A stretch of 59,642 bases of DNA, from the NCBI GenBank assembly GCA_021787985.1, contig JAJYLG010000011.1, forward strand, positions 1 through 59,642. The letters run 5' to 3'. Under the pieces are notes generated by a model. That model was not told the DNA's origin, searched no databases, and saw nothing but the letters and a program-made list of their open reading frames with translations. Source of the stretch: Chloroflexota bacterium (GTDB taxonomy: Bacteria; Chloroflexota; Dehalococcoidia; DSGV01). The position numbers and the translations under genes were made by a program. Shown here one piece after another: positions 1 to 59,642 of the stretch (positions are counted from its first letter, which is position 1; each line of letters opens with the position of its first letter).

Positions 1-52
1 CTGACAGTACCTGGGTGAGCGCCTGCAGTCGTTTCTGCGCCCTGCTGGTCAA
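1..52 (-). CDS. Transposase N-terminus, cut by the left edge
   Basis: Only about 17 codons are visible. A TTG start at 52 is preceded on the minus strand by a strong AGGAAGGG ribosome-binding site. The visible peptide is MTSRAQKRLQALTQVLS, which resembles the N-terminus just ahead of the helix-turn-helix in ISNCY-type transposases (a family of the form RAQ-R-VL--VL). The gene reads out of the window to the left. Next to it lie short repeats typical of an element end, which supports the call. Too little is present to fix the family. Confidence 0.42.
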   Translation of the reverse strand, partial: MTSRAQKRLQALTQVLS

Positions 53-81
53 CGTGATCCCTTCCTCTCGCATGAGAGGAC

Positions 82-130
82 AAAATCACTGGCCACTTGT
101 CCCGGTCAAATTCACTGGCCATCGACAGCG
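82..130. mobile_element. Probable terminal region of the insertion sequence
   Basis: The 10-bp word TCACTGGCCA occurs twice, at 86-95 and 112-121, just upstream of the partial transposase start. Short direct repeats of this kind mark the untranslated ends of several IS families. The rest of the element lies left of the window. The exact outer tip and any target-site duplication cannot be set from one end. Confidence 0.38.
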
Positions 131-143
131 GGCGAAAAAGTCC

Positions 144-173
144 TTGACACGCGGCATCATTTGGCATTATTAC
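144..173 (+). promoter_or_regulatory. Sigma-70-like promoter next to the IS end
   Basis: A perfect -35 TTGACA (144-149) is followed after 18 bp by TATTAC (168-173). The start would fall near 180, inside the palindrome at 184-207. It points rightward, away from the IS, but no gene of useful length follows before the convergent HD-GYP gene ends at 342. Confidence 0.45.
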
Positions 174-183
174 AATACCGGTA

Positions 184-207
184 GGTCGGTCACTGACCGG
201 CCAGTCA
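184..207. promoter_or_regulatory. Overlapping palindromes, TetR-type operator candidate
   Basis: Two dyads overlap. GGTCGGTCA / TGACCGGCC (184-192 and 194-202) pair at 8 of 9 positions around C193. TGACCGGCCAGTCA (194-207) pairs at 6 of 7 positions. Repeated TGAC/GTCA half-sites directly downstream of a promoter are the usual architecture of TetR-family operators. The cognate regulator is not adjacent, so the identity is inferred. Confidence 0.42.
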
Positions 208-292
208 GTATGGAGGCGGAGACGCCGCGCGGGGTGCCCGTGGCAGCGGGCGCGTCGGCCTCCGGATGCGGCGGAAGGGAGAGCAAGAGGTG

Positions 293-316
293 ATGTCCGT
301 GAGTTGGGACGGCTAG
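293..316 (+). other. Seven-codon reading frame left behind a ribosome-binding site
   Basis: An ATG at 293 follows purine-rich GGAAGGGAG and AAGAGG stretches. It opens a frame of only seven codons (MSVSWDG) before TAG. Together with the promoter and operator upstream, it looks like the 5' end of a gene whose body has been lost. It could equally be chance. Confidence 0.22.
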
Positions 317-341
317 TCGCACATTGCAGGGAGGCCGGTGA

Positions 342-1817
342 CTACGCGACACCGGCGCGTCCCGCCTGCTGGCGATGCCAGGCAACGACCTCGAGGTATT
401 GCTGGGCCATGAGCTCCACTATCTCGGGGTCGAATTGCGTTCCGGCCCAGCGCCGCAGCTCGTCCAGCGCTTCTTCGTAGGCCATGGCCCGCCGGTAGGG
501 CCGGTCGCTGGTCATGGCGTCGAATGCGTCCACCACGCTGAAGAGCCGGGCGCCCAGGGGGATTTGCTCGCCGCGCAGCCCCCGCGGGTAACCCTGCCCG
601 TCCCAGCGCTCGTGGTGGCAACGAACGATCTCCGCCGCGCCGGCCAGGAAGGGGACGTCCTTCAGCACCTCGTAGCCGATGCTGGCGTGGGCGCGCATCT
701 CGCCCCACTCGTGCTCTGTCAGCTTCCCGGGCTTGCGCAGGACGGCGTCGCGCACGCCGATCTTGCCAACGTCGTGCAGCAGCGCGCCGCGGTGGATGTC
801 GTTCCACTCCTTGGAATCCGTCTTGACGCCGTGCCAGACCGCCAGCATGCCCGTGATCGAGGCGACGCGGGTGGAGTGACCTCCGGTGTCCTTGTCGCGC
901 ACGTCCAGCGCGGCGATGAGCGCCTCCAGCGTCCCCCGGTAGGTCAGATCGAGCTCGTGGTGCATCGACAGGATGGATTCGTTGGCCGCCTGCAGCTCGG
1001 CGTTCTTCTGCGCCAGGTCCTGCACGTGCGCGCGCGCCTCGTCCAGGTACTGCTTCAGCGCGACGCGCATCGCCACCAGGGGCGCGGCGATCGCCGCCGT
1101 CGAGGCGGCGGGGGAGGCGGCGTAGCCGTAGGCGAGGCCGTAGCCGATCAGCCCCATGACCGTGTCGTGCGGGGCCAGCCAGGCGAACTCGCGCAGCCAG
1201 ACGCGGAAGGGCGAGCGGCGGGTGGCCAGGCTGACCACCGTGGACAGGAGCGCCGTCTCGACCAGGAACAGGGCCGCTCCCGAGAGGACCGCGGCCAGCG
1301 CCACCGTCGCCTGGGGTGCGCCGCTGTGCGCGCCGCCGAGGAAGGCGAAGGGAACGCCCGCCGCCAGCCCGCCGAGGGCGAACTCGCCCAGGTTGAAGAG
1401 CTTGCCGCGCAGCTTGCGCTGGTCCGTGCGCCAGAAGGAGGACGAGATGGCGCCAAAGAGCCCGGCGGACGCGGCCGCGAACGGCCCGTGCAGGGCGGCG
1501 ATGGCCACGTAGGCCACGGTGGCCACCGAGACCCGGGTGCGGGAGAAGATCTTCAGCTCGAAGCGCTCGAGGGCGATCGCCACGACGATCAGGGGCGCGG
1601 CGTGCAGGAGCGGGCGCCAGCCGATGACGAACGGCGCGGCCAGGGCCGCGCCGACGCCGCCGGCGAAGACCAGCGCGACGAAGACGGACGTGGGGTCGCG
1701 CAACGCCTCGGCGAAGGCGCGTCTCGCCTCGGTCGCGCTGAGTCGGGCCGTGCGGGTGGGCTCGCTCGCTTGCTGCTCGCGCAGATCCACCGGTCGCAGA
1801 TGGCTCGTCTGGTCCAC
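342..1817 (-). CDS. Membrane-anchored HD-GYP phosphodiesterase
   Basis: 491 aa from a GTG start chosen because AAAGGGA lies 7 nt upstream; the open frame extends further but looks non-coding. The N-terminal ~300 residues hold several hydrophobic segments (a membrane sensor-like region), followed by a short coiled coil and a C-terminal HD-GYP domain. Diagnostic motifs are visible: GALLHDVGKIG, then HHERWDGQGYP, then the VVDAFDAMTSDRPYR stretch. HD-GYP domains hydrolyse cyclic di-GMP (some act on cGAMP) using a metal centre held by the HD residues, so this is probably a second-messenger hydrolase tuned by a membrane signal. It is convergent with the IS/promoter region and divergent from the FAD oxidase. 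No GGDEF partner is in the window. Confidence 0.88.
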   Translation of the reverse strand: MDQTSHLRPVDLREQQASEPTRTARLSATEARRAFAEALRDPTSVFVALVFAGGVGAALAAPFVIGWRPLLHAAPLIVVAIALERFELKIFSRTRVSVATVAYVAIAALHGPFAAASAGLFGAISSSFWRTDQRKLRGKLFNLGEFALGGLAAGVPFAFLGGAHSGAPQATVALAAVLSGAALFLVETALLSTVVSLATRRSPFRVWLREFAWLAPHDTVMGLIGYGLAYGYAASPAASTAAIAAPLVAMRVALKQYLDEARAHVQDLAQKNAELQAANESILSMHHELDLTYRGTLEALIAALDVRDKDTGGHSTRVASITGMLAVWHGVKTDSKEWNDIHRGALLHDVGKIGVRDAVLRKPGKLTEHEWGEMRAHASIGYEVLKDVPFLAGAAEIVRCHHERWDGQGYPRGLRGEQIPLGARLFSVVDAFDAMTSDRPYRRAMAYEEALDELRRWAGTQFDPEIVELMAQQYLEVVAWHRQQAGRAGVA

Positions 1818-1995
1818 TCTGTCCCTTTCGCGGGGCAAGCAGGACTGCCTGCTGCAGGCAGGCCGTGAGGTATGCGGACGCCCGCAGTTGACTAATCGGC
1901 ACGTTGGCGGCGGGAGCGCAGGGAATCCACCTACGACATCGGACGTATCTGGTTCCCTTTCGTACTGGACAACCGGTCGCTGACCCGATGGGCGA

Positions 1996-2056
1996 GTGGC
2001 GCAGGCTTCCAGCCTGTGGCTGGCCGATAGCACAGGCGGAAAGCCTGTGGTGGCGC
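1996..2056. repeat. Two copies of the CAGGCTTCCAGCCTG palindromic repeat (family A)
   Basis: GTGGCGCAGGCTTCCAGCCTGTGGC (first 20 bases matter: GCAGGC/GCCTGT arms) at 1996-2020 and GCACAGGCGGAAAGCCTGTG at 2030-2049 are short hairpin-forming elements. Related copies lie near 4742, 13743, 46401 and 53392. They sit only between genes. They are interspersed palindromes of unknown role, possibly REP-like or terminator-like. The surrounding 1818-2082 also holds a CTGCCTGCTGCAGGCAGG palindrome and no gene. Confidence 0.7.
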
Positions 2057-2082
2057 CGGGCCCGCGGCGGTAGCCTGGGAGC

Positions 2083-3552
2083 GTGAGCACGAAGTACCCG
2101 CCGCTGCCGAAGGCGTTGCCGCTCCCCGTGCTGCGCGAGCTGGCGGCAGCGGTCGGCGAAGCGAACGTCGTCTGGCGGCCGCAGGACCTGCTCGTCTACG
2201 AGTACGACGCGACGATCGGCCGGGCGATGCCGTCGGTGGTCGTGCTGCCGGCCTCGGCCGAGGAGGTGGCGGCGTGCGTGCGGGTCGCCGGGCGGCACGG
2301 TCTGCCGGTGGTGCCGCGGGGCGCGGGCACTGGGCTCAGCGGCGGCGCGCTGGCCGTGCACGGCGGGGTGGTCGTGTCGACCATGCGCATGAACCGGATC
2401 CTCGAGGTGAACGCCGAGGAGCGGTTCGCGGTAGTCGAGCCCGGCCTGGTGAACCTGCGGCTCACCGAGGCGGCCGCGCGGCACGGGCTCTTCTACGCGC
2501 CGGACCCGAGCAGCCAGAAGGCTTGCACCATCGGCGGCAACGTGGCGGAGAACTCCGGCGGGCCGCACTGCCTCGCGCTCGGAACGACCACCAACCACGT
2601 CCTGGGGCTGGAGTGCGTGCTCGCCGACGGCGCCATCGTGCGGCTGGGCGGCTGGGGCGTGGAACGCCCGGGGTACGACCTCACCGGGCTGGTCGTCGGC
2701 TCCGAGGGGACGCTGTGCATCGTGACGAAGGTGTGCGTCCGTCTGCTGCCGGTGCCGGAGGCGGTAACGACGCTGCTGGCGGTGTTCGACACCATCGACC
2801 AGGCAACGGAGGTGGTGTCGGAGGTGATCGCCTCCGGGCTGCTGCCCGCGGCGCTGGAGATGATCGACAAGTACGTCATCCGCGCGGTGGAGCCGGTGCT
2901 GCATATCGGCTTCCCGCTGGACGCGGAGGCGGTGCTGCTGATCGAGGTGGACGGGCTGCGCGAGGCGGTGGACGAGGACGCCCGCGTGGCCGAGGCGATC
3001 TGCCGCGAGCACGGGGCGCGCGAGGTGCGCGCGGCCGAGCGGCCGGAGGAGCGGGCGCGGCTGTGGCAGGGGCGCAAGGAGTCGATCGGCGCGCTCGGCC
3101 GGCTGGCGCCGAACTACTACATCCTCGATGGGGTTGTGCCGCGCTCCAAGCTGCCGGAGGTGCTGCGCCGGGTCTACGAGGTGAGCGAGCGGTACGGCTT
3201 CCTCTGTGCGAACGTCTTCCACGCGGGCGACGGCAACCTGCATCCAAACCTGATGTTCGACGAGCGGGAGCCGGGCGCGACGGAACGGGTGCTGGAGTGC
3301 GGCGGCGAGATCCTGCGGCTATGTGTCGAGGCGGGGGGCGCGATCTCCGGCGAGCATGGTGTCGGTCACGAGAAGCGTGACTACATGCGCTGGATCTACG
3401 GCGAGGACGACCTGTCCGCCATGGAGCTGCTGAAGGAGGTCTTCGGCGCGACGGACCGTTTCAACCCGTGCAAGATCCTGCCGACCGGCCACGGCTGCGG
3501 CGAGACACAGCAGTCGACGATCGAGCGACTTGGGCCGGGCGCCTGGGTCTGA
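2083..3552 (+). CDS. FAD-binding oxidase, glycolate oxidase subunit GlcD-like
   Basis: 489 aa, GTG start. Family FAD-binding type 4 (vanillyl-alcohol oxidase fold) with a C-terminal FAD-oxidase domain. The FAD-binding region shows PRGAGTGLSGGAL and IGGNVAENSGGPHC, followed by GLVVGSEGTL. The C-terminal half carries HAGDGNLHPN and GAISGEHGVGHEKR, the catalytic/metal histidine motifs of GlcD and D-lactate dehydrogenases. Expected role: oxidation of a 2-hydroxy acid (glycolate or D-lactate) to the 2-oxo acid, with electrons to a quinone or Fe-S partner. GlcE and GlcF partners are not adjacent, so the electron acceptor and the substrate are open. Length is normal for the family. Confidence 0.88.
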   Translation: MSTKYPPLPKALPLPVLRELAAAVGEANVVWRPQDLLVYEYDATIGRAMPSVVVLPASAEEVAACVRVAGRHGLPVVPRGAGTGLSGGALAVHGGVVVSTMRMNRILEVNAEERFAVVEPGLVNLRLTEAAARHGLFYAPDPSSQKACTIGGNVAENSGGPHCLALGTTTNHVLGLECVLADGAIVRLGGWGVERPGYDLTGLVVGSEGTLCIVTKVCVRLLPVPEAVTTLLAVFDTIDQATEVVSEVIASGLLPAALEMIDKYVIRAVEPVLHIGFPLDAEAVLLIEVDGLREAVDEDARVAEAICREHGAREVRAAERPEERARLWQGRKESIGALGRLAPNYYILDGVVPRSKLPEVLRRVYEVSERYGFLCANVFHAGDGNLHPNLMFDEREPGATERVLECGGEILRLCVEAGGAISGEHGVGHEKRDYMRWIYGEDDLSAMELLKEVFGATDRFNPCKILPTGHGCGETQQSTIERLGPGAWV

Positions 3553-3565
3553 AGCGCGTCGGGGG

Positions 3566-3690
3566 TGTTCCGCCTCCATTCCCCTTTGCGGTCTGCGCCA
3601 TCTCTGCGCGTCCGCGATTCCCGTCCCTGCCGTCTCCTTTGCCCGTTGTTCCTTCGCGTCCTTGGTGTCTTTGCGGTGGGTATTCCCGGG
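3566..3690. repeat. CTTTGCG-rich degenerate intergenic repeat (family C)
   Basis: This stretch is built of variations on TTTGCGGTCTGCGCCATCTC and TTCGCGTCCTTGGTGTCTTT. Related degenerate text in the opposite sense (GCGGAGG, GCAGAGACCGCAG) occurs at 13609-13730. It fills the gap between two convergent genes and encodes nothing. Similar low-complexity repeats occur between genes in many large bacterial genomes; function unknown. Confidence 0.5.
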
Positions 3691-3693
3691 CGG

Positions 3694-4566
3694 TTAGTTC
3701 GAGCCGACGACGGTGAACTGCACCGACTGGTCGATGGCGCCGTTGACGGAGATGTCGACGCGGTAGGTTCCCGGCGGCCACGTCGTCTTCGGCGCCAGGG
3801 TGAAGTCGATGTTGCGCGAGCCGTCCGTGGTGACCTGGGTCGAGTCGATGAGGGTGTTGGGCGCGGAGGCGCTTCCGACGTCGACGACGTACCAGGCTGC
3901 TTTGAGCACGGTGTTGGCGGGGGCGTCCTTGATCGCGGTCACCGCGTGGAAGACAGAGTCCGGCTGGAAGCGGGTGGTGGGGTTCGCCGGGTCCTTGGCG
4001 GCGCCCTGGACGCCCTGGGCCATGGTGACCTTCGTGATGATGCCCGAGCCACCGGTTGTGGGCTGGCCGCCGCCGACGGAGAACGTCAGCGTGCGATTCA
4101 GCGCGTCGTCCACATAGACCTGCGCTCGGTACTGGCCGGCCGGCAGATGCCCCGCATCGGGCTTGAACGTGAAGTCGAGGTTGCGCGACCCCTCGCTGGT
4201 CAGGGTGTAGGCGCCCATCCGTGTGCCGTCGGACGTGAGCCAGACCACCTTCACCGAGGTGTTCTTGGGCGCGTCGGTGATCGTGACGACGGCGTGGAAG
4301 ATGGACTGGTTTGCGGCGAACGTGTCGGTGATGCCCACCGGGTCGAAGTTGTCCCCCTGGGCGTCGCGTGCCGTAACCGCGTTGGTGATGACGTTGGCGG
4401 GACTCGCCTGGGGCGTCGGCGAGGGTGTCGGGGTCGGGGTTGGCGAGGCCGTCACGTAGACGGTCTGGACAACGACCTGCTTCGAGCCGCCACAGGCGGC
4501 GACGAGCATGGCGGCGAGCAGGACGGCCGGCGCGGCCCGGCGTAGCGCAATCAGGCGGCGAACCAC
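3694..4566 (-). CDS. Secreted lipoprotein with two tandem beta-sandwich-like repeats
   Basis: 290 aa, GTG start behind GGGAGGAG. A lipoprotein signal ends in LVAAC (Cys25), followed by a Thr-Pro linker (PTPTPTPSPTP). The rest is an internal duplication. Both halves contain the pattern FHAV-TI/AI-DAP-NT-(V/L)K followed by GSRN(L/I)DFT and then PAGQYRAQVYVD or PPGTYRVDISVN. No enzymatic motif is seen. The repeat pattern suggests extracellular Ig-like domains that bind or scaffold something at the cell surface. Not assigned to a named family. It is convergent with the FAD oxidase. Confidence 0.75.
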   Translation of the reverse strand: MVRRLIALRRAAPAVLLAAMLVAACGGSKQVVVQTVYVTASPTPTPTPSPTPQASPANVITNAVTARDAQGDNFDPVGITDTFAANQSIFHAVVTITDAPKNTSVKVVWLTSDGTRMGAYTLTSEGSRNLDFTFKPDAGHLPAGQYRAQVYVDDALNRTLTFSVGGGQPTTGGSGIITKVTMAQGVQGAAKDPANPTTRFQPDSVFHAVTAIKDAPANTVLKAAWYVVDVGSASAPNTLIDSTQVTTDGSRNIDFTLAPKTTWPPGTYRVDISVNGAIDQSVQFTVVGSN

Positions 4567-4741
4567 AGTGCTCCTCCCGGTCGAGCGTGCTCAACACCGA
4601 CGCCCGGCCCCCGGCGAGATCCGCGCGAACGGTCGACGGAGAACCGAACGGCTCGCTCGGGCACGTACGTCGCGAGCAATGTTGCACGCGCGGCGAAGGT
4701 CGTCAAGCGGCAATCGCCCGCCCGCCGGTGGGTCGCGGACT

Positions 4742-4761
4742 GCGCGGGTTGGAAACCCGCG
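4742..4761. repeat. GCGCGGGTTGGAAACCCGCG palindrome (family A variant)
   Basis: A 20-bp near-perfect palindrome, GCGCGGGTTGGAAACCCGCG, followed by CCACC. It has the same architecture as the family A elements (arms around a TTCC/GGAA centre) but different arms. It lies in the 263-bp gap between the lipoprotein and the acyl-CoA dehydrogenase, which contains no other recognisable feature. Confidence 0.6.
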
Positions 4762-4829
4762 CCACCGGCAAGATACGCCGGAGGCGGCGGCGATGGCCTC
4801 CCGCACACGTCTCCAACGTGAAGCGGTCG

Positions 4830-5996
4830 TCAACCCCGCGGCAGACCGAGGCCGCGGGTGGCGATGATGTTGCGCTGGACCTCGCTCGTCCCGCCGGCGA
4901 TCGTCGCGGTGCCGACCGTCACGAGGAGCTGCTCCGCGAAGCGTCCCTTGAGGCGCGCCCAGCGGCCGCCGTTGCGGAGCTGTCCGTACAGCCCCAGGAC
5001 GGAGACGCCGAAGCGAGCGATGCGCTGCGTCAGCTCGCCGGCGTACAGCTTGGCCGCGCTGGCCTCGGCGTTCGGCACCAGCCCGCGCGCCTGCATGCCG
5101 GCGACGCGGTAGCTCAGCATCCGCCCGACCTCGGTCTCGACCCACCGCTCAGCCAGGCCGGAGCGCACCGCGGCACGCCGACGGGCGGGGCATTCCGCGG
5201 CGTGCTCCACCAGCTCCTCCACGTTGCGCCGCCCACCGGCGCTGCCGGCGATCGACGACCGCTCGTAGTCGAGCGTGGTGGTGGCGATGTACCAGCCGCG
5301 GTTCTCCTCGCCGAGCCGCGCGGCGAGCGGTACGCGGACGTCGGTGAGGAATATCTCGTTGAACGAGTGCCGTCCGGCCAGGTTGATGAGCGGCCGGACC
5401 GCGACCCCGGCGGTGCGCATCGGCAGCAGGAAGCAGGAGATCCCCTTGTGCTTGGGCGCCTCCGGGTCGGTGCGCGCCAACAGGAGCATCATGTCGGCGC
5501 GCTGCGCCTGGCTGGTCCAGATCTTCTGCCCGTTGATAACGTACTCGTCGCCGTCCCGGACCGCCCGCGTTTGCAGGGAGGCGAGGTCGGAGCCGGCGCC
5601 CGGCTCGGAGAAGCCTCGGCACCAGTACAGCTCGGCGCGGGTGATGGCCGGCAGATGCTCGCGTTTCTGCCGCTCGTCGCCGTAGTGGATGATCGTCGGG
5701 CCAACGAGTCCCACGGAGAAGAGGCGGCCGCCGCCCGGCGCGCGGTGGTACGCGAACGCCTCGTTGAAGATGAGCTGCTCGATGTAGCCGGCGGCCATGC
5801 CGCCGTACTCCCGCGGCCAGGCGGGCGCCATCCAGCCGTGGTCGGAAAGCCGGCGGTTGAGCTCCAGGCCGACCTGCCACTCCTCGTCCGCGTCCTCGCC
5901 GCCCTCGCCGTGCCAGCCGGGGGGCAGCGCCTCGGCGAGGAACGCCTCCACGCGCTCGCGGAGTTGCTGCTCGGCGGGGCTGAAGCGGAGCTCCAT
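4830..5996 (-). CDS. Acyl-CoA dehydrogenase (paralogue 1)
   Basis: 388 aa; start at 5996 behind GGAGGCAGGAG. Typical acyl-CoA dehydrogenase layout: N-terminal helical domain beginning MELRFSPAEQQLRERV, middle beta domain with GFSEPGAGSDLASLQT and VINGQKIWTS (FAD/substrate loop), and a C-terminal helical domain ending GGTSEVQRNIIATRGLGLPR. Expected reaction: FAD-dependent alpha,beta-dehydrogenation of an acyl-CoA, passing electrons to ETF. It is one of four close relatives in the window (others near 15.1, 37.6 and 54.3 kb), so chain-length and branch specificity cannot be assigned. No ETF genes are nearby. Closest neighbours are two secreted lipoproteins, which do not help with function. Confidence 0.92.
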   Translation of the reverse strand: MELRFSPAEQQLRERVEAFLAEALPPGWHGEGGEDADEEWQVGLELNRRLSDHGWMAPAWPREYGGMAAGYIEQLIFNEAFAYHRAPGGGRLFSVGLVGPTIIHYGDERQKREHLPAITRAELYWCRGFSEPGAGSDLASLQTRAVRDGDEYVINGQKIWTSQAQRADMMLLLARTDPEAPKHKGISCFLLPMRTAGVAVRPLINLAGRHSFNEIFLTDVRVPLAARLGEENRGWYIATTTLDYERSSIAGSAGGRRNVEELVEHAAECPARRRAAVRSGLAERWVETEVGRMLSYRVAGMQARGLVPNAEASAAKLYAGELTQRIARFGVSVLGLYGQLRNGGRWARLKGRFAEQLLVTVGTATIAGGTSEVQRNIIATRGLGLPRG

Positions 5997-6174
5997 CTGC
6001 TCCTGCCTCCGTGCGCGTCTAACTGCGAGCAGTGTAAGGCCGACCGAAGCGGTGGCACAGGCTTCCGCCGGTGGTGCCCGCTGCGGCGGCCCTCGGCCAC
6101 GCCGGCGGAAGGAGCGCGGGCCAGAGGACTTCCCTCTGGCCCGCCCGCAACCGCGCTCGAGCGTCCGCGCGGCC

Positions 6175-7716
6175 CTACTGCCCGGGTGCGGTGATGTAGA
6201 AGGCGAAGTGGAAGGCCGGCAATCGTTCACCCGGATGGTCCGCGGCGTAGGTGAGCTGCGGTATCCGGAAGTTGATTGGCCGCGTCTCCTTGCCTTTGTA
6301 GATGCCGGGGTACAGGTCGATGAAGTGCCAGCCCGGAGCACCTGACATGCGTAGGAAGACCTGCACGTTGCCGCCCGAGTTGAAGCCACAGGCGTAGCCC
6401 GCGTAGGCGTTGTCGTAGACGATGTTGTAGATGTTGGCCGTCTCGGTCCAACCGACCCCGTGGAGCTGAACCAGCACCTCGGTTCCCGGCGGTCCGGACG
6501 TGACGCTGAGCAGCGCGGCGCTGGGCCGGATGGTGAACGTCCCGCCTGCCAGTGTCCTCCCGCCCGCGCGTGCCGAAACGGTGTGAAGCCCGCCCAGGTC
6601 GTCCGGCACGGTGAGCTGCCATGCCAGGGCTCCCGAGGCGTCAGTGCGGGCTTGACCAATCGCCTTGGCCTGCTCCTCCCAGCCGGAACCGGAGACCCGA
6701 TTGCCGACCACCGTCGCCCAAGCAAGGTCGACGTCGGCGTTCGGGGGAAGGCCGCGGGCGTGTACGGTCGCCGCAGAGCCGACGATGCCGTCCGGGGGGT
6801 CCAGCCAGAGGGCCGGGCCGTCGCCCGAAGGCGCGCTCGCAGTGGAGGTGGGCATCAGTTGCGCGGCGACCGGCGGTGGAAGGACGGCCGGGCCGCCGGT
6901 GACCGTGAAGTTCAGGTGGAACTGCGGCCGGTCTGGCTCGGGCGACTGCTGCATGTTCAGGTAGGGGAAGGTGAAGTCACCGTGCAGGACCGTCACCACG
7001 TGCACTCCCGGCCCGCCGGTCGCCGGGATCACCGCCCGGGCCAGGCCGTGCGTGGTCACCGCCGAGAGCCAGCCGGTGAACTTGTTGTCGTAGCTGACCA
7101 GCCAACTGTTCTCGAGCTGCTGCCAGCCGATGCCGCGCGCCTCGATGGTGATCGGCGTTCCGGGGGGGCCGCTGGCCGGCGAGACGGAGACCTGCAGGTC
7201 CACGTCGAAGCCGGCTTTGTTCTGGGGGCGGCCCTGCCAGACGACGAACACGTCGTGCTGGAAGCCGAAATCGTTCGGGACGTCAAACGTGGCGGTGAAC
7301 ACCCCATCGTCGCCGGCACGCCCTGAGGCCAGCGTTCGTTGAACGGGACGATACTGCCGTCCCTCGTAGGCGGTGCGGTCGGCCGAGAGCTTCCAGGCCC
7401 CGTCGACGCTCGTCCACACGAGGTCGTAGCCGGCGCCCGGCTCCAGCCCCGCGGAAGTGGCGGTGACGCGCGTTCCCCAGGGTCCGTGGTCGGGGCTCAA
7501 GCTGAGCCTGCCGACGGGAGTGAACTGCTGCTGAGACAGCGAGGAGGGCGAGGCCGTGGCCTGCGCCGCCGGCCCCGCTTCTCCTCCTCTCGAGGAAGGT
7601 GTGGACGGGTTGTCTCGAACGGCACGCGAGCAACCGTAGACGAGCGCGAGCACCAGGACTGCGGCACTGGCCACCAGCGTGCTTGTGCTCGGCCGCGACC
7701 TCGGTTTCCGATCCAT
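6175..7716 (-). CDS. Large secreted lipoprotein with Ig/IPT-like repeats
   Basis: 513 aa; start set at 7716 because GGGGAGGCGAGG precedes it and the signal peptide follows at once. Lipobox LVYGC (Cys29), then a Ser/Ala-rich linker. At least three repeats begin with a phrase such as SPASGPPGTPI, SPDHGPWGTRV or TSGPPGTEVLVQLHGVGW, a pattern seen in IPT/TIG-type beta-sandwich domains. The second and last repeats share NIVYDNAYAGY / LVSYDNKFTGW and a GW-or-GVH-(F/V)-(I/T)-(D/V)L segment, so they are recent duplicates. It is downstream of, and co-directional with, the NrfD/Fe-S redox module, hence probably an outer-surface companion of that complex. No catalytic motif seen. Confidence 0.7.
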   Translation of the reverse strand: MDRKPRSRPSTSTLVASAAVLVLALVYGCSRAVRDNPSTPSSRGGEAGPAAQATASPSSLSQQQFTPVGRLSLSPDHGPWGTRVTATSAGLEPGAGYDLVWTSVDGAWKLSADRTAYEGRQYRPVQRTLASGRAGDDGVFTATFDVPNDFGFQHDVFVVWQGRPQNKAGFDVDLQVSVSPASGPPGTPITIEARGIGWQQLENSWLVSYDNKFTGWLSAVTTHGLARAVIPATGGPGVHVVTVLHGDFTFPYLNMQQSPEPDRPQFHLNFTVTGGPAVLPPPVAAQLMPTSTASAPSGDGPALWLDPPDGIVGSAATVHARGLPPNADVDLAWATVVGNRVSGSGWEEQAKAIGQARTDASGALAWQLTVPDDLGGLHTVSARAGGRTLAGGTFTIRPSAALLSVTSGPPGTEVLVQLHGVGWTETANIYNIVYDNAYAGYACGFNSGGNVQVFLRMSGAPGWHFIDLYPGIYKGKETRPINFRIPQLTYAADHPGERLPAFHFAFYITAPGQ

Positions 7717-7823
7717 GGTCCTCGCCTCCCCTCGCCGCTCGCACAGGCGGTGCAAGCGAGCTTGATCAATCCGTTTCGACCGTTGGCCTGCCCCCCGCGG
7801 GACTCCCCGTTTCCCGCAGCCTG

Positions 7824-8369
7824 CTAACGCTGCCCCGCGGGAACGATCTGCATCACCGAGGGCGCGACCTGGAAGGGCAGAAACTGGCCGGTCCTGCCCT
7901 GGTTGTCGGCGGCGTCGATCTTGTAGGCGAAGGAGCCGGTCGGGTAGCTCGCTGGAATCTTGAACGAGGTCGTCCAGAAGAACTCGGTGCCGCCTTTCGG
8001 GTGAGCGCCGTACTTCAACGCCTGAGTTGTGCCGTCGGGCAGCGTGAGCGCGACGTTCTTGAGCGCCTTGTCGTCCATCGGCTTGCCGGTGGTCGGGTCG
8101 AAGATGCGGACCCGCCAGACCGCCTGGCTGCCCTGCGGATAGCGGTTCTGCTGCACGCAGGAGAGGTAGGCTTTTTCGGCGTCGGACAGCCCGTCGGGGC
8201 CGCGAACGACGTCGGCCTGTACGAAGAGGGTCTTGGCGGTCGGCTGCTGGGTGGCGGCCTGTGTGGCAGCGGTCGTGCCCTGGGCGGGCGCGTTGCTGGA
8301 GCCGCCGCAGGCCGCGGCCAGCAGCGTGAGTCCCGCCGCGGCCAGGGGCATAAGTCCACGAGCTCTCAT
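7824..8369 (-). CDS. Small secreted lipoprotein of the redox cluster
   Basis: 181 aa; the ATG at 8369 follows AAGGAGG, so it was preferred over an upstream in-frame start. Signal peptide and lipobox LLAAAC (Cys21), then a Thr/Gln-rich linker and one globular domain of ~130 residues with a single further Cys (LSCVQQNRYP). It contains DGTTQALKYG and SFKIPASYPTGSFAYKI, suggestive of an Ig-like fold. There is no CxxCH haem motif. It sits between the membrane-tethered Ig-like protein and the larger lipoprotein, all on the minus strand behind the Fe-S/NrfD genes. Function unknown. Confidence 0.68.
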   Translation of the reverse strand: MRARGLMPLAAAGLTLLAAACGGSSNAPAQGTTAATQAATQQPTAKTLFVQADVVRGPDGLSDAEKAYLSCVQQNRYPQGSQAVWRVRIFDPTTGKPMDDKALKNVALTLPDGTTQALKYGAHPKGGTEFFWTTSFKIPASYPTGSFAYKIDAADNQGRTGQFLPFQVAPSVMQIVPAGQR

Positions 8370-8419
8370 TGTGCTGCTACCTCCTTGATGCTTGGGGATG
8401 CGCGTCGTGGGGTTCCACG

Positions 8420-9037
8420 TCATGCCTCTTCGGAAGGGTCCGGTATGGGCACCAGGTCAGCCGCAGCCGGCGCGGTTGCCGGGGCGCGGTCGGCGAGGAT
8501 GCCCCGCACGGTGCCCACCAGCGCGAAGGCGATGGTTAGCCAGACCGCCACCACGATGACGGCCACGGCATAGGGCAGGCCGCTGCTGAAATCGGCCAGG
8601 GGGGAGCGAGCATCGCGATGCGGGGCGAGCGCCACGGCTGAAACGAAACTGCCGGCGCCTTGGGAGGCAGCGAACGCTGCCGTGCCCGCGAACTTGACGG
8701 TGACCTCGTGCCGCCCTTGCCATGACGGCAGGTAGGAGATCTGCGCGCGGCCCTGGCCGTCGGTCGTGGCGCGGCCGATGGACAACTGGCGCGGGCCGAA
8801 GAAGTCAGCGGCGATGGAGAAGTCCAGCGGCACGCTGTTCACGCCCCTACCGTCCGCCGCCACGATCCGCGCCTCGATCACGTACGGCTGGCCGTCAGCC
8901 TGAGGCGGGTCGGCCCCGACCTGGATGCGTGTCGGCGTGGGGCCGGCGGCGACGGCCGCCTGAGCGGCGAGCGCGGAGAGTGCGAGGGCGGCGGCGAGGG
9001 CGACCGTCCATCCCCAGCGGCGGGCGAGGTCGAACAT
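8420..9037 (-). CDS. Exported Ig-like domain protein with C-terminal membrane anchor
   Basis: 205 aa. An N-terminal signal sequence (LAAALALSALAAQAAVA) is followed by a ~110-residue beta-rich domain, containing YVIEARIVAADGRGV and GRATTDGQGRAQISYLP, a bacterial Ig-like (Big) pattern. One transmembrane helix near the C-terminus (VAVIVVAVWLTIAFALVGTV) and a short cytoplasmic tail follow. It begins 15 bp after the NrfD-like gene ends and is clearly in the same transcription unit. Probably an extracytoplasmic accessory subunit of the membrane redox complex. Not a known named family to my reading. Confidence 0.65.
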   Translation of the reverse strand: MFDLARRWGWTVALAAALALSALAAQAAVAAGPTPTRIQVGADPPQADGQPYVIEARIVAADGRGVNSVPLDFSIAADFFGPRQLSIGRATTDGQGRAQISYLPSWQGRHEVTVKFAGTAAFAASQGAGSFVSAVALAPHRDARSPLADFSSGLPYAVAVIVVAVWLTIAFALVGTVRGILADRAPATAPAAADLVPIPDPSEEA

Positions 9038-9052
9038 CGCGTGGCCTCCTCT

Positions 9053-10396
9053 TCAGCCGGCCGGTTGCCGGCGGGGCAGCACCGCTGCGCCGGGCTCGCG
9101 GCTCGATTCGCTTTCTACCTCCTCCATCTCGTGCACCGACATGACCGGCACGAAGTGGAAGAAGAGCATGAGCATGAGCGGGATGGCGGCGGCGGTGCCG
9201 ATCGTGATGCTGATCTCTACCCAAGAGGGGTGATAGACGCCCCAGTCCCAAGGCATGAGCGGCTCCGCCATGCCCGGGACGACGATCAGGAAGCGTTTCA
9301 GCCACATCCCGGCGACCACCAGCAGGGCGGCGAGAACGGCGCGTCCCTCGACGTAACGCCCGGGCGCCGCGACCAGCAGGATCGGGACGATCAGGCCTCC
9401 GATGGTGAACGCCCAGAAGAGCGGGGCGTAGCTCCCGGTGAAGAGCGCGGCGATCAAGGGTCCGGACGACTGGTCCGCGACGTAGCCGTCGGTCAGGTAC
9501 TCGCTGATCATGAAGTACGTATAGGCGAGGGCCAGCGCCAGGAGCAGGTAGCCGAGATAGCGGTACTGCTTCGGGCCCACGTAGTCGCCCAGCCCGTAGC
9601 CGCGGCTGAACGCGGCGATGACCAGGATGACCGCGCCGACGCCCGAGAGCATGGCGCCGAGGACGAAGTAGGGCGCAAAGATGGTGCTGTGCCAGCCGCC
9701 ACGCACGGTGACGGCGAAAAGCCACGCCAGCACGGAGTGGACGGAGACCGCCAGCGGGATGATCAGCACCGCCATGATTCCCACGCCGAGCGCGAGCGCT
9801 TGGCGCTGGTGGTCGCTCCCGGTCCAACCCAGCGATCCCACGCGGTACAGCCGGCCGACCAGCCCGCGCGTTCCCGCGCCCAGCCGGTCGCGCATGAGCG
9901 CCAGGTCGGGGACGAGCGGGAGGTACAGAAAGACCAGGCTCGCCACCAGGTAGGTGCCCACGGCCACCAGGTCCCACAAGACCGGCGAGCCGGCGTGTGG
10001 GTGGAGCAGCAGGTTGAGCATGCGGTCCGGGCGGCCCAGGTCGATCAATGGGTAGGCGGCACCCACCAGCAACGCGGCGACGGCGGTGGCCTCGGCAAGC
10101 CGGGTGATCGGTGCGCGCCAACGCGCGTGCGTCAGCCGGAGTATGGCGGAGGTCATCGCGCCGCCATAGCTGATACCGATGAAGAAGACGCAGTTGAGGA
10201 TGTAGAAGCCCCAGGACACCTTCTGGTTCAGGCCGGTAACACCCAGACCGTGTCGGAGCTGGTACGAGTAGGCATACAGCCCCCATGCGACCAACGCGGC
10301 AAGGGCCACCACGATGCTCCAGTAGCGCCAGCCGCCGCGCCCCACGGGGCGAAGCGCCGCGCGTACCATCTGCTCACGGTCGGAGCGATCCGGCAC
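9053..10396 (-). CDS. NrfD/PsrC-type quinone-interacting membrane subunit
   Basis: 447 aa with about ten hydrophobic segments. The N-terminal part contains SWGFYILNCVFFIGISYGGA, and the later text IDLGRPDRMLNLLLHP matches the PLIDLGRP signature of NrfD/PsrC/DmsC-like anchors. These proteins exchange electrons between periplasmic Fe-S subunits and menaquinone, without haem. The gene follows the four-cluster Fe-S protein by 10 bp, the normal order of Fe-S then NrfD in complex iron-sulfur molybdoenzymes and in alternative complex III. No molybdopterin or cytochrome subunit is present. The direction of electron flow is unknown. Confidence 0.87.
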   Translation of the reverse strand: MPDRSDREQMVRAALRPVGRGGWRYWSIVVALAALVAWGLYAYSYQLRHGLGVTGLNQKVSWGFYILNCVFFIGISYGGAMTSAILRLTHARWRAPITRLAEATAVAALLVGAAYPLIDLGRPDRMLNLLLHPHAGSPVLWDLVAVGTYLVASLVFLYLPLVPDLALMRDRLGAGTRGLVGRLYRVGSLGWTGSDHQRQALALGVGIMAVLIIPLAVSVHSVLAWLFAVTVRGGWHSTIFAPYFVLGAMLSGVGAVILVIAAFSRGYGLGDYVGPKQYRYLGYLLLALALAYTYFMISEYLTDGYVADQSSGPLIAALFTGSYAPLFWAFTIGGLIVPILLVAAPGRYVEGRAVLAALLVVAGMWLKRFLIVVPGMAEPLMPWDWGVYHPSWVEISITIGTAAAIPLMLMLFFHFVPVMSVHEMEEVESESSREPGAAVLPRRQPAG

Positions 10397-10406
10397 GTCG
10401 TTCCTC

Positions 10407-11237
10407 CTAGTACTCCAGGTCCTGCCCGTGGCCAGCGATGTAGTAGACCCGCGGGCTGGTGCCGAGCTCCTCCTTGTAGCGGAACCCGTCGTTCTCGCGG
10501 ACGAACGGCATCAGCCGCACGGTCTCGCCGGGCCCGTTCACCGCGATGTCTTGGTCGAGGTCGCCGACGTAGAGCGCGCCCATCGTGCAGGCTTCGACAC
10601 ACGCCGGCAGGCGGGGATTACCGGACTCCGTCCGGTGGACGCAGAACATGCATTTGCCGACCGTGCCCTTCTGCTGCGGGACCGGGAACTCGGGCGTCGC
10701 CTTTCCGAACGGGTTGTTGTAGGCGGGTGGATCGTCGTAGTTGAAGTAGCGCGCCCCGTACGGGCACGCCGCCATGCACATGCGGCAGCCGATGCAACGG
10801 CCCTGGTCCACGAGGATCACGCCGTCCGGTTCCTTGAAGGTGGCGCCGACCGGGCAGACGCGCAGGCAGGGAGCGTTCTCGCACTGCATGCAGGGTCGCG
10901 GCATGTAGGACTCGCGCCCTGTCTCGTCCTGCAGCCTGAAGACCTTGATCCACTCGAAGCTCTTGGGCAGGTGGTGCTCCTGCTGGCAGGCGAGCGTGCA
11001 CTTGCCGCAGCCATCGCAGCGCCGTAGATCGATGACGAAGGTCCATTGCCGTTGCGGTTGGGCGGGTGCGGTCGCCGAGGCCGCCGGATCGGCCATGGGG
11101 TGCGCCGCTCGCGGGGTCAGGGTTCCTGCCGCGGCCGCCGCCAGTGCCGCGGCACCCGCCCCGCCAAGGAATCGACGGCGCGAAAGGCGACGCGAGCGAG
11201 GCGCGCCCGACCGTGTTTCCCCGTTTGCCTCGCTCAC
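10407..11237 (-). CDS. Tat-exported 4x[4Fe-4S] ferredoxin subunit (DsrO/HybA-like)
   Basis: 276 aa from GTG 11237 (GGAG at good spacing); an ATG at 11252 is the alternative. Twin-arginine signal SRRRFLGGAGAAALA places it outside the membrane. Four cysteine groups follow: CDGCGKCTLAC, CMQCENAPCLRVCP, CIGCRMCMAACP and CMFC...CVEAC, the pattern of DMSO-reductase-family electron-transfer subunits that carry four [4Fe-4S] clusters. It should pass electrons between an exported oxidoreductase and the NrfD-like quinone subunit encoded next. It is divergent from the NarL-type regulator gene, which may control it. Confidence 0.88.
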   Translation of the reverse strand: MSEANGETRSGAPRSRRLSRRRFLGGAGAAALAAAAAGTLTPRAAHPMADPAASATAPAQPQRQWTFVIDLRRCDGCGKCTLACQQEHHLPKSFEWIKVFRLQDETGRESYMPRPCMQCENAPCLRVCPVGATFKEPDGVILVDQGRCIGCRMCMAACPYGARYFNYDDPPAYNNPFGKATPEFPVPQQKGTVGKCMFCVHRTESGNPRLPACVEACTMGALYVGDLDQDIAVNGPGETVRLMPFVRENDGFRYKEELGTSPRVYYIAGHGQDLEY

Positions 11238-11405
11238 CGCGGCAACTCCCATCCCATCTACAAGAGATCGTCCGCGCGTGAAGGGCCGGCGGCATCCGGG
11301 TAACTGCGCGAAGGGGGCGCGAGAACCCGCGCGGTGTACGCAAGTAATTCCTCGCATGGCATGCGACTATGGGATCGAGTAGAGTGGCGGCGGCGGAGGC
11401 TTCGC

Positions 11406-12062
11406 ATGTCGCCGCATCCAGTCCGCGTGGTGATCGCCGAGGACCACGCTGTCGTGCGTGAGGGGACGCGCGAGATCCTCGAACGTGATCCCGGCCTGCA
11501 GGTGGTCGGTGAGGCAGAGGACGGTGCCCAGGCGGTCGAGCTAGCGGCGCGGCTCAAGCCCGACGTGCTGGTGCTGGACCTCCGCCTGCCGGTCCTCAGT
11601 GGTATCGACGCTGCGCGGCAGATCCGAACCGTATCTCCCGAGACGAAGATCCTGGTGCTGAGCGCGTACGACGACGACGACTTCGTCCACGCCGCCATGA
11701 AGGCCGGCGCGGCCGGCTATCTGCTGAAGACCGCCCACGGCAGTGAGGTGGTCAACGCGGTGCACGCCCTGGTCGAGGGCGAGGTCGTGCTCCATTCGCG
11801 CGTCGCGGCGAAACTGGTGCGGGCCTCGGAGAACGACGCGTACGTCGGGCGCAGCGCGGGCGTGACGCTCACGGAGCGCGAGATGGAGATCCTGCGGCTG
11901 GTCGCGCGCGGGCTGCGCAACAAGGAGGTCGGGCATGAGCTGGGCCTCAGCACGCGCACCATCGAGGGGCACTTCACGCACATCCTCGCCAAGCTCGGCG
12001 TCTCGTCGCGGACCGAGGCGATCGTCTACGGCGCGTCGCGAGGCTGGTACTCGTTTGGCTAG
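11406..12062 (+). CDS. NarL/LuxR-family response regulator
   Basis: 218 aa; ATG 11406 follows GGAGG, so the longer open frame was trimmed. Receiver domain with acidic pair Glu12-Asp13, phospho-acceptor Asp58 (VLVLDLRLP) and the GYLLKT lysine. The C-terminal LuxR-type helix-turn-helix is recognisable by LTEREMEILRLVARGL and LSTRTIEGHFTHILAKL. A histidine kinase follows with overlap or near overlap. The divergent position next to the Fe-S/NrfD operon makes that operon the most likely target (inference). NarL-type regulators commonly govern respiratory genes. Confidence 0.9.
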   Translation: MSPHPVRVVIAEDHAVVREGTREILERDPGLQVVGEAEDGAQAVELAARLKPDVLVLDLRLPVLSGIDAARQIRTVSPETKILVLSAYDDDDFVHAAMKAGAAGYLLKTAHGSEVVNAVHALVEGEVVLHSRVAAKLVRASENDAYVGRSAGVTLTEREMEILRLVARGLRNKEVGHELGLSTRTIEGHFTHILAKLGVSSRTEAIVYGASRGWYSFG

Positions 12063-12126
12063 GGCGCCGGCGCGCGCGGCGCGCACCACGGCCGGTACCC
12101 GGCCCGCGGCGGAAGAGAAGGCACCG

Positions 12127-13602
12127 GTGGCCTCGGCGCTGGCGGAGCCGCGCGCCGGCGCGCACGGGCTGGCCGGCCGGGAGCCGGACCCCCGCGCGGA
12201 GGCCGGGTCGTTCGCGTCCCGTTTTCGAGCGCGGCTGCACGATCGGCGGTTCTGGGTCATCCAGGCGATGGTCGCGGCCGTGACGGTTGGTCACTCGATG
12301 CTCGAAGTCTTCGAGGTCACCACCGGCCGCGAGCTCGGGGCGATCTACTTCATCCCGGCGTCGCTCTACTTCTTTCCCGTCGTCTATGCCAGCCTGCACT
12401 TCGGCGAAGAGGGCGCCATCCCGACGGCGCTGTGGAGCGCCTGCCTCGCGATCCCGAACATCGTCGTCTGGCATAGCGGGCTGGCGCGGATCGGCGAGGC
12501 GTTCCAGATGGTCACCATGGTGCTGCTGGCGATCATCATTGCCGGCCGGGTGGACCGCGAGGTGATCGCCCGCCGCCGTGCGGAGCTGCAGGAGCGTGCG
12601 AGGCGCCTCTCCGAGATCAAGTACCGGAACCTTTTCGGCAGCGCCGGCGAGCCGATCCTGGTCTTCTCCGAGGACGGGCGTGTTCACGAGATGAACGCCG
12701 CTGCCGCCACACTCGCCGGTGTCGCCGCCACCCGGATGGCGGGGAGCACGCTTGCCAGGCTCTTCGGTCCGGCGGCGACGACGGCGTTGCTCGCCTCCGC
12801 GCGCAGACCCGGGCCGAGCGGAGCGGAGTTCGAGCTGCGGCGCGAGGACGGCTCGGACGTGTGGATCGAGCCGGTGAGCGCGGCGCTCCCGGGCGAGGGC
12901 GGCGAACGGCTCTTCCAGGCATTGCTGCGGGACGTGACCGAGCGGCACGGGCTGCGGTCCTATACGCACGAGATCATGCGAGCGCAGGAGCGCGAGCGAC
13001 AGCGCATCGCTCAGGAGCTGCACGACGTCGGCATCCAATCGCTCGTGCTGCTCTGCCGGCGGCTCGACACGGCGGCGGAGGCGGCCGGGCCGGAGCTGAC
13101 GGAGCCGGCGGCGCGGGCACTGGTCTTGGCGCGACGGGGCGCGGAGGAGCTGGCAGATGATCTGCGGCGCTTCAGCCGCGGCCTGCGACCCATCATCCTC
13201 GACGACCTCGGGCTCGTGCCGGCCATCAGGCGGCTGGTCGAGGAGCTGGCGCAGCACTCACCGGCGTGCGGTCGGCTGGTCGTGACGGGCGAGCAGCGGC
13301 GGCTGCCCGTTGAGGCGGAGCTGGCGCTGTTCCGCATCGCGCAGGAGGCGCTGCGGAACGCGGAGCGCCACGCCGGGGCGTGCCGCGTCGCGGTGCGGCT
13401 CGCCTATCGCACGGCGGAGGTGCGCTTCACCGTCGCCGACGACGGGTGCGGTTTTGATGTGCCGTCGTTGGGCGCGCTGGCGGGGGGCGGGCGGCTGGGC
13501 TTGCTGGGAATGCGGGAGCGGGCGCGGCTACTCGGGGGAACGTGCGAGATCCGGTCTGGGCCGGGGCACGGCACGCGGGTGGCGGTCGCGCTGCCAGCGT
13601 GA
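12127..13602 (+). CDS. Membrane PAS sensor histidine kinase, NarX/DesK type
   Basis: 491 aa from GTG 12127 (GGAAGAGAAGG upstream). A TTG at 12055 that overlaps the regulator stop is the alternative start. The N-terminal region has about three to four membrane segments (IYFIPASLYFFPVVYASL). A PAS domain follows (YRNLFGSAGEPILVFSEDGRV), then a HisKA_3 dimerisation helix with phospho-acceptor His299 in QELHDVGIQS. The ATPase domain carries the N box ALRNAERHA, DDGCGF and GLLGMRER. Partner of the preceding response regulator. The signal is unknown. Confidence 0.88.
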   Translation: MASALAEPRAGAHGLAGREPDPRAEAGSFASRFRARLHDRRFWVIQAMVAAVTVGHSMLEVFEVTTGRELGAIYFIPASLYFFPVVYASLHFGEEGAIPTALWSACLAIPNIVVWHSGLARIGEAFQMVTMVLLAIIIAGRVDREVIARRRAELQERARRLSEIKYRNLFGSAGEPILVFSEDGRVHEMNAAAATLAGVAATRMAGSTLARLFGPAATTALLASARRPGPSGAEFELRREDGSDVWIEPVSAALPGEGGERLFQALLRDVTERHGLRSYTHEIMRAQERERQRIAQELHDVGIQSLVLLCRRLDTAAEAAGPELTEPAARALVLARRGAEELADDLRRFSRGLRPIILDDLGLVPAIRRLVEELAQHSPACGRLVVTGEQRRLPVEAELALFRIAQEALRNAERHAGACRVAVRLAYRTAEVRFTVADDGCGFDVPSLGALAGGGRLGLLGMRERARLLGGTCEIRSGPGHGTRVAVALPA

Positions 13603-13608
13603 CGGACG

Positions 13609-13766
13609 ACGGAAAACGCGGAGGTAGCAGAGACCGCAGAAACCTTGGCTGTTCGTGTTCCGACCTCGTCGCCCTCCGCGATCTCCGCTCGCTCTGCGCT
13701 CTCCGCGATCCCCGTCCCCCACCGCCCACGGCCCATCCCCAGTGGCCCGGGCTTCCGCCTGTGGCG
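13609..13766. repeat. Family C degenerate repeat followed by a family A palindrome
   Basis: 13609-13730 is rich in GCGGAG/GCAGAG words and their complements, for example GCAGAGACCGCAGAAACC and CTCCGCTCGCTCTGCGCTCT. It is the inverse counterpart of the repeat at 3566-3690. It is followed at 13743-13763 by a family A-like palindrome (GCCCGGGCTTCCGCCTGTGG). The gap between the kinase and the VOC gene holds no gene. Confidence 0.5.
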
Positions 13767-13889
13767 GTCACGCCGCAATCGCTCCTGACAGAACGGTGTC
13801 AGCATGCCCCCCGTACGATAGGCTCGCACCGGCGGCCGAGGCGCCCGGTCGTGGGTGCGCCACCCATCCCGCAGGGAGGAGCAGAACCC

Positions 13890-14252
13890 GTGAAGGTCAA
13901 TAGTTTCGTCATCAATATCAACAGCGAGCAGCCCGACCGGCTGCGCGCGTTCTACGCCGATGTGGTCGGGTTGCCGCGCAACCCCGACATGGGTGAGCAC
14001 GCGTTCATGGCCGGGAACACGCCGTTCCTCATCGACGGGCACAGCGAGGTGCACGGGCAGGCGAAGGAGCCGCAGCGCGTTCTTGTCGATTTCTTCGTCG
14101 ACGACCTGGCCGCGGAGCAGAAGCGGCTGGAAGGCCAGGGCGTGAAGTTCATCCGGACGGCCGGCCGCGAGTTCTGGGGCGGCGTCATCTCGACATTCGT
14201 CGATCCCGACGGCAACTACTGCCAGCTCATCGAGTTCAAGCAACCGCAGTGA
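13890..14252 (+). CDS. VOC-fold (glyoxalase/dioxygenase-like) protein
   Basis: 120 aa, GTG start behind GGGAGGA. Single VOC domain with the two paired beta-alpha-beta-beta-beta modules: VININSEQPDRLRAFYADVVGLP at the N-terminus (VOC start) and ISTFVDPDGNYCQLIEF at the C-terminus, where the final Glu is a usual metal ligand. The family includes glyoxalase I, extradiol dioxygenases and resistance proteins, so the reaction cannot be named. It precedes, by 27 bp, a WYL-type regulator that probably belongs to the same unit. Confidence 0.82.
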   Translation: MKVNSFVININSEQPDRLRAFYADVVGLPRNPDMGEHAFMAGNTPFLIDGHSEVHGQAKEPQRVLVDFFVDDLAAEQKRLEGQGVKFIRTAGREFWGGVISTFVDPDGNYCQLIEFKQPQ

Positions 14253-14279
14253 TGCGGCGCACGACAGCGTGAGGTGCGG

Positions 14280-14966
14280 ATGCGCCGGGCCGACCGTCTC
14301 TTCCAGATCATCCAGCTCCTGCGCCGCCGCAGCGTGGCCACCGCGGCGTGGCTGGCGCAAGAGCTGGAGGTCTCCGAGCGCACGGTCTACCGCGACATCC
14401 GCGACCTCACGCTGTCCGGCGTTCCGATCGAGGGCGAGGCGGGCGTTGGCTACATGCTGCGCCGGGGCTTCGATCTGCCCCCGCTCATGTTCACTGACGC
14501 CGAGATCGAGGCGATGGTGCTCGGCGCGCGCGTCGTCAAGAGCTGGAGCGACCCCGCGTTGGCGAAAGCGGCGGAAGAGGCGCTGGCGCGCGTCGAGGCC
14601 GTCCTGCCCGACCGCCTGCGCGCGCGGCTGACGGCCACGCCGCTCTTCGCGCCGGGCTTCCACGTGCCGGTGGCGCTGCTCGGCGCGCTGGCGACGCTGC
14701 GCACCGCGATCGACGAGCGGCGCAAGGCGTGTCTCGCCTACACGAGCGCGACGGGCGAGGAGACCGAGCGGACGGTGCGCCCGCTGGCGCTGTTCTTCTG
14801 GGGGACTACTTGGTCGCTGACGGCGTGGTGCGAGCTACGCGACGACTTTCGGAGCTTCCGTCTCGACCGCATGAGGTCGCTGACGATACCGGGCGAGCGG
14901 TTTACCGACGAGCGCGGCCGGACGATCGACGACTTCTTCGCGCGCATGGCGCGTCGCGAGGACTGA
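14280..14966 (+). CDS. YafY-type HTH-WYL transcriptional regulator
   Basis: 228 aa. The ATG at 14280 is preferred (GAGG 5 nt upstream); a GTG two codons earlier is possible. An N-terminal DeoR-like helix-turn-helix (LAQELEVSERTVYRDIRDL) is followed by a WYL domain with RTVRPLALFFWGTTWSLTAWCE, in which the usual WYL triad is replaced by W-S-L. WYL domains bind oligonucleotides or other ligands to control DNA binding. These regulators often act on a neighbouring gene, here the VOC protein. Confidence 0.85.
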   Translation: MRRADRLFQIIQLLRRRSVATAAWLAQELEVSERTVYRDIRDLTLSGVPIEGEAGVGYMLRRGFDLPPLMFTDAEIEAMVLGARVVKSWSDPALAKAAEEALARVEAVLPDRLRARLTATPLFAPGFHVPVALLGALATLRTAIDERRKACLAYTSATGEETERTVRPLALFFWGTTWSLTAWCELRDDFRSFRLDRMRSLTIPGERFTDERGRTIDDFFARMARRED

Positions 14967-15084
14967 CCAATCAGCGCGCGGCGGGCCGCGGAACCGCCGC
15001 TTCTGGCCGGATGGCCGCGGTGGCGCAGCGCCTCAACGTGCGCGTCTCTCCGCGCGCTCGGCGATCCCCGCGCCGCGGCGCCTC

Positions 15085-16263
15085 TCAGTCGCGCGGGAGG
15101 CCGAGGCCGCGCTGCGCGATGATGTTGCGCTGGATCTCGTTCGTGCCGCTGTAGATCGTCGGCGCGACGTTGACCAGGTGGCCGATCTCGATGACGCCGT
15201 GCAGCGGAGCATACCTGCTGCGCGGCTCGAGGCCGCCGTACAGCCCCAGGATGCCGATGCCGAAGTTATGCAGGCGCTGGTTGAGCTCGGTGGCGAATAC
15301 CTTGGCCTGCGACGCCTCGCGGTTGGGGATCTGCCCGCGCTGCTGCATCGAGGCGATCGAGTAGCCGAACCATCGCCCGACCTCGAACTCGAGCGTCAGC
15401 TCGGCGAGCTTGTAGCGCACCTGCGGCTGGCCGGCCAGCGGCTTGCCGTTCACGCGCCGCTCCTTGGCGTACACGGTCAGGTCGTCCAGCGTGCGCCGGC
15501 CGGAGGCCACCGCGCCGATGCTCGACCGCTCGAAGTCGAGCAGGGTCATCGCCACGTACCAGCCGCCGTTCTCCGGCCCGACCATGTTGCGCGCGGGCAC
15601 GCGGACGTCCTCGAAGAAGACCTCGTTGAAGTGGTGCTCGCCGGCCATGTTGATGATCGGCCGGACGTTGATCCCGGGCGACTTCATGTCGGCCAGGAAG
15701 AAGCTGATGCCCTTGTGCTTGGGCGCGTCCGGGTTCGTGCGCGTTAGGACGAAGATCCAGTCGGCGACGTGCGCGCCGGTGGTCCAGATCTTCTGGCCGT
15801 TGATGACGTAGTCGTCGCCGTCGCGAACGGCGCGTGTCTGCAGGGAGGCGAGGTCGGAGCCGGCGCCCGGCTCGGAGTAGCCCTGGCACCAGATCACCTC
15901 GGCGCCGGTGATGCGCGGCAAGTACTCGCGCTTCTGCGCGTCGCTGCCGTGGACGATGAGGGTGGGCCCGATCATGCCGATGGCGAAGACGCGCATGCCC
16001 TCGGGGGCGCGGTAGTAGGAAAGCTCCTCGTTGAAGATGAGCTGCTCGACGAAGCTGGCGTCGAGCCCGCCGTACGCCCTGGGCCAGGCGGGCGCCATCC
16101 ACCCGCGCTCGGCCAGCTTCTTGTTGAAGGCTCTCCCCATGTCGATGTCGCCCGGCCCGCCCACGCCGACGTCGCCCTCGTAGTCGGAGGGGAGCGCCTC
16201 GCTCAGGAAGGCGCGGACATCCTGGCGCCACTTCTCCTCGCTCGGTGAAAGACGGAAATCCAT
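15085..16263 (-). CDS. Acyl-CoA dehydrogenase (paralogue 2)
   Basis: 392 aa. Standard three-domain acyl-CoA dehydrogenase beginning MDFRLSPSEEKWRQDVRAFL, with GYSEPGAGSDLASLQT, VINGQKIWTTGA and the C-terminal SGTNEIQRNIIAQRGLGLP. FAD-dependent alpha,beta-dehydrogenation with ETF as acceptor is expected. It diverges from the TauE-like gene, and the 178-bp gap is the likely promoter region for both. It is a close relative of the proteins at 4.8, 37.6 and 54.3 kb, all on the minus strand. Specificity unknown. Confidence 0.93.
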   Translation of the reverse strand: MDFRLSPSEEKWRQDVRAFLSEALPSDYEGDVGVGGPGDIDMGRAFNKKLAERGWMAPAWPRAYGGLDASFVEQLIFNEELSYYRAPEGMRVFAIGMIGPTLIVHGSDAQKREYLPRITGAEVIWCQGYSEPGAGSDLASLQTRAVRDGDDYVINGQKIWTTGAHVADWIFVLTRTNPDAPKHKGISFFLADMKSPGINVRPIINMAGEHHFNEVFFEDVRVPARNMVGPENGGWYVAMTLLDFERSSIGAVASGRRTLDDLTVYAKERRVNGKPLAGQPQVRYKLAELTLEFEVGRWFGYSIASMQQRGQIPNREASQAKVFATELNQRLHNFGIGILGLYGGLEPRSRYAPLHGVIEIGHLVNVAPTIYSGTNEIQRNIIAQRGLGLPRD

Positions 16264-16441
16264 GTCGCGGTCCCTTCTCTCGCGTGCTGCGCAGCGGGAA
16301 TCGGTGCGGCCCCAGGTCGTTACCGCTCCCAGTGTAGCAATGGCCCCGTTGAGGGACAGCGAGCCGCGCGGGTCGGCGGTGCTCTACCCTTGGATCGACG
16401 CGCTGCCGCGGGCGTGCCGCGGCATGCGAGTGGGGGACGAC

Positions 16442-17296
16442 ATGGATCCAGGCGCCCTGGCGTTCATCCTGAAGGTAGCCGTCGCGTCGCTCGCGGGCGG
16501 CGTGATCGGCTCGATGAGCGGCCTCGGCGGCGGGATCGTCATCGTTCCCGTGCTGACGGTTTTCCTGGGCATGTCGATCCAGGACGCGATCGGGGCCAGC
16601 ATCGTCTCGGTCATCGCGACGTCCAGCGGCGCCGGCTCGGTGTACGTCAGGGACCGCATCACCAACATCCGCATCGCCATGTTCCTGGAGATCGCGACGG
16701 CGACGGGGGCGATCGTGGGAGCGGCGGCGCTGGCGCGCTACGTTAGCGCCCAGGCGCTGTCGATCCTGTTTGGCGTCACGCTGCTGCTCTCGCTGATTCC
16801 GATCCTTGCCAAGCTGGGGGAGGAGCTGCCGCAAGGGGTGCGGAACGACCGGCTGGCAGCGGCGCTGCGGCTCAACAGCTCGTACTACGACCAACACCTG
16901 GGCCGAGAGGTCCGCTACGAGGTCACCGGGATTCCGGCGGCGCTGGGATTCATGTTCTCTGCCGGGATCATCTCTGGCCTGCTGGGCATCGGCGCGGGCG
17001 TGCTCAAGGTGCTGGCGCACGAGATCGCCATGAAGGTGCCGTCGAAGGTATCGACCGCGACCAGCAACTTCATGATCGGCGTCACGGCCGCGACCGCCGC
17101 GGGCGTCTACTTGCGGCGGGGGCTGGTGCTGCCGTACGTCGTCGTGCCGGTGGCCGCCAGCGTGCTGCTCGGCGCGTTTGTCGGCACGAAGTTGATGGAG
17201 CACATGTCGAACGCCCGCGTGCGGCAGGTGTTCGCGCTGGCCCTGGCCGTCATCGGGCTCGAGATGCTGCTGCGCGGCCTCGGCGTGCCGCTGTAG
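16442..17296 (+). CDS. TauE/SafE-family membrane permease
   Basis: 284 aa from ATG 16442; no hydrophobic coding precedes it. Eight or so hydrophobic segments, with two homologous halves each starting with a glycine-rich loop: GGVIGSMSGLGGGIVIVPVL and GIISGLLGIGAGVLKV. This is the TauE/SafE pattern of exporters for sulfite, sulfoacetate or other organic anions. The neighbour downstream encodes DUF1634, a frequent partner of this permease group. Substrate not determinable. Confidence 0.87.
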   Translation: MDPGALAFILKVAVASLAGGVIGSMSGLGGGIVIVPVLTVFLGMSIQDAIGASIVSVIATSSGAGSVYVRDRITNIRIAMFLEIATATGAIVGAAALARYVSAQALSILFGVTLLLSLIPILAKLGEELPQGVRNDRLAAALRLNSSYYDQHLGREVRYEVTGIPAALGFMFSAGIISGLLGIGAGVLKVLAHEIAMKVPSKVSTATSNFMIGVTAATAAGVYLRRGLVLPYVVVPVAASVLLGAFVGTKLMEHMSNARVRQVFALALAVIGLEMLLRGLGVPL

Positions 17297-17350
17297 CGGG
17301 CACGGGCAACGGGGCCGAATAGCGGCGCAGGCAGGCGGGGAGGCGGAACA

Positions 17351-17770
17351 ATGGAGCAGGGCGCGGGAGCGGCCGCGGAACGGGTGCCGGAGCGCCCCAT
17401 GCCGCCGCGACGCAAGGGAGGGATCGCCGTCGAGGACGCGGCGGCCTGGGTGCTACGCGTCGGTGTGATCGCCAGCGTCACGGTGATGCTCGCGGGCCTC
17501 ATCCTCAGCCTGGCGCGCGACCCGCTGACGCCAAGCCAGATGGCACGGGTCAGCTTCACCGACAGCCTTGGGTCGATCTGGCGGGGTCTGCGGGCGGGCC
17601 AGGGGTTCGCGATCATGGAGGTGGGGGTGATACTGCTGGTGCTCACCCCGGCGATCCGCGTCGCGACCTCGATGGTCCTGTTCGCTGCCGAGGACCGTGA
17701 CTGGCTGTACACCGCCATCACGTTCTGCGTGCTGGTGCTGGTGCTCACCGCGCTGCTGCTCCTGCACTAG
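17351..17770 (+). CDS. DUF1634 membrane protein
   Basis: 139 aa with three hydrophobic helices (VLRVGVIASVTVMLAGLILS; FAIMEVGVILLVLTPAIRVA; FCVLVLVLTALLLLH). The central helix text GVILLVLTPAIRVATSM is typical of DUF1634. Such genes usually follow TauE/SafE-type permeases, as here (55 bp spacing), and probably form a subunit or assembly factor of that transporter. Biochemical role unknown. A strong Shine-Dalgarno (GGAGGCGG) precedes the start. Confidence 0.8.
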   Translation: MEQGAGAAAERVPERPMPPRRKGGIAVEDAAAWVLRVGVIASVTVMLAGLILSLARDPLTPSQMARVSFTDSLGSIWRGLRAGQGFAIMEVGVILLVLTPAIRVATSMVLFAAEDRDWLYTAITFCVLVLVLTALLLLH

Positions 17771-17991
17771 CGCCGGGGCAGCGCGCCCCGGGAGACGCAA
17801 GACGCGGAGCCGGCCGAGGGAGCGGGTGCCGCGGGAGGGCGCCGGTGCGTGTCCCGCTCATCGAGCGCCGTCTTGCGTCGGAGCTGGCCGTGGCAGCGGG
17901 CGGAGGAAGCGGCCAAGCCGCTGCTCTGGGTTGGATCGGGGGTGCCGCGACCCGTCCGCGGTGAGGTTGGGGATCCTGGCGCGATGACGGG

Positions 17992-18019
17992 TTGACAGCG
18001 ATCGGCGCGGTGCTATACT
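17992..18019 (+). promoter_or_regulatory. Promoter of the gntR-headed operon
   Basis: A perfect -35 TTGACA (17992-17997), 16 bp, then TATACT (18014-18019) forms a strong sigma-70 type promoter. Transcription should start near 18026. The operator palindrome at 18029-18048 begins right after the expected start, so binding there would block early elongation. Confidence 0.75.
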
Positions 18020-18028
18020 TCCGGCCAT

Positions 18029-18048
18029 CTGGATGTCTAGACGTCCAG
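18029..18048. promoter_or_regulatory. GntR/HutC-type operator
   Basis: CTGGATGTCTAGACGTCCAG is a 20-bp palindrome with a single T/G mismatch pair. Its core GTCTAGAC (18035-18042) fits the HutC-subfamily GntR consensus GT-N-TA-N-AC exactly. It lies 13 bp before the regulator's GTG start, immediately downstream of the promoter, so negative autoregulation of the whole operon is likely. Confidence 0.78.
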
Positions 18049-18060
18049 CGGAGCGTGACC

Positions 18061-18966
18061 GTGCAGAGGACCGAACGCGACCCCACCCCGCTCCACCAGC
18101 GCATTCGCCTCGCTCTCCTGCGCCAGGTGAACGAGGGCGTATTCAAGGCCGGCGAACGGATCCCCGCCGAGAGCGCGCTCGCCGCGGAGTTCGGCGTCAG
18201 CCGGATGACCGTCAGGCAGGCGCTGGAGTTCCTGGTCCGCGAGGGCGTGCTCGAGCGACGTCGCGGTCTGGGCACCTATGTCGCCAGGCCGCGCATCTCC
18301 CAGGACCTCGCCGGTGTCTACACCATGGCCCATGACTTCTCCGAGCAGGGCGTCGTCCAGGAAACGGAGGTGCTGTCCTTCGTGAGGGATCGCGCCCGGG
18401 GGTACGTGGCGCGCACGGTGGGGGTCGACGAGCGCGAACCGGTCTACGTCTTGCGCCGGCTGGTGCGCGTGCGCCAGGAGCCGTTCGCGCTCATCATCAG
18501 CTACCTGCCGGTCGCTCTAGTGCCGGGGCTCGACCGATACGATTTCACGGCCCGGCTGCTCGGGCAGGTCCTGGCGGACGAGTACGGGATCGTCGTGCAG
18601 CGCCAGGACAAGGTGATCGACGCGGTGCTCCTGGGCCCCAAGGAGACGGCGCTGCTGGAAGCGGGGGCGTCGCGCGTTGGTCTGCGGGTGCAGTACCGCA
18701 CCTTGGATACGCAGCTCCAGGTGGTCGAGTACCGCGACATGCTGCTGCGTGGCGACATGGTGCGCTACGTGATTTCGTGCGTGCCTCGCGACGGCCGAAT
18801 GCTCGAGTTCGACGACGAGCTGGCAGCCTCGCACGCCGACACCTTGGCGGTCGGCGCGGGCTTCGTTCACGTTGCGCGGCACCCAGGCTCAGGCCCAGAT
18901 GCCAGCGCGATGGCTGCCGCCGGGGCCGTGTCTCAACCGGTTTGCGGGGAGCTCGAACATGAATGA
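18061..18966 (+). CDS. GntR-family (HutC subfamily) transcriptional regulator
   Basis: 301 aa from GTG 18061 (GGAG 7 nt upstream, downstream of the promoter). N-terminal winged helix PLHQRIRLALLRQVNEG...LAAEFGVSRMTVRQALEFL...RRRGLGTYVA, followed by a UTRA-like effector domain from about residue 80 to 235 and a tail of ~50 residues. HutC-type regulators release DNA when a small ligand, typically a pathway substrate or product, binds UTRA. It heads the ~16-kb run ending near 34.2 kb, and the ligand is presumably the imported acid or its CoA ester. Its stop codon overlaps the start of the hydratase gene. Confidence 0.9.
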   Translation: MQRTERDPTPLHQRIRLALLRQVNEGVFKAGERIPAESALAAEFGVSRMTVRQALEFLVREGVLERRRGLGTYVARPRISQDLAGVYTMAHDFSEQGVVQETEVLSFVRDRARGYVARTVGVDEREPVYVLRRLVRVRQEPFALIISYLPVALVPGLDRYDFTARLLGQVLADEYGIVVQRQDKVIDAVLLGPKETALLEAGASRVGLRVQYRTLDTQLQVVEYRDMLLRGDMVRYVISCVPRDGRMLEFDDELAASHADTLAVGAGFVHVARHPGSGPDASAMAAAGAVSQPVCGELEHE

Positions 18967-19747
18967 CGCGTTTGCCTCTGGCAGCGAACCCGTACGAGTC
19001 CAGCATGCCGGGGCGGTCTGCGTCGTCACGCTCAACCGGCCCGAGGTGCTGAACGCGTTCGACGACGCGATGGAAGCAACGCTCTTGCAGGCCGTGAGCG
19101 ACGCGCTCGCGGACGACGCGGTCAGCGCCCTGGTCCTGACGGGCGCGGGGCGCGGCTTTTGTGCCGGACACGACATGCGCGAGGTTGCCGAGCACGCTGG
19201 TGCGGGGCGGCAGGCCGCGGCGCAACGGACGGCGGAGATCAACTGTGGCGCGCAGGCCCTGCTGCAAGCGGACAAGCCGGTCGTCGGGGCGATCAACGGG
19301 GTCGCGGCCGGTGGAGGGTTCGCGCTTGCCCTGGCGTGCGATCTTCGCGTCGTCAGCCCGGAGGCTCGTTTCCGGGAGCTGCATCTGCGACATGGCATGT
19401 TGCCGGGCATGGAGACCTGGTTCCTGCCCCGGATCCTGGGATCCGCGCGTGCGTTCGAGATGATCGCGACCTGCGGCGGGCTGTCGGGGGAGGAGGCGGT
19501 CGCGCACGGGCTCGCGAGCCGGCTGGTGGCCGCCGAGCGGCTGGTGGCGGAGGCGACGGAGCTGGCGGCTCAGCTCGGGAATGTCCCGCGCGAAGTTTAC
19601 GCCTATGCCAAGCGGGCGTTCCTCTTCGGCCTGCAGGCGCCGCTGCAGGACACGCTCGATCTGATCGGCGCCTATCGCGCGCTGCTGCAGCGGAGCGGCG
19701 TCACTGGAACCCGGGCGGCTTCCTTTGTCAGTAAGGAGAGGACGTAG
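18959..19747 (+). CDS. Enoyl-CoA hydratase/isomerase (crotonase family)
   Basis: 262 aa; ATG overlaps the end of gntR. Crotonase fold with oxyanion-hole motifs GAGRGFCAGHDMREV and INGVAAGGGFALALACDLRV. The first catalytic Glu region (RELHLRHGMLPGMETWFLPRILG) is close to the family pattern, where the usual second Glu may be replaced by Met-Glu. Typical reaction: hydration of a 2-enoyl-CoA, but isomerases, hydrolases and C-C lyases share the fold. Translationally coupled to gntR and followed directly by the double CoA-transferase, so it should act on a CoA ester formed there. Confidence 0.88.
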   Translation: MNDAFASGSEPVRVQHAGAVCVVTLNRPEVLNAFDDAMEATLLQAVSDALADDAVSALVLTGAGRGFCAGHDMREVAEHAGAGRQAAAQRTAEINCGAQALLQADKPVVGAINGVAAGGGFALALACDLRVVSPEARFRELHLRHGMLPGMETWFLPRILGSARAFEMIATCGGLSGEEAVAHGLASRLVAAERLVAEATELAAQLGNVPREVYAYAKRAFLFGLQAPLQDTLDLIGAYRALLQRSGVTGTRAASFVSKERT

Positions 19748-22312
19748 ATGTCCGCTGGCAGCACCGCCGGCCTGCCGTTGGCCGGCATCCGAGTCATCGA
19801 GCTGTCTTCACACTGGGCGGGCTGCTGGTGCGGGCGGCTGTTCGCCGGTCTTGGCGCCGACGTCATCAAGGTCGAGGCGCCCGAGCGCGGCGACCGTTCA
19901 CGGCTGTTCGGTCCGTTCTTCGATCCAGAACGCCCCACCGAGACGGGCGTCCCGCACCTCTTCTTCAACATGGGCAAGCGCTCCGCGGCGCTGGACCTGC
20001 GCGACCCGCGTGACGCGGCGGTGATCCGAGGCCTGATCGCCAGCGCCGACGTGGTCGTCGAGAGCCTGCGGCCGAGCGAGGCGGAGGCATACGGGCTTAC
20101 TTCCGAAGCGGTCCGCACGCTCGCCCCTGGCGCCGTGCATGTGTCCATCACCCCGTACGGCCGCACGGGGCCGCGCGCGGAATACCGCGGGAGCGAGCTG
20201 ACTGAGTACGCGGCCAGCGGCTTGATGCACATCACCGGCGAGCCCGGCCGCGAGCCGCTCGCCGTGGGCGTGCCGATGGCGGAGCTGGCGGCCGGTCAAG
20301 CCGCGTTCGCCGCGTGCGTCGCCGGGCTGCTCGCCCGTGACACGGCGGGACGGGGGACGTGGATCGATCTGGCGATCATCGACGCCGGCGTTTCCCTGCT
20401 GGAGTTCCAAGTGCAGTTCTACCTTGGGGGCGGCTACCTGGCGCAGCGGATCGGGCACTTCAACGACAAGGGCCACCCCTGGGGCATCTACCCGTGCCGC
20501 GATGGCTTCGTGGCGATCGTGTCCGGGCCCGCGCAGTCCTGGCCGACCTTCTGTGCGCGCATCGGGCTGCCGGATCTCGCTCGCGGGAAGTTCGCTTCGA
20601 TGCAGGGCCGCCAGGACAACCGTGACGTGTTCGATGCCCTCCTGCTCCCCTGGCTCGTCCAGCACGACCGCCAGGAGATCGCCGAGATCGCGCGGGCGAG
20701 CGGCATCGCGTTCGGGTACGTCCGTAACGCGGACGAGGTCGCCCGCTGCCCGCAGCTATCGAGCCTCCAGTTCTTCGAGCCGGTCCACCACCCCGATGCG
20801 GGCACGCTCACCTACCCGGGATTCCCGTTCCTCATGTCCGGGGCCCAGTGGCGAAGGAGTTGCGCGCCGCGCCTCGGCGAGCACACGCATGAGGTGCGAC
20901 GCGAACTGGATGCCCGCGCCTCGGCGCCATCCGCGGCGACGGCCAAGGCCCCCTCCCAGGATGGTGCCGCGAGCCCCGCGGGCCGGGTCAGGCGCGCGCT
21001 CGTCGGCTTCCGGGTTCTCGATCTCACCCGCGCTTGGGCCGGGCCGAGCGGGGCCGCGTTCCTGGCGGATCTCGGTGCGGAAGTGATCAAGGTCGAGCCA
21101 CCCGAAGGGGATCCGATTCGCGGGAGGGCACAGGCGACCGAGGAGGAGGGTGGTGACGGGCCGCAGCGAGACTCGGCGAGCAGCCACAACCGGTCGGCGA
21201 TCTTCAACCAGATCAACCGGTCGAAGCTGGGCATCGCCCTCGATCTGTCGAGCAGCGAAGGTCGCGCGCTGTTCCTGGAGCTGGTCGCGGTCAGCGATGC
21301 CGTTCTCGAGAACTACCGTCCGGGCGTAATGCAGTCGTTGGGCCTCGGGTACGAGGACCTGGCGAAGGTCAATCCGCGGATCGTGCTCGCCTCGATAAGC
21401 GGGTACGGGCAGACTGGCTTGTATAGCGAGTTCCGAGGCTACGGTGTGGCCGTTGAGCCGCTTTCCGGCCTGTTCTCGGTCACCGGCTACCCGGGCGGGG
21501 AGCCTCAGCGGTCCGGAGTGGACCACCCGGATCCGCAGGCGGGCCTCAGCGCGGCGAGCGGCCTGCTCGTGGGCCTCCGCGTGGCACGACGAACCGGTAG
21601 AGGGCAGCACGTGGAGACCTCCTTGCTACAGGCGATGGCAGCGTGTTTCGGGCCGAAGCTGCTCGAGCAGGCGGCGACCGGGCGAGTGCCGGGTCGGAGT
21701 GGGAATGACCTGGAGCCGCCGGCCGTGCAGGGCGCCTACCCATGCCGGGGAGAAGACGAGTGGGTGGCCGCAAGCGTTCTTACAGACGACGAGTGGCAGG
21801 GGCTGGTGAGCGTGCTCGGGCGCGAGGATTGGCTGCACGACTCGCGATTCAGGAGCGTATCGGGCAGGTACGAGAACCGCGACGTCATCCACGCGGCGAT
21901 CCGGGAGCGGGTTGCCAGCCTGGCCAAACATGCCGCGGCGGCGCTTCTGCAGCAGGCGGGCGTCCCGGCGGCGGCGGTGGCGTCGGTTGTCGATCTTCTC
22001 GAGGACGAGCAGCTCCGCGCGCGTCACGTATGGAGAACGGTGACGCAGTGCGAGGCGGGGGAGGCGGTCATCATCGGGCCGCGACTGAAGGCGGACGGCG
22101 CCGATCTGCCGGCGGGCCCGGCGCCATGCTTTGGGCAGCATAACGAAGCGATTCTCTGCGGCATCCTTGGGCACTCAGCCGCGGATCTCGCACGGTGGGT
22201 GCGTGACGGGGTGGTCGTCGCGGAGCCGGTGGCCGGGACGCTCTCGACGCCGCTGGCCGCCCCGAGGCCGCGGACGCGATCGGCCAGCGGTCAGGAGGCG
22301 CGCTCCGGGTAG
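19748..22312 (+). CDS. Fused double class III CoA-transferase (CaiB/BaiF)
   Basis: 854 aa, about twice the family length. Domain 1 spans residues 7-390 (LPLAGIRVIELSSHWAG, ADVIKVEAPERGDRSR) and domain 2 residues ~413-800 (GFRVLDLTRAWAGPSGA, AEVIKVEPPEGDPIRG), joined by an Ala/Ser-rich linker. Class III enzymes move CoA between acids through an aspartyl intermediate. At that position domain 1 has Glu150 (YRGSELTEYAASG) and domain 2 has Gly566 (RGYGVAVEPLSG). The missing Asp could mean altered chemistry, a pseudo-enzyme half or a clade that is known to vary here. Follows the hydratase with no gap. Confidence 0.87.
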   Translation: MSAGSTAGLPLAGIRVIELSSHWAGCWCGRLFAGLGADVIKVEAPERGDRSRLFGPFFDPERPTETGVPHLFFNMGKRSAALDLRDPRDAAVIRGLIASADVVVESLRPSEAEAYGLTSEAVRTLAPGAVHVSITPYGRTGPRAEYRGSELTEYAASGLMHITGEPGREPLAVGVPMAELAAGQAAFAACVAGLLARDTAGRGTWIDLAIIDAGVSLLEFQVQFYLGGGYLAQRIGHFNDKGHPWGIYPCRDGFVAIVSGPAQSWPTFCARIGLPDLARGKFASMQGRQDNRDVFDALLLPWLVQHDRQEIAEIARASGIAFGYVRNADEVARCPQLSSLQFFEPVHHPDAGTLTYPGFPFLMSGAQWRRSCAPRLGEHTHEVRRELDARASAPSAATAKAPSQDGAASPAGRVRRALVGFRVLDLTRAWAGPSGAAFLADLGAEVIKVEPPEGDPIRGRAQATEEEGGDGPQRDSASSHNRSAIFNQINRSKLGIALDLSSSEGRALFLELVAVSDAVLENYRPGVMQSLGLGYEDLAKVNPRIVLASISGYGQTGLYSEFRGYGVAVEPLSGLFSVTGYPGGEPQRSGVDHPDPQAGLSAASGLLVGLRVARRTGRGQHVETSLLQAMAACFGPKLLEQAATGRVPGRSGNDLEPPAVQGAYPCRGEDEWVAASVLTDDEWQGLVSVLGREDWLHDSRFRSVSGRYENRDVIHAAIRERVASLAKHAAAALLQQAGVPAAAVASVVDLLEDEQLRARHVWRTVTQCEAGEAVIIGPRLKADGADLPAGPAPCFGQHNEAILCGILGHSAADLARWVRDGVVVAEPVAGTLSTPLAAPRPRTRSASGQEARSG

Positions 22313-22346
22313 AGCTCGAGCACAGTAGTCCAGGGGAGGAAGGGAC

Positions 22347-24107
22347 ATGCACGCCAACTCAGCCACGCGCAGCCAATCCGGGGAGGAGGAGAAGATGGGC
22401 AGCAGCGCAGTCAGCCAGAGGCGTTCTCGTCAACGAGAGGTTTCGCGGCGGAGATTCCTGACACTCGGGGCGGTAGCTGGGGCCGGCATCGTGGCGCTGC
22501 CGGTCGTCTCGGCCGCGTGCGGTTCCGCGAAGAAGAGCGCTACGTCGGCTTCGCCCACCAGTACGGCGACCGGCGGAACCCCCAGCGGCACGGCACAGCC
22601 TCGGCGTGGGGGCACGGCGACGGTGCCGACGGCAGGAGACCCGCCGCACTTCGATCCGCAGCTTACGCAGGCGTTCTACACGCAGTACGTTTACACCTTG
22701 GTTGGCAGCCGGCTGATCGCGTTCTCCCACGGGCCGAACATTAAGGCCGAGGACAACACGCTCGTACCGGACGTGGCTGCCGCGATGCCGGAGCAGCCGG
22801 ACAAGACGACCTACGTGTTCAAGCTCCGTCCGGGGGTGAAGTGGCAGAATCTGCCGCCAGTCAGCGGCAGGGCTCTGACCGCGGACGACGTCAAGTACAC
22901 CTACGAGCGATTCATCGCCAAGAAGAACCCGTCGGCTTATCTGCTGGACATGATCGACAAGGTCGAGGTGACGGCCCCCGACACAGTTCGCTTCACTCTG
23001 AAGTTCCCCTACGCCCCGTTCCTCACGAATCTGGCGTGGCAGTACTCGTGGATCGTGGCGAAGGAGGCCGTGGAACAGAACGGCAATCTCCAGCGGGGGC
23101 CGGTGGTCGGGACCGGGCCCTTCATGCTCAAGGACTACACCAAAGGCAGCCGCTACAACTACGTGCGCAATCCGGACTACTTCGTGTCGGGCCAGCCCTA
23201 TCTTGACGGGTTCGTCATCGCGGTGATCCCGGATGACAGCGCCGAACAGTCCGCGTTTCGCAGCGGCCAGGTCGACCTGTACACCACGGGACTGGGCCCG
23301 CAGCCTCCCAAGACCCTCCAGTCGATGCAGTACGCCACCGGGGTGCGCGACCACCCGCAGATGTCGCTGTTTCAGCAGGGTCCTCAGATGCGGATGGACC
23401 GGCCGCCATTCAAGGATCCGCGGGTGCGCAAGGCCATGCGTCTGCTCATGAACCCGCAGTCCTTCATCGAGACCCTCGGCTTCGGGAAAGGCTACTGGAG
23501 TGGTCCGGTGTCGCCGGGCATGGGACAGTGGTCGCTCAGCCAGGATGAGCTGAAGACCCTGCTCAAGCCGGATGTCCAACAGGCCAAGCAACTGCTCCAG
23601 GAAGCAGGGGTCGCCAATCTGAGCACCACCCTCACCACCACGACCGGCTACGGGTCCGTCATGTTGCAGGCGGTGCAGCTCTATGTGGAGCAGGCGCGCC
23701 AGGCAGGCGTCACGCTGGATGTGAAGACCGTGGACTACGCCACGTTCATCAAGACGAAGTCTCCCGCCGGCGGCGACTACAGCATGATCTATGGCACGTA
23801 CACGGGATTCGTGGATCCCGACCAGCAGCTCTACGCGCTCTACTACTCGAAGAGCGCGCGTAACGAGACCCATATCGACGACCCCACGCTGGACGCGATG
23901 ATCGACAAGCAGCGGGGCGAGTTCGACGCGCAGCAGCGGCAGAAGCTGGTCCATGATGCCCAGAAGTACATCCTTGCAAACGTCAACACCATACTGAATC
24001 CCTTCGATTGGGACGTGCACAGCTTCACTCAGCCTTGGCTGGAGAACTTCTGGGTGGCGAACGACTACGGCTGGGGCGCTGAGCACCTGTGGACCACCAA
24101 GGGATAA
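22347..24107 (+). CDS. ABC substrate-binding lipoprotein, family 5 (peptide/nickel/other)
   Basis: 586 aa from ATG 22347 (GGGGAGGAAGGG); an ATG at 22395 also has a strong GGAGGAGGAG site, so the start is open. A twin-arginine segment (SRRRFLTLGAVAG) combined with a lipobox (VVSAAC) indicates a Tat-exported lipoprotein. The mature part is a family 5 extracellular solute-binding protein: VPDVAAAMPEQPDKTTYVFKL, LTADDVKYTYERF and a late GYGSVMLQAVQLYVEQARQAG. Family 5 members bind oligopeptides, nickel and various organic solutes; substrate unknown. Followed by two permeases but no ATPase. Confidence 0.9.
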   Translation: MHANSATRSQSGEEEKMGSSAVSQRRSRQREVSRRRFLTLGAVAGAGIVALPVVSAACGSAKKSATSASPTSTATGGTPSGTAQPRRGGTATVPTAGDPPHFDPQLTQAFYTQYVYTLVGSRLIAFSHGPNIKAEDNTLVPDVAAAMPEQPDKTTYVFKLRPGVKWQNLPPVSGRALTADDVKYTYERFIAKKNPSAYLLDMIDKVEVTAPDTVRFTLKFPYAPFLTNLAWQYSWIVAKEAVEQNGNLQRGPVVGTGPFMLKDYTKGSRYNYVRNPDYFVSGQPYLDGFVIAVIPDDSAEQSAFRSGQVDLYTTGLGPQPPKTLQSMQYATGVRDHPQMSLFQQGPQMRMDRPPFKDPRVRKAMRLLMNPQSFIETLGFGKGYWSGPVSPGMGQWSLSQDELKTLLKPDVQQAKQLLQEAGVANLSTTLTTTTGYGSVMLQAVQLYVEQARQAGVTLDVKTVDYATFIKTKSPAGGDYSMIYGTYTGFVDPDQQLYALYYSKSARNETHIDDPTLDAMIDKQRGEFDAQQRQKLVHDAQKYILANVNTILNPFDWDVHSFTQPWLENFWVANDYGWGAEHLWTTKG

Positions 24108-24129
24108 CGTGATCGCGGGCGGATGAGGG

Positions 24130-25080
24130 ATGCTACCGTACGTCTTCCGACGACTGGTGCTGATGGTGCCGGCGTTGCTGCTGCTGACGGTGGTGGTCTT
24201 CGTGCTGATTCGGGTCGCCCCGGGAAACGCGGCACAGTTGCAGCTCGCCGAATCGGGAGCGGGCAGCCAGCAGGCGATCAAGGAGCTGGAGCACCAGTGG
24301 CACCTGGATCGCCCGATCCCGGTCCAGTATGGCCTTTGGCTGCGGGACATCGCGGGCGGGCGTTTTGGCCGCTCGCTGTGGACCGGCAGCAACACCCTGG
24401 GCCAGGTGGGTCGGTATCTTCCGGTCACCGTCGAGCTGGCGGTCCTGAGTGTGCTGCTGGCGACGCTGGTCGGCGTGCCGGTGGGGGTGGCGGCGGCCTA
24501 TCGGCGAGGCGGCCTCACCGACCATGGACTGAGATTCGCATCAGTCGTCGGCCTGGCCGTTCCCGGGTTCTGGTTGGGGACGATGCTGATCGTGCTGCCT
24601 TCGGTGTGGTGGGGCTACGCTCCGCCGCTGGTCTACACCCCGTTGTGGAAGGACGTCGTCGAGAACGTCAAGCAGATGGTCCTGCCGTCGGCGGTGATCG
24701 CCGTGTACCTGGCCGCCACGACCATCAGGGTCACACGCTCCGTGGTGCTCGACTTTCTCCGTAGCGACTTCGTGCGTACGGCGCGAGCCAAGGGCCTGGC
24801 CGGCAGGACGATCGCCGGGCGGCACGTGATGCGGAACGCCGGCGTTCCCGTGCTCACGTTGATCGGCGCCCAGTTCGGGATCCTGCTCGGCGGCGTGGTG
24901 GTGCAGGAGCAGGTCTTCGCGCTTCCCGGCCTGGGCCGCCTGACCTTGGAATCCATCGTGCATCGCGACTACACCCAGGTGCAGTTGAACGTGCTCGTGT
25001 TCGCGCTCATGGTCATGCTCGTGAATCTGCTGACCGACGTGGCGTACGCCGTGTTCGACCCGAGGATTCGTTACTCATGA
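24130..25080 (+). CDS. ABC permease, DppB/OppB type
   Basis: 316 aa, six membrane segments. N-terminal LPYVFRRLVLMVPALLLLTVVVF and RVAPGN are characteristic of the first permease of oligopeptide-type importers. The EAA loop is seen around FVRTARAKGLAGRTIAGRHVMRNA. Partner of the family 5 binding protein just upstream and of the next permease, whose ATG overlaps its stop codon (ATGA). Confidence 0.92.
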   Translation: MLPYVFRRLVLMVPALLLLTVVVFVLIRVAPGNAAQLQLAESGAGSQQAIKELEHQWHLDRPIPVQYGLWLRDIAGGRFGRSLWTGSNTLGQVGRYLPVTVELAVLSVLLATLVGVPVGVAAAYRRGGLTDHGLRFASVVGLAVPGFWLGTMLIVLPSVWWGYAPPLVYTPLWKDVVENVKQMVLPSAVIAVYLAATTIRVTRSVVLDFLRSDFVRTARAKGLAGRTIAGRHVMRNAGVPVLTLIGAQFGILLGGVVVQEQVFALPGLGRLTLESIVHRDYTQVQLNVLVFALMVMLVNLLTDVAYAVFDPRIRYS

Positions 25081-26030
25081 CCGCCGAGCACGAACCAGCC
25101 GGGCTGCAGATGGTGGGTGAAACCGGGGTGGGGCGCGAGGCGCTGGCGCCGGCCGGAGCGAGGCCTTCCGCCGCTTGGCAAAGGACCTTGCGCCGTTGGC
25201 TCGGAGGGGTCGCGCGTTTCGCTCGGCGTGAGCCGGCTGGCGCGGCGGGTCTGGTGGGGTTGCTGGCGTTCGCCGCCATGGCGGCAAGCGCCAATGTCAT
25301 CTCGCCCCACGACCCGCTCGCAACCGGCATCCCGCTGCAGCGCTTCTCGGCGACCCATCCGCTGGGCACGGACCAGCTCGGTCGCGACATGCTCAGCCGG
25401 ATTATCTGGGGAGCACGTACGGCGATGTTGATCGGCGCGATCGCGTCCGCCGTCAGCGTGCTGGCCGGGTTGGTGCTCGGCGTGCTCTCGGGCTTCGTGG
25501 GAGGGGTCTTCGACCTGGTCTTCCAGCGGGTGGTCGACGCGGTTACCGCGTTTCCCGTGCTGCTTCTCGCCCTGGTGGTGGTGGCGCTGTTCGGGGCTTC
25601 CCTGCCCGTCATCGTCGCGGCGATCGCGCTCGGCTCGACACCGACGGTCATCCGGGTGATTCGCTCGAGCACGTTGGCGCTGAAGGAGGTGACGTTCGTG
25701 CTGGCGGCCCGCAGCGCGGGCGCCTCGCAGATTCGCATCATGTGGCGGCACATCGTGCCCAACGTCACCTCCTTGACGCTGGTGTTCGGGGCCCTGGGCT
25801 TCGCGCAGGCCATCCTGGCCGAAGCCGCGCTGGGCTATCTGGGTCTCGGGGTACCGCCGCCGACCCCCGATTGGGGCAGCATGCTGAGCGCTGGCGCGAT
25901 CAACTACATGCTCCAGGACCCATGGGTCGCCGTGTTCCCCGGCGTCGCCATCTCCCTGGCGGTGCTCTTCGTGAACTTGCTCGGCGATGCCCTGCGCGAC
26001 TACCTGGATCCTTCGTTGCGAGGCTGGTGA
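25077..26030 (+). CDS. ABC permease, DppC/OppC type
   Basis: 317 aa. N-terminal cytoplasmic extension of ~60 residues, then FARREPAGAAGLVGLLAFAAMA and HPLGTDQLGRDMLSRIIWGAR, the signature of the second permease. EAA loop near FVLAARSAGASQIRIMWRHIVPN. ATGA overlap with the first permease makes co-translation likely. The two ATPase genes (DppD and DppF) that normally complete the importer do not follow. The next gene is the oxidoreductase gamma-delta subunit, so ATPases must come from elsewhere. Confidence 0.92.
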   Translation: MTAEHEPAGLQMVGETGVGREALAPAGARPSAAWQRTLRRWLGGVARFARREPAGAAGLVGLLAFAAMAASANVISPHDPLATGIPLQRFSATHPLGTDQLGRDMLSRIIWGARTAMLIGAIASAVSVLAGLVLGVLSGFVGGVFDLVFQRVVDAVTAFPVLLLALVVVALFGASLPVIVAAIALGSTPTVIRVIRSSTLALKEVTFVLAARSAGASQIRIMWRHIVPNVTSLTLVFGALGFAQAILAEAALGYLGLGVPPPTPDWGSMLSAGAINYMLQDPWVAVFPGVAISLAVLFVNLLGDALRDYLDPSLRGW

Positions 26031-26163
26031 GAAGCCCGTGTCGATGCCGTCACCGCCGCCCGATGTGCATATCGAAACTGGCGCGTGGATGAGGCGCAGG
26101 GGGCAGCCGTGTCATGGCGCCTCGCAGCACGGAGCATGACGAACGTATGGAGGGAGCATTTCG

Positions 26164-27192
26164 ATGGGAGCTGTAAGGGAGATCAATCTGGTCTGCATGT
26201 CCTCACAGGGATCCGTGCAGACGATGGAGATCCTGGCGAGGACGTTCTATGAGCAATACGGCTATCATGTGGCATCGCAGGTCTTCCCCGGTACGAGATC
26301 GAAGAGCTCGCCGGTAGTTTCGTATCTCAAAGCCGGCCCGGAGCGGATCCCGATCGCGTCGCCCAACTACAACCCTGACGACGTGCTCGTCTTCTGGGAC
26401 GGCCTGCTCAGAGTTGCCGGGAAGCGCGCTCATCCCGTGGTCGCCGATGCTATCGGGCGCCTGCGCACGGGCAACCTGATCGTCAACACCACCCTTGCGC
26501 CGACCGAGCTCGACTTGCCGTTCAAGTTCCGCGGCACGGTGGCGGCCGTTGATGCCACGGGCGTCGCCAAGGAGGTTCTCAAGCGCGATCCGCCGCCGGT
26601 CGGGATCGTCATGGCCGGCGCGTACATCGCGGTCACCCATGCCCTTGACATGGAGGTCTTCTTCGACGTGGTGCGTGAGCACTTCCCCGGGCGGCTGGGG
26701 GAGCAGAACGTGGAGGCTGCGCGCGTGGCCTGCGAGCGACTGCAGATCGCCCCCGAGGTGGTCTCGCTGTCCGACGCGGTGCTTGAAGATGAACCGCCGG
26801 TGGACCCCATGTCGTTGCCAATCCAACCGCCGCTGCAGAAGCGGCCCATGCCCGGGCTGCCGAACGGAGATCCCCACATCTGGCGAACGAGCATCCCGAT
26901 CTGTGAGGACGGGCTCTGCGCCTGCAATGACATGTGCCTGAGCGAGGTGATGTGCCCCGACAACACGGGCTTCATCGTGCGCCATCCGAGCCTCGCCGGT
27001 CCGCCTCATCAAGGCTACCGCATCGATGTTGACCATTGTCGCGGTTGTGGCATCTGCGCGGAGGTGTGTGTGTATAGCGCGATTCACATGTTCAACGAGA
27101 CCGAGATCGTGCGAACGAACCCAAACTATGGCGGGATTACGGTGGAGCCGTTTTTCGGGGCCCGGCAGGGCGTGAAGGGAGGTGTGGCGTGA
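26164..27192 (+). CDS. 2-Oxoacid:ferredoxin oxidoreductase, fused gamma-delta subunit
   Basis: 342 aa. Residues 1-190 are a pyruvate/ketoisovalerate oxidoreductase gamma domain. The conserved GQGG of the family is SQGS (14-17) and the RGG segment is KSS (47-49), both unusual. Residues 240-310 are a ferredoxin-like delta region. One CxxCxxCxxxC group is clear (Cys292, 295, 298, 302), and an irregular cluster of cysteines (247, 252, 254, 258, 264) lies before it. Gamma-delta fusions with separate alpha and beta genes are seen in oxalate oxidoreductase and in several other members. The alpha gene begins within its stop codon (GTGA). Confidence 0.85.
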   Translation: MGAVREINLVCMSSQGSVQTMEILARTFYEQYGYHVASQVFPGTRSKSSPVVSYLKAGPERIPIASPNYNPDDVLVFWDGLLRVAGKRAHPVVADAIGRLRTGNLIVNTTLAPTELDLPFKFRGTVAAVDATGVAKEVLKRDPPPVGIVMAGAYIAVTHALDMEVFFDVVREHFPGRLGEQNVEAARVACERLQIAPEVVSLSDAVLEDEPPVDPMSLPIQPPLQKRPMPGLPNGDPHIWRTSIPICEDGLCACNDMCLSEVMCPDNTGFIVRHPSLAGPPHQGYRIDVDHCRGCGICAEVCVYSAIHMFNETEIVRTNPNYGGITVEPFFGARQGVKGGVA

Positions 27193-28430
27193 CCACCGCG
27201 ACCGATCGATTCGTGCGCGAGCACAAGACCGTCATCATCACCGGCAACCAGGCGGCCGCCGAGGCCAGCCGGCTCGCACGTGTTGGCGTCGTGTGCTTCT
27301 TCCCCATCGGGCCATCGGACGAAGTGGGCGAGCACCTGGTGCGGATGGTGAACCGGGGGCAGCTCGACGCCAAGATCATCGACCTCGAGAACGAGCGGAG
27401 CGTCGTGAACGCCCAGATCACGGCGACGCAATGCGGGGTGCGCGCATCGTTCAGCACGAACTCGGAGGGGCTCGTCTTCGCCTACCAACCGCTGTTCTGG
27501 TCGGCGTACGCGCGGGTGCCGATCGTGGTGACCGTCGCCCATCGCGCCATGGAGCCGCCGACGATCATCGTTCCGGACGACCACGACACGATCATTTACC
27601 GGGACACGCACTGGCTCCAGTTCTACTGCGAGAACCCGCAGGAGGTGTTCGACACGGTGTTGCAGGCCTATTGGGTGGCGGAGCGGCACGACGTCATGCT
27701 GCCGGCTTTCGTGACATGGCCGGGCTGGGAGGTCTCGCACTCGACTGCGCCGGTCGAGATGCCCAGCCAGGAGGCCGTTGACGCCTTCCTGCCGCCCTAC
27801 CAGCTTCTGCCGGGGCAGGACCTGTTGACCACGGATCTGGCGGAGATCTACGGGAATCGGCCGGCGGGCGGGGCAGGAGACGAGCCGCGTTACATGGAGG
27901 GCCGTTACCAGATCGACCGCGCCCTGAACGTGAACGCCAAGAACGCCATCGAAGAGGCGCATCGCGAGTACCTGAGGGTCTTTGGTCGGGGTTACGGAGG
28001 ACTGGTCGAGACCTATCGCGCCGAGGACGCGGATATCGTGCTGGTCGCGATGGAGAACATCGCCACCGTCGCGCGCGAGGCTGCGGATCAGATGCGGGCC
28101 CGCGGGTTCCGAGTGGGAGTCCTCAAGGTCCGAGTCCTGCGCCCATTCCCGACCGAGGCCGTTCGTCAGGCGGCGGGCGGCGCCCGCGTCGTGATGACGT
28201 TGGACCGCAACCCGGTGGAGCTGCTCTATCACGAGCTCCGGTCGGCGCTCTACGACGAGCCCGATCGGCCGCTCATGCTGGGCAGGACGGTCGCGCTTGG
28301 CGGCAGGGATTTCACCGTGCGCGACTGCAACGAGCTCGTTGAGGAAGCGGCCGTTGCCATCAGCGCGCCGGACGCGGTCCCGGTCACGTCCTGGAGGTTC
28401 AAGGTCGCCAAGGAAGAAGACGATCGTTGA
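27189..28430 (+). CDS. 2-Oxoacid:ferredoxin oxidoreductase, alpha subunit
   Basis: 413 aa, GTG start overlapping the preceding stop. Contains the alpha-subunit N-terminal pyrimidine-binding region and a C-terminal transketolase-like domain II (DIVLVAMENIATVAREAADQ, RVGVLKVRVLRPFPTEAVR). In pyruvate enzymes the active-site segment reads Y-P-I-T-P; here it is F-P-I-G-P (38-42), and the substrate-facing Thr is therefore Gly. That argues for a substrate other than pyruvate, though it may just reflect distance. Together with beta and gamma-delta it should decarboxylate a 2-oxoacid to an acyl-CoA or equivalent while reducing ferredoxin. Confidence 0.85.
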   Translation: MTTATDRFVREHKTVIITGNQAAAEASRLARVGVVCFFPIGPSDEVGEHLVRMVNRGQLDAKIIDLENERSVVNAQITATQCGVRASFSTNSEGLVFAYQPLFWSAYARVPIVVTVAHRAMEPPTIIVPDDHDTIIYRDTHWLQFYCENPQEVFDTVLQAYWVAERHDVMLPAFVTWPGWEVSHSTAPVEMPSQEAVDAFLPPYQLLPGQDLLTTDLAEIYGNRPAGGAGDEPRYMEGRYQIDRALNVNAKNAIEEAHREYLRVFGRGYGGLVETYRAEDADIVLVAMENIATVAREAADQMRARGFRVGVLKVRVLRPFPTEAVRQAAGGARVVMTLDRNPVELLYHELRSALYDEPDRPLMLGRTVALGGRDFTVRDCNELVEEAAVAISAPDAVPVTSWRFKVAKEEDDR

Positions 28431-28499
28431 GCAAGGCGTGCGAGTGGTCCCACGGGTATCCACGGCGCGCACTGACGAAGAGAGAGGAGCGAGATCGCC

Positions 28500-29420
28500 A
28501 TGAAGATGGTGCTTGAAACCAAGGAAGCTCGTCCCTACCGGAACATCGACGCATCCCAATGCCCGGGATGCCCCTCGAACCTGGCCACCAAGCTGGTGAT
28601 GGAGATCGTGTTTCAGCTCGCGGAACAGCGGGGTGACCAGCCGATCGTTTTCGGCCAAGGGTGCGGCATCGGCCGCGACATCATGCACCGCAGCGGTATC
28701 GGCACCCACGACAGCGGCTGCGTGGGCATTCGCGCGGCCATGGAGATGCGCGGGATAGATCGGCCGCTCGTCGTGATCGACGGGGACGGCCAGATCGACA
28801 TGGGGTTCGATGACTTCTCGGGCGCATTCCAGTACGGCGCCCCGTATATGCACATCATCTGCGACAACCAGTCGTACGCGGCCAGCGGCACGCATGCCAC
28901 CGGCATGACGGACATGTTCGCCCGAGTGAGCACGAGGCCGAGTGGACGTGTTGGTGGACCCAACGGGAGGGTCAACCCTCGCAAACAACCGGCGATGATG
29001 ATCCGGTACAGCGGCGCCCGCTATGCCGCGACGGCCTCTCCGGCGCACATCCGGGACTTCGAGAGGAAGATCCTCCAGGGTCTCGACAATATGCCGTCGT
29101 TCATCCAGGTGTTCACGCCGTGCACATTGTCCTGGGGCTACAACGACTCGGATTCGTATGAGATCACGAAGCTCGGCATCGACTGCGGGATCTGGCCGCT
29201 GTGGGAGTGGTCGGACGACGGCTTCCGGAGAACGGTGCGGTTCGACGCCGACGAGATGCCAGAGAAGCTGCGCGCGTATGTCGGCATGCAGCGGCGGTAC
29301 GCGCACTTGACCGACGACGATGTGGCCGCGATGGAGCGGTACATCCTGGATCTCAACGCGCAGATCGATCAGATGCAGGCCGCGTTCCCCGGGAAGGCAC
29401 GAGCCGGGGCTGCATCGTAG
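28500..29420 (+). CDS. 2-Oxoacid:ferredoxin oxidoreductase, beta (TPP) subunit
   Basis: 306 aa. Binds thiamine diphosphate and the proximal [4Fe-4S] cluster. The four ligands seen in the family appear present: Cys21 and Cys24 (CPGCP), Cys55 (FGQGCGIGR) and Cys208 (FIQVFTPC). The TPP motif GDG begins at 95 and ends at Asp122-Asn123, where N-N is usual (GDGQIDMG...CDNQSYAASG). The beta subunit, last of the enzyme's three genes, sits 69 bp after alpha behind GGAGCGAG. The substrate is uncertain; see findings. Confidence 0.85.
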   Translation: MKMVLETKEARPYRNIDASQCPGCPSNLATKLVMEIVFQLAEQRGDQPIVFGQGCGIGRDIMHRSGIGTHDSGCVGIRAAMEMRGIDRPLVVIDGDGQIDMGFDDFSGAFQYGAPYMHIICDNQSYAASGTHATGMTDMFARVSTRPSGRVGGPNGRVNPRKQPAMMIRYSGARYAATASPAHIRDFERKILQGLDNMPSFIQVFTPCTLSWGYNDSDSYEITKLGIDCGIWPLWEWSDDGFRRTVRFDADEMPEKLRAYVGMQRRYAHLTDDDVAAMERYILDLNAQIDQMQAAFPGKARAGAAS

Positions 29421-29460
29421 CGCAGGTACTGACGTCCGGCCATTACGGAGAGAGGAGCTG

Positions 29461-30381
29461 ATGAGAGTGGGCCAGAGCTTTAGAGAGCGCATGGTGCGTC
29501 CTACGGCTGAGGTGATCAGCGCTCCAGTCGCGATCGACCCATTGATGGCGGCGCTAGCCAAGGGCGCGGGATTCGACACGGTGTATCTGGCCGGGGGGGT
29601 CCTGGGCTACACGCTGGCTGTCACGGAGGCGCTTCTCACGGTTACAGAGGTCGCGGAACGGGTTCGGTCGATCCGGGAGGTGGTGGACGGCGTCAGTGTA
29701 GTGGCGGACGCCGGGGTCGGTTTTGGAGACGCCGTCCACACAGCTAGGGCCGTGCGTGCGCTCGAGCAAGCGGGCGCTTGCGCGGTCGAAATCGAGGACC
29801 AAGTTGCCCCGAAGCGGGTGCACCATCACAAGGGCGTCGAGCACCTGGTATCGACCGACGAAATGGTGGGGAAGATACGCGCCGCGGCGGACGCCCGCCG
29901 TAACCTCGGCACGGTTATCATCGCGCGCTGCAACGCGATCGCGCACGAGGGGGTGAGACGGGCGCTGGATCGAGGAGCTGCATACGTCGAGGCCGGTGCT
30001 GACGTGCTCATGTTCCGCCCGGTGACCGCGACGGACTTCGAGGAGGTCACCCGCGGGACCTCGGTGCCGCTCGCCGCTATGGCCGCCTACGGGCCGACGC
30101 GTCCGGACTCCGAGATGGCGAAGGCAGGATACTCGTTGTCTGTTTATCCCTTTCCAGTGTTTGTGCTTGCCTTCGAAGCACTGAGAGGCGGCTACCAAAG
30201 GCTCCGACAGGGGACCATCAACGGGCGTGGCACGGGAATGACCCCGCGGGAGATCGGTGCGCTGATTGACGAAGTGGGCTCGACGATCGGCGTCGAGCAG
30301 CTCTACGAGATCGAGGCGCGCACGACGGAAGCAGGCATCGGGCGGGACACGGAAACCGTGCCCGCGACGGCGGGAGGATAG
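29461..30381 (+). CDS. Isocitrate lyase/PEP mutase-fold lyase
   Basis: 306 aa from ATG 29461. TIM-barrel fold typical of ICL/PEPM: metal-binding VADAGVGFG (Asp83), CAVEIEDQVAPKR (Glu112, Asp113), later IIARCNA and AGADVLMF. In isocitrate and 2-methylisocitrate lyases a catalytic Cys lies in K-(K/R)-C-G-H; here the equivalent is K118-R-V-H-H-H, so classical lyase chemistry with Cys is unlikely. Related enzymes without that Cys include oxaloacetate decarboxylase, PEP mutase and phosphonopyruvate hydrolase. Position just behind the oxidoreductase suggests it makes or consumes a 2-oxoacid. Confidence 0.83.
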   Translation: MRVGQSFRERMVRPTAEVISAPVAIDPLMAALAKGAGFDTVYLAGGVLGYTLAVTEALLTVTEVAERVRSIREVVDGVSVVADAGVGFGDAVHTARAVRALEQAGACAVEIEDQVAPKRVHHHKGVEHLVSTDEMVGKIRAAADARRNLGTVIIARCNAIAHEGVRRALDRGAAYVEAGADVLMFRPVTATDFEEVTRGTSVPLAAMAAYGPTRPDSEMAKAGYSLSVYPFPVFVLAFEALRGGYQRLRQGTINGRGTGMTPREIGALIDEVGSTIGVEQLYEIEARTTEAGIGRDTETVPATAGG

Positions 30382-30384
30382 GCG

Positions 30385-31512
30385 ATGTATGCGGCGAGAA
30401 GGATCCGTCCGCGCACTCAAGTGCCCTTGTTCACGGCCGTGGTCGTGGCCTTCGCTTTCTTCGCGGGTTGCTCGTCTTCGAAGCCAGCATCAACGGCGAC
30501 CACGCAACCGGCTTCGTCCGCGTCGGCAGTGGCGGTCTCGAGTCCGACCGGGAATTGTACGCACTATGACGACATCCGCGTGATGATCTTTGCTGGTCTG
30601 CTGAACAACATGCTCACATTCGTCGCCAAAGACGCGGGATTCTTCCACAAGAACTGCCTCAACGCGACGCTGGTGCCGGTCGCCAGTGGCCCAGCGGGGA
30701 TATCACAGGTCCTGTCCGGCGACCTGCAATTCTCGGACAGCTCTTTCGATAACGTGATCCTGGCGCGCGCGAAAGGGCTCGCGATCCGTGTGGTAACCGG
30801 TGAGTCGACGGGAGTTGCCTACGCCCTAACCGCGCGTAAGAGCCTGCCGCTGCCAGATCTCTCAAAGGGCTATCCGGCGGTGATGAAGAACCTGGTCGGC
30901 AAGAAAATCGGCGTATTCGGTTTGGGCACCGGCTCGGAACTCTTCGTGCGCGCGCTCTTCCAGGGCGCAGGGCTGAGTCCAGACTCGGCAACATACATCG
31001 GAGTCGGCTCGGTCCCAACCCAGCTGACGGCCCTGCAAAACGGGTCGGTTGACGCGATCATGACGGCCGACCCCGGCGACCAGATCGCTGTTCAAGAAGG
31101 ATTCGGCCAGGTCGTCGTCAACCTTGCGACCGGAGAGGGTCCATCCGAGGTCCGCACGATGGGCGGTACCTTTCAGGTCAAGGTCGCTTCCGAGGCGTAC
31201 CTGAAATCACACGCGGACGTGGCACGCAGGTTTGTTGAGGCGTACAGGGAGGCGAATGCATGGGTTCATGACCCCGCGAATCTGGATGCGCTCGCTCGCA
31301 TAATGGTGGCTCGGGCGGGCGTCGCCACGACGGTGCCCAACGCAGAGCAGCTGAACCGCCAACTGGCGCAACTGTGGGCCGGTCATGCGGGTGTGGACGT
31401 GAGCCGCGCCAGCGTTGATGCGTGGGAGAAGTTCGAAACGCACTTCGGTAACCTGAAGTCCCCGGTCTCGTTTTCGGACGTCGTCTGGGCGGGAGCGCCG
31501 ACCGCGCCCTGA
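30385..31512 (+). CDS. ABC substrate-binding lipoprotein, NitT/TauT (NMT1/SsuA-like)
   Basis: 375 aa, starting 3 bp after the lyase gene stop. Lipoprotein signal with lipobox FFAGC, Ser/Thr/Ala linker, then a periplasmic-binding fold like SsuA/TauA/THI5-NMT1: VMIFAGLLNNMLTFVAKDAG (site-1 binding lobe), VASGPAGISQVLSGDLQFS, and NGSVDAIMTADPGDQIAV. These receptors bind sulfonates, pyrimidine precursors, bicarbonate or small aromatic acids; the ligand is not predictable. The ATPase and permease follow, giving a complete importer. Confidence 0.87.
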   Translation: MYAARRIRPRTQVPLFTAVVVAFAFFAGCSSSKPASTATTQPASSASAVAVSSPTGNCTHYDDIRVMIFAGLLNNMLTFVAKDAGFFHKNCLNATLVPVASGPAGISQVLSGDLQFSDSSFDNVILARAKGLAIRVVTGESTGVAYALTARKSLPLPDLSKGYPAVMKNLVGKKIGVFGLGTGSELFVRALFQGAGLSPDSATYIGVGSVPTQLTALQNGSVDAIMTADPGDQIAVQEGFGQVVVNLATGEGPSEVRTMGGTFQVKVASEAYLKSHADVARRFVEAYREANAWVHDPANLDALARIMVARAGVATTVPNAEQLNRQLAQLWAGHAGVDVSRASVDAWEKFETHFGNLKSPVSFSDVVWAGAPTAP

Positions 31513-31542
31513 CCGGCGCCCTGGGTAAGAAGGAAGGGTAGC

Positions 31543-32328
31543 ATGCCTGGCAGCACGATTGCTGTTCGCCAAGTACGGCACTGGTTCGGCTTGGCCGGGC
31601 CCGGGGATGCGAGAAGGGTGTCGGTGCTTGACGGCGTATCGCTGGACGTGGCGTCGGGCGAGTTTCTCGCGATTGTGGGTCCCAGTGGGTGCGGGAAGAC
31701 CACCGTTCTCAACATGGTCGGTGGACTGATAGATCCGCAGCACGGTGAGGTTCTCGTGAACGGGCACCGCCCTGAGATCGGCGCGCCAGATATTGGATAC
31801 TTGTTCGCCCGCGACGGCCTGTTGCCATGGAGGACCGCTGAAGCCAACGTCGCTCTGCCTCTCGAGATTCGCAAGGCTGCGCGCAAGGACCGCCACAGGC
31901 TTGCGTCACAGGCCCTTGTGGCCGTAGGTCTGGGCGAGTTCGCGCACGCCTATCCGGCGCAACTCTCGCATGGCATGCGCCAACGTGTCGCCCTAGCGAG
32001 GACGCTTGTCACCGGACCGAACACGCTACTGATGGACGAGCCGTTCTCGGCGCTCGACGCGCAAACACGTCTGGCGCTCCAGGAGCAGTTCATGCGGCTC
32101 TGGCAGCATCAGTCGAGCACCGTGCTCTTTGTGACCCACGACTTGGCCGAAGCCGTCGCTCTCGCCGATCGTCTCGTCGTTTTCTCGCAGCGACCGGGAA
32201 GGGTCAAGGCTGAGTTCCCAATCGATTTGCCGCGGCCTCGCAGCGTGACCCAACTCCAGGCTGACGCCTCCTACCACCGCATCCTTCAGCAGGTGTGGGA
32301 TGTCTTCAAGAGCGAGGTGACCGTCTAA
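31543..32328 (+). CDS. ABC ATPase, SsuB/TauB type
   Basis: 261 aa. Walker A GPSGCGKT at 46-53, Q-loop region YLFARDGLLPWRTAEANV where the usual Gln is replaced by Ala-Arg, signature LSHGMRQRVALART, and Walker B LLMDEPFSALD. The signature begins L-S-H-G rather than L-S-G-G, common in this subfamily. Energises the importer formed with the preceding binding protein and the next permease. Confidence 0.93.
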   Translation: MPGSTIAVRQVRHWFGLAGPGDARRVSVLDGVSLDVASGEFLAIVGPSGCGKTTVLNMVGGLIDPQHGEVLVNGHRPEIGAPDIGYLFARDGLLPWRTAEANVALPLEIRKAARKDRHRLASQALVAVGLGEFAHAYPAQLSHGMRQRVALARTLVTGPNTLLMDEPFSALDAQTRLALQEQFMRLWQHQSSTVLFVTHDLAEAVALADRLVVFSQRPGRVKAEFPIDLPRPRSVTQLQADASYHRILQQVWDVFKSEVTV

Positions 32329-32329
32329 C

Positions 32330-33202
32330 ATGGCAAGCGACGCCTTTCAAGCGACCGCGACCCAGGATGATTCACTCGATCTGTCGCGGAGTGCACCGAA
32401 CTCCTCGCCTCGCCGGCAGGCGCTGTGGCGATCTACTGCGACCCGACTTGGTACCGTGCTCGTCGTGGTCGTGGTCTGTCTCTTCTGGGAACTGACAGCG
32501 CGCGAACGATGGATGAATCCCATTTTTACGGGCCAACCCGTGAAGGTCCTCGGATCGCTGTGGGAGCTTATCCGGGGAAACATGCTGTGGGAAGACGTGG
32601 CCGCGACCGTTGAGGCGACCCTGGTCGGGGTCGTGGCCGCGTCTGCCTGCGGCATCGTCCTTGCCTTTGTGCTCAGTCGGCTTCGCTTGGTGTACGCCGT
32701 GGTCGATCCCCTCTTTGTTGCCCTCAACAGTCTTCCGCGGGTCGCGCTTGCGCCGCTCTTCTTGCTCTGGTTCGGCATCGGCCTCGAGTCGAAGGTATTC
32801 CTAAGCGCGAGCGTGGCCTTCTTCGTGGTCTTCCTTAATACGGTTGCGGGCATCGACAGTGTCGACCGTGACCACCTCGTCCTTGCGAGATCACTTGGGG
32901 CAGGCGCCTGGCAGACGTTCCGCAAGTTTGTGCTGCCGTCTTCTGTGCCCAGCATTTTTGCAGGCTTGGAGCTTGCGATGATCTATGGCTTCATTGGCAC
33001 GGTGACTGGTGAGATGCTGGCGGGCCAGAGGGGTATTGGGGTTAGAATATCATACTACTCTGGGCTGTTTCGTACGAACCACATGCTAGCATACCTCTTC
33101 GTACTGATGATTGTGACAACCGCGATCGCTACAATGCTGCGCTGGGTCAGGCGCCGGCTACTGCGTTGGCAATCGGCAGGAGTGCACCAGATGGTACAGT
33201 GA
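32330..33202 (+). CDS. ABC permease, SsuC/TauC type
   Basis: 290 aa; start follows the ATPase stop by one base. About six membrane helices, with the EAA-like loop SLGAGAWQTFRKFVLPSSVPS. The 3' third (near 33000-33150) is visibly richer in A/T than its surroundings, for example AGAATATCATACTACTC, which may mark acquired DNA. Completes the NitT/TauT-type importer. Confidence 0.9.
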   Translation: MASDAFQATATQDDSLDLSRSAPNSSPRRQALWRSTATRLGTVLVVVVVCLFWELTARERWMNPIFTGQPVKVLGSLWELIRGNMLWEDVAATVEATLVGVVAASACGIVLAFVLSRLRLVYAVVDPLFVALNSLPRVALAPLFLLWFGIGLESKVFLSASVAFFVVFLNTVAGIDSVDRDHLVLARSLGAGAWQTFRKFVLPSSVPSIFAGLELAMIYGFIGTVTGEMLAGQRGIGVRISYYSGLFRTNHMLAYLFVLMIVTTAIATMLRWVRRRLLRWQSAGVHQMVQ

Positions 33203-33380
33203 GGCCGACCAGTCGGTTACGTCGGCAAGGGGTGCTACCCGGCGAGTGCAGGGCGAGGTGCAACGGATCGGGGAGCGGGGCACTGGGGTGGCAAGTGGTC
33301 GCGTGGCTCGATGTGGCGGGCGGTGTACCGCTCGGCGCGAGATAATGACCTGCTGCGGCGGAAACGGAGGCCAAGGAGGC

Positions 33381-34169
33381 GTGGATCTGGGGCTGGAGGG
33401 CAAGGTCGCCGTGGTGAGCGGTGGAAGTCGTGGTATTGGTGCGGCTGTCGCCCAGCAGCTGGTGGCGGAGGGCGCTCGCGTGGCCATCGTGGGTCGCAAC
33501 CAGGACAGGCTAGACCTGGCTGCGACTCGTCTGCGCGGCACCGTTCGCGGTGCTGAGGTCGTGACTGTGTGCGCGGACCTGGCGGAGCCGGACTCCGAGA
33601 GCCGGCTTAGTTCCGAGGTGCTCGCGAAGCTGCCGATGGTCCACGTCCTTGTGAACAGCATCGGTTCGGTGCCGGCTGGACCGCTCGAGGCACTCGATGA
33701 GTCTGCCTGGGCGCTGGGCATCAACTCGAAGTTACTGGGATACGTAAGGGCCATGAACGCGGCCATCCCGAGCATGCAGGCGCAAGGGTGGGGTAGAGTC
33801 ATCAATATCGTTGGCATACATGGCGTCAAACCCCAGGATGCGAACTTCGCGCCGGCGGCCGTAAATGCGGCGCTAGTGATGCTCACCCGCTGTGCGGCAG
33901 CTCGATACGGCAAGTGGGGAATCACGGTCAACTGTGTCAACCCGGGGCCAGTGGCGACGGAGCGTCTGCGCTACCTGATCGCAGACCAATGCCGCCGCAC
34001 TGGTCGGAGTGAGGATGAGGTGCGCGCGGCTCTCGTATCGAAGATCCCCGTGGGGAGGGTCGCGAGCCCGGAGGAGATCGCTTCTGTGGTGACGTTCTTG
34101 GTCTCAGAGAAAGCCGGCTTCGTGAATGGCGCCGTAATCGACGTAGACGGCGGACAAGTGGCTGGATAG
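33381..34169 (+). CDS. Atypical short-chain dehydrogenase (SDR)
   Basis: 262 aa from GTG 33381, chosen because family members start MDLGL-GKVA; AAGGAGG lies immediately upstream at very short spacing. NAD(P)-binding SGGSRGIG (13-20) and VNSIG (NNAG equivalent). The catalytic Ser-Tyr-Lys is absent: the strand that normally ends I-S-S reads INIVGIHG, and Y-x3-K is replaced by P158-AAV-N162. SDRs without these residues exist and may not be reductases. C-terminal VNPGPVATERL and FVNGAVIDVDGGQVAG are normal. Last member of the gntR-headed run. Confidence 0.85.
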   Translation: MDLGLEGKVAVVSGGSRGIGAAVAQQLVAEGARVAIVGRNQDRLDLAATRLRGTVRGAEVVTVCADLAEPDSESRLSSEVLAKLPMVHVLVNSIGSVPAGPLEALDESAWALGINSKLLGYVRAMNAAIPSMQAQGWGRVINIVGIHGVKPQDANFAPAAVNAALVMLTRCAAARYGKWGITVNCVNPGPVATERLRYLIADQCRRTGRSEDEVRAALVSKIPVGRVASPEEIASVVTFLVSEKAGFVNGAVIDVDGGQVAG

Positions 34170-34448
34170 GTAGCCAAGCGGGATGGGCTCGTCTGCCGTG
34201 TCTCAGGCGCGGCTTGTGCGACGTGGCCGCTTTGGCAGATGCCCCTGGGGGAAACATGTGCAGTGGGTCCGGCGGCATGCGCGGGGCGACCACGCACCGT
34301 GGTGGATCGTTCGTTGGAGCGGCGGCACCTTGAGGTAGTCGGACTTCGTGGTCGCCTCGGGCGGCCGGCGAAGGTCGAGCAGGAGCGCGCTCGGCGCAAT
34401 CCGGCGGGTCGGAACGCGCGAGCAGTGATCGTGGGAACGTGATGTGCG

Positions 34449-35204
34449 ATGCCGAGTCAGCATGAGGTGCTGCGCGATGCGCTGTTGGCGATTCTCGCGC
34501 TCGGCGCCGCCACGGTTCGGTCCTTCACCGGATTCGGGATCGCCCTCGCGTTCGTCCCGCTTGCCTCGGTGATCGAAAACGCCAAGTCGGTCGTCGTCGT
34601 GGCGAATCTCCTGAACATCGGCACGACCCTGCCGCTGCTGCTCGATCTCCGGGCCGGCGTTCGCGTCCGCGAGGTGAGCTGGCTGGTGGTCGGATTCGCG
34701 GTGGGCGCGCCCGTGGGCGCCGTGCTCCTTCGAGAGCTCTCGACTGGGTGGATCAAGATCGCGGTCGCGGTCGGGGTGGTCGTCATGGCCGCCCTCGTGT
34801 GGGCGCAACGGGAGCGCGTTCGGATTCGCTCGAGCGCCGGTGGCGCGCTGGGCGTCGGAGCATTCAGTGGCCTCCTGCGATCGACGACCGGGATGGGCGG
34901 TCCGCCGGTTGTGTTCTATCTGCTCGGCCGCGGCTTCCGGGCCGAGGAGCTGCGGGGCACGATGGTCGCCTATATCGTGCCGTCGGGCATCATCGGCATC
35001 GCTTCGCTCGCGGCGGCAGGTCAGATCCACCGCTCGGAGCTGACACTCGCCATGCTCTTGGCCCCGTTTGTCGCGGGCGGGCTGCTGCTGGGTCGCAGGT
35101 TCAGATCGTTCGTGTCCGAGGCGGCGTTCGTCAAAGTGGTGCTCGGGCTGCTGATCGCCTCGTCGCTGGCGAGCCTTGGGGCCACGGTGCTCGCACGCCT
35201 CTGA
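34449..35204 (+). CDS. TauE/SafE-family membrane permease (second copy)
   Basis: 251 aa, eight hydrophobic stretches. GAATVRSFTGFGIALAFVPL and SGLLRSTTGMGGPPVVFYLL are the two half-repeats with glycine-rich loops. A shorter and more divergent relative of the gene at 16.4 kb. Separated from the SDR by 279 bp with no clear gene, so it may have its own promoter; its position just after the catabolic run suggests export of an anionic product. Confidence 0.83.
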   Translation: MPSQHEVLRDALLAILALGAATVRSFTGFGIALAFVPLASVIENAKSVVVVANLLNIGTTLPLLLDLRAGVRVREVSWLVVGFAVGAPVGAVLLRELSTGWIKIAVAVGVVVMAALVWAQRERVRIRSSAGGALGVGAFSGLLRSTTGMGGPPVVFYLLGRGFRAEELRGTMVAYIVPSGIIGIASLAAAGQIHRSELTLAMLLAPFVAGGLLLGRRFRSFVSEAAFVKVVLGLLIASSLASLGATVLARL

Positions 35205-35373
35205 CTCTGAGTGCCTTCGACTCCGCGCGTGACGCTGGTTCCTCTTGGACCGATCCCACCCGCCGGCAGGAGCTGCCTGACGCGTCGGGGATCCTGTGCT
35301 CGGCGAGCCCTGTGGCCCGGAACGATCCCCCACGGGCCCGGGCCTGGATGAGCCGCCAGTGGGGCAGTGGCGT

Positions 35374-36378
35374 TCACGCCTGGATGGCGCGCATCGCGGC
35401 GATGACCGCATCCTCCGCCGCGTAGTCGAACGCCTGGGGATGCATTGCCTGCTCCTCCGGGCCGTGGCGCTCGTACGGGTGGGCGGCCATCCATCGAGCG
35501 GCCTCCGCCGTTCCCGTCTCCGGGTCCACGACGTCCTCGTAGCCAAGCTCCGCGCGAATCCTGAAGTAGTCGCACAGGTTCGATTGATTGCGCGCCAGCG
35601 GGTTGCGCCCGTTCCATAGCGAAAGCGGGCAGGGCACGAGGTCCCATCGGTGGCCGAGGGCATCAGCAACGACCTCGCTGATGCGACGCGCGGTGAGCGC
35701 TCGCGTGTCACCCACGTTGTACACTTTGCCCTCGGCGGCCGGATGTTCCAACGCCAACATCACCGCGTGAGCAAGGTTCCGCACGTGGCCACGCTGAGGC
35801 AGCATCAGGCCGTCACCCGGTAGCAGCACTTCGGTACGGCGGTCCAGCACCCGCCGAACCAGGTACCACTCATGCGGAGGGTTCGCGAACGGGCCGTACA
35901 CCAGGGGGTAGCGAAGCGCCGTCACGCTGAGATCCCCGCGTTGGTGCGCACGGAAGGCCGCTTCCTCCCCTTGCGCCACCAGGGTATGGAATCGGTGCCC
36001 TTCCAGGTCGTCCCAGCCCGGATCGCTTTCCCTGACAGGAAGTGGGACGCCCGCGAAGCTCGGGTCGTCCGACCACATGTTCTTGTAACGCCCGTTGCCG
36101 CTGATGGTGATCAGGCGACGGGCTCGGCCCGGGAGCGCCTCGAGAACTGCAAACACCCTGGCTCCCGTGTTTACTGCCGCGTCGAAGCGTCGCTCTTCGA
36201 GTGCCCGTGCCATCTCGGCCGTCTCGCGGGTGCTGCCATGGATGTGCTCCACATCGCGCGAGAACGCCGTCTCGTGGCGTCCGGTATGGTAGACCGTGAC
36301 ATCGTGGCCGCCGGCGAGGAGGTTCTCAACGATCACGCGCCCGGTGGGACCGGTACCTCCAAGCACCAGAACCTGCAT
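35374..36378 (-). CDS. NAD-dependent epimerase/dehydratase (extended SDR)
   Basis: 334 aa from ATG 36378 (GGAGGTGG upstream). N-terminal Rossmann motif VLVLGGTGPTGRVIVENLL, a later PLVYGPFANPP, and RGHVRNLAHAVMLALEHPAAEGKVYNVGD, standard for extended SDRs. The usual YxxxK catalytic pair is not obvious. Could be an atypical reductase or an isoflavone-reductase-like protein. It diverges from the alpha/beta hydrolase gene; the intervening 226 bp has no other gene. Confidence 0.82.
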   Translation of the reverse strand: MQVLVLGGTGPTGRVIVENLLAGGHDVTVYHTGRHETAFSRDVEHIHGSTRETAEMARALEERRFDAAVNTGARVFAVLEALPGRARRLITISGNGRYKNMWSDDPSFAGVPLPVRESDPGWDDLEGHRFHTLVAQGEEAAFRAHQRGDLSVTALRYPLVYGPFANPPHEWYLVRRVLDRRTEVLLPGDGLMLPQRGHVRNLAHAVMLALEHPAAEGKVYNVGDTRALTARRISEVVADALGHRWDLVPCPLSLWNGRNPLARNQSNLCDYFRIRAELGYEDVVDPETGTAEAARWMAAHPYERHGPEEQAMHPQAFDYAAEDAVIAAMRAIQA

Positions 36379-36604
36379 GAGCCACCTCCGAACCACCGCT
36401 TCCCCGCCGTTCCATTCTATCCGACACGCACCTCGGTGAGCCCTCGCATGTGGTGCGGTTCGACGCCTGCGACGCAGCGATGAGAGATCCGCCATTCGCT
36501 TGCAAAGGCGTTGCGCGCAATCTACCCTCTCCACGGGATCGAGGGAGGGATGGCCGGTTTCGACATGTCGTCGCCCGAGCAGGGGGGCCACGGGGAGGAA
36601 GGCT

Positions 36605-37522
36605 ATGGCAATGGAAGACTACCAGGATCTGCTCGCCACGACCGTGCAAGCGCTGGGCCTGCCGGCTCCGGAGATCGTCACCCCGGATGATCGATGGTTC
36701 GAGCGCGCCGGTCGTCGTTTGCACTACCTGGAGTGGGGAGACTCTCGACAGCCTCCGGTCATCCTGCTCCACGGTGGTAGCCAGACGGCGCACACGTGGG
36801 ATATCCCTGCACTGTTGCTGTGGCAGGACTACCACTTGTACGCGCTCGATCAGCGCGGGCATGGTGACAGCTCATGGGCGGATTCGTACGAATGGGAGGA
36901 CTTCGTCCAGGACCTCGATGCTTTCGTTGCTCACCTGCGTCTTGGTCCGTTCGTGCTCGTCGGTATGAGCATGGGGGGCCTGGTGGCGATGCGCTATGCG
37001 GCCGAGCACGCGGACGCGATCAGGGCGGTGGTGCTGGTCGACGTTGGACCGGAGAGCCGTGGAGAGGGCCGTGCGGAGCTGGCCCGATTCCGCGCCAGCA
37101 CGAGCGAAGAGCTGCCGACATTCGACGCGTTCCTGGAACGCTCGGTGGAGTTCAATCCGCTTCGCCCGCGCGAGCATCTCCGCTACAGTCTCGTCCACAG
37201 CCTGAGAAGGACCGAACGTGGCGGCTGGACCTGGAAGTACGACCCCAAGTGGCGGGACGCGCGCGGACGCCCCCAGGACGCGTCCGACCGTCAAAGCGAG
37301 CATCTCTGGCGGGCGCTCGGCAAGATTACGGCTCCCTGCCTGATCGTGCGGGGCGGGGATTCACACGTACTGGCCGCGGACGTGGCGGCGCACATGAGGG
37401 ACTCGATGCAGCGCGCCCAGCTCGTGACGATCGAACGGGCGAGCCACACGGTGCAGGGTGACCAACCGGTGGCATTCGTCCGTGCCGTGCGGGAGTTCCT
37501 GCGCGCCGTCGGCGCCGCCTGA
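36605..37522 (+). CDS. Alpha/beta hydrolase
   Basis: 305 aa from ATG 36605 (GGGGAGGAAGGC). Oxyanion region VILLHGGSQTAHTWD, nucleophile elbow GMSMGG, and catalytic His in ASHTVQGDQP. Oxyanion HGG and the fold resemble C-C bond hydrolases and lactonases, but esterases and haloalkane dehalogenases share the pattern. Substrate unknown. Convergent with the acyl-CoA dehydrogenase at 37.6 kb. Confidence 0.85.
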   Translation: MAMEDYQDLLATTVQALGLPAPEIVTPDDRWFERAGRRLHYLEWGDSRQPPVILLHGGSQTAHTWDIPALLLWQDYHLYALDQRGHGDSSWADSYEWEDFVQDLDAFVAHLRLGPFVLVGMSMGGLVAMRYAAEHADAIRAVVLVDVGPESRGEGRAELARFRASTSEELPTFDAFLERSVEFNPLRPREHLRYSLVHSLRRTERGGWTWKYDPKWRDARGRPQDASDRQSEHLWRALGKITAPCLIVRGGDSHVLAADVAAHMRDSMQRAQLVTIERASHTVQGDQPVAFVRAVREFLRAVGAA

Positions 37523-37600
37523 CGCCGGCGTATCGTCCGCACCTGTCCGGCCCTCGGTGAGCCAGGACGTGTCCCGCCCGCGCGCCCACACCGGCGCCGG

Positions 37601-38779
37601 TCAGTTGCGCGGCAGGCCGAGCCCGCGGGTGGCGACAATGTTGCGCTGAATCTCGCTGGTGCCGCCCTCGATGGTGTTGGCTACCGAGCGCAGGTACATG
37701 TACGCGACCTGGCCCTTCAAGAGCGCGTGCGCGGGCGATCTGCCCAGCACCTGGCCGTACGGCCCCAGAACCTTCATCGCGGTGCGGTAGATGCGCTGGT
37801 TGAGCTCGGTGCTGAACAGCTTGGCCGCGCTCGCCTCCTGACTGGGGATGAGGCCGCGCGCCTGCATCGTCACGATGCGATAGCTCATCATCGTGGCGAC
37901 CTCGGTCTCGACGTAGCGGTCCACCAGCTCGGTCCGCACGGCGTGGTTGATGCCATCCATCCGCATACCGGCGGTCGACGGATCCTTCGCCACGCGGATC
38001 AAGTCCTCGACGATCTGCTGCTGGCCGACGGCGGAGCCGATGTTGGAGCGTTCGAAGCTGAGCGTGGTCTGCGCGAGATACCAGCCGCGGTTCTCCTCGC
38101 CGATGAGGTTCTCGCGCGGCACGCGCACGTCCTCGAAGAAGACCTCGTTGAACTCGTGCGTGCCGGCCATATTGACCAGTGGACGGACGGTCACGCCGGG
38201 CGACTTCATGTCGAGGACGAAGTAGGAGATGCCGCGGTGCTTGGGTGCGTCCGGGTCGGTGCGGGCCAGGAGGATCATCCACTTGGCGAGGTGGCCCAGC
38301 GACGTCCAGATCTTCTGGCCGTTGACGACGTAATCATCACCGTCGTGCACGGCGCGGGTCTGGAGCGAGGCCAGGTCCGAGCCGGCGCCGGGCTCGGAAT
38401 AGCCCTGGCACCAGTGGACGCGCCCGGAGAGGATCTCGGACAGGTACTTCTGCTTCTGATCCTCGGTGCCGTGGACGATGAGCGTCGGCCCGGCGAAGCC
38501 GACGGCGATCGGTGAGGGGCGCGGAGCGCGCGCCGTCGCCATCTCCTGGTTGAAGATGAACTGCTGCACCACGGAGAGGCCAGCGCCGCCGTACTCCTTC
38601 GGCCAGGCGGGCGCGACCCAGCCGCGGGCGGCGAGCTTGTCCATGAACTGGAGGTAGAAGTCCGCCCCGCCGAAGCCGGCGTAGGGGTCGATCCCGCCAC
38701 GCTGCGGCAGCTCGCGGCGGAGGAAGTCGCGCACCTCGGCACGGAACGCGGTCTCTTGAGGCGAATCGTGGAAGTCCAC
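37601..38779 (-). CDS. Acyl-CoA dehydrogenase (paralogue 3)
   Basis: 392 aa. Begins MDFHDSPQETAFRAEVRDFL; GYSEPGAGSDLASLQT, VVNGQKIWTSLG and GGTSEIQRNIVATRGLGLPRN are all in place. Same family and orientation as the copies at 4.8, 15.1 and 54.3 kb. No ETF or hydratase neighbour within 1 kb. A CoA-ester substrate is expected but not identified. Confidence 0.93.
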   Translation of the reverse strand: MDFHDSPQETAFRAEVRDFLRRELPQRGGIDPYAGFGGADFYLQFMDKLAARGWVAPAWPKEYGGAGLSVVQQFIFNQEMATARAPRPSPIAVGFAGPTLIVHGTEDQKQKYLSEILSGRVHWCQGYSEPGAGSDLASLQTRAVHDGDDYVVNGQKIWTSLGHLAKWMILLARTDPDAPKHRGISYFVLDMKSPGVTVRPLVNMAGTHEFNEVFFEDVRVPRENLIGEENRGWYLAQTTLSFERSNIGSAVGQQQIVEDLIRVAKDPSTAGMRMDGINHAVRTELVDRYVETEVATMMSYRIVTMQARGLIPSQEASAAKLFSTELNQRIYRTAMKVLGPYGQVLGRSPAHALLKGQVAYMYLRSVANTIEGGTSEIQRNIVATRGLGLPRN

Positions 38780-38863
38780 GGCGGGCTCCTGGGACGCAAG
38801 GTAACGCGGCGGAGCGGCGCCTACCGCCCGGCCAGCCGTATTCTCGCAGACTTAACCTTTGCG

Positions 38864-40051
38864 TCAAGGTATCTGAGCGCCCCGGCCGCCGCCCTCCGCG
38901 CGCCACACCTGGCGACCGCGAACGAACGTACGAACCGGCCGCAGGTCGGCGTCGAGCAGCACCAGGTCGGCGGCGAAGCCCGGCGCGAGACGGCCAAAGC
39001 GGTCGCCCATGCCGAGCGCGGCCGCGGGTGTCGTCGAGGCCATGCGGACGGCGTCGGCGAGCGGCACGCCGAGCTCACGGGAGAGGCGGCGGACGTTGCC
39101 GGCCATGGTGGCCACCGAGCCGGCCAGCGTCCCGTCGGACAGGCGAGCGGCGCCATCCACGACCCGTCCGCGGACGGCGCCCAGGTCGAACTCCGTGCCG
39201 CCTGCCTGTCCCGCCACAGGGATAGCGTCCGTCGCCAGGCAGACGCGCCCCGGCCCGGCGGCGGCGATCGCCAGCCGGAGGGCGCCGGGCGCCACGTGCA
39301 CGCCGTCCGCGATCAGCTCGACGGTCGGCCGCGCGTCGGCAAGCGCGGCGGCGATGATGCCCGGGTCGCGGTGGTGGAACGGGCGCATGGCATTGAAGCA
39401 GTGCGTGACGTGGCGGAGACCCTGGTCCAGCGCCTGCAGCGCTTGGTCGTACGTCGCGTCGCTGTGGCCCATGGAGACGCGCACGCCGGCGTCGAGCGCC
39501 GCGTGGACGAGGGCGGCCGCGCCGGGCAGCTCCGGCGCCAAGGTGAGGATGCGCAGCGCGCCGGACGCGGCAGCGAGGTAGCCGCGCAGCTCGCCGAGGT
39601 CCGGCGGCCGCAGCGACGACGGCGGAAACGCGCCGTGCCGCGCCGGGTTGAGGAACGGGCCCTCGAGGTGCGCGCCGAGCAGCCGCGCGCCGCCCGCGGT
39701 GTCGGCGTCGGCAGCGGCGACGGCGGCCAGGGCGGCGTGGCCGGCGGCGGGCGTCGGCGCGACGACGCCGGCGAGGAACGCGGTGACGCCCGTTGCGGCC
39801 ACCCAGGCGGCGTATCGTCGCAGCTCCCGCGGGTCGTTGGTGGAGCAGGAGTAGCCGCCTCCGCCGTGGACGTGCAGGTCGATGAAGCCGGGAACGGCGA
39901 AGCAGCCGGCGGCGTCGAGGGACGGCCAGCCATCGGGCACGGCGAGGCCCGGGGCGACGGCCGCGATGCGGTCGCCATCGAGCAAGACGGTCGCCCCGGG
40001 GAGCGTCGCGTCCGGCGTGACGGCGGTGAGGTTGACGATGGCGAGCGGCAC
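38864..40051 (-). CDS. nagA: N-acetylglucosamine-6-phosphate deacetylase
   Basis: 395 aa from GTG 40051 (GGAG 7 nt upstream); the longer open frame has no homology-like content. Amidohydrolase fold with FIDLHVHGGGG, HLEGPFLNPARHGA, VTHCFNAMRPFHHRDPG and ATDAIP, all typical of NagA. Deacetylates GlcNAc-6-phosphate to GlcN-6-phosphate in amino-sugar and cell-wall recycling. The partner NagB is not next to it. The 128-bp gap to the NYN protein gene is a divergent promoter region. Confidence 0.88.
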   Translation of the reverse strand: MPLAIVNLTAVTPDATLPGATVLLDGDRIAAVAPGLAVPDGWPSLDAAGCFAVPGFIDLHVHGGGGYSCSTNDPRELRRYAAWVAATGVTAFLAGVVAPTPAAGHAALAAVAAADADTAGGARLLGAHLEGPFLNPARHGAFPPSSLRPPDLGELRGYLAAASGALRILTLAPELPGAAALVHAALDAGVRVSMGHSDATYDQALQALDQGLRHVTHCFNAMRPFHHRDPGIIAAALADARPTVELIADGVHVAPGALRLAIAAAGPGRVCLATDAIPVAGQAGGTEFDLGAVRGRVVDGAARLSDGTLAGSVATMAGNVRRLSRELGVPLADAVRMASTTPAAALGMGDRFGRLAPGFAADLVLLDADLRPVRTFVRGRQVWRAEGGGRGAQIP

Positions 40052-40178
40052 ACGGTGCTCCGGGAGGACAGGGTATGAGGGCGCGCGCTGTGGTGACTCG
40101 GTGGATGGATTCGACCAACGGCAACTGCGCCGGCCTGCTAATCTTAGGCGAACGATCGCACGTTTGGGAGAGGGCGCG

Positions 40179-40715
40179 TTGGCCGAGCGGGTCATGATCT
40201 TCATCGATGGCAGCAACCTGTACCACCACCTCAAGGAAGTGTGCGGGCGCACCGACCTGGATTTCGAACGCTTCTGCGCGTGGTTGGCCCAGGAGCGCAA
40301 GCTCGTGCGGGCGTACTACTACAACGCGGTCGTCGATCAGAAGCTTGAGGCGGATCGGTATCGCGACCAGCAACGGTTCTTCGCGAAGCTCAGCGACGTG
40401 CCAAGGTTTGAGGTGAAGCTGGGGAATCTGGTCTACAAGAACTTCCCGAGCGTGCCGCCGTCCGAGAAGGGGATCGACGTGCGGCTGGCAACAGACGTGC
40501 TGACGCACGCGTTCCGTCAGAACTACGACGTGGCGATTCTCGTGAGCGGCGACAACGATTTCGCCGATGCGGTCTACGCGGTGAAGGAACTGGGGCGAAC
40601 GGTAGAGGTCGCGCTGTTCGGGACGAGGAACTCGTCACGACGCCTGCGCGATGCGGCCGATATCGTGCGTGAGCTGCGGCCGAGCGCTCTCGAGAACTGC
40701 TGGTTAAGGCCATAA
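40179..40715 (+). CDS. NYN-domain (LabA/DUF88) ribonuclease-like protein
   Basis: 178 aa, TTG start behind GGGAGAGGG. NYN/PIN-like fold: MIFIDGSNLYHHLK (Asp10), and SGDNDFADAV with a further acidic set. Such proteins resemble eukaryotic Limkain-type and bacterial LabA proteins and are thought to cut RNA, with metal held by the acidic residues. Ends 3 bp before a hairpin (see terminator at 40718). Confidence 0.85.
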   Translation: MAERVMIFIDGSNLYHHLKEVCGRTDLDFERFCAWLAQERKLVRAYYYNAVVDQKLEADRYRDQQRFFAKLSDVPRFEVKLGNLVYKNFPSVPPSEKGIDVRLATDVLTHAFRQNYDVAILVSGDNDFADAVYAVKELGRTVEVALFGTRNSSRRLRDAADIVRELRPSALENCWLRP

Positions 40716-40717
40716 AA

Positions 40718-40742
40718 CAAGGGGTTGCACCGCAACCCCTTG
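40718..40742 (-). terminator. Strong hairpin downstream of the NYN gene
   Basis: C718-AAGGGGTTGC (to 728), loop ACC, then GCAACCCCTT-G742: an 11-bp perfect stem. On the minus strand it is followed by TTTTATGG, so the U-tract favours leftward termination. On the plus strand no U-run follows, so rightward use is weaker. Related GGTTGC inverted repeats occur just downstream (40758-40772). The gene in the right orientation to use it is the NYN gene on the plus strand, which makes its role unclear. Confidence 0.6.
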
Positions 40743-40955
40743 GGGCTCATTGCCGACGGTTGCCGGGCAACCGCCGGGGGCTCATCGCGGTTGCAACGTA
40801 GCCCCGTGTACCCCGCATGTCAAGAGCTCTCAGGGTTCGGCCACCGCGGGGCCACGAAGCAGTCCGTCTTGCTCCACACTGCTGTCGCCGCGCGCGCGGC
40901 CCTCTACACTCGGATCGGCGGGCTGCCACGGAGCGGCCGCGCGGAGGTTTCCGGC

Positions 40956-41900
40956 GTGCGGGTAGCGGTCATCGCGGGCGGCGTGGGCGCGGCGCGCTTC
41001 CTCGAAGGGCTGGTGAGCGTCGTGCCGCCGCGCGACGTCACGGTCATCGTCAACACCGGCGACGACGCGGAGATGTACGGCCTGCGTGTCTGCCCAGACG
41101 TCGACATCGTCACCTATCACCTGGCCGGGCTGGCCGACACGGCGCGCGGCTGGGGGCTGCTGCACGATACGTTCCACGTCGTGGAGGGGCTGCGGCGGCT
41201 GGGCGAGGACGCCTGGTTCAACCTGGGTGACCACGACCTGGCCACCTGCCTCCACCGGACGCTGGCGCTGCGGGCCGGGCGGGCGTTGCACGAGGTCACC
41301 GCGGCGACCTGCGCGGCGCTGGGCGTCGAGGCGCGCGTGCTGCCGATGACGGACGACGCGGTGGCCACGCGCCTGCTGACCGACGCCGGCACGCTGCCGT
41401 TCCAGGAGTACTTCGTCCATCGGCGCACCGAGCCGGAGGTGCGGGCGGTTGAGTACGCCGGCGCCGACCGAGCGCGCCCCGCCCCGGGCGCGCTCGAGGC
41501 GCTTGCCGACGCGGACCGTGTCTGCATCGCGCCCAGCAACCCGGTGCTCAGCATCGCGCCGGTGCTGGCCGTGCCCGGCTATCGCGACGCCCTCCAGGCC
41601 GCCCTATCTGCCGGCCAGGCAGGCGGCGCCCGCGTGGTTGCCGTCTCGCCGATCATCGCCGGCCAGGCCGTGAAAGGGCCGGCCGTGCGGCTGCTCGCCT
41701 CGCTCGGCTACGAGCCGACGGCGCTGGGCGTGGCCCGTATCTACCAGGGGCTGTGCGGGACGTTCGTGCTCGACCGCGCGGACGCGGCGCTGGCGCCCGA
41801 GGTCGAGCGGCTGGGGATGCGCGTCGTCGTCACCGATACGCTGATGCGCGGGCGGTTCGAGAAGGCGCGGTTGGCTGCCGCCGCGCTGGGCCTCGAATGA
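40956..41900 (+). CDS. cofD: 2-Phospho-L-lactate transferase
   Basis: 314 aa from GTG 40956 (GGAGG at 40943-40947). CofD/FbiA family: AGGVGAARFLEGL (nucleotide/lactate site), NTGDDAEMYGL, GDHDLAT, APSNPVLSIAPVL, SPIIAGQAVKGPA, all in the right order. Transfers the lactyl (or PEP-derived) phosphate unit from LPPG or EPPG to Fo, giving F420-0. Coupled to cofC by an ATGA overlap, so it marks F420 biosynthesis in this organism. F420 is found in Actinobacteria, Chloroflexota, some Proteobacteria and archaea. Confidence 0.92.
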   Translation: MRVAVIAGGVGAARFLEGLVSVVPPRDVTVIVNTGDDAEMYGLRVCPDVDIVTYHLAGLADTARGWGLLHDTFHVVEGLRRLGEDAWFNLGDHDLATCLHRTLALRAGRALHEVTAATCAALGVEARVLPMTDDAVATRLLTDAGTLPFQEYFVHRRTEPEVRAVEYAGADRARPAPGALEALADADRVCIAPSNPVLSIAPVLAVPGYRDALQAALSAGQAGGARVVAVSPIIAGQAVKGPAVRLLASLGYEPTALGVARIYQGLCGTFVLDRADAALAPEVERLGMRVVVTDTLMRGRFEKARLAAAALGLE

Positions 41901-42640
41901 CGCGGCTCGCCGCGCTGGTGCCCGCGAACACGCTGCGGGCGACGAAGAGCCGGCTCGCGCCCCTGCTGACGCCGGAGGAGCGCGACCTGCTGGCGCACGT
42001 GATGCTGGTGGACGTGCTGCAGGCGGTGCACGCCTCGGGCGTGGCCGAGATCGTCTTCGTCGTGTCGGCGGACGGCCATCTGCTGGAGCACGCCTGGGAG
42101 CAGGGGGCGGTGCCGGTGCCCGAGCCGGCGGGCGGAGCAGGAGGGCTCAACCCGGCGCTGGAGCTCGCGCGGCGAGCGGCGCTCGTCGAACGGCCCGAGG
42201 CGCTGCTGGTGGTGCTGGCCGACCTGCCGGAGCTGCGGCCCGAGGACCTGCGCGCCTTCGTACTGCCGCTCCCCGATGGCCCCCGCGTCCGCATCTGTCC
42301 GGCGGACGACGGCGGCACGAACCTGCTGCTATTGCGCCCGCCGGACGCGATCCCCTTCCGCTATGGCGGGCAGAGCGCCGCCGCGCACCGCGCCGAGGCG
42401 GAGGTCCACGGCCTGCCGGTGGAGGAACGACGCGTGCCCGGCGCGAGTCGCGACGTGGACACACCGGCCGACGTGGCCCGCCTGCTGCGCGAGGCCGGCT
42501 CGACGACGACGGGCGTCTTCCTGCGGCGCTGGGGCATCGACCCGGAGGTGGCGGAGGAGCCGGCGCGGCGCCTGCCCCCGCGAACCGGCGGGGGCCTGCC
42601 CGCCGGAGAGAAGCCAGCGCGCCTGAGGCGAGATCGATAG
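41897..42640 (+). CDS. cofC: 2-Phospho-L-lactate (or PEP) guanylyltransferase
   Basis: 247 aa; ATG overlaps the cofD stop (ATGA). MobA-like fold: ALVPANTLRATKSRLAPLL and VVVLADLPELRPEDL, GGTNLLLLRPP. CofC activates 2-phospho-L-lactate, PEP or 3-phosphoglycerate with GTP for CofD. C-terminal ~40 residues (RRWGIDPEVAEEPARR on) extend beyond the usual core. Coupled with cofD it forms the second and third steps of F420 formation. Confidence 0.9.
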   Translation: MTRLAALVPANTLRATKSRLAPLLTPEERDLLAHVMLVDVLQAVHASGVAEIVFVVSADGHLLEHAWEQGAVPVPEPAGGAGGLNPALELARRAALVERPEALLVVLADLPELRPEDLRAFVLPLPDGPRVRICPADDGGTNLLLLRPPDAIPFRYGGQSAAAHRAEAEVHGLPVEERRVPGASRDVDTPADVARLLREAGSTTTGVFLRRWGIDPEVAEEPARRLPPRTGGGLPAGEKPARLRRDR

Positions 42641-42662
42641 GTCGCGGCCGAAGGGGACCGCC

Positions 42663-42734
42663 GTGTATCCGCCCCGACGGATCGTCCGCCTCACCCCCGG
42701 GTCGACCGAGGTGGCCGCGGCGGTCGGGGGATAA
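42663..42734 (+). pseudogene. BtuF-like cobalamin-binding protein N-terminal stub
   Basis: A GTG frame of 23 codons (VYPPRRIVRLTPGSTEVAAAVG then TAA) reads like the start of a BtuF/FecB-type periplasmic binding protein (P-R-R-I-V-x-L-T-P-x-x-T-E). The stop then falls at once, and no second fragment of the gene is visible downstream. It is 22 bp after cofC. Most likely a truncated remnant of a gene once next to cofC. Confidence 0.5.
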
Positions 42735-42743
42735 CCGCGCCGT

Positions 42744-43094
42744 TCAGAACGTGATGACGCGGTCGGCCCAGAGCGTCCAGTCGGTCAGCTCGTCCATGCT
42801 ACTGCGATGTGCGTCCCCGACGAGATCCGCATCCGACAGGCCGCGGGCGTCCATGCACGTGCCGCAGACGCCGACCTTGCCGTCGCGCCGGGTCACGGCG
42901 GCCAGCATCCGCTCGATGCTGTAGTAGCCGGAGGGCACCTTCTGGCCAGCCTTGGCGGCCGCGGCCGCGTCGCCGATCAGGAAGACGCGCACCTGATGGC
43001 CCTCGCGCTTGGCGAGCGCGTGAGCGAGCCGCAGGCCGTTGTACGAGCGCTCGGTGCCGTAGGGCGGGTCGTTGAGGATGAAGAGGGCGTTCAC
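42744..43094 (-). CDS. DsrE/DsrF-family (TusD-like) sulfur relay protein
   Basis: 116 aa, GTG start behind GGCGGAGG. DsrE fold: ALFILNDPPYGTERSYNGL, ALAKREGHQVRVFLIGDAA, and VGVCGTCMDARG with Cys in the position of the sulfur-accepting Cys. DsrE/TusD-type proteins carry persulfide in sulfur trafficking. It is 45 bp downstream of, and co-directional with, an ArsR-rhodanese fusion, a likely persulfide-handling pair. Confidence 0.85.
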   Translation of the reverse strand: MNALFILNDPPYGTERSYNGLRLAHALAKREGHQVRVFLIGDAAAAAKAGQKVPSGYYSIERMLAAVTRRDGKVGVCGTCMDARGLSDADLVGDAHRSSMDELTDWTLWADRVITF

Positions 43095-43139
43095 GAATCA
43101 GATTCCTCCGCCAGCGAAGTGAGGTTGCAGGGCGAGATG

Positions 43140-43820
43140 TCAGGCCTGCTCGTGGACGCCGGCCGCTTCCACCGGCAGGCCTTCGGCGCGCCACTCGGGC
43201 ACGCCGTCGGAGAGGCGGCGAGCGGGGTAGCCGTGCGTACGCAGGAGGTCGACCGCCTGCTTGGCGAGCACGCAGTACGGACCGCGGCAGTAGGCCACCA
43301 CCTCGCGGTCGGGTGGGATCTCCGCCAGCCGCTGCTCGAGCTCGCCCAGGGGGATGGACCGGGCACTGGGGAGGTGGCCGGCGTCGAACTCGTCGCCGGG
43401 GCGCACGTCCAGCAGCAGGATGCTCCCCTCTCTCGCGCGCGCCAGGAGCGCCTCGCGGTCGAGCGGCTCGAGCGCGGGCGGGTCGCCGAAGTAGGCGTGC
43501 GCGGCCTCGCGCAGCTCGGGCAGCCGCCGCTCGGCGAGCCCGCGCAGGTCGGCGACGAGCCGCGAGACGGCCGGGTCGGCGATGCGGTAGTAGATGCGCC
43601 GACCGGACCGTCGTGCTGCCACCAGCCGGGCCTCTCGCAGGACCTGGAGGTGGGCGCTGGCGTTGGCCACGGACTGGGCGGACCTGCGCGCCAGCGTCTG
43701 GACGGAGCGTTCGCCCTGGGCGAGCAGGTCGAGCAGCTCGATCCGTTTCGGGCTGGCGACGGCCTGGGCGACGCGGGCGAACTGCTCGTAGAAGGTATCC
43801 TTGGCGTCGCGCGGGTCCAT
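43140..43820 (-). CDS. ArsR-family HTH fused to a rhodanese domain
   Basis: 226 aa from ATG 43820. Residues ~1-95 are an ArsR/SmtB winged helix (SPKRIELLDLLAQGERSVQTLA, SVANASAHLQVL, GRRIYYRI). Residues ~115-226 are a rhodanese domain with active-site loop AYCRGPYCVLA, where Cys is the persulfide carrier. A fused sensor-transferase that could report persulfide or cyanide-type sulfur stress and control its own DsrE partner; this is inference from domain content. Confidence 0.87.
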   Translation of the reverse strand: MDPRDAKDTFYEQFARVAQAVASPKRIELLDLLAQGERSVQTLARRSAQSVANASAHLQVLREARLVAARRSGRRIYYRIADPAVSRLVADLRGLAERRLPELREAAHAYFGDPPALEPLDREALLARAREGSILLLDVRPGDEFDAGHLPSARSIPLGELEQRLAEIPPDREVVAYCRGPYCVLAKQAVDLLRTHGYPARRLSDGVPEWRAEGLPVEAAGVHEQA

Positions 43821-43878
43821 CGGCGTATCCTCGCACGATTGTTTGAGTATTAGTCTGCCGCGTGCTGGCCGTCGGCAC

Positions 43879-44114
43879 AAGCGAGCGCGACCCGGAATCC
43901 AGCGATGATCGCTGGCCGCTGGGCGCTGGATTCCCGCCCCGGCCTTCGCGGGGGCAGGCCGCGCGGGAATGACGAGAGAGCGCGGGAATGACGACGACGC
44001 CTGGCGGGCGCGCGGAGATGGGGACCTGGCGGCCCCTGGATTCCCGCCCCGGCCTTCGGGGGGCAGGACTCTTCGCGGGAATGACGAAGGGCGAGCGCGA
44101 GCCGGAATCCGGGG
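43879..44114. repeat. Array of GGATTCCCGCC/GGCGGGAATGAC repeats (family B)
   Basis: Built from ATTCCCGC(CTTC)GCGGGAAT-type hairpins with GACGAAGGGCGAGCGCGAGC between them. It also contains the longer unit CCTGGCGGGCGCGCGGAGAT...GGACCTGG. The same composite unit recurs at 51.28-51.44 kb and 53.29-53.38 kb, and shorter copies are at 44.99 and 46.30 kb. No gene lies in this 339-bp gap. Similar GGATTCCCGC elements are interspersed repeats in many bacteria; mobility is not shown. Confidence 0.75.
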
Positions 44115-44159
44115 GTGGGGAGCGGGGCGCTCCCGCTGCTGAGCAGGCTGCGTCGCGGG

Positions 44160-44513
44160 CTACGTGAGCTTCGCACGAAGACCGAGAAACAGGGCCAGAC
44201 CGTCGTCCAGCGCGTCAATCTCGCTGGTGGAGACCACGCCGAAGGCACGGCGGATGCGTCGCTTGTCAACCGAGCGCAGATGGTCGATGAGCGCGTAGGA
44301 TGTCTTGGCAAGTCCGCTGCGGCCTGGCTGGAACATGGGATAGAGCGCGCCTTCGCCAGGCGTCCCGGTCATGGGCACGATGGCGACCAGAGGAAAGCGC
44401 TGGTCGGCGATCACATCCGGATCGCTCACGACGATGCACGGGCGGACGCCGCGCTGCTCATGGCCAATCGTGGGGTCGAGCTCCAGGAGAACGACCGCGC
44501 CACGCTCGAGCAT
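44160..44513 (-). CDS. MazF/PemK-type mRNA interferase toxin
   Basis: 117 aa. Start ATG 44513 overlaps the antitoxin stop (TGATG). PemK/MazF fold: MLERGAVVLLELDPTIGHEQRGVRPCIVVSDP, VAIVPMTGTPG. MazF enzymes cut RNA at specific sequences, blocking translation; the antitoxin neutralises them. The toxin follows the antitoxin gene in the standard order. The cleavage sequence cannot be predicted. Confidence 0.85.
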   Translation of the reverse strand: MLERGAVVLLELDPTIGHEQRGVRPCIVVSDPDVIADQRFPLVAIVPMTGTPGEGALYPMFQPGRSGLAKTSYALIDHLRSVDKRRIRRAFGVVSTSEIDALDDGLALFLGLRAKLT

Positions 44514-44821
44514 CAATGCCTGACCCGTGTCCACCCTTCGCCAGGTTCCCAGCGGACTTCGGTGCCCGCCCGGAGGTCGACCAGACCGGCGGCATCTTCT
44601 TCCGGCAGGGAGGACGCCCATTCCTCGAAGCCGGCCTCGGCCAGGTCGGCGGTCTCTGGGTGCGGGCTTCGGAGGGAACGCTGGAGCAGCTCGCACCGAC
44701 GCCGCTCGAGCTCGTGCCGGGCTGCGTCCTGGATGAACCTGCTCCGGTTCTTCTCGAGTCGGTCGATGTCCCGGACCAGGTCAGTGGGCAAGGTGATGGT
44801 CACGCGCGCATTCGTCGGCAC
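44513..44821 (-). CDS. Ribbon-helix-helix antitoxin, MazE-like
   Basis: 102 aa from GTG 44821 (GGAGG just upstream). N-terminal RHH: VPTNARVTITLPTDLVRDIDRLEKNRSRFIQDAARHEL, then an acidic C-terminal tail (DLAEAGFEEWASSLPEEDAAG) that would contact the toxin. Overlaps the mazF gene by the TGATG arrangement. The palindrome at 44833-44856 is a good autoregulatory operator. Confidence 0.82.
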   Translation of the reverse strand: MPTNARVTITLPTDLVRDIDRLEKNRSRFIQDAARHELERRRCELLQRSLRSPHPETADLAEAGFEEWASSLPEEDAAGLVDLRAGTEVRWEPGEGWTRVRH

Positions 44822-44832
44822 CGGTAGCCTCC

Positions 44833-44856
44833 GTATGATCACACTATGAATCATAC
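44833..44856. promoter_or_regulatory. Operator of the mazEF-like pair
   Basis: GTATGAT (44833-44839) and ATCATAC (44850-44856) form a 7-bp inverted repeat, 10-bp spacer. On the minus strand it includes TATGAT, a good -10 hexamer; the antitoxin start is ~15-20 nt downstream. RHH antitoxins usually bind such palindromes to repress their own promoter. Confidence 0.65.
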
Positions 44857-44905
44857 TTACTGCCTCGCGCTACGGTTCTCCCCTGCTGGGAAACCCGGCG
44901 CGTGG

Positions 44906-45002
44906 CTGCTGTCGGCGCCGCTCACCCCGTCCCTCTCTTCCTCCGGGCGCTTTCAGATGCGGCGGTCGCGTAGGGCGGGTTGCTGGCTGCTGGATTCCCG
45001 CC
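44906..45002. repeat. 97-bp direct repeat, left copy (R1)
   Basis: CTGCTGTCGGCGCCGCTCAC begins a unit that recurs at 46221-46317 with about 6-7 mismatches and no gap that I can see. The two copies flank the CopG-PIN toxin-antitoxin genes and the PH-domain fragment. Each merges into a family B hairpin at its right end. Confidence 0.72.
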
Positions 45003-45052
45003 CCCGCCTTCGCGGGAATGACGAAGGGCGAGCGCGAGCCGGAATCCGGGGC

Positions 45053-45244
45053 GTGACCGTCGAGCGCGACGGGCTGCTGGCCACCCTCTGCGGCTACGGC
45101 ACCATCGCCTGCCAGACCGCCGGCACCGCGCGCGAGCTCGTCTTCCGCGAGGTGCCCCACCCCGAGCGGCTCGCCGCCGCCATCGAGCACGCCATCAGCG
45201 ACACCGAGAGCGCCGCCAGTCTCGCCGGGGGTGGCCTGCGCTGA
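45053..45244 (+). pseudogene. C-terminal fragment of a bacterial PH (YdbS/YdbT-like) domain protein
   Basis: From GTG 45053 the frame reads VTVERDGLLATLCGYGTIACQT then AGTARELVFREVPHPERLAAAIEHA. This is the last strand-turn-helix of a bacterial PH domain (pattern v-v--g-l---G-i-i-T-g-----f--V--P------i). The upstream part of the gene is replaced by a family B repeat element ending near 45048, so the gene is broken. The preserved frame to the stop suggests a recent break. Confidence 0.5.
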
Positions 45245-45337
45245 CCGACCGACCACCGGATAACTGAGAAGGGACGCCCGCCCTGCTGCGGCCGGGCATC
45301 AAGCCGCCGATGATCTCCACGGCGGCCTGCAGAGACC

Positions 45338-45361
45338 GACGTCTTGACGTCACGACGTCAC
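45338..45361. promoter_or_regulatory. Three GACGTC boxes at 8-bp steps upstream of copG
   Basis: GACGTC occurs at 45338, 45346 and 45354, giving GACGTCTT-GACGTCAC-GACGTCAC: three palindromic hexamers with an exact 8-bp period, ending 18 bp before the antitoxin ATG. TTGACG within it may double as a -35. RHH antitoxins often bind tandem repeats cooperatively; the phasing fits such a site. Confidence 0.72.
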
Positions 45362-45378
45362 AGTGGGACCATGGGGAC

Positions 45379-45663
45379 ATGGCGAAACAGAAGACCACCG
45401 TCTACCTCGATCCTGACGTGCTCACGGCGACGAAGGCCGCGGCGCTGACGTCCAACCGCACCGAGAGCGCCGTCGTCGAGGACGCCCTCCGGTCGTACCT
45501 CCGCGGCCGCCGGGCCGAGGCGGTGAAGAACGAGCTGCAGGACCTGTTCGACCGCGTCGCCAAGACGAGCGATCTCGACGAAGACGCCGCGCTTGCCATG
45601 GCGGTGCGCGAAGTGCATGCGGTCCGGCGGGAGCGCCGCAGGTCCGCGACGCGAGGTGCCTGA
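45379..45663 (+). CDS. CopG/RHH antitoxin
   Basis: 94 aa from ATG 45379. RHH N-terminus MAKQKTTVYLDPDVLTATKAAALTSNRTESAVVEDALRSYL, then a basic/acidic tail with LDEDAALAMAVREVHAVRRERRR. Antitoxin of the PIN toxin gene that overlaps its stop. Autoregulation through the GACGTC array directly upstream is expected. Confidence 0.85.
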   Translation: MAKQKTTVYLDPDVLTATKAAALTSNRTESAVVEDALRSYLRGRRAEAVKNELQDLFDRVAKTSDLDEDAALAMAVREVHAVRRERRRSATRGA

Positions 45664-46084
45664 GCAGCTCCGCGTCCTTGCAGACACCAACGTCTTCGTC
45701 GCGGCGGTCACGTCCAGGGAGGGAGTCTCCGCACGGCTGCTGATCGCCGCACGAGCTGGCCGATGCCGGCTGATCGTCTCGCCGAAGCTCCTTGAGGAGC
45801 TGGAGACGGTGCTCGCGAGGGCGAAGTTCCGCCGGTATGTCAGCGCTGAGGACGCTCGCCGGTACGTGGCGATGGTGCGCGAGCTTGCCGAGGTCGTGAG
45901 CGACCCGCCCGTCTCTGCCGCGCGGCTCACGCCGGACCCCGACGACGACTACCTCATCGCGCTGGCGCGCGCCGCCGCCGCGGACGTCCTCGTGTCGGGA
46001 GACGGGCATTTGACCGGCCTGGAGCATCCCAGCCCCGTCGTGAAAACGCCGCGCGAGCTCCTCGCTCAGATCGGCGATGCGTGA
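45656..46084 (+). CDS. PIN-domain toxin (VapC-like ribonuclease)
   Basis: 142 aa from GTG 45656, overlapping the antitoxin stop. PIN fold: LADTNVFVAAV (Asp10), SPKLLEELETVLAR (Glu), TPDPDDDYLIALARAAAADVLVSGDGHLTGL (the two C-terminal acidic sites). These coordinate Mg2+/Mn2+ for RNA cleavage, often tRNA or rRNA in VapC. With the RHH antitoxin it forms a VapBC-like pair; both are bracketed by the 97-bp direct repeats. Confidence 0.85.
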   Translation: MPEQLRVLADTNVFVAAVTSREGVSARLLIAARAGRCRLIVSPKLLEELETVLARAKFRRYVSAEDARRYVAMVRELAEVVSDPPVSAARLTPDPDDDYLIALARAAAADVLVSGDGHLTGLEHPSPVVKTPRELLAQIGDA

Positions 46085-46931
46085 TCGGCGGGGGCTCCCC
46101 GAAGAGGAAGGACGCTGCGCCGTGCTGTCGATGGCCTGCCAGGGGCGGCCCCCGAGCCCACCGTTGCCTGGAACATAGTCATCCATTTCAGCCAGGGGGA
46201 GGCCCTGGCTGCTGACCGCCCTGCTGTCGGCGCCGCTCACCTCGTCCCGCTCTTCCTCCGGGCGCTTTCAGATGCGGCGGTCGCGTAGGGCGGGTGGCTG
46301 GCTGTTGGGTTCCCGCCTTCACGGGTGCAGGCCGCGCGGGAATGACGAGGAGGCGAGGTCCGGCCGGGCCGGGACCTCGCCGTTCCCGCGGTGGGAGGAG
46401 TGGTACAGGCTTCAGCCTGCAGGGACAGTGGCGAGTCGCCATGGGGGCATCAAGGTCGCGTCAATTCTGGCTGGCGGAATATGTTTGGCCGCCTATAGTG
46501 CTTGACAAGCGAAGCATGGCGATGGACAAGGAGGGTGGAGTAGGACGAGGGCAGTGAGTGCGCCGCTCCACGGGAGTCCGCCGGCCGGCGGCTTGACGTG
46601 GGGCCAGTGGATCATGGGGAGGTGCAGCGTGTCCCGTCACACCGCCGCATCGGACAGGGCCGCGCTCTGTTCTCTCTGTCTCTCTCGCCCTGCTGGTCGC
46701 CCTGGGCACAGGGGCGGGCCTGTCCGCGGCAGGCAGGCGGCGCGATTGGGGGTGATCGCCTGCCCGTACTGGTAGCTGTGTGAGTGCTCCACGGGTCGGC
46801 AGGCGAAAGGCCGCGTGAGGCACGGTCGTCTGTTGGCAGCATCACGACACGATCCGTCGCCGATGCGTGGTGCGATCCAGGGCCGAGGGGTGTGAGCCAG
46901 GGGGCTCCACCGGCGAAGGAGGGTTGTAGAG
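46085..46931. other. Intergenic stretch of 847 bp with repeats and no certain gene
   Basis: It holds R2, a family B copy (46305-46350) and a family A-like palindrome (46401-46421). Around 46667-46744 one frame gives a signal-peptide-like hydrophobic run (SVLSVSLALLVALGTGAGLSAA) that has no start codon in frame and ends at TGA. It may be a decayed export signal. No riboswitch or RNA gene could be recognised. Confidence 0.4.
46221..46317. repeat. 97-bp direct repeat, right copy (R2)
   Basis: Same orientation as R1 at 44906-45002. The first ~80 bp (to TAGGGCGGGT) differ at two positions that I can see. The following ~17 bp differ more (GGCTGGCTGTTGGG versus TGCTGGCTGCTGGA) and lead into a family B hairpin. 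It lies immediately downstream of the PIN toxin gene. Confidence 0.72.
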
Positions 46932-47031
46932 GTGGATTTGCAGTCGTTCATCCCATTTGGCAAGCGCGCGCTGGTCTGGTGGCGGCTCACGGCCGTGGCG
47001 ACACTCGCCGCGGCCGGACCTGCTGCTGGGC
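46932..47031 (+). other. Out-of-frame signal peptide ahead of the beta-helix protein
   Basis: From GTG 46932 (AGGAGGGTTG upstream) the frame gives MDLQSFIPFGKRALVWWRLT then AVATLAAAGPAAG, a convincing signal peptide. It is in a different frame from the large downstream reading frame. Between 47010 and 47030 a single-base shift would join it to the mature sequence (DLLLGASGPRVAAVATHTW...). Frameshift, phase-variable site or sequencing error. Confidence 0.5.
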
Positions 47032-49482
47032 GCGTCCGGCCCGCGCGTCGCGGCGGTCGCGACACACACGTGGTACGTCGCGCCCAGCGGCACCGGAGGA
47101 GGCTCGTGCAGCACGCCTGACTTCAAAACCATCCAGGAGGCCGTCAACGTCGCCGCCACGGGCGACACTGTCCAGGTCTGCCCGGGGACGTACAACGAGC
47201 ACGTTGCCATCGCCACGCCCGTCGCCCTGGAGGCGGCATCCGGGCCCAACGTAACCACGATTCAGGGATATGTCACCATCACGAGCTCAGACACCACGGT
47301 GGCTGGCTTCACGATTACGAACCCTGGCGAAACAACGAGCCATTACGCCTACGGGATCTACTTGCCTGCCGGTGGGTCAGTGCAGAACAACGTGCTGATT
47401 ACAGGCAACGTGATCGCCAGCATAGGGACCAGCGGCCCGATCGCCGGGTACAACAAGGGAATCGGGGTCCAGCAAGGCACGAATATCAGCATTATCGACA
47501 ACACGATCACCAATGTGTCTGCCATGTCTGTCGGGACGTCGCATCACTCGGCAATGGGCATTGCTATCGGCGACGGATCCGACGCCACCAAGGACTACAT
47601 TACGATTGAAGGCAACGACATCGGCAACATTACCTACCCTCCGCCCTACGAGTGGAACAGCAGTTTCAAGTCCGGGGGCGCATACGGGATTGTCGTCAGC
47701 AGGGCGTCGGACCACGTCGTCGTCAAGAACAACACGATTCACGATCTCGAGGGCTTGTGGGCGCACGGGATCGGCCTAGAAAGCGATACGCCCGGGGCGG
47801 TGGTTGAGGGCAACACTATCAGGGACCTGATCGATCATAAGACGCCGTCGGACGCGGTGGCAGTCCAGATTGAGTCGCCGAATGCGTCCGCGGGTACCAT
47901 CAGCGTGCATTCCAACGGCTTCTCGGACGTGAGCGTGGGCGTGGACAACACGACGAGCACATCGGTTAACGCCACCAACAACTGGTGGGGCAGCCCCAGC
48001 GGGCCGACGACCAGCGCCAACCCCGGCGGCACGGGCGACGCGGTCAGCGACAACGTCAACTTCAACCCCTGGTGTGCCGACTCGGCGTGCACGACGAGCT
48101 CGACGCTCTCCAGCGGCTCGGGCAGCAACCCGAGCGCCTCGGTCGGCGGCAGCGGAGCGGGCACGCCGGGCAGCGTGAGCGCTTCGGCCAGCGGCGGCGG
48201 CACCGTGACGGTGGCCGAGTACGGCGCCAACCCCGCGCCCACGCCCCCACCCAGCGGCACCGGCGGGTACTTCGACGTCCACCTGTCCGCCGGGAACACG
48301 TTCACCAGCGTGACCGTCGTCGACTGCGACCTCCAGGGCGGCTTGACGGTCTACTGGTGGAACGGCTCGGCCTGGGTCGAGGCCTCGAACCAGAGCTACG
48401 ACCCCATGACGCACTGCGTCACCATCACCATCACCGCATCAACCACGCCCAGCCTGAGCGACCTGACCGGCACCTACTTCGCCGTCACCGGCCCGCCCAC
48501 GCTGGCGCTGGTCAAGCAAGCCCCGCGGCAGGCCCCGCCCGGCAGCACCTTCACCTACCGGCTGACCGTGCTCAACTACGGCGGCGGCTCACCCGCGACC
48601 ACGGTGCAGGACCCGCTCGACTCGCGGCTGACGCTGCTGGCGGTCAGCGGCAGCGGCGCGGCGGCGGGTTGCACGGCCCTGCCCTGCACCTTCAGCCTCG
48701 GCGCGCACGCGCAGGCCAGCCTCGTGCTGACGGTTCAGGTGGACGCGGGAGTCTGTGGCGTCGTGAGCAACACGGCCCAGGTGCTGGCGCCCGGCGTGCC
48801 CCCCGCCCAGTCCAACACGGCGGTCACCCTGCTCGCCTACTGCCCGCCGCCGGCACGCACACCCACGCCCAGCCCAACGCCGTCGCCCACGCCGTCACCG
48901 ACACCGACGCCCGTGCCGCTGACCCGGGTGGAGCGCGACCAGACCGGCGGGTGCATCCCCAGCCACCCGGACACGGAGACCGCGTGCAGCCCCGTCCGGC
49001 TGGCGTTCTGGAACAACACCGACAACGCCCTCGCCGGCCTGCTGCGCTTCTTCGGCATCGCCAACCCGACGGAGCAGGATGTGCTGGCGGCCTACATCCG
49101 CATCCACGTGCAGGCGGGCGACCTCAAGGTCATCGCGCAGCTCAGCCAGGCGCTGGGCTGGCCGGCGGTGCGGACGACGGCCGTGGGCCTCTCGAGCGAC
49201 CCGGCGCAGGAGTACGTGGAGGTCGAGAACGTGGGCGGCGCCGGCACGAACCTCACCGGGCTGGAGTTGCAGTCCATCGGGGACCAGTTCATGCTTAGCG
49301 GCACGCTCGCGGCGGGCGCCTCGTGCCGCGTCTACACGCAGCCGGCAGGGCAGAGCGATGCCTGCGCGGGGAGTTGGGCGGTGGCGAGCTCGGCCAGCAT
49401 CTGGCCGGCGACCGGCGGCTGGGTGGTGCTCTACTACCAGCCGCTCCATCTGGAGGCCGACCGCTGGTACTATCGTCCATGA
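46957..49482 (+). CDS. Secreted right-handed beta-helix protein with DUF11 and lamin-tail domains
   Basis: 841 aa (TTG as annotated; the true start is probably 46932 with a frameshift, see previous entry). Residues ~30-340: parallel beta-helix with repeated Asn/Gly turns (IQEAVNVAATGDTVQVCPGT, NNVLITGNVIASIGTSG, IEGNDIGNIT). Next: a Ser/Gly-rich linker, then a domain of the TDxxVVDCDLQGG type, then DUF11 (ATTVQDPLDSRLTLLAVSG). A Pro-Thr stalk (PTPSPTPSPTPSPTPTP) is followed by a cell-surface tail with LTD-like text (EYVEVENVGGAGTNLTGLEL; SCRVYTQPAGQSDACAGSW). Likely carbohydrate-binding or adhesive surface protein; enzymatic residues were not identified. Confidence 0.72.
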   Translation: MASARWSGGGSRPWRHSPRPDLLLGASGPRVAAVATHTWYVAPSGTGGGSCSTPDFKTIQEAVNVAATGDTVQVCPGTYNEHVAIATPVALEAASGPNVTTIQGYVTITSSDTTVAGFTITNPGETTSHYAYGIYLPAGGSVQNNVLITGNVIASIGTSGPIAGYNKGIGVQQGTNISIIDNTITNVSAMSVGTSHHSAMGIAIGDGSDATKDYITIEGNDIGNITYPPPYEWNSSFKSGGAYGIVVSRASDHVVVKNNTIHDLEGLWAHGIGLESDTPGAVVEGNTIRDLIDHKTPSDAVAVQIESPNASAGTISVHSNGFSDVSVGVDNTTSTSVNATNNWWGSPSGPTTSANPGGTGDAVSDNVNFNPWCADSACTTSSTLSSGSGSNPSASVGGSGAGTPGSVSASASGGGTVTVAEYGANPAPTPPPSGTGGYFDVHLSAGNTFTSVTVVDCDLQGGLTVYWWNGSAWVEASNQSYDPMTHCVTITITASTTPSLSDLTGTYFAVTGPPTLALVKQAPRQAPPGSTFTYRLTVLNYGGGSPATTVQDPLDSRLTLLAVSGSGAAAGCTALPCTFSLGAHAQASLVLTVQVDAGVCGVVSNTAQVLAPGVPPAQSNTAVTLLAYCPPPARTPTPSPTPSPTPSPTPTPVPLTRVERDQTGGCIPSHPDTETACSPVRLAFWNNTDNALAGLLRFFGIANPTEQDVLAAYIRIHVQAGDLKVIAQLSQALGWPAVRTTAVGLSSDPAQEYVEVENVGGAGTNLTGLELQSIGDQFMLSGTLAAGASCRVYTQPAGQSDACAGSWAVASSASIWPATGGWVVLYYQPLHLEADRWYYRP

Positions 49483-49574
49483 GCTGAGCCGTCCAACCAG
49501 GGGGAGCGCGGCGCCCGTCCGCAGGGCAGCGGGAGATGGACGCCGCGCTCCCATCGCTCCGAACGGAGCACGAC

Positions 49575-50102
49575 ATGAAACGATGTCCGCCACGCTGGGA
49601 GTTGCGTGAGAAGGTCCGGCGTGGGTACCAGGTCGCCCCGAAGCACGGACTTGTGCCCAGTACCGACCGGCACGAGGATAGCGCCCAGATGGAACACCTC
49701 TGCGTGGCGTTGGGGACGGCCGCCTCCCTACGGATGGCCCCGCCGTCGAGAGCGCCCTCCACCAGGTCGCGACGAGCGCGCCAGGCGCGGCTGGCACAAG
49801 GAGAGCTCGTCTGCCTGCTGGATCTGCTGGCTCGGGGCCTCGGTCCCAGCCTGGCGCCCCCGCGCGACGGCCAGCAGCCGCCGGTGATTACCGCCGGCGC
49901 TCGCGGCGCCACGGTCGTCGTGCCCGGGCGCGCCATCGACCGGCTGCAGAAGGCGTTGGGAGAGGAGGCCGGGGCCTTGGCACAGGCGCTGCGTGAGACG
50001 GCGACGCGCGCGCAAGCGGGCCTGTGGGAGCTGACCGAGGGCGACGTCCAACTCCTGCGCGAGCTGCGCGACGCCCTCATCGCCATACGGCGAAGCTACT
50101 GA
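49575..50102 (+). CDS. Hypothetical protein, mostly helical
   Basis: 175 aa from ATG 49575 (GGAG 6 nt upstream). No family recognised. The C-terminal half is helix-like with Arg/Leu/Glu repeats (ALGEEAGALAQALRETATRAQ, LRELRDALIAIRRSY). GC-rich and codon use resembles neighbours. It may be a real small gene, but the N-terminal 60 residues are weak. It precedes the MarR gene by 96 bp. Confidence 0.4.
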   Translation: MKRCPPRWELREKVRRGYQVAPKHGLVPSTDRHEDSAQMEHLCVALGTAASLRMAPPSRAPSTRSRRARQARLAQGELVCLLDLLARGLGPSLAPPRDGQQPPVITAGARGATVVVPGRAIDRLQKALGEEAGALAQALRETATRAQAGLWELTEGDVQLLRELRDALIAIRRSY

Positions 50103-50198
50103 GCGTGTGGCCAGAGCGGCCCGCTGCAGCCGCTTGCTCGACGGCCGCAGCAGCGCCAGGACCGTTGGTGCGTGGAGACGAACGGAGGACATACCACA

Positions 50199-50612
50199 GT
50201 GCTCGTTGACCTTTGCGGTCAGACGGTGTTCACGGTTCAGCCCTACCTGCTGGAGGACTGGTACCAGCGCGGACTCTCGCTGCAGCAACTCCGGCTGCTG
50301 TACGTGCTGCGTGATGCCAGCCCGCTGACGGCCAGCGAGCTGGCGCGGCGGCTGGGCGTGACGCCCTCGACGCTGACCGGTCTGCTGGACCGTCTGGAGC
50401 GTGAGGGTTACGTAGGGCGGACCCGGGATACGGCCGACCGGCGGCAGGTATTCCCGGCGCTCACGGACCCGGGCCGCCAGGTCATCGCGGGGCTCGGCCA
50501 GGCGGCCCAGGATTACTTCCAGCGCGCGGTCGAGGCGCTGGGCGAGCAACAGGCCGAGCCCGTCGATGAGGCGTTCCAAGCCTGGCAGAAGGCGCTGGAG
50601 GCGGCTCGCTGA
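50199..50612 (+). CDS. MarR-family transcriptional regulator
   Basis: 137 aa from GTG 50199 (GGAGGA 10 nt upstream); GTG 50172 is the alternative. Winged helix: SLQQLRLLYVLRDASPLTASELARRLGVTPSTLTGLLDRLEREGYV, then a wing with TRDTADRRQVFPALTDPGR. MarR dimers usually repress adjacent genes and respond to phenolics or oxidants. The target is not clear, as the neighbours are repeat-rich. Confidence 0.87.
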   Translation: MLVDLCGQTVFTVQPYLLEDWYQRGLSLQQLRLLYVLRDASPLTASELARRLGVTPSTLTGLLDRLEREGYVGRTRDTADRRQVFPALTDPGRQVIAGLGQAAQDYFQRAVEALGEQQAEPVDEAFQAWQKALEAAR

Positions 50613-50757
50613 GCCCTGGCCGAGGATGCCACCGGGCCGCCGAGCCGGGCCAGGGCCTGTGGCAGCACATCACGTAGGCCGAACTGCTTGCGGTCGGTGC
50701 CGCACAGCCGAAGATGCCCTGCACCGCCAGCGTATGCCGGTCCTCAACCGAGACCCC

Positions 50758-50832
50758 TCAGGAGCCGAGGCGAGCCTCGAGGGCCTCGCGGGCTAGCTGC
50801 GAGACCGTTTTGCCCTCGTCGGCCGCGACCCG
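50758..50832 (-). pseudogene. C-terminal stub of an RHH antitoxin
   Basis: The minus-strand frame ends RVAADEGKTVSQLAREALEA-RLGS then TGA. This resembles the second helix and tail of CopG-like antitoxins (R-A-x-x-x-G-x-S-x-S-x-L-A-R-E-A-L). The rest of the gene is absent; the next recognisable text, on the plus strand from 50836, is a lamin-tail fragment. Confidence 0.4.
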
Positions 50833-50835
50833 AGC

Positions 50836-51087
50836 AGCGCCGGCACGAACATCGCCGGGCTGGAGCTGCAGACAGCGGGCAACGCCAACCGCTTCGAGTT
50901 CAGCGGCACGCTCGCGCCAAGCGCCTCGTGCCGCGTCTACACGCAGCCGAGCGGGCAGAGCGATGCCTGCGCGGGGAGCTGGGCGGCCGCGAGCTCGGCG
51001 AGCGTCTGGCCGGCGACCGGCGGCTGGGTGGTGCTGTATTACCAGCCGTTCGCGGCGGAAGTGGACCGCTGGTACTACCGGCCGTAG
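50836..51087 (+). pseudogene. Second, truncated copy of the lamin-tail (LTD) C-terminus
   Basis: The frame reads SAGTNIAGLELQTAGNANRF, then EFSGTLAPSASCRVYTQPSG and QSDACAGSWAAASSASVWP, ending DRWYYRP then TAG. It is a strong match to the tail of the protein at 46957-49482 (LTGLELQSIG, SCRVYTQPAGQSDACAGSW, DRWYYRP). The first base falls right after the antitoxin stub; no start or signal sequence remains. A duplicated and truncated tail. Confidence 0.78.
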
Positions 51088-51164
51088 GGCCGTGACGACG
51101 GGGGCGAGGTCCGACCGCGACCGGGCCTCGCCCGCACCTGTCCGCAGGCGGAGCGGTGGGGGAA

Positions 51165-51281
51165 GTGGCGTAGCGTTTGTCATTCCAGCCTGCCCGCTGC
51201 AGGCAGGTCGTACGACTCGGCGCAGTCCACATAATAGAGTGGCGTAGCGTTTGTCATTCCAGCCTGCCCGCTGCAGGCAGG
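51165..51281. repeat. Two 43-bp direct repeats, 74 bp apart
   Basis: GTGGCGTAGCGTTTGTCATT continuing through CCAGCCTGCCCGCTGCAGGCAGG occurs at 51165-51207 and 51239-51281, identical over 43 bp. The CTGCCTGCAGCGGGCAGG arm also appears at 1845-1863 in altered form. It precedes a family B element. Confidence 0.78.
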
Positions 51282-51437
51282 CCGAGCGAGCGGATGCGAG
51301 GGCGAGCCGGAATCCAGGGTAGGGTGCTGGGCGCTGGATTCCCGCCCCCCGCCTGCGCGGGGGCAGGCTTCGCGGGAATGACGAAGGGCGAGAGCGGGAA
51401 TGACGACGACGCCTGGCGGGCGCGCGGAGATAGGGTC
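51281..51437. repeat. Family B composite repeat, inside an IS3 remnant
   Basis: It contains GAGCCGGAATCC, TGGATTCCCGCCC, CGGGAATGACGAAGGGC, and the GACGCCTGGCGGGCGCGCGG unit. It stops directly at the sequence where the IS3 orfA-like frame begins (51440). The 51088-51678 gap otherwise has only this, the 43-bp repeats and the IS3 remnant. Confidence 0.72.
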
Positions 51438-51439
51438 CT

Positions 51440-51516
51440 CCCTGTCCCTGCAACTTCTCGGCTTCCCGAAGCTTCGCGACGCTCTGCTCCGCCGTGGACC
51501 TCTTGCTCGCGGCCAT
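51440..51516 (-). pseudogene. IS3-family OrfA transposase remnant (N-terminus)
   Basis: From ATG 51516 the minus strand gives MAASKRSTAEQSVAKLREAE-KLQGQG, very similar to the start of IS3-group OrfA (K-R-x-x-A-E-Q-I-V-A-K-L-R-x-A-E). It is interrupted by a family B repeat after ~26 codons. The helix-turn-helix that should follow is gone. Confidence 0.62.
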
Positions 51517-51678
51517 CAGCAACTCACACCAGCCCTCCCAGTCGCACCAGGACTCTCAACCGAGATGGAGCGAATAACGGGGGCCACATCGTGGCGACTT
51601 CTCGTCAGCAACGCGGGTTGGCAACAGCCCTTTGCGAAGCTAGAGTGAATTCACTTCTGCGTTGTAGGAGAGGACGCC

Positions 51679-52572
51679 ATGCAGTACGAGACCCTGCACT
51701 ACGCGGTCCGCGGAGCCGTGGCGATGATCACGTTGAACCGCCCGGAGCGGCTCAACACGATCGTTCCTCCGATGCCCGATGAGTTCGAGTCCGCGATGAC
51801 GGCCGCGACCCGCGATACCGACGTCAAGGTCGTCGTGCTGCGTGGTGCCGGCCGGTCGTTCTGCGCGGGATACGACTTCAGCGGGGGCTTCCATCACTGG
51901 GACGAGTCGCTGACCACCGACGGTGCGTGGGACCCCGGCAAGGACTTCGTGAAGGCGACTGCCCCAACGGAATCTCCTACGCAGAAGTTCATGAGCATGT
52001 GGCGCTGTCCCAAGCCGGTCATCGCACAGATCCATGGCTGGTGTGTCGGTGGCGGCAGCGAGATGGCCTTGTGCGCCGACCTCGTCATCGCCTCCACCGA
52101 CGCCCGGATCGGCACCCCGTACTCCCGAATGTGGGGCTGCCACCTGTCGGGTATGTGGATCTACCGGCTGGGACTGGCCAAGGCCAAGGAGTACGCACTC
52201 ACCGGTAAGCCCGTCTCGGGAGCCGAAGCGGCCGCGATAGGCCTGATCAACATGGCAGTCCCGTTCGCGGACCTTGAGCGCGAGGTCGCCGAGCAGGCCC
52301 AGCTGCTGGCAACGATCCCGGCTTCGCAACTGTCCGCCATGAAGCTGGTCGTCAACCAGGCCTACGAGAACATGGGTCTGGCCAGCACCCAGACCCTCGG
52401 CCCGATCCTGGACGGGCTGATGCGGAACACGCCCGAGGCGCGGCGCTTCATCGCCCTCGCCGAGGAGCGGGGTGTGGCGGAGATGATCGCCGCACGTGAC
52501 CAGATGTTCGGAGACTACCGCGCGGCACCCAAGGCCGAGCAGCCCGACCCGAACAACATCGTCGTTCTCTGA
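51679..52572 (+). CDS. Enoyl-CoA hydratase/isomerase, actinobacterial type
   Basis: 297 aa. Crotonase motifs: LRGAGRSFCAGYDFSGGFHHW and IHGWCVGGGSEMALCADLVIAS, with VNQAYENMGLASTQTLG at the end. The sequence style (LNTIVPPMPDEFE, WDPGKDF, TPYSRMWGCHLSGMW) is that of a mycobacterial/rhodococcal crotonase subgroup. Substrate unknown. Adjacent to a TetR regulator 49 bp downstream on the same strand. Possibly transferred as a pair. Confidence 0.88.
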   Translation: MQYETLHYAVRGAVAMITLNRPERLNTIVPPMPDEFESAMTAATRDTDVKVVVLRGAGRSFCAGYDFSGGFHHWDESLTTDGAWDPGKDFVKATAPTESPTQKFMSMWRCPKPVIAQIHGWCVGGGSEMALCADLVIASTDARIGTPYSRMWGCHLSGMWIYRLGLAKAKEYALTGKPVSGAEAAAIGLINMAVPFADLEREVAEQAQLLATIPASQLSAMKLVVNQAYENMGLASTQTLGPILDGLMRNTPEARRFIALAEERGVAEMIAARDQMFGDYRAAPKAEQPDPNNIVVL

Positions 52573-52620
52573 CCCGGTCCGCTGCTTTCCGTCGCACGTG
52601 ACGACATCTGAGGAGAACGC

Positions 52621-53238
52621 ATGGCCGTGGCGAGCGTGCCGACACTGACTTCCCGCGGGGTCGCGACCCGTCAGCGGCTCATCGACGCCGCGCGAGAGGA
52701 ACTGATCGACACCGGCGGCGTCCTCGAAGTGGCCGGGGTCGCACAACGAGCCGAGGTCTCTCCCGGGCTGCTGTATCGATACTTCGGATCCAAGGACGGT
52801 CTGCTTGTCGCCGTCGTCGACGCCTTCTACGACGCTTACGACGCAGCGGCGTTCCAGGCACCCTTGGCCCCGGATGTCGACTGGTCCGCGCGTGAGCGGC
52901 TCCGGCTGCAGCGCGCGATCGACTTCTTGTGTGACGACCCGCTTGGCCGCGTCATCGTCGCCAGACGGCTGCGAGAGGGCGCCGCTGCGCAGGCCGACGC
53001 GGAGCGGCTCGCCGCGCAGATCGCTCTCGCTGCTCGGAACGTGGCTCGCGGTCAGCGTGCCGGCGAGGTCGATCCGATGATCGATCCACGACTGGTCGCC
53101 GCTGCATTCCTGGGCGCGTTCCGAGAGCTCATGGGTGAGGCGCTGAGCCGCGACAGGATGCCGGCGCGCGACGCGCTGCTCCGCACGCTCGTGCGCCTCG
53201 GCGCCAGCATCATCCCGGCACGTGAGGGGCAGGCCTGA
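52621..53238 (+). CDS. TetR-family transcriptional regulator
   Basis: 205 aa. N-terminal HTH: ATRQRLIDAAREELIDTGG, VAQRAEVSPGLLYRYFGSKDGLL. The ligand-binding domain is all-helical with no recognisable pocket. Follows the hydratase, which it may control. Downstream is the family A/B repeat block. Confidence 0.87.
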   Translation: MAVASVPTLTSRGVATRQRLIDAAREELIDTGGVLEVAGVAQRAEVSPGLLYRYFGSKDGLLVAVVDAFYDAYDAAAFQAPLAPDVDWSARERLRLQRAIDFLCDDPLGRVIVARRLREGAAAQADAERLAAQIALAARNVARGQRAGEVDPMIDPRLVAAAFLGAFRELMGEALSRDRMPARDALLRTLVRLGASIIPAREGQA

Positions 53239-53294
53239 TCGCCGAGGTCATTGAGCCAGGGGATCGCCGAGGTCGTTGGGCCACCCGAAGGCAA

Positions 53295-53510
53295 GGATGG
53301 CGGGCGCGCGGACATGGGGACCTGCCGGCCCCCTGGATTCCCGCCTTCGCGGGAATGACGAAGGTGAGAGCGGGAATGACGAAGGGGCCAGTGGCACAGG
53401 CTTCAGCCTGTGGCGGCTCCGCGCGTTACGACCGCTGCGACGCCTTCCGCGGCCTGCGGCCGGTCGCCAGGATCACGCGCCTGGGGCGGCTCCGCGCGTT
53501 ACGACCGCTG
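53295..53510. repeat. Repeat block: family B, family A and a 24-bp direct repeat
   Basis: 53295-53385 is a family B composite (ATTCCCGCCTTCGCGGGAAT at 53337-53356). 53391-53415 is family A (CACAGGCTTCAGCCTGTG). CGGCTCCGCGCGTTACGACC... (24 bp) occurs at 53414-53437 and 53487-53510. The second copy contains the stop codon of the 3-hydroxyacyl-CoA dehydrogenase gene. Confidence 0.75.
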
Positions 53511-54293
53511 TGGCAGCGTCGATTCCTCCGGCGCGCGTTCGCCCCAGCCGCCGCGCGCGCCCTGGATCATCGCGTACGGACCCACCGGCCAGCCGTAGCC
53601 CAGCGTCATGACCTTGTCCAGGTCCTCGGGCGTGCAGAGCCCCTCGTTGATGACCTTCTCCGCCTCCTGCACCGCCGCGAAGTACACCCGGTTGCCCACG
53701 AACCCATAGGTGCCCGGCGCGTCCTTCACCCGAACCGGCACCTTGCCGATGCGCTCGTGCAGCGCCATCACCGTTTGGAACGTCTCCTCGGCGGTGAACG
53801 GCGCCACGACGACCTCAACGACCTTCATCACCATCGCCGGTGAGAACCAGTGCGTGCCGATGAAGCGCGGCCTGCGCGTGTCGGCGATGTTCACGGCGAC
53901 GTCCACCATCGGGAAGCCACTGGTGTTGGTGGCCAGGATCGCGGCCGGCTTGACCGCGCGGTCGATCTTGATGAACTCGCTCTGCTTCAGGTCGAGCTTC
54001 TCCGGGATGGCCTCGACCACGAAGTCGCAGTCGGCCAGGTCTTCCAGTCGCGTGGAGTAGGAGATGCCCTGCATCGCCGCCTCGGCCTGCTCGGCGGTGA
54101 GCTTGCCGCGCTGCAGCGCGGCCTTGATGCCCCAGCGGCCGTCCTCGATCACGTGGCGCGTCTTCTCCGCCATCTCGTCGTTGATCTCGCGGATGATGAC
54201 GCGGTAGCCGCCCTGGGCGAAGGCCTGGCCGATGCCGCCGCCCATCACGCCGCCGCCCACGACGCCGATCAGCTTGATGTCTGCCAACTGCAT
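53499..54293 (-). CDS. 3-Hydroxyacyl-CoA dehydrogenase, C-terminally truncated
   Basis: 264 aa; ATG 54293 behind AGGAG. Rossmann motif GVVGGGVMGGGIGQAFAQGG, THWFSPAMVMKVVEVV and GTYGFVGNRV, so NAD-dependent oxidation of 3-hydroxyacyl-CoA to 3-oxoacyl-CoA is expected. The family is normally ~280-290 aa or longer. Here the C-terminal domain stops after GYGWPVGPYAMIQGA and the last ~18 residues plus stop are encoded by a repeat element. It probably has lost the last helices. Follows an acyl-CoA dehydrogenase on the same strand. Confidence 0.85.
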   Translation of the reverse strand: MQLADIKLIGVVGGGVMGGGIGQAFAQGGYRVIIREINDEMAEKTRHVIEDGRWGIKAALQRGKLTAEQAEAAMQGISYSTRLEDLADCDFVVEAIPEKLDLKQSEFIKIDRAVKPAAILATNTSGFPMVDVAVNIADTRRPRFIGTHWFSPAMVMKVVEVVVAPFTAEETFQTVMALHERIGKVPVRVKDAPGTYGFVGNRVYFAAVQEAEKVINEGLCTPEDLDKVMTLGYGWPVGPYAMIQGARGGWGERAPEESTLPQRS

Positions 54294-54320
54294 GCTGTCA
54301 CTCCTGCTCGCCCGCGCGGC

Positions 54321-55508
54321 TCAACGGGGGAGCCCCAGGCCGCGCTGGGCGATGATGTTCCGCTGGATCTCGCTGGTGCCGCCGGCGATGGTGTACGACA
54401 CCGAGGCGAGGTAGGTCCGCTCGATGCGCCCCTGCAGCGCCGCCCAGCGGCTGCCGGGCTCGAGCTGTCCCGCCATGCCGAAGATGCCGAGCGCGGCATT
54501 GGCGAAGCGGTAGACCAGCTCGGTGCTGAAGGCCTTGGCCATCGACGCCTCGTAGTTGGGGATGATGCTGCGGCTCTGCTGCCAGGCCACCCGGTAGCAG
54601 AGGAGACGCGCCGCCTCGAACTCGATGCGCAGCTCGGCCAGCTTGGCGCGCGCGGACTCATAGCGTCCGCGCGATCCACCCCGTGCGGACGGGCGCAGCT
54701 CCTCGCTGACGAAGCGGACCACCTCCTCGTACTGACGCAGCGGCCAGGCCACGCGCGTGATGCCCGACCGCTCGAAGTCGAGAGTGGTGGCGGCGACGTA
54801 CCAGCCGCGGTTCTCCTCGCCCACCAGATTGCGCGCCGGCACGCGGACGTCCTCGAAGAAGACCTCGTTGAAGGCGTGGTTGTTCATCAGGTTGATGAGC
54901 GGCCGCACCTGGACGCCCGGCGTCTTCATGTCGACGAGGAAGTAGCTGATCCCCTTGTGCTTGGGCGCGTTGGGGTCGGTCCGCGCCAACAGGATCATCC
55001 AGTCGGCGTAGTGAGCCTCGCTGGTCCAGATCTTCTGGCCGTTGATGATGTGGTCGTCGCCGTCACGGACGGCGCGAGTCTGGAGCGAGGCGAGGTCGGA
55101 GCCGGAGCCCGGCTCGGAGAAGCCCTGGCACCACTGCGTCTCGGCGTGGGCGATGGGCGGCAGGTGCTGGCGCTTCTGCTCCTCGTCGCTCCAGACCATG
55201 AGCGTGGGGCCGACGAGGTTGGCGCCGAACGCGAACCCGACGGCGGCGCCGTGGTAGGCGGTCTCCTCGCTGTAGATGAGCTGCTCGATGTGGCTCGCGG
55301 CGCGGCCGCCGTACTCCTTCGGCCAGGCCATGGTGAGCCAGCCGCGCTCCGCCAGCTTGCGGGCCAGCCGCCTGCCCAGGGCACGGCGCGCCTCGTCGGA
55401 TTCCTCGCGGTCGTTCCAGACGAGCCAGTCGGAGGGGAGCTCTTGGCGGAGGAAGGTGCGGACCTCCTGTCGGAAGGCGTCCTCCTCGGGGGTGAAGCGG
55501 AATTCCAT
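54321..55508 (-). CDS. Acyl-CoA dehydrogenase (paralogue 4)
   Basis: 395 aa from ATG 55508 (GGAGGCATGC upstream). MEFRFTPEEDAFRQEVRTFL, GFSEPGSGSDLASLQT, IINGQKIWTSEA, GGTSEIQRNIIAQRGLGLPR. Same family as the three others. Together with the 3-hydroxyacyl-CoA dehydrogenase 27 bp downstream it forms a short beta-oxidation-like pair; the hydratase at 58.9 kb may complete it. Confidence 0.93.
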   Translation of the reverse strand: MEFRFTPEEDAFRQEVRTFLRQELPSDWLVWNDREESDEARRALGRRLARKLAERGWLTMAWPKEYGGRAASHIEQLIYSEETAYHGAAVGFAFGANLVGPTLMVWSDEEQKRQHLPPIAHAETQWCQGFSEPGSGSDLASLQTRAVRDGDDHIINGQKIWTSEAHYADWMILLARTDPNAPKHKGISYFLVDMKTPGVQVRPLINLMNNHAFNEVFFEDVRVPARNLVGEENRGWYVAATTLDFERSGITRVAWPLRQYEEVVRFVSEELRPSARGGSRGRYESARAKLAELRIEFEAARLLCYRVAWQQSRSIIPNYEASMAKAFSTELVYRFANAALGIFGMAGQLEPGSRWAALQGRIERTYLASVSYTIAGGTSEIQRNIIAQRGLGLPR

Positions 55509-55698
55509 GCATGCCTCCAGCCGGACCGTGGGAGGGGCCGGCGCGATCGCATGATAGCCCCGGCCCTTCTTAGGCGCTGCCGGAGTACGGACACGACGGA
55601 CGAACGCGGGTGGACGCCGATCGGTGCGGTACGCGGGAGCCAGGGCGTCGCTTCTTGGAGACATCGGCGGAACTGCGCGCTCGCCGCGAATCCTCCGG

Positions 55699-56181
55699 TT
55701 ACACCCGCCCGGCGCGCTCCGGCGGCCAGTAGCGGTAGACGACGCGGCCGACGAGCTGCTCGCGGCGTACCGGTCCGAAATGGCGGCTGTCGCGGCTCGC
55801 GTCGCCGTTGTCCCCGGCCACGAAATACTCGTCGGCAGCGAGATGGTGGGCGGCGTGCGGGTCGCCCACGGTTGCGCGGCCGAGCGCCAGCGGGACGGAC
55901 TCGCCGGGCTGAGCCCGCACGCGCTTGACGAGCTCGCGGCCGGGCGCGTGCGGGTCGCGCAGCACGACGATCTGACCGCGGCGCGGCCGCGGCGATCCGG
56001 TGAGGCCGCGCCAGGTGAGCAATCGGTCGCCGGCGCGCAATGCGGGCTCCATGCTGGCGCCGTCGACGACGAATCGCGCCAGCGGCAGGCGGGGCCGGAG
56101 GCGGCGCGCGACGACCAGCGCGACGGCCGCTGCCAGCGCGAGAATGGCTGCACGGCGGCTCGATTTAGGCAAGACGTTCAT
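55699..56181 (-). CDS. sodX: Signal-peptidase-like protease, probable NiSOD maturase SodX
   Basis: 160 aa from ATG 56181. One N-terminal membrane helix (AILALAAAVALVVA), then a type I signal peptidase (S26) core: DGASMEP with Ser43, and ELVKRVRA with Lys86 as the catalytic base; GDNGDASRDSRHFGPV near the end. Divergently adjacent to sodN, as in many bacteria where SodX removes the NiSOD propeptide to expose the nickel-binding His. Confidence 0.83.
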   Translation of the reverse strand: MNVLPKSSRRAAILALAAAVALVVARRLRPRLPLARFVVDGASMEPALRAGDRLLTWRGLTGSPRPRRGQIVVLRDPHAPGRELVKRVRAQPGESVPLALGRATVGDPHAAHHLAADEYFVAGDNGDASRDSRHFGPVRREQLVGRVVYRYWPPERAGRV

Positions 56182-56192
56182 GGGTATATACT
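56164..56192 (+). promoter_or_regulatory. Candidate sodN promoter
   Basis: TATACT at 56187-56192 with TTTAGG 17 bp upstream (56164-56169). The -35 overlaps the first codons of sodX, so the two genes may share control. Weak -35; the leader would be ~55 nt. Nur/metal operators not recognised. Confidence 0.35.
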
Positions 56193-56252
56193 TGCACCGA
56201 ACTCGGGGCTGGCGCTCGCCGGTCCCGCACCGGAGCAAGGAGGCGAGCTCAG

Positions 56253-56726
56253 ATGTCGTTTGTTGGATCGGTCCTGCAGATCCTGGACCGCGTCGCGCCG
56301 CCGCGGGTCGCGCACGCGCATTGCAGCATCCCCTGCGGCCTGTACGACACCGCCCCCAGCCTGATGGCTGCGAAGACCGTGCTGACGATGGTGCAGAAGA
56401 TCCAGGCGCTCGAGGTCCCCGGGCTCAACGCCAGCAAGGAGCAGCGGCAGCAGCACGGGCAGGACGTCGCTCGCATGACGCTGGTCAAGCAGGAGCACGC
56501 GTTGCTCTGCCGGCGCGAGGTCGTGGACGTGCTATGGGCGCAGTTCTTCAAGCCGGAGCACCTGCAGCAGGCGCCGAACCTGCATGACCTGGTGTGGGGA
56601 ACGGCGAAGCTCTCCACCCAGTGCTCGCAGCAGGTCAACCTGCAGGCGGCGGAACAGCTCGTGCAGAAGGTCCAGGAGATCGCGGCGATCTACGACAAGG
56701 TCGGCGGCCAGCACCCCGGCCGCTGA
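56253..56726 (+). CDS. sodN: Nickel-containing superoxide dismutase
   Basis: 157 aa from ATG 56253 (AAGGAGG upstream). N-terminal propeptide of 22 residues, then HCSIPCGLYD: His23-Cys24 and Cys28 form the nickel hook (HCxxPCGxY) after cleavage before His23. The rest is a four-helix bundle (ALLCRREVVDVLWAQFFKPEHL). Dismutates superoxide; matured by SodX, encoded divergently. Confidence 0.95.
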   Translation: MSFVGSVLQILDRVAPPRVAHAHCSIPCGLYDTAPSLMAAKTVLTMVQKIQALEVPGLNASKEQRQQHGQDVARMTLVKQEHALLCRREVVDVLWAQFFKPEHLQQAPNLHDLVWGTAKLSTQCSQQVNLQAAEQLVQKVQEIAAIYDKVGGQHPGR

Positions 56727-56817
56727 GCCGAGGGGCGCCACGGGAGCGCGGGCCTGCCACCTCGAGGCGGCAGGCCCGCTTGCTGGTCGATCTGGGGGTT
56801 CGCTCGTCAGGAGCGTG

Positions 56818-58737
56818 CTACGCGGGGATGGCCGACCCGAGTCGCAACTGCTCCAGCATGTCCTGCAGGCCGAGGCGCTCGATGGTCGCCCGCGTCGGCC
56901 GACCGGTCTCCGCCTCCCAGCCCATCAGGGCGTAGTAGCGCTCGACCATGCCTCTGAGGAAGGGGGCGATGGACTTGCCCGCCGCGGGACCCTCCGACGG
57001 CGCTTCCAGCAGCCGCGGCGACAGGTCGAACTCGTTCTCCTTGGTGAACCCGCGGCTCAGCGCGATCAGCCGCATCAGGGCGATGACCCGCTCGCCCACG
57101 GCCAGTGCCTCGTCGCGGCTGAAGTCGCCCCATCCGACAGCTTCCGCGACCGCCTTGGGCGCCAGGTGAGTCACGTCCCTCACGCCCCAGCAGGCGAACC
57201 AGCACACGCCGAGGCAGTCCTCCCAGATCTTCTGGATCTGCGTGACGCGCACGGCTTCCGGCTTGCCCTCGGGGATGTGTGGCGGAGCGAACGTCAGGTA
57301 GCCGAAGTCCGGCGCCCCGCTCCAGGTGTCGACCCCCGGCGCCTGCCAGGAAGGGCCGGTGCCGGCGATCACCTGGCCGAGCAGCACGCTCCACGCCGGG
57401 CGCCAGTCGTGCAGGTTCAGTCCGGCGCCCTTCACGTGGATCAGAAACCGGTCGGCCCCGCCACCGACGGCCGCGGCGGCCGCTTTCAATCCACCGATCA
57501 ACGTGGCGCCGAACCCGCGATGCGCGATCATCTGGCGCACGAGCTCCATGGCGCTCTCGTGGTTTCCCCACGACAGGTCGAGGCCGTCCGTGTGCTCGCG
57601 GTTCAGGATGCCGCGGTTGAAGGCCTCGTACGCCATGCCGAGGACCGCGCCGGCGGTCGATGACTCCAGCCCCATGTCGTCGTAGAAATCGGTCATCGCC
57701 AGCGCCGCGCCAGGATCTTCCACGCCGATGAGCGCGGCGGCGCCCTCGGTGTTCTCGCCGCCGCCGCAAAGGCTCGCCGTGAAGCCGGCCAACGGTCCGT
57801 CGGTGACGGTGACGTTGTAGGCGCAGGCGATCGAGCAGTTGTAGGACGGTCGCGGGTCCACCTTCCAGCGGGAGCAGCCTTCCACGTAGTTGCGGCTATA
57901 GAGCTTGCCCCACTCCGGGGAGGTGAGGTTCTTCCCGGCCAGCATGCCCAGCTCGCCAACCACGTTGTAGTGGCGGGTGATGCCGGCGTTGTGAAGCAGG
58001 GCGCCGATGGTGGGCACGCCACCCTCGGGCGTGGTAAACAGGTTCGCCTCCCACTGGGATGTCGCGTCGAGGAAGGCGCTCGAGTGGGCGATGTCCACCG
58101 CTCTCGTGCCGCGGACGGCGATCGCCTTGAGCTTCTTCGCGCCCATGATCGCGCCGGGGCTTCCCTTGCCCGCCCCGTGGTTGCGATCGTTCTTGACCGA
58201 CGCGCCGTGCAGCAGGCTCTCGCCGCCCGGTCCGATGCAGGCGACGCTGATCTTGTCCGGGTCACCGCCGAGCTCGGCCTTGATCCGGCGTTCCGTCTCG
58301 CGGGTTCCCTCACCCCAGACGTGAGCGGCGTCGCGGAGCTCCACCGCATCGTCGTCGATCCACAGGTAGACGGGCTGCGAGGCGGCGCCCGTCACGATCA
58401 CGCCCTCGTAGCCGGCGAACTTGAGGAAGGCGGCCCAGAATCCATGAGAATGGCCGGCGCCCGCGGCGTAGGGCACGTCGTAGTGGAGCGAGACGACGAC
58501 GTAGTTCGACGAGCTCGGCGCTCGTGTGCCGGCCAGCGGCCCGGTCATGAAGATAAGGGGCGTCTCCGGGTCGGTGGGCTGGGCGCCCGGGGGCGTCTCA
58601 CGCGCCAGGTAGTAGAGCGCGAGCCCCGTCCCGCCGACGTACTTGCGCAGCACCTCCGGTGGCGGAAGCTGCTCCGTCCAGGTCCGGCGCGTGCTCAGGT
58701 CGACGCGCAGGATGCGGTCCGCGTGGCCGTACGCCAT
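56818..58737 (-). CDS. Aldehyde:ferredoxin oxidoreductase family (tungsten)
   Basis: 639 aa, near the usual ~600. AOR fold: ILRVDLSTRRTW, VGGTGLALYYLARETPPG, then cofactor text CIGPGGESLLHGASVKND and KLKAIAVRGT. The [4Fe-4S] motif in known AORs is CxxCxxxC plus a later Cys. Here the first Cys is Ser298, with Cys301 and Cys305 retained (PSYNCSIACAY), and the later Cys is in DCLGVCWF. The substitution may affect cluster binding, or Cys288 (VEGCSRW) may take its place. Substrate (aldehydes, aromatic acids) not known. Confidence 0.87.
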   Translation of the reverse strand: MAYGHADRILRVDLSTRRTWTEQLPPPEVLRKYVGGTGLALYYLARETPPGAQPTDPETPLIFMTGPLAGTRAPSSSNYVVVSLHYDVPYAAGAGHSHGFWAAFLKFAGYEGVIVTGAASQPVYLWIDDDAVELRDAAHVWGEGTRETERRIKAELGGDPDKISVACIGPGGESLLHGASVKNDRNHGAGKGSPGAIMGAKKLKAIAVRGTRAVDIAHSSAFLDATSQWEANLFTTPEGGVPTIGALLHNAGITRHYNVVGELGMLAGKNLTSPEWGKLYSRNYVEGCSRWKVDPRPSYNCSIACAYNVTVTDGPLAGFTASLCGGGENTEGAAALIGVEDPGAALAMTDFYDDMGLESSTAGAVLGMAYEAFNRGILNREHTDGLDLSWGNHESAMELVRQMIAHRGFGATLIGGLKAAAAAVGGGADRFLIHVKGAGLNLHDWRPAWSVLLGQVIAGTGPSWQAPGVDTWSGAPDFGYLTFAPPHIPEGKPEAVRVTQIQKIWEDCLGVCWFACWGVRDVTHLAPKAVAEAVGWGDFSRDEALAVGERVIALMRLIALSRGFTKENEFDLSPRLLEAPSEGPAAGKSIAPFLRGMVERYYALMGWEAETGRPTRATIERLGLQDMLEQLRLGSAIPA

Positions 58738-58889
58738 GGCACACCTCCAACGCTGGCTCTCATGCGATGGCCGGAACTATACCACCACGCGCCCGGTTGT
58801 CTATCGGGCATTGCCCCACAAATGGACGTAGCCGCGCCATCCGCGGAGGGCGCCCTGCCTGGGCTGCGCTTCTGCGGCGGCGTTTCCGC

Positions 58890-59642
58890 TCAGTGGCTCG
58901 TCCACCGTGGCGGCCGCTTCTCCACGAAGGCGCGTGGGCCCTCGAGCGCGTCGTCGGTGCTCTGGGCGATGAACATGGCGTACTGTGCCAGGTCGAGCGC
59001 GAGGTCCTGTGGCACCTCGAGCGAGCGGTAGGCCAGCCGCTTGGCGAGCTGGATCGCCACGGCCGGGCCGTCGACGAACTGCTTCACGAACTCTCGCGCG
59101 CGCTGCGTGAACTCCGCCTCGGGGAAGAGGTAGGAGACGTAGCCCATGCCGAGCGCCTCCTGAGCGTCGAAGACCCGCCCGCTCCAGATCAGCTCGAGCG
59201 CTTTCGACAGGCCCACGATGCGCGGAAGGTAGTAGCCGCCGCCGTCGCCCGGGACGAGGCCCATCCGGACGTAGGCCATGCCGAAGCGGGCCTTATCGGA
59301 CGCGAGCCGGATATCGGCCATGGAGGCCATGTCCATGCCCGCGCCCACGGCCGCGCCGTTGATCGCGGCGATGTACGGCTTGTCGAACAGCGCGAGCGCG
59401 CGCGGAACCGGATGGACGCGGTAGCGCAGCGAGTTGCGGCGCCGCGCGGCGTCGCCCTCGTTCGTGCGCAGCACTCCCTCGCCCCGCGCCTCACGGCCGA
59501 CGTCCATGCCGGCGCAGAACGCGCGTCCGGCGCCCGTGACGATGACGGCGCGCACGTCGTCGTCCTGGCGAGCCTGCTCGATCGCGGCGACCCACTCGCC
59601 CAACATGACCGGCGTGAAGGCGTTCATCCGCTCGGGGCGATT
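58890..59642 (-). CDS. Enoyl-CoA hydratase/isomerase, cut by the right edge
   Basis: About 250 aa visible; the frame stays open to the edge, with NRPERMNAFTPVMLGEW at the N-terminal side, so the start lies beyond 59642. Motifs: TGAGRAFCAGMDVGREA and INGAAVGAGMDMASMADIRLAS, MGLVPGDGGGYYLPRIVG. Crotonase family; its function may link to the acyl-CoA dehydrogenase and 3-hydroxyacyl-CoA dehydrogenase upstream at 53.5-55.5 kb. Co-directional with the AOR gene but 152 bp from it. Confidence 0.88.
   Translation of the reverse strand, partial: NRPERMNAFTPVMLGEWVAAIEQARQDDDVRAVIVTGAGRAFCAGMDVGREARGEGVLRTNEGDAARRRNSLRYRVHPVPRALALFDKPYIAAINGAAVGAGMDMASMADIRLASDKARFGMAYVRMGLVPGDGGGYYLPRIVGLSKALELIWSGRVFDAQEALGMGYVSYLFPEAEFTQRAREFVKQFVDGPAVAIQLAKRLAYRSLEVPQDLALDLAQYAMFIAQSTDDALEGPRAFVEKRPPRWTSH

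Follow-up and report, generated by a model that had tools for sequence, protein, structure and literature searches.

In the 2-oxoacid:ferredoxin oxidoreductase (OFOR) of Sulfolobus, the carboxylate of the substrate is held by the threonine of a YPITP motif together with a paired arginine, and mutants of the motif residues are inactive or badly impaired. Oxalate oxidoreductase (OOR) has an arginine where the OFOR motif has this threonine, and in DaPFOR the residue Asn996 shifts position upon pyruvate binding (PMC5020499). The CoA-binding P-loop is contained in domain III of OFORs (PMC8091585). From the mutagenesis, the YPITP threonine has been treated as near-essential, and the arginine of OOR is the only natural exception named in the literature that we found; a literature search for the motif FPIGP returned only unrelated uses of the string.

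Here, we describe an OFOR trio with FPIGP in place of YPITP, encoded in a window of 59,642 nucleotides (the whole stretch of DNA that was analysed) from a Chloroflexota bacterium (contig JAJYLG010000011.1). The genes and motifs of the window that are given below with coordinates lie on the + strand and are numbered as in the window.

The gene trio and its relatives

The first gene (26164-27192; 342 aa) encodes the gamma subunit, in which domain III (PF01558, E = 4.7e-16) is fused to a C-terminal dicluster ferredoxin-like domain. Among the curated models, those of PorC type scored below their cut-offs, and PorD and OOR-delta were matched. The alpha gene (27189-28430; 413 aa) begins with GTG, shares 4 bp with the 3' end of gamma and encodes the TPP pyrimidine-binding domain I and domain II (PF01855, E = 1.2e-35); it matched the alpha chain of the Methanosarcina acetivorans PFOR (9bt4) with E = 7e-66. 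The beta subunit (28500-29420; 306 aa; PF02775, E = 4e-10), which carries the TPP pyrophosphate site and the proximal cluster, had 9bt4_C as its best match both by sequence and by fold. The coordinates and reading frames given for the three subunits in the initial annotation of this DNA were right, and PF01855 (POR_N), PF17147 (PFOR_II), PF01558 (POR gamma) and PF02775 (TPP_enzyme_C) all scored above their cut-offs in the one gene set. AlphaFold2 single-chain models matched known structures with TM-scores of 0.85-0.90 over 9bt4 and 5c4i for alpha (pLDDT 85; Foldseek TM 0.86-0.88) and about 0.71-0.75 to 9bt4 for beta, in which the remodelled loops, including residues 56-64, are of low confidence. 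With 9bt4 and 5c4i as their best matches, the predicted structures confirm the OFOR fold.

One close homologue was found by a scan of a collection of genome contigs and one more by surveys of the window's class and phylum. The former (L031/L032) belongs to the Proteobacteria bacterium isolate YF1.bin20 (63% identity in alpha), the latter (L043/L047) to another class of the window's own phylum (64% in alpha). Both have FPIGP and the same changes in beta and gamma, with identities of 62-64%. No further homologues were found when the search covered the order, class and phylum to which the proteobacterial genome belongs, the class of genome G662, plasmids and viral contigs; in the collection, the window's order is represented only by the genome of the window itself. 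One other OFOR alpha homologue, L049, has a single in-frame TGA within the match. In total, only three members of the clade were found. Because their genomes are draft assemblies in several contigs each (one bears MAG in its title), a mis-binned contig is possible.

The initial annotation had proposed a phylogeny of all three subunits. Trees were computed for alpha, beta and domain III of gamma, and in each of them the three members form one and the same clade, supported at 100/100. The stems of the clade are long (2.9, 2.85 and 1.67 in the three subunit trees), and the trees carry a long-branch warning and do not fix the point at which the clade attaches. Inside the clade, the window groups with the proteobacterial copy and not with the copy from its own phylum, with strong support in alpha and lower support in beta and gamma, which suggests horizontal transfer. 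Within alpha, the active-site stretches are nearly invariant among the three members while the rest varies: 12 of 13 positions are identical in residues 34-46, 13 of 17 in 65-81 and 37 of 46 in 88-133, compared to 40 of 101 in residues 199-299.

Substrate pocket, cofactor sites and CoA loop

The FPIGP motif occupies residues 38-42 of alpha (27300-27314), where PFOR has YPITP and OOR has YPIRP. Among 53 other alpha subunits, the motif reads YPITP in 39, YPISP in seven, FPITP in five and YPIRP in two, and none has the glycine, which bears out the initial annotation on this point; FPIGP is present in all three clade members, that is, in the window and its two close homologues. The catalytic Glu69 is found in 53 of 53 alphas and is followed by a clade-specific Arg70 (the two residues at 27393-27398), which is His or Phe in nearly all others. 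The carboxylate-binding Arg119 is likewise found in 53/53, and since it is kept here, a 2-oxoacid remains the likely class of substrate. It lies close to Glu122 (27543-27554 for residues 119-122); an acidic residue at position 122 is confined to this clade and to the two YPIRP (OOR-type) proteins.

In beta, the cysteines said in the initial annotation to be kept for the cluster (C21, C24, C55 and C208) are indeed invariant in the alignment of 22 betas (A1), as are D96, D122 and N123 of the TPP/Mg motif GDG...DN. The same annotation had considered the Asp-Asn of the TPP motif unusual and Asn-Asn usual. For the OFOR family this is wrong: D122-N123 is universal, including in the solved PFOR and OOR, and we rejected it as an oddity. 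The residues that follow, however, are remodelled. Segment 124-138, QSYAASGTHATGMTD (28869-28913), replaces an ExYMNTGxQRSxxTP-type sequence in the relatives, with changes of E to Q at 124, N to A at 128, T to S at 129, Q to H at 132, S to T at 134 and P to D at 138, each of which affects a residue found in 31 of 31 relatives. Ala128 aligns with the pocket residue Asn996 of DaPFOR. The loop behind the cluster cysteine Cys55 is shortened by a 10-residue deletion and contains a clade-specific Cys74 (28653-28727; low confidence in the model). In the outgroup, 59 beta columns show at least 90% conservation; 14 of these are fixed to another residue in the clade, compared to 0-2 in control trios of similar divergence, and the excess is smaller in alpha, with seven such changes and 0-6 in the controls. 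The strongest evidence for an altered specificity lies in beta residues that were absent from the list in the initial annotation, as were the shortened loop and the first cluster motif of gamma described below. Together, the glycine at alpha 41 and the alanine at beta 128 would be expected to enlarge the pocket or to alter its shape. Homologues of proven pyruvate activity carrying the same residues would have refuted the new specificity proposed in the initial annotation, but the solved pyruvate enzymes have threonine and asparagine at these sites.

The gamma subunit has SQGS at residues 14-17 and KSS at 47-49, where the relatives mostly have ERRGAP. Both departures noted initially are real, but the final serine of SQGS is not odd, because the solved M. 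acetivorans PFOR has GGQGS. The real oddity is the loss of the Gly-Arg-Gly that precedes QGS: residues 11-17 (26194-26214) read CMSSQGS, where the relatives have GRGGQGx. A GRGGQG or GRAGQG-like loop was present in 18 aligned gammas, and most other loci encode a gamma with GRGGQG. All three clade members have CMS(S/G)QGS, so that two of the three P-loop glycines and the P-loop arginine are lost in every one. The gamma change is more plausibly a damaged CoA phosphate loop than an alteration on the substrate side. The P-loop is gone in the CoA-independent MtOOR and in the OOR-type locus L041; here it is broken and not wholly absent, and since its Gln-Gly-Ser half is kept, CoA may still bind. (L041 is an OOR-like trio with a YPIRP alpha and a fused gamma-ferredoxin without P-loop; it scored 384 bits to the OOR alpha model, which has a cut-off of 500.) In the ferredoxin-like part of gamma, the first cluster motif, C-x4-C-x-C-x3-C-x5-C-P (C247-C264; 26902-26955), departs from CxxCxxCxxxCP, its five cysteines being conserved in 3/3 clade members; the second, CRGCGICAEVC (C292-C302; 27037-27069), is canonical.

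Genes around the trio

The trio is located inside a run of co-oriented genes with short gaps between them, and from this spacing and orientation we infer that the whole run is one operon. Its order is a GntR regulator, an enoyl-CoA hydratase, a two-domain CoA-transferase, an Opp-type importer, the OFOR, an isocitrate-lyase-like protein, a second ABC importer and an SDR. The G+C content of the run (region 18000-36000) is 0.66, compared to 0.70 on both flanks, consistent with acquisition from elsewhere.

In the class III CoA-transferase (19748-22312; 854 aa), the two halves are similar to succinate-glutarate and succinyl-CoA:mesaconate/formyl-CoA transferases as well as to both subunits of benzylsuccinate CoA-transferase. 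Immediately upstream of gamma lie genes A, B and C of a peptide/nickel-type importer (22347-26030), which encode a binding protein and two permeases; D and F, the genes that normally supply the ATPases, are absent from the run. The gene after beta (29461-30381) encodes a member of the isocitrate lyase/PEP mutase superfamily, in which KRVHH stands in place of the catalytic-cysteine motif KRCGH of methylisocitrate lyase, and a glycine in place of the second Asp of the metal motif DAD.

A separate acyl-CoA-forming enzyme is encoded at each of the three loci, the CoA-transferase in the window and a ligase at the two others. In L031, a PaaK-like CoA ligase and the gamma-ferredoxin form a single 817-aa open frame (L031:7482-9935) without a stop at the junction, an unusual arrangement seen in a single MAG, and a 7Fe-type ferredoxin gene follows beta. 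In L047, a PaaK-like ligase directly follows beta; among the structures in the PDB, it matched PaaK enzymes and 2-hydroxyisobutyryl-CoA synthetase, among others. The other genes around the trio differ: the isocitrate-lyase-like gene beside beta occurs only in the window and MmgE/PrpD only in L047, so that no common pathway could be read off.

Predicted reaction and comparison with described enzymes

We consider it somewhat probable that the trio represents a distinct, rarely sampled OFOR subfamily, with a predicted 2-oxoacid substrate other than pyruvate or oxalate, possibly released as the free acid. Pyruvate and oxalate are probably not the substrate, because glycine replaces the carboxylate-side Thr or Arg and alanine the pocket Asn, which should leave more room, and the predicted reaction is probably one not yet assigned by anyone. 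The TPP-bound 2-oxoacid would be decarboxylated, and two electrons would pass through the iron-sulfur clusters to ferredoxin. With less certainty, CoA would not be the acyl acceptor, or would be bound differently; the free acid would be released, and the CoA ligase or CoA-transferase encoded alongside would make the thioester. Such free-acid release and activation by a second enzyme are suggested by the broken P-loop together with the neighbouring ligase or transferase, although the ligase or transferase may equally act ahead of the OFOR, taking an acid that has been imported. We put forward only tentatively, and as rather less likely than not, that this is a second kind of CoA-independent OFOR, which would convert an organic 2-oxoacid to the free acid and leave the thioester to be made later by a dedicated acyl-CoA synthetase (fused to gamma in one lineage) or a CoA-transferase. 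If true, the usual one-step OFOR chemistry would be split over two catalysts.

Several other explanations were weighed. It is possible, if on the whole unlikely, that the trio is a CoA-dependent OFOR for a bulky (e.g., branched or aromatic) 2-oxoacid, in which CoA is held by what remains of the loop, with the ligase or transferase catalyzing another step of the same catabolic pathway. Retention of Arg119, of the overall fold and of the QGS of the gamma loop would agree with this, as would the T to G and N to A changes, which should enlarge the pocket, and the neighbouring transporters and enzymes, which resemble those of carboxylic acid catabolism. However, two of the three P-loop glycines and the P-loop arginine are lost in all members, like in the CoA-free OOR, and the ligase is fused to gamma in L031. 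A reductive direction, in which acyl-CoA made by the ligase or transferase is carboxylated to the 2-oxoacid with reduced ferredoxin, is improbable: OFORs are reversible, and two loci carry a CoA-activating enzyme that is fused to the OFOR or lies beside it, but such a reaction requires CoA handling, against which the broken P-loop argues, and the examined gene run contains no dedicated low-potential electron source.

We hold it just as improbable that the enzyme is an OOR or a very close variant of one, the canonical OOR being already refuted. The gamma-ferredoxin fusion and the subunit set are shared, the CoA loop is lost in both, and the acidic residue at alpha 122 is common only to OOR types and this clade; yet the oxalate-binding signature arginine of YPIRP is Gly, the pocket Asn of beta, which OOR retains, is replaced by Ala, there is no grouping with MtOOR or L041 in the alpha or beta trees, and the scores are far under the cut-offs of the OOR equivalog models (193/500, 98/590 and 37/230 bits). 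Least probable is a decaying or non-functional paralogue. Many family-conserved positions are changed and the stems are long in all three trees, but in each of the three genomes, which represent two phyla, all three reading frames are intact, and the altered residues are fixed rather than drifting, with the cofactor ligands kept. The presence of FPIGP in two distantly placed homologues, and of the same fully supported clade in three subunits, thus points to a conserved subfamily. A new specificity rather than decay, as proposed in the initial annotation, fits these observations, with the reservation that the Asp-Asn forms no part of the argument and that the specificity itself is a prediction.

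By sequence criteria, the trio falls within the OFOR superfamily but not within PFOR, OOR or phenylglyoxylate dehydrogenase as these were defined in our tests. The last of these (PadEFGHI; NF045764 and related models) belongs to the same superfamily, and its alpha model was matched at 240 bits, but the trio is set apart by model scores under the cut-offs (240/700, 89/700 and 37/300 bits for PadG, PadI and PadE) and by the fusion of gamma and ferredoxin. The scanned genes next to the trio belong to families other than that of the NADH-linked subunit PadH. PFOR (PorABGD) was likewise rejected, both by the NCBIfam PorA, PorB and PorC equivalogs, with 323.5/550, 132.6/405 and 71.6/270 bits, and by site, since the pyruvate-contacting Thr and Asn are replaced by Gly41 in alpha and Ala128 in beta, and the GxGxxG loop is CMSSQGS. 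Both alpha and beta nevertheless find their best PDB match, in sequence as in fold, in the multi-subunit PFOR of the M. acetivorans type (9bt4), at about 33% and 24% identity, respectively, in the fold alignments. This enzyme shares the fold, the subunit set, the TPP Glu, the GDG...DN motif, the carboxylate Arg and the beta cluster cysteines, whereas here YPITP is FPIGP, the beta Asn is Ala, the GRGGQG P-loop is broken, and the delta ferredoxin is fused to gamma and has an odd cysteine spacing. The OOR of Moorella thermoacetica (5c4i) has in common with the trio the gamma-ferredoxin fusion, a CoA loop that is not intact and an acidic alpha 122 next to a Pro; in contrast, the trio lacks Arg31, has the beta Asn and its neighbours replaced and forms a separate clade. 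The conserved Gly, the lost pocket Asn and the broken CoA loop mark an active site that has been re-engineered in nature. Should the enzyme be CoA-independent, the oxalate enzyme would no longer stand alone, and the two would offer a comparison for the choice between CoA and water as the acyl acceptor.
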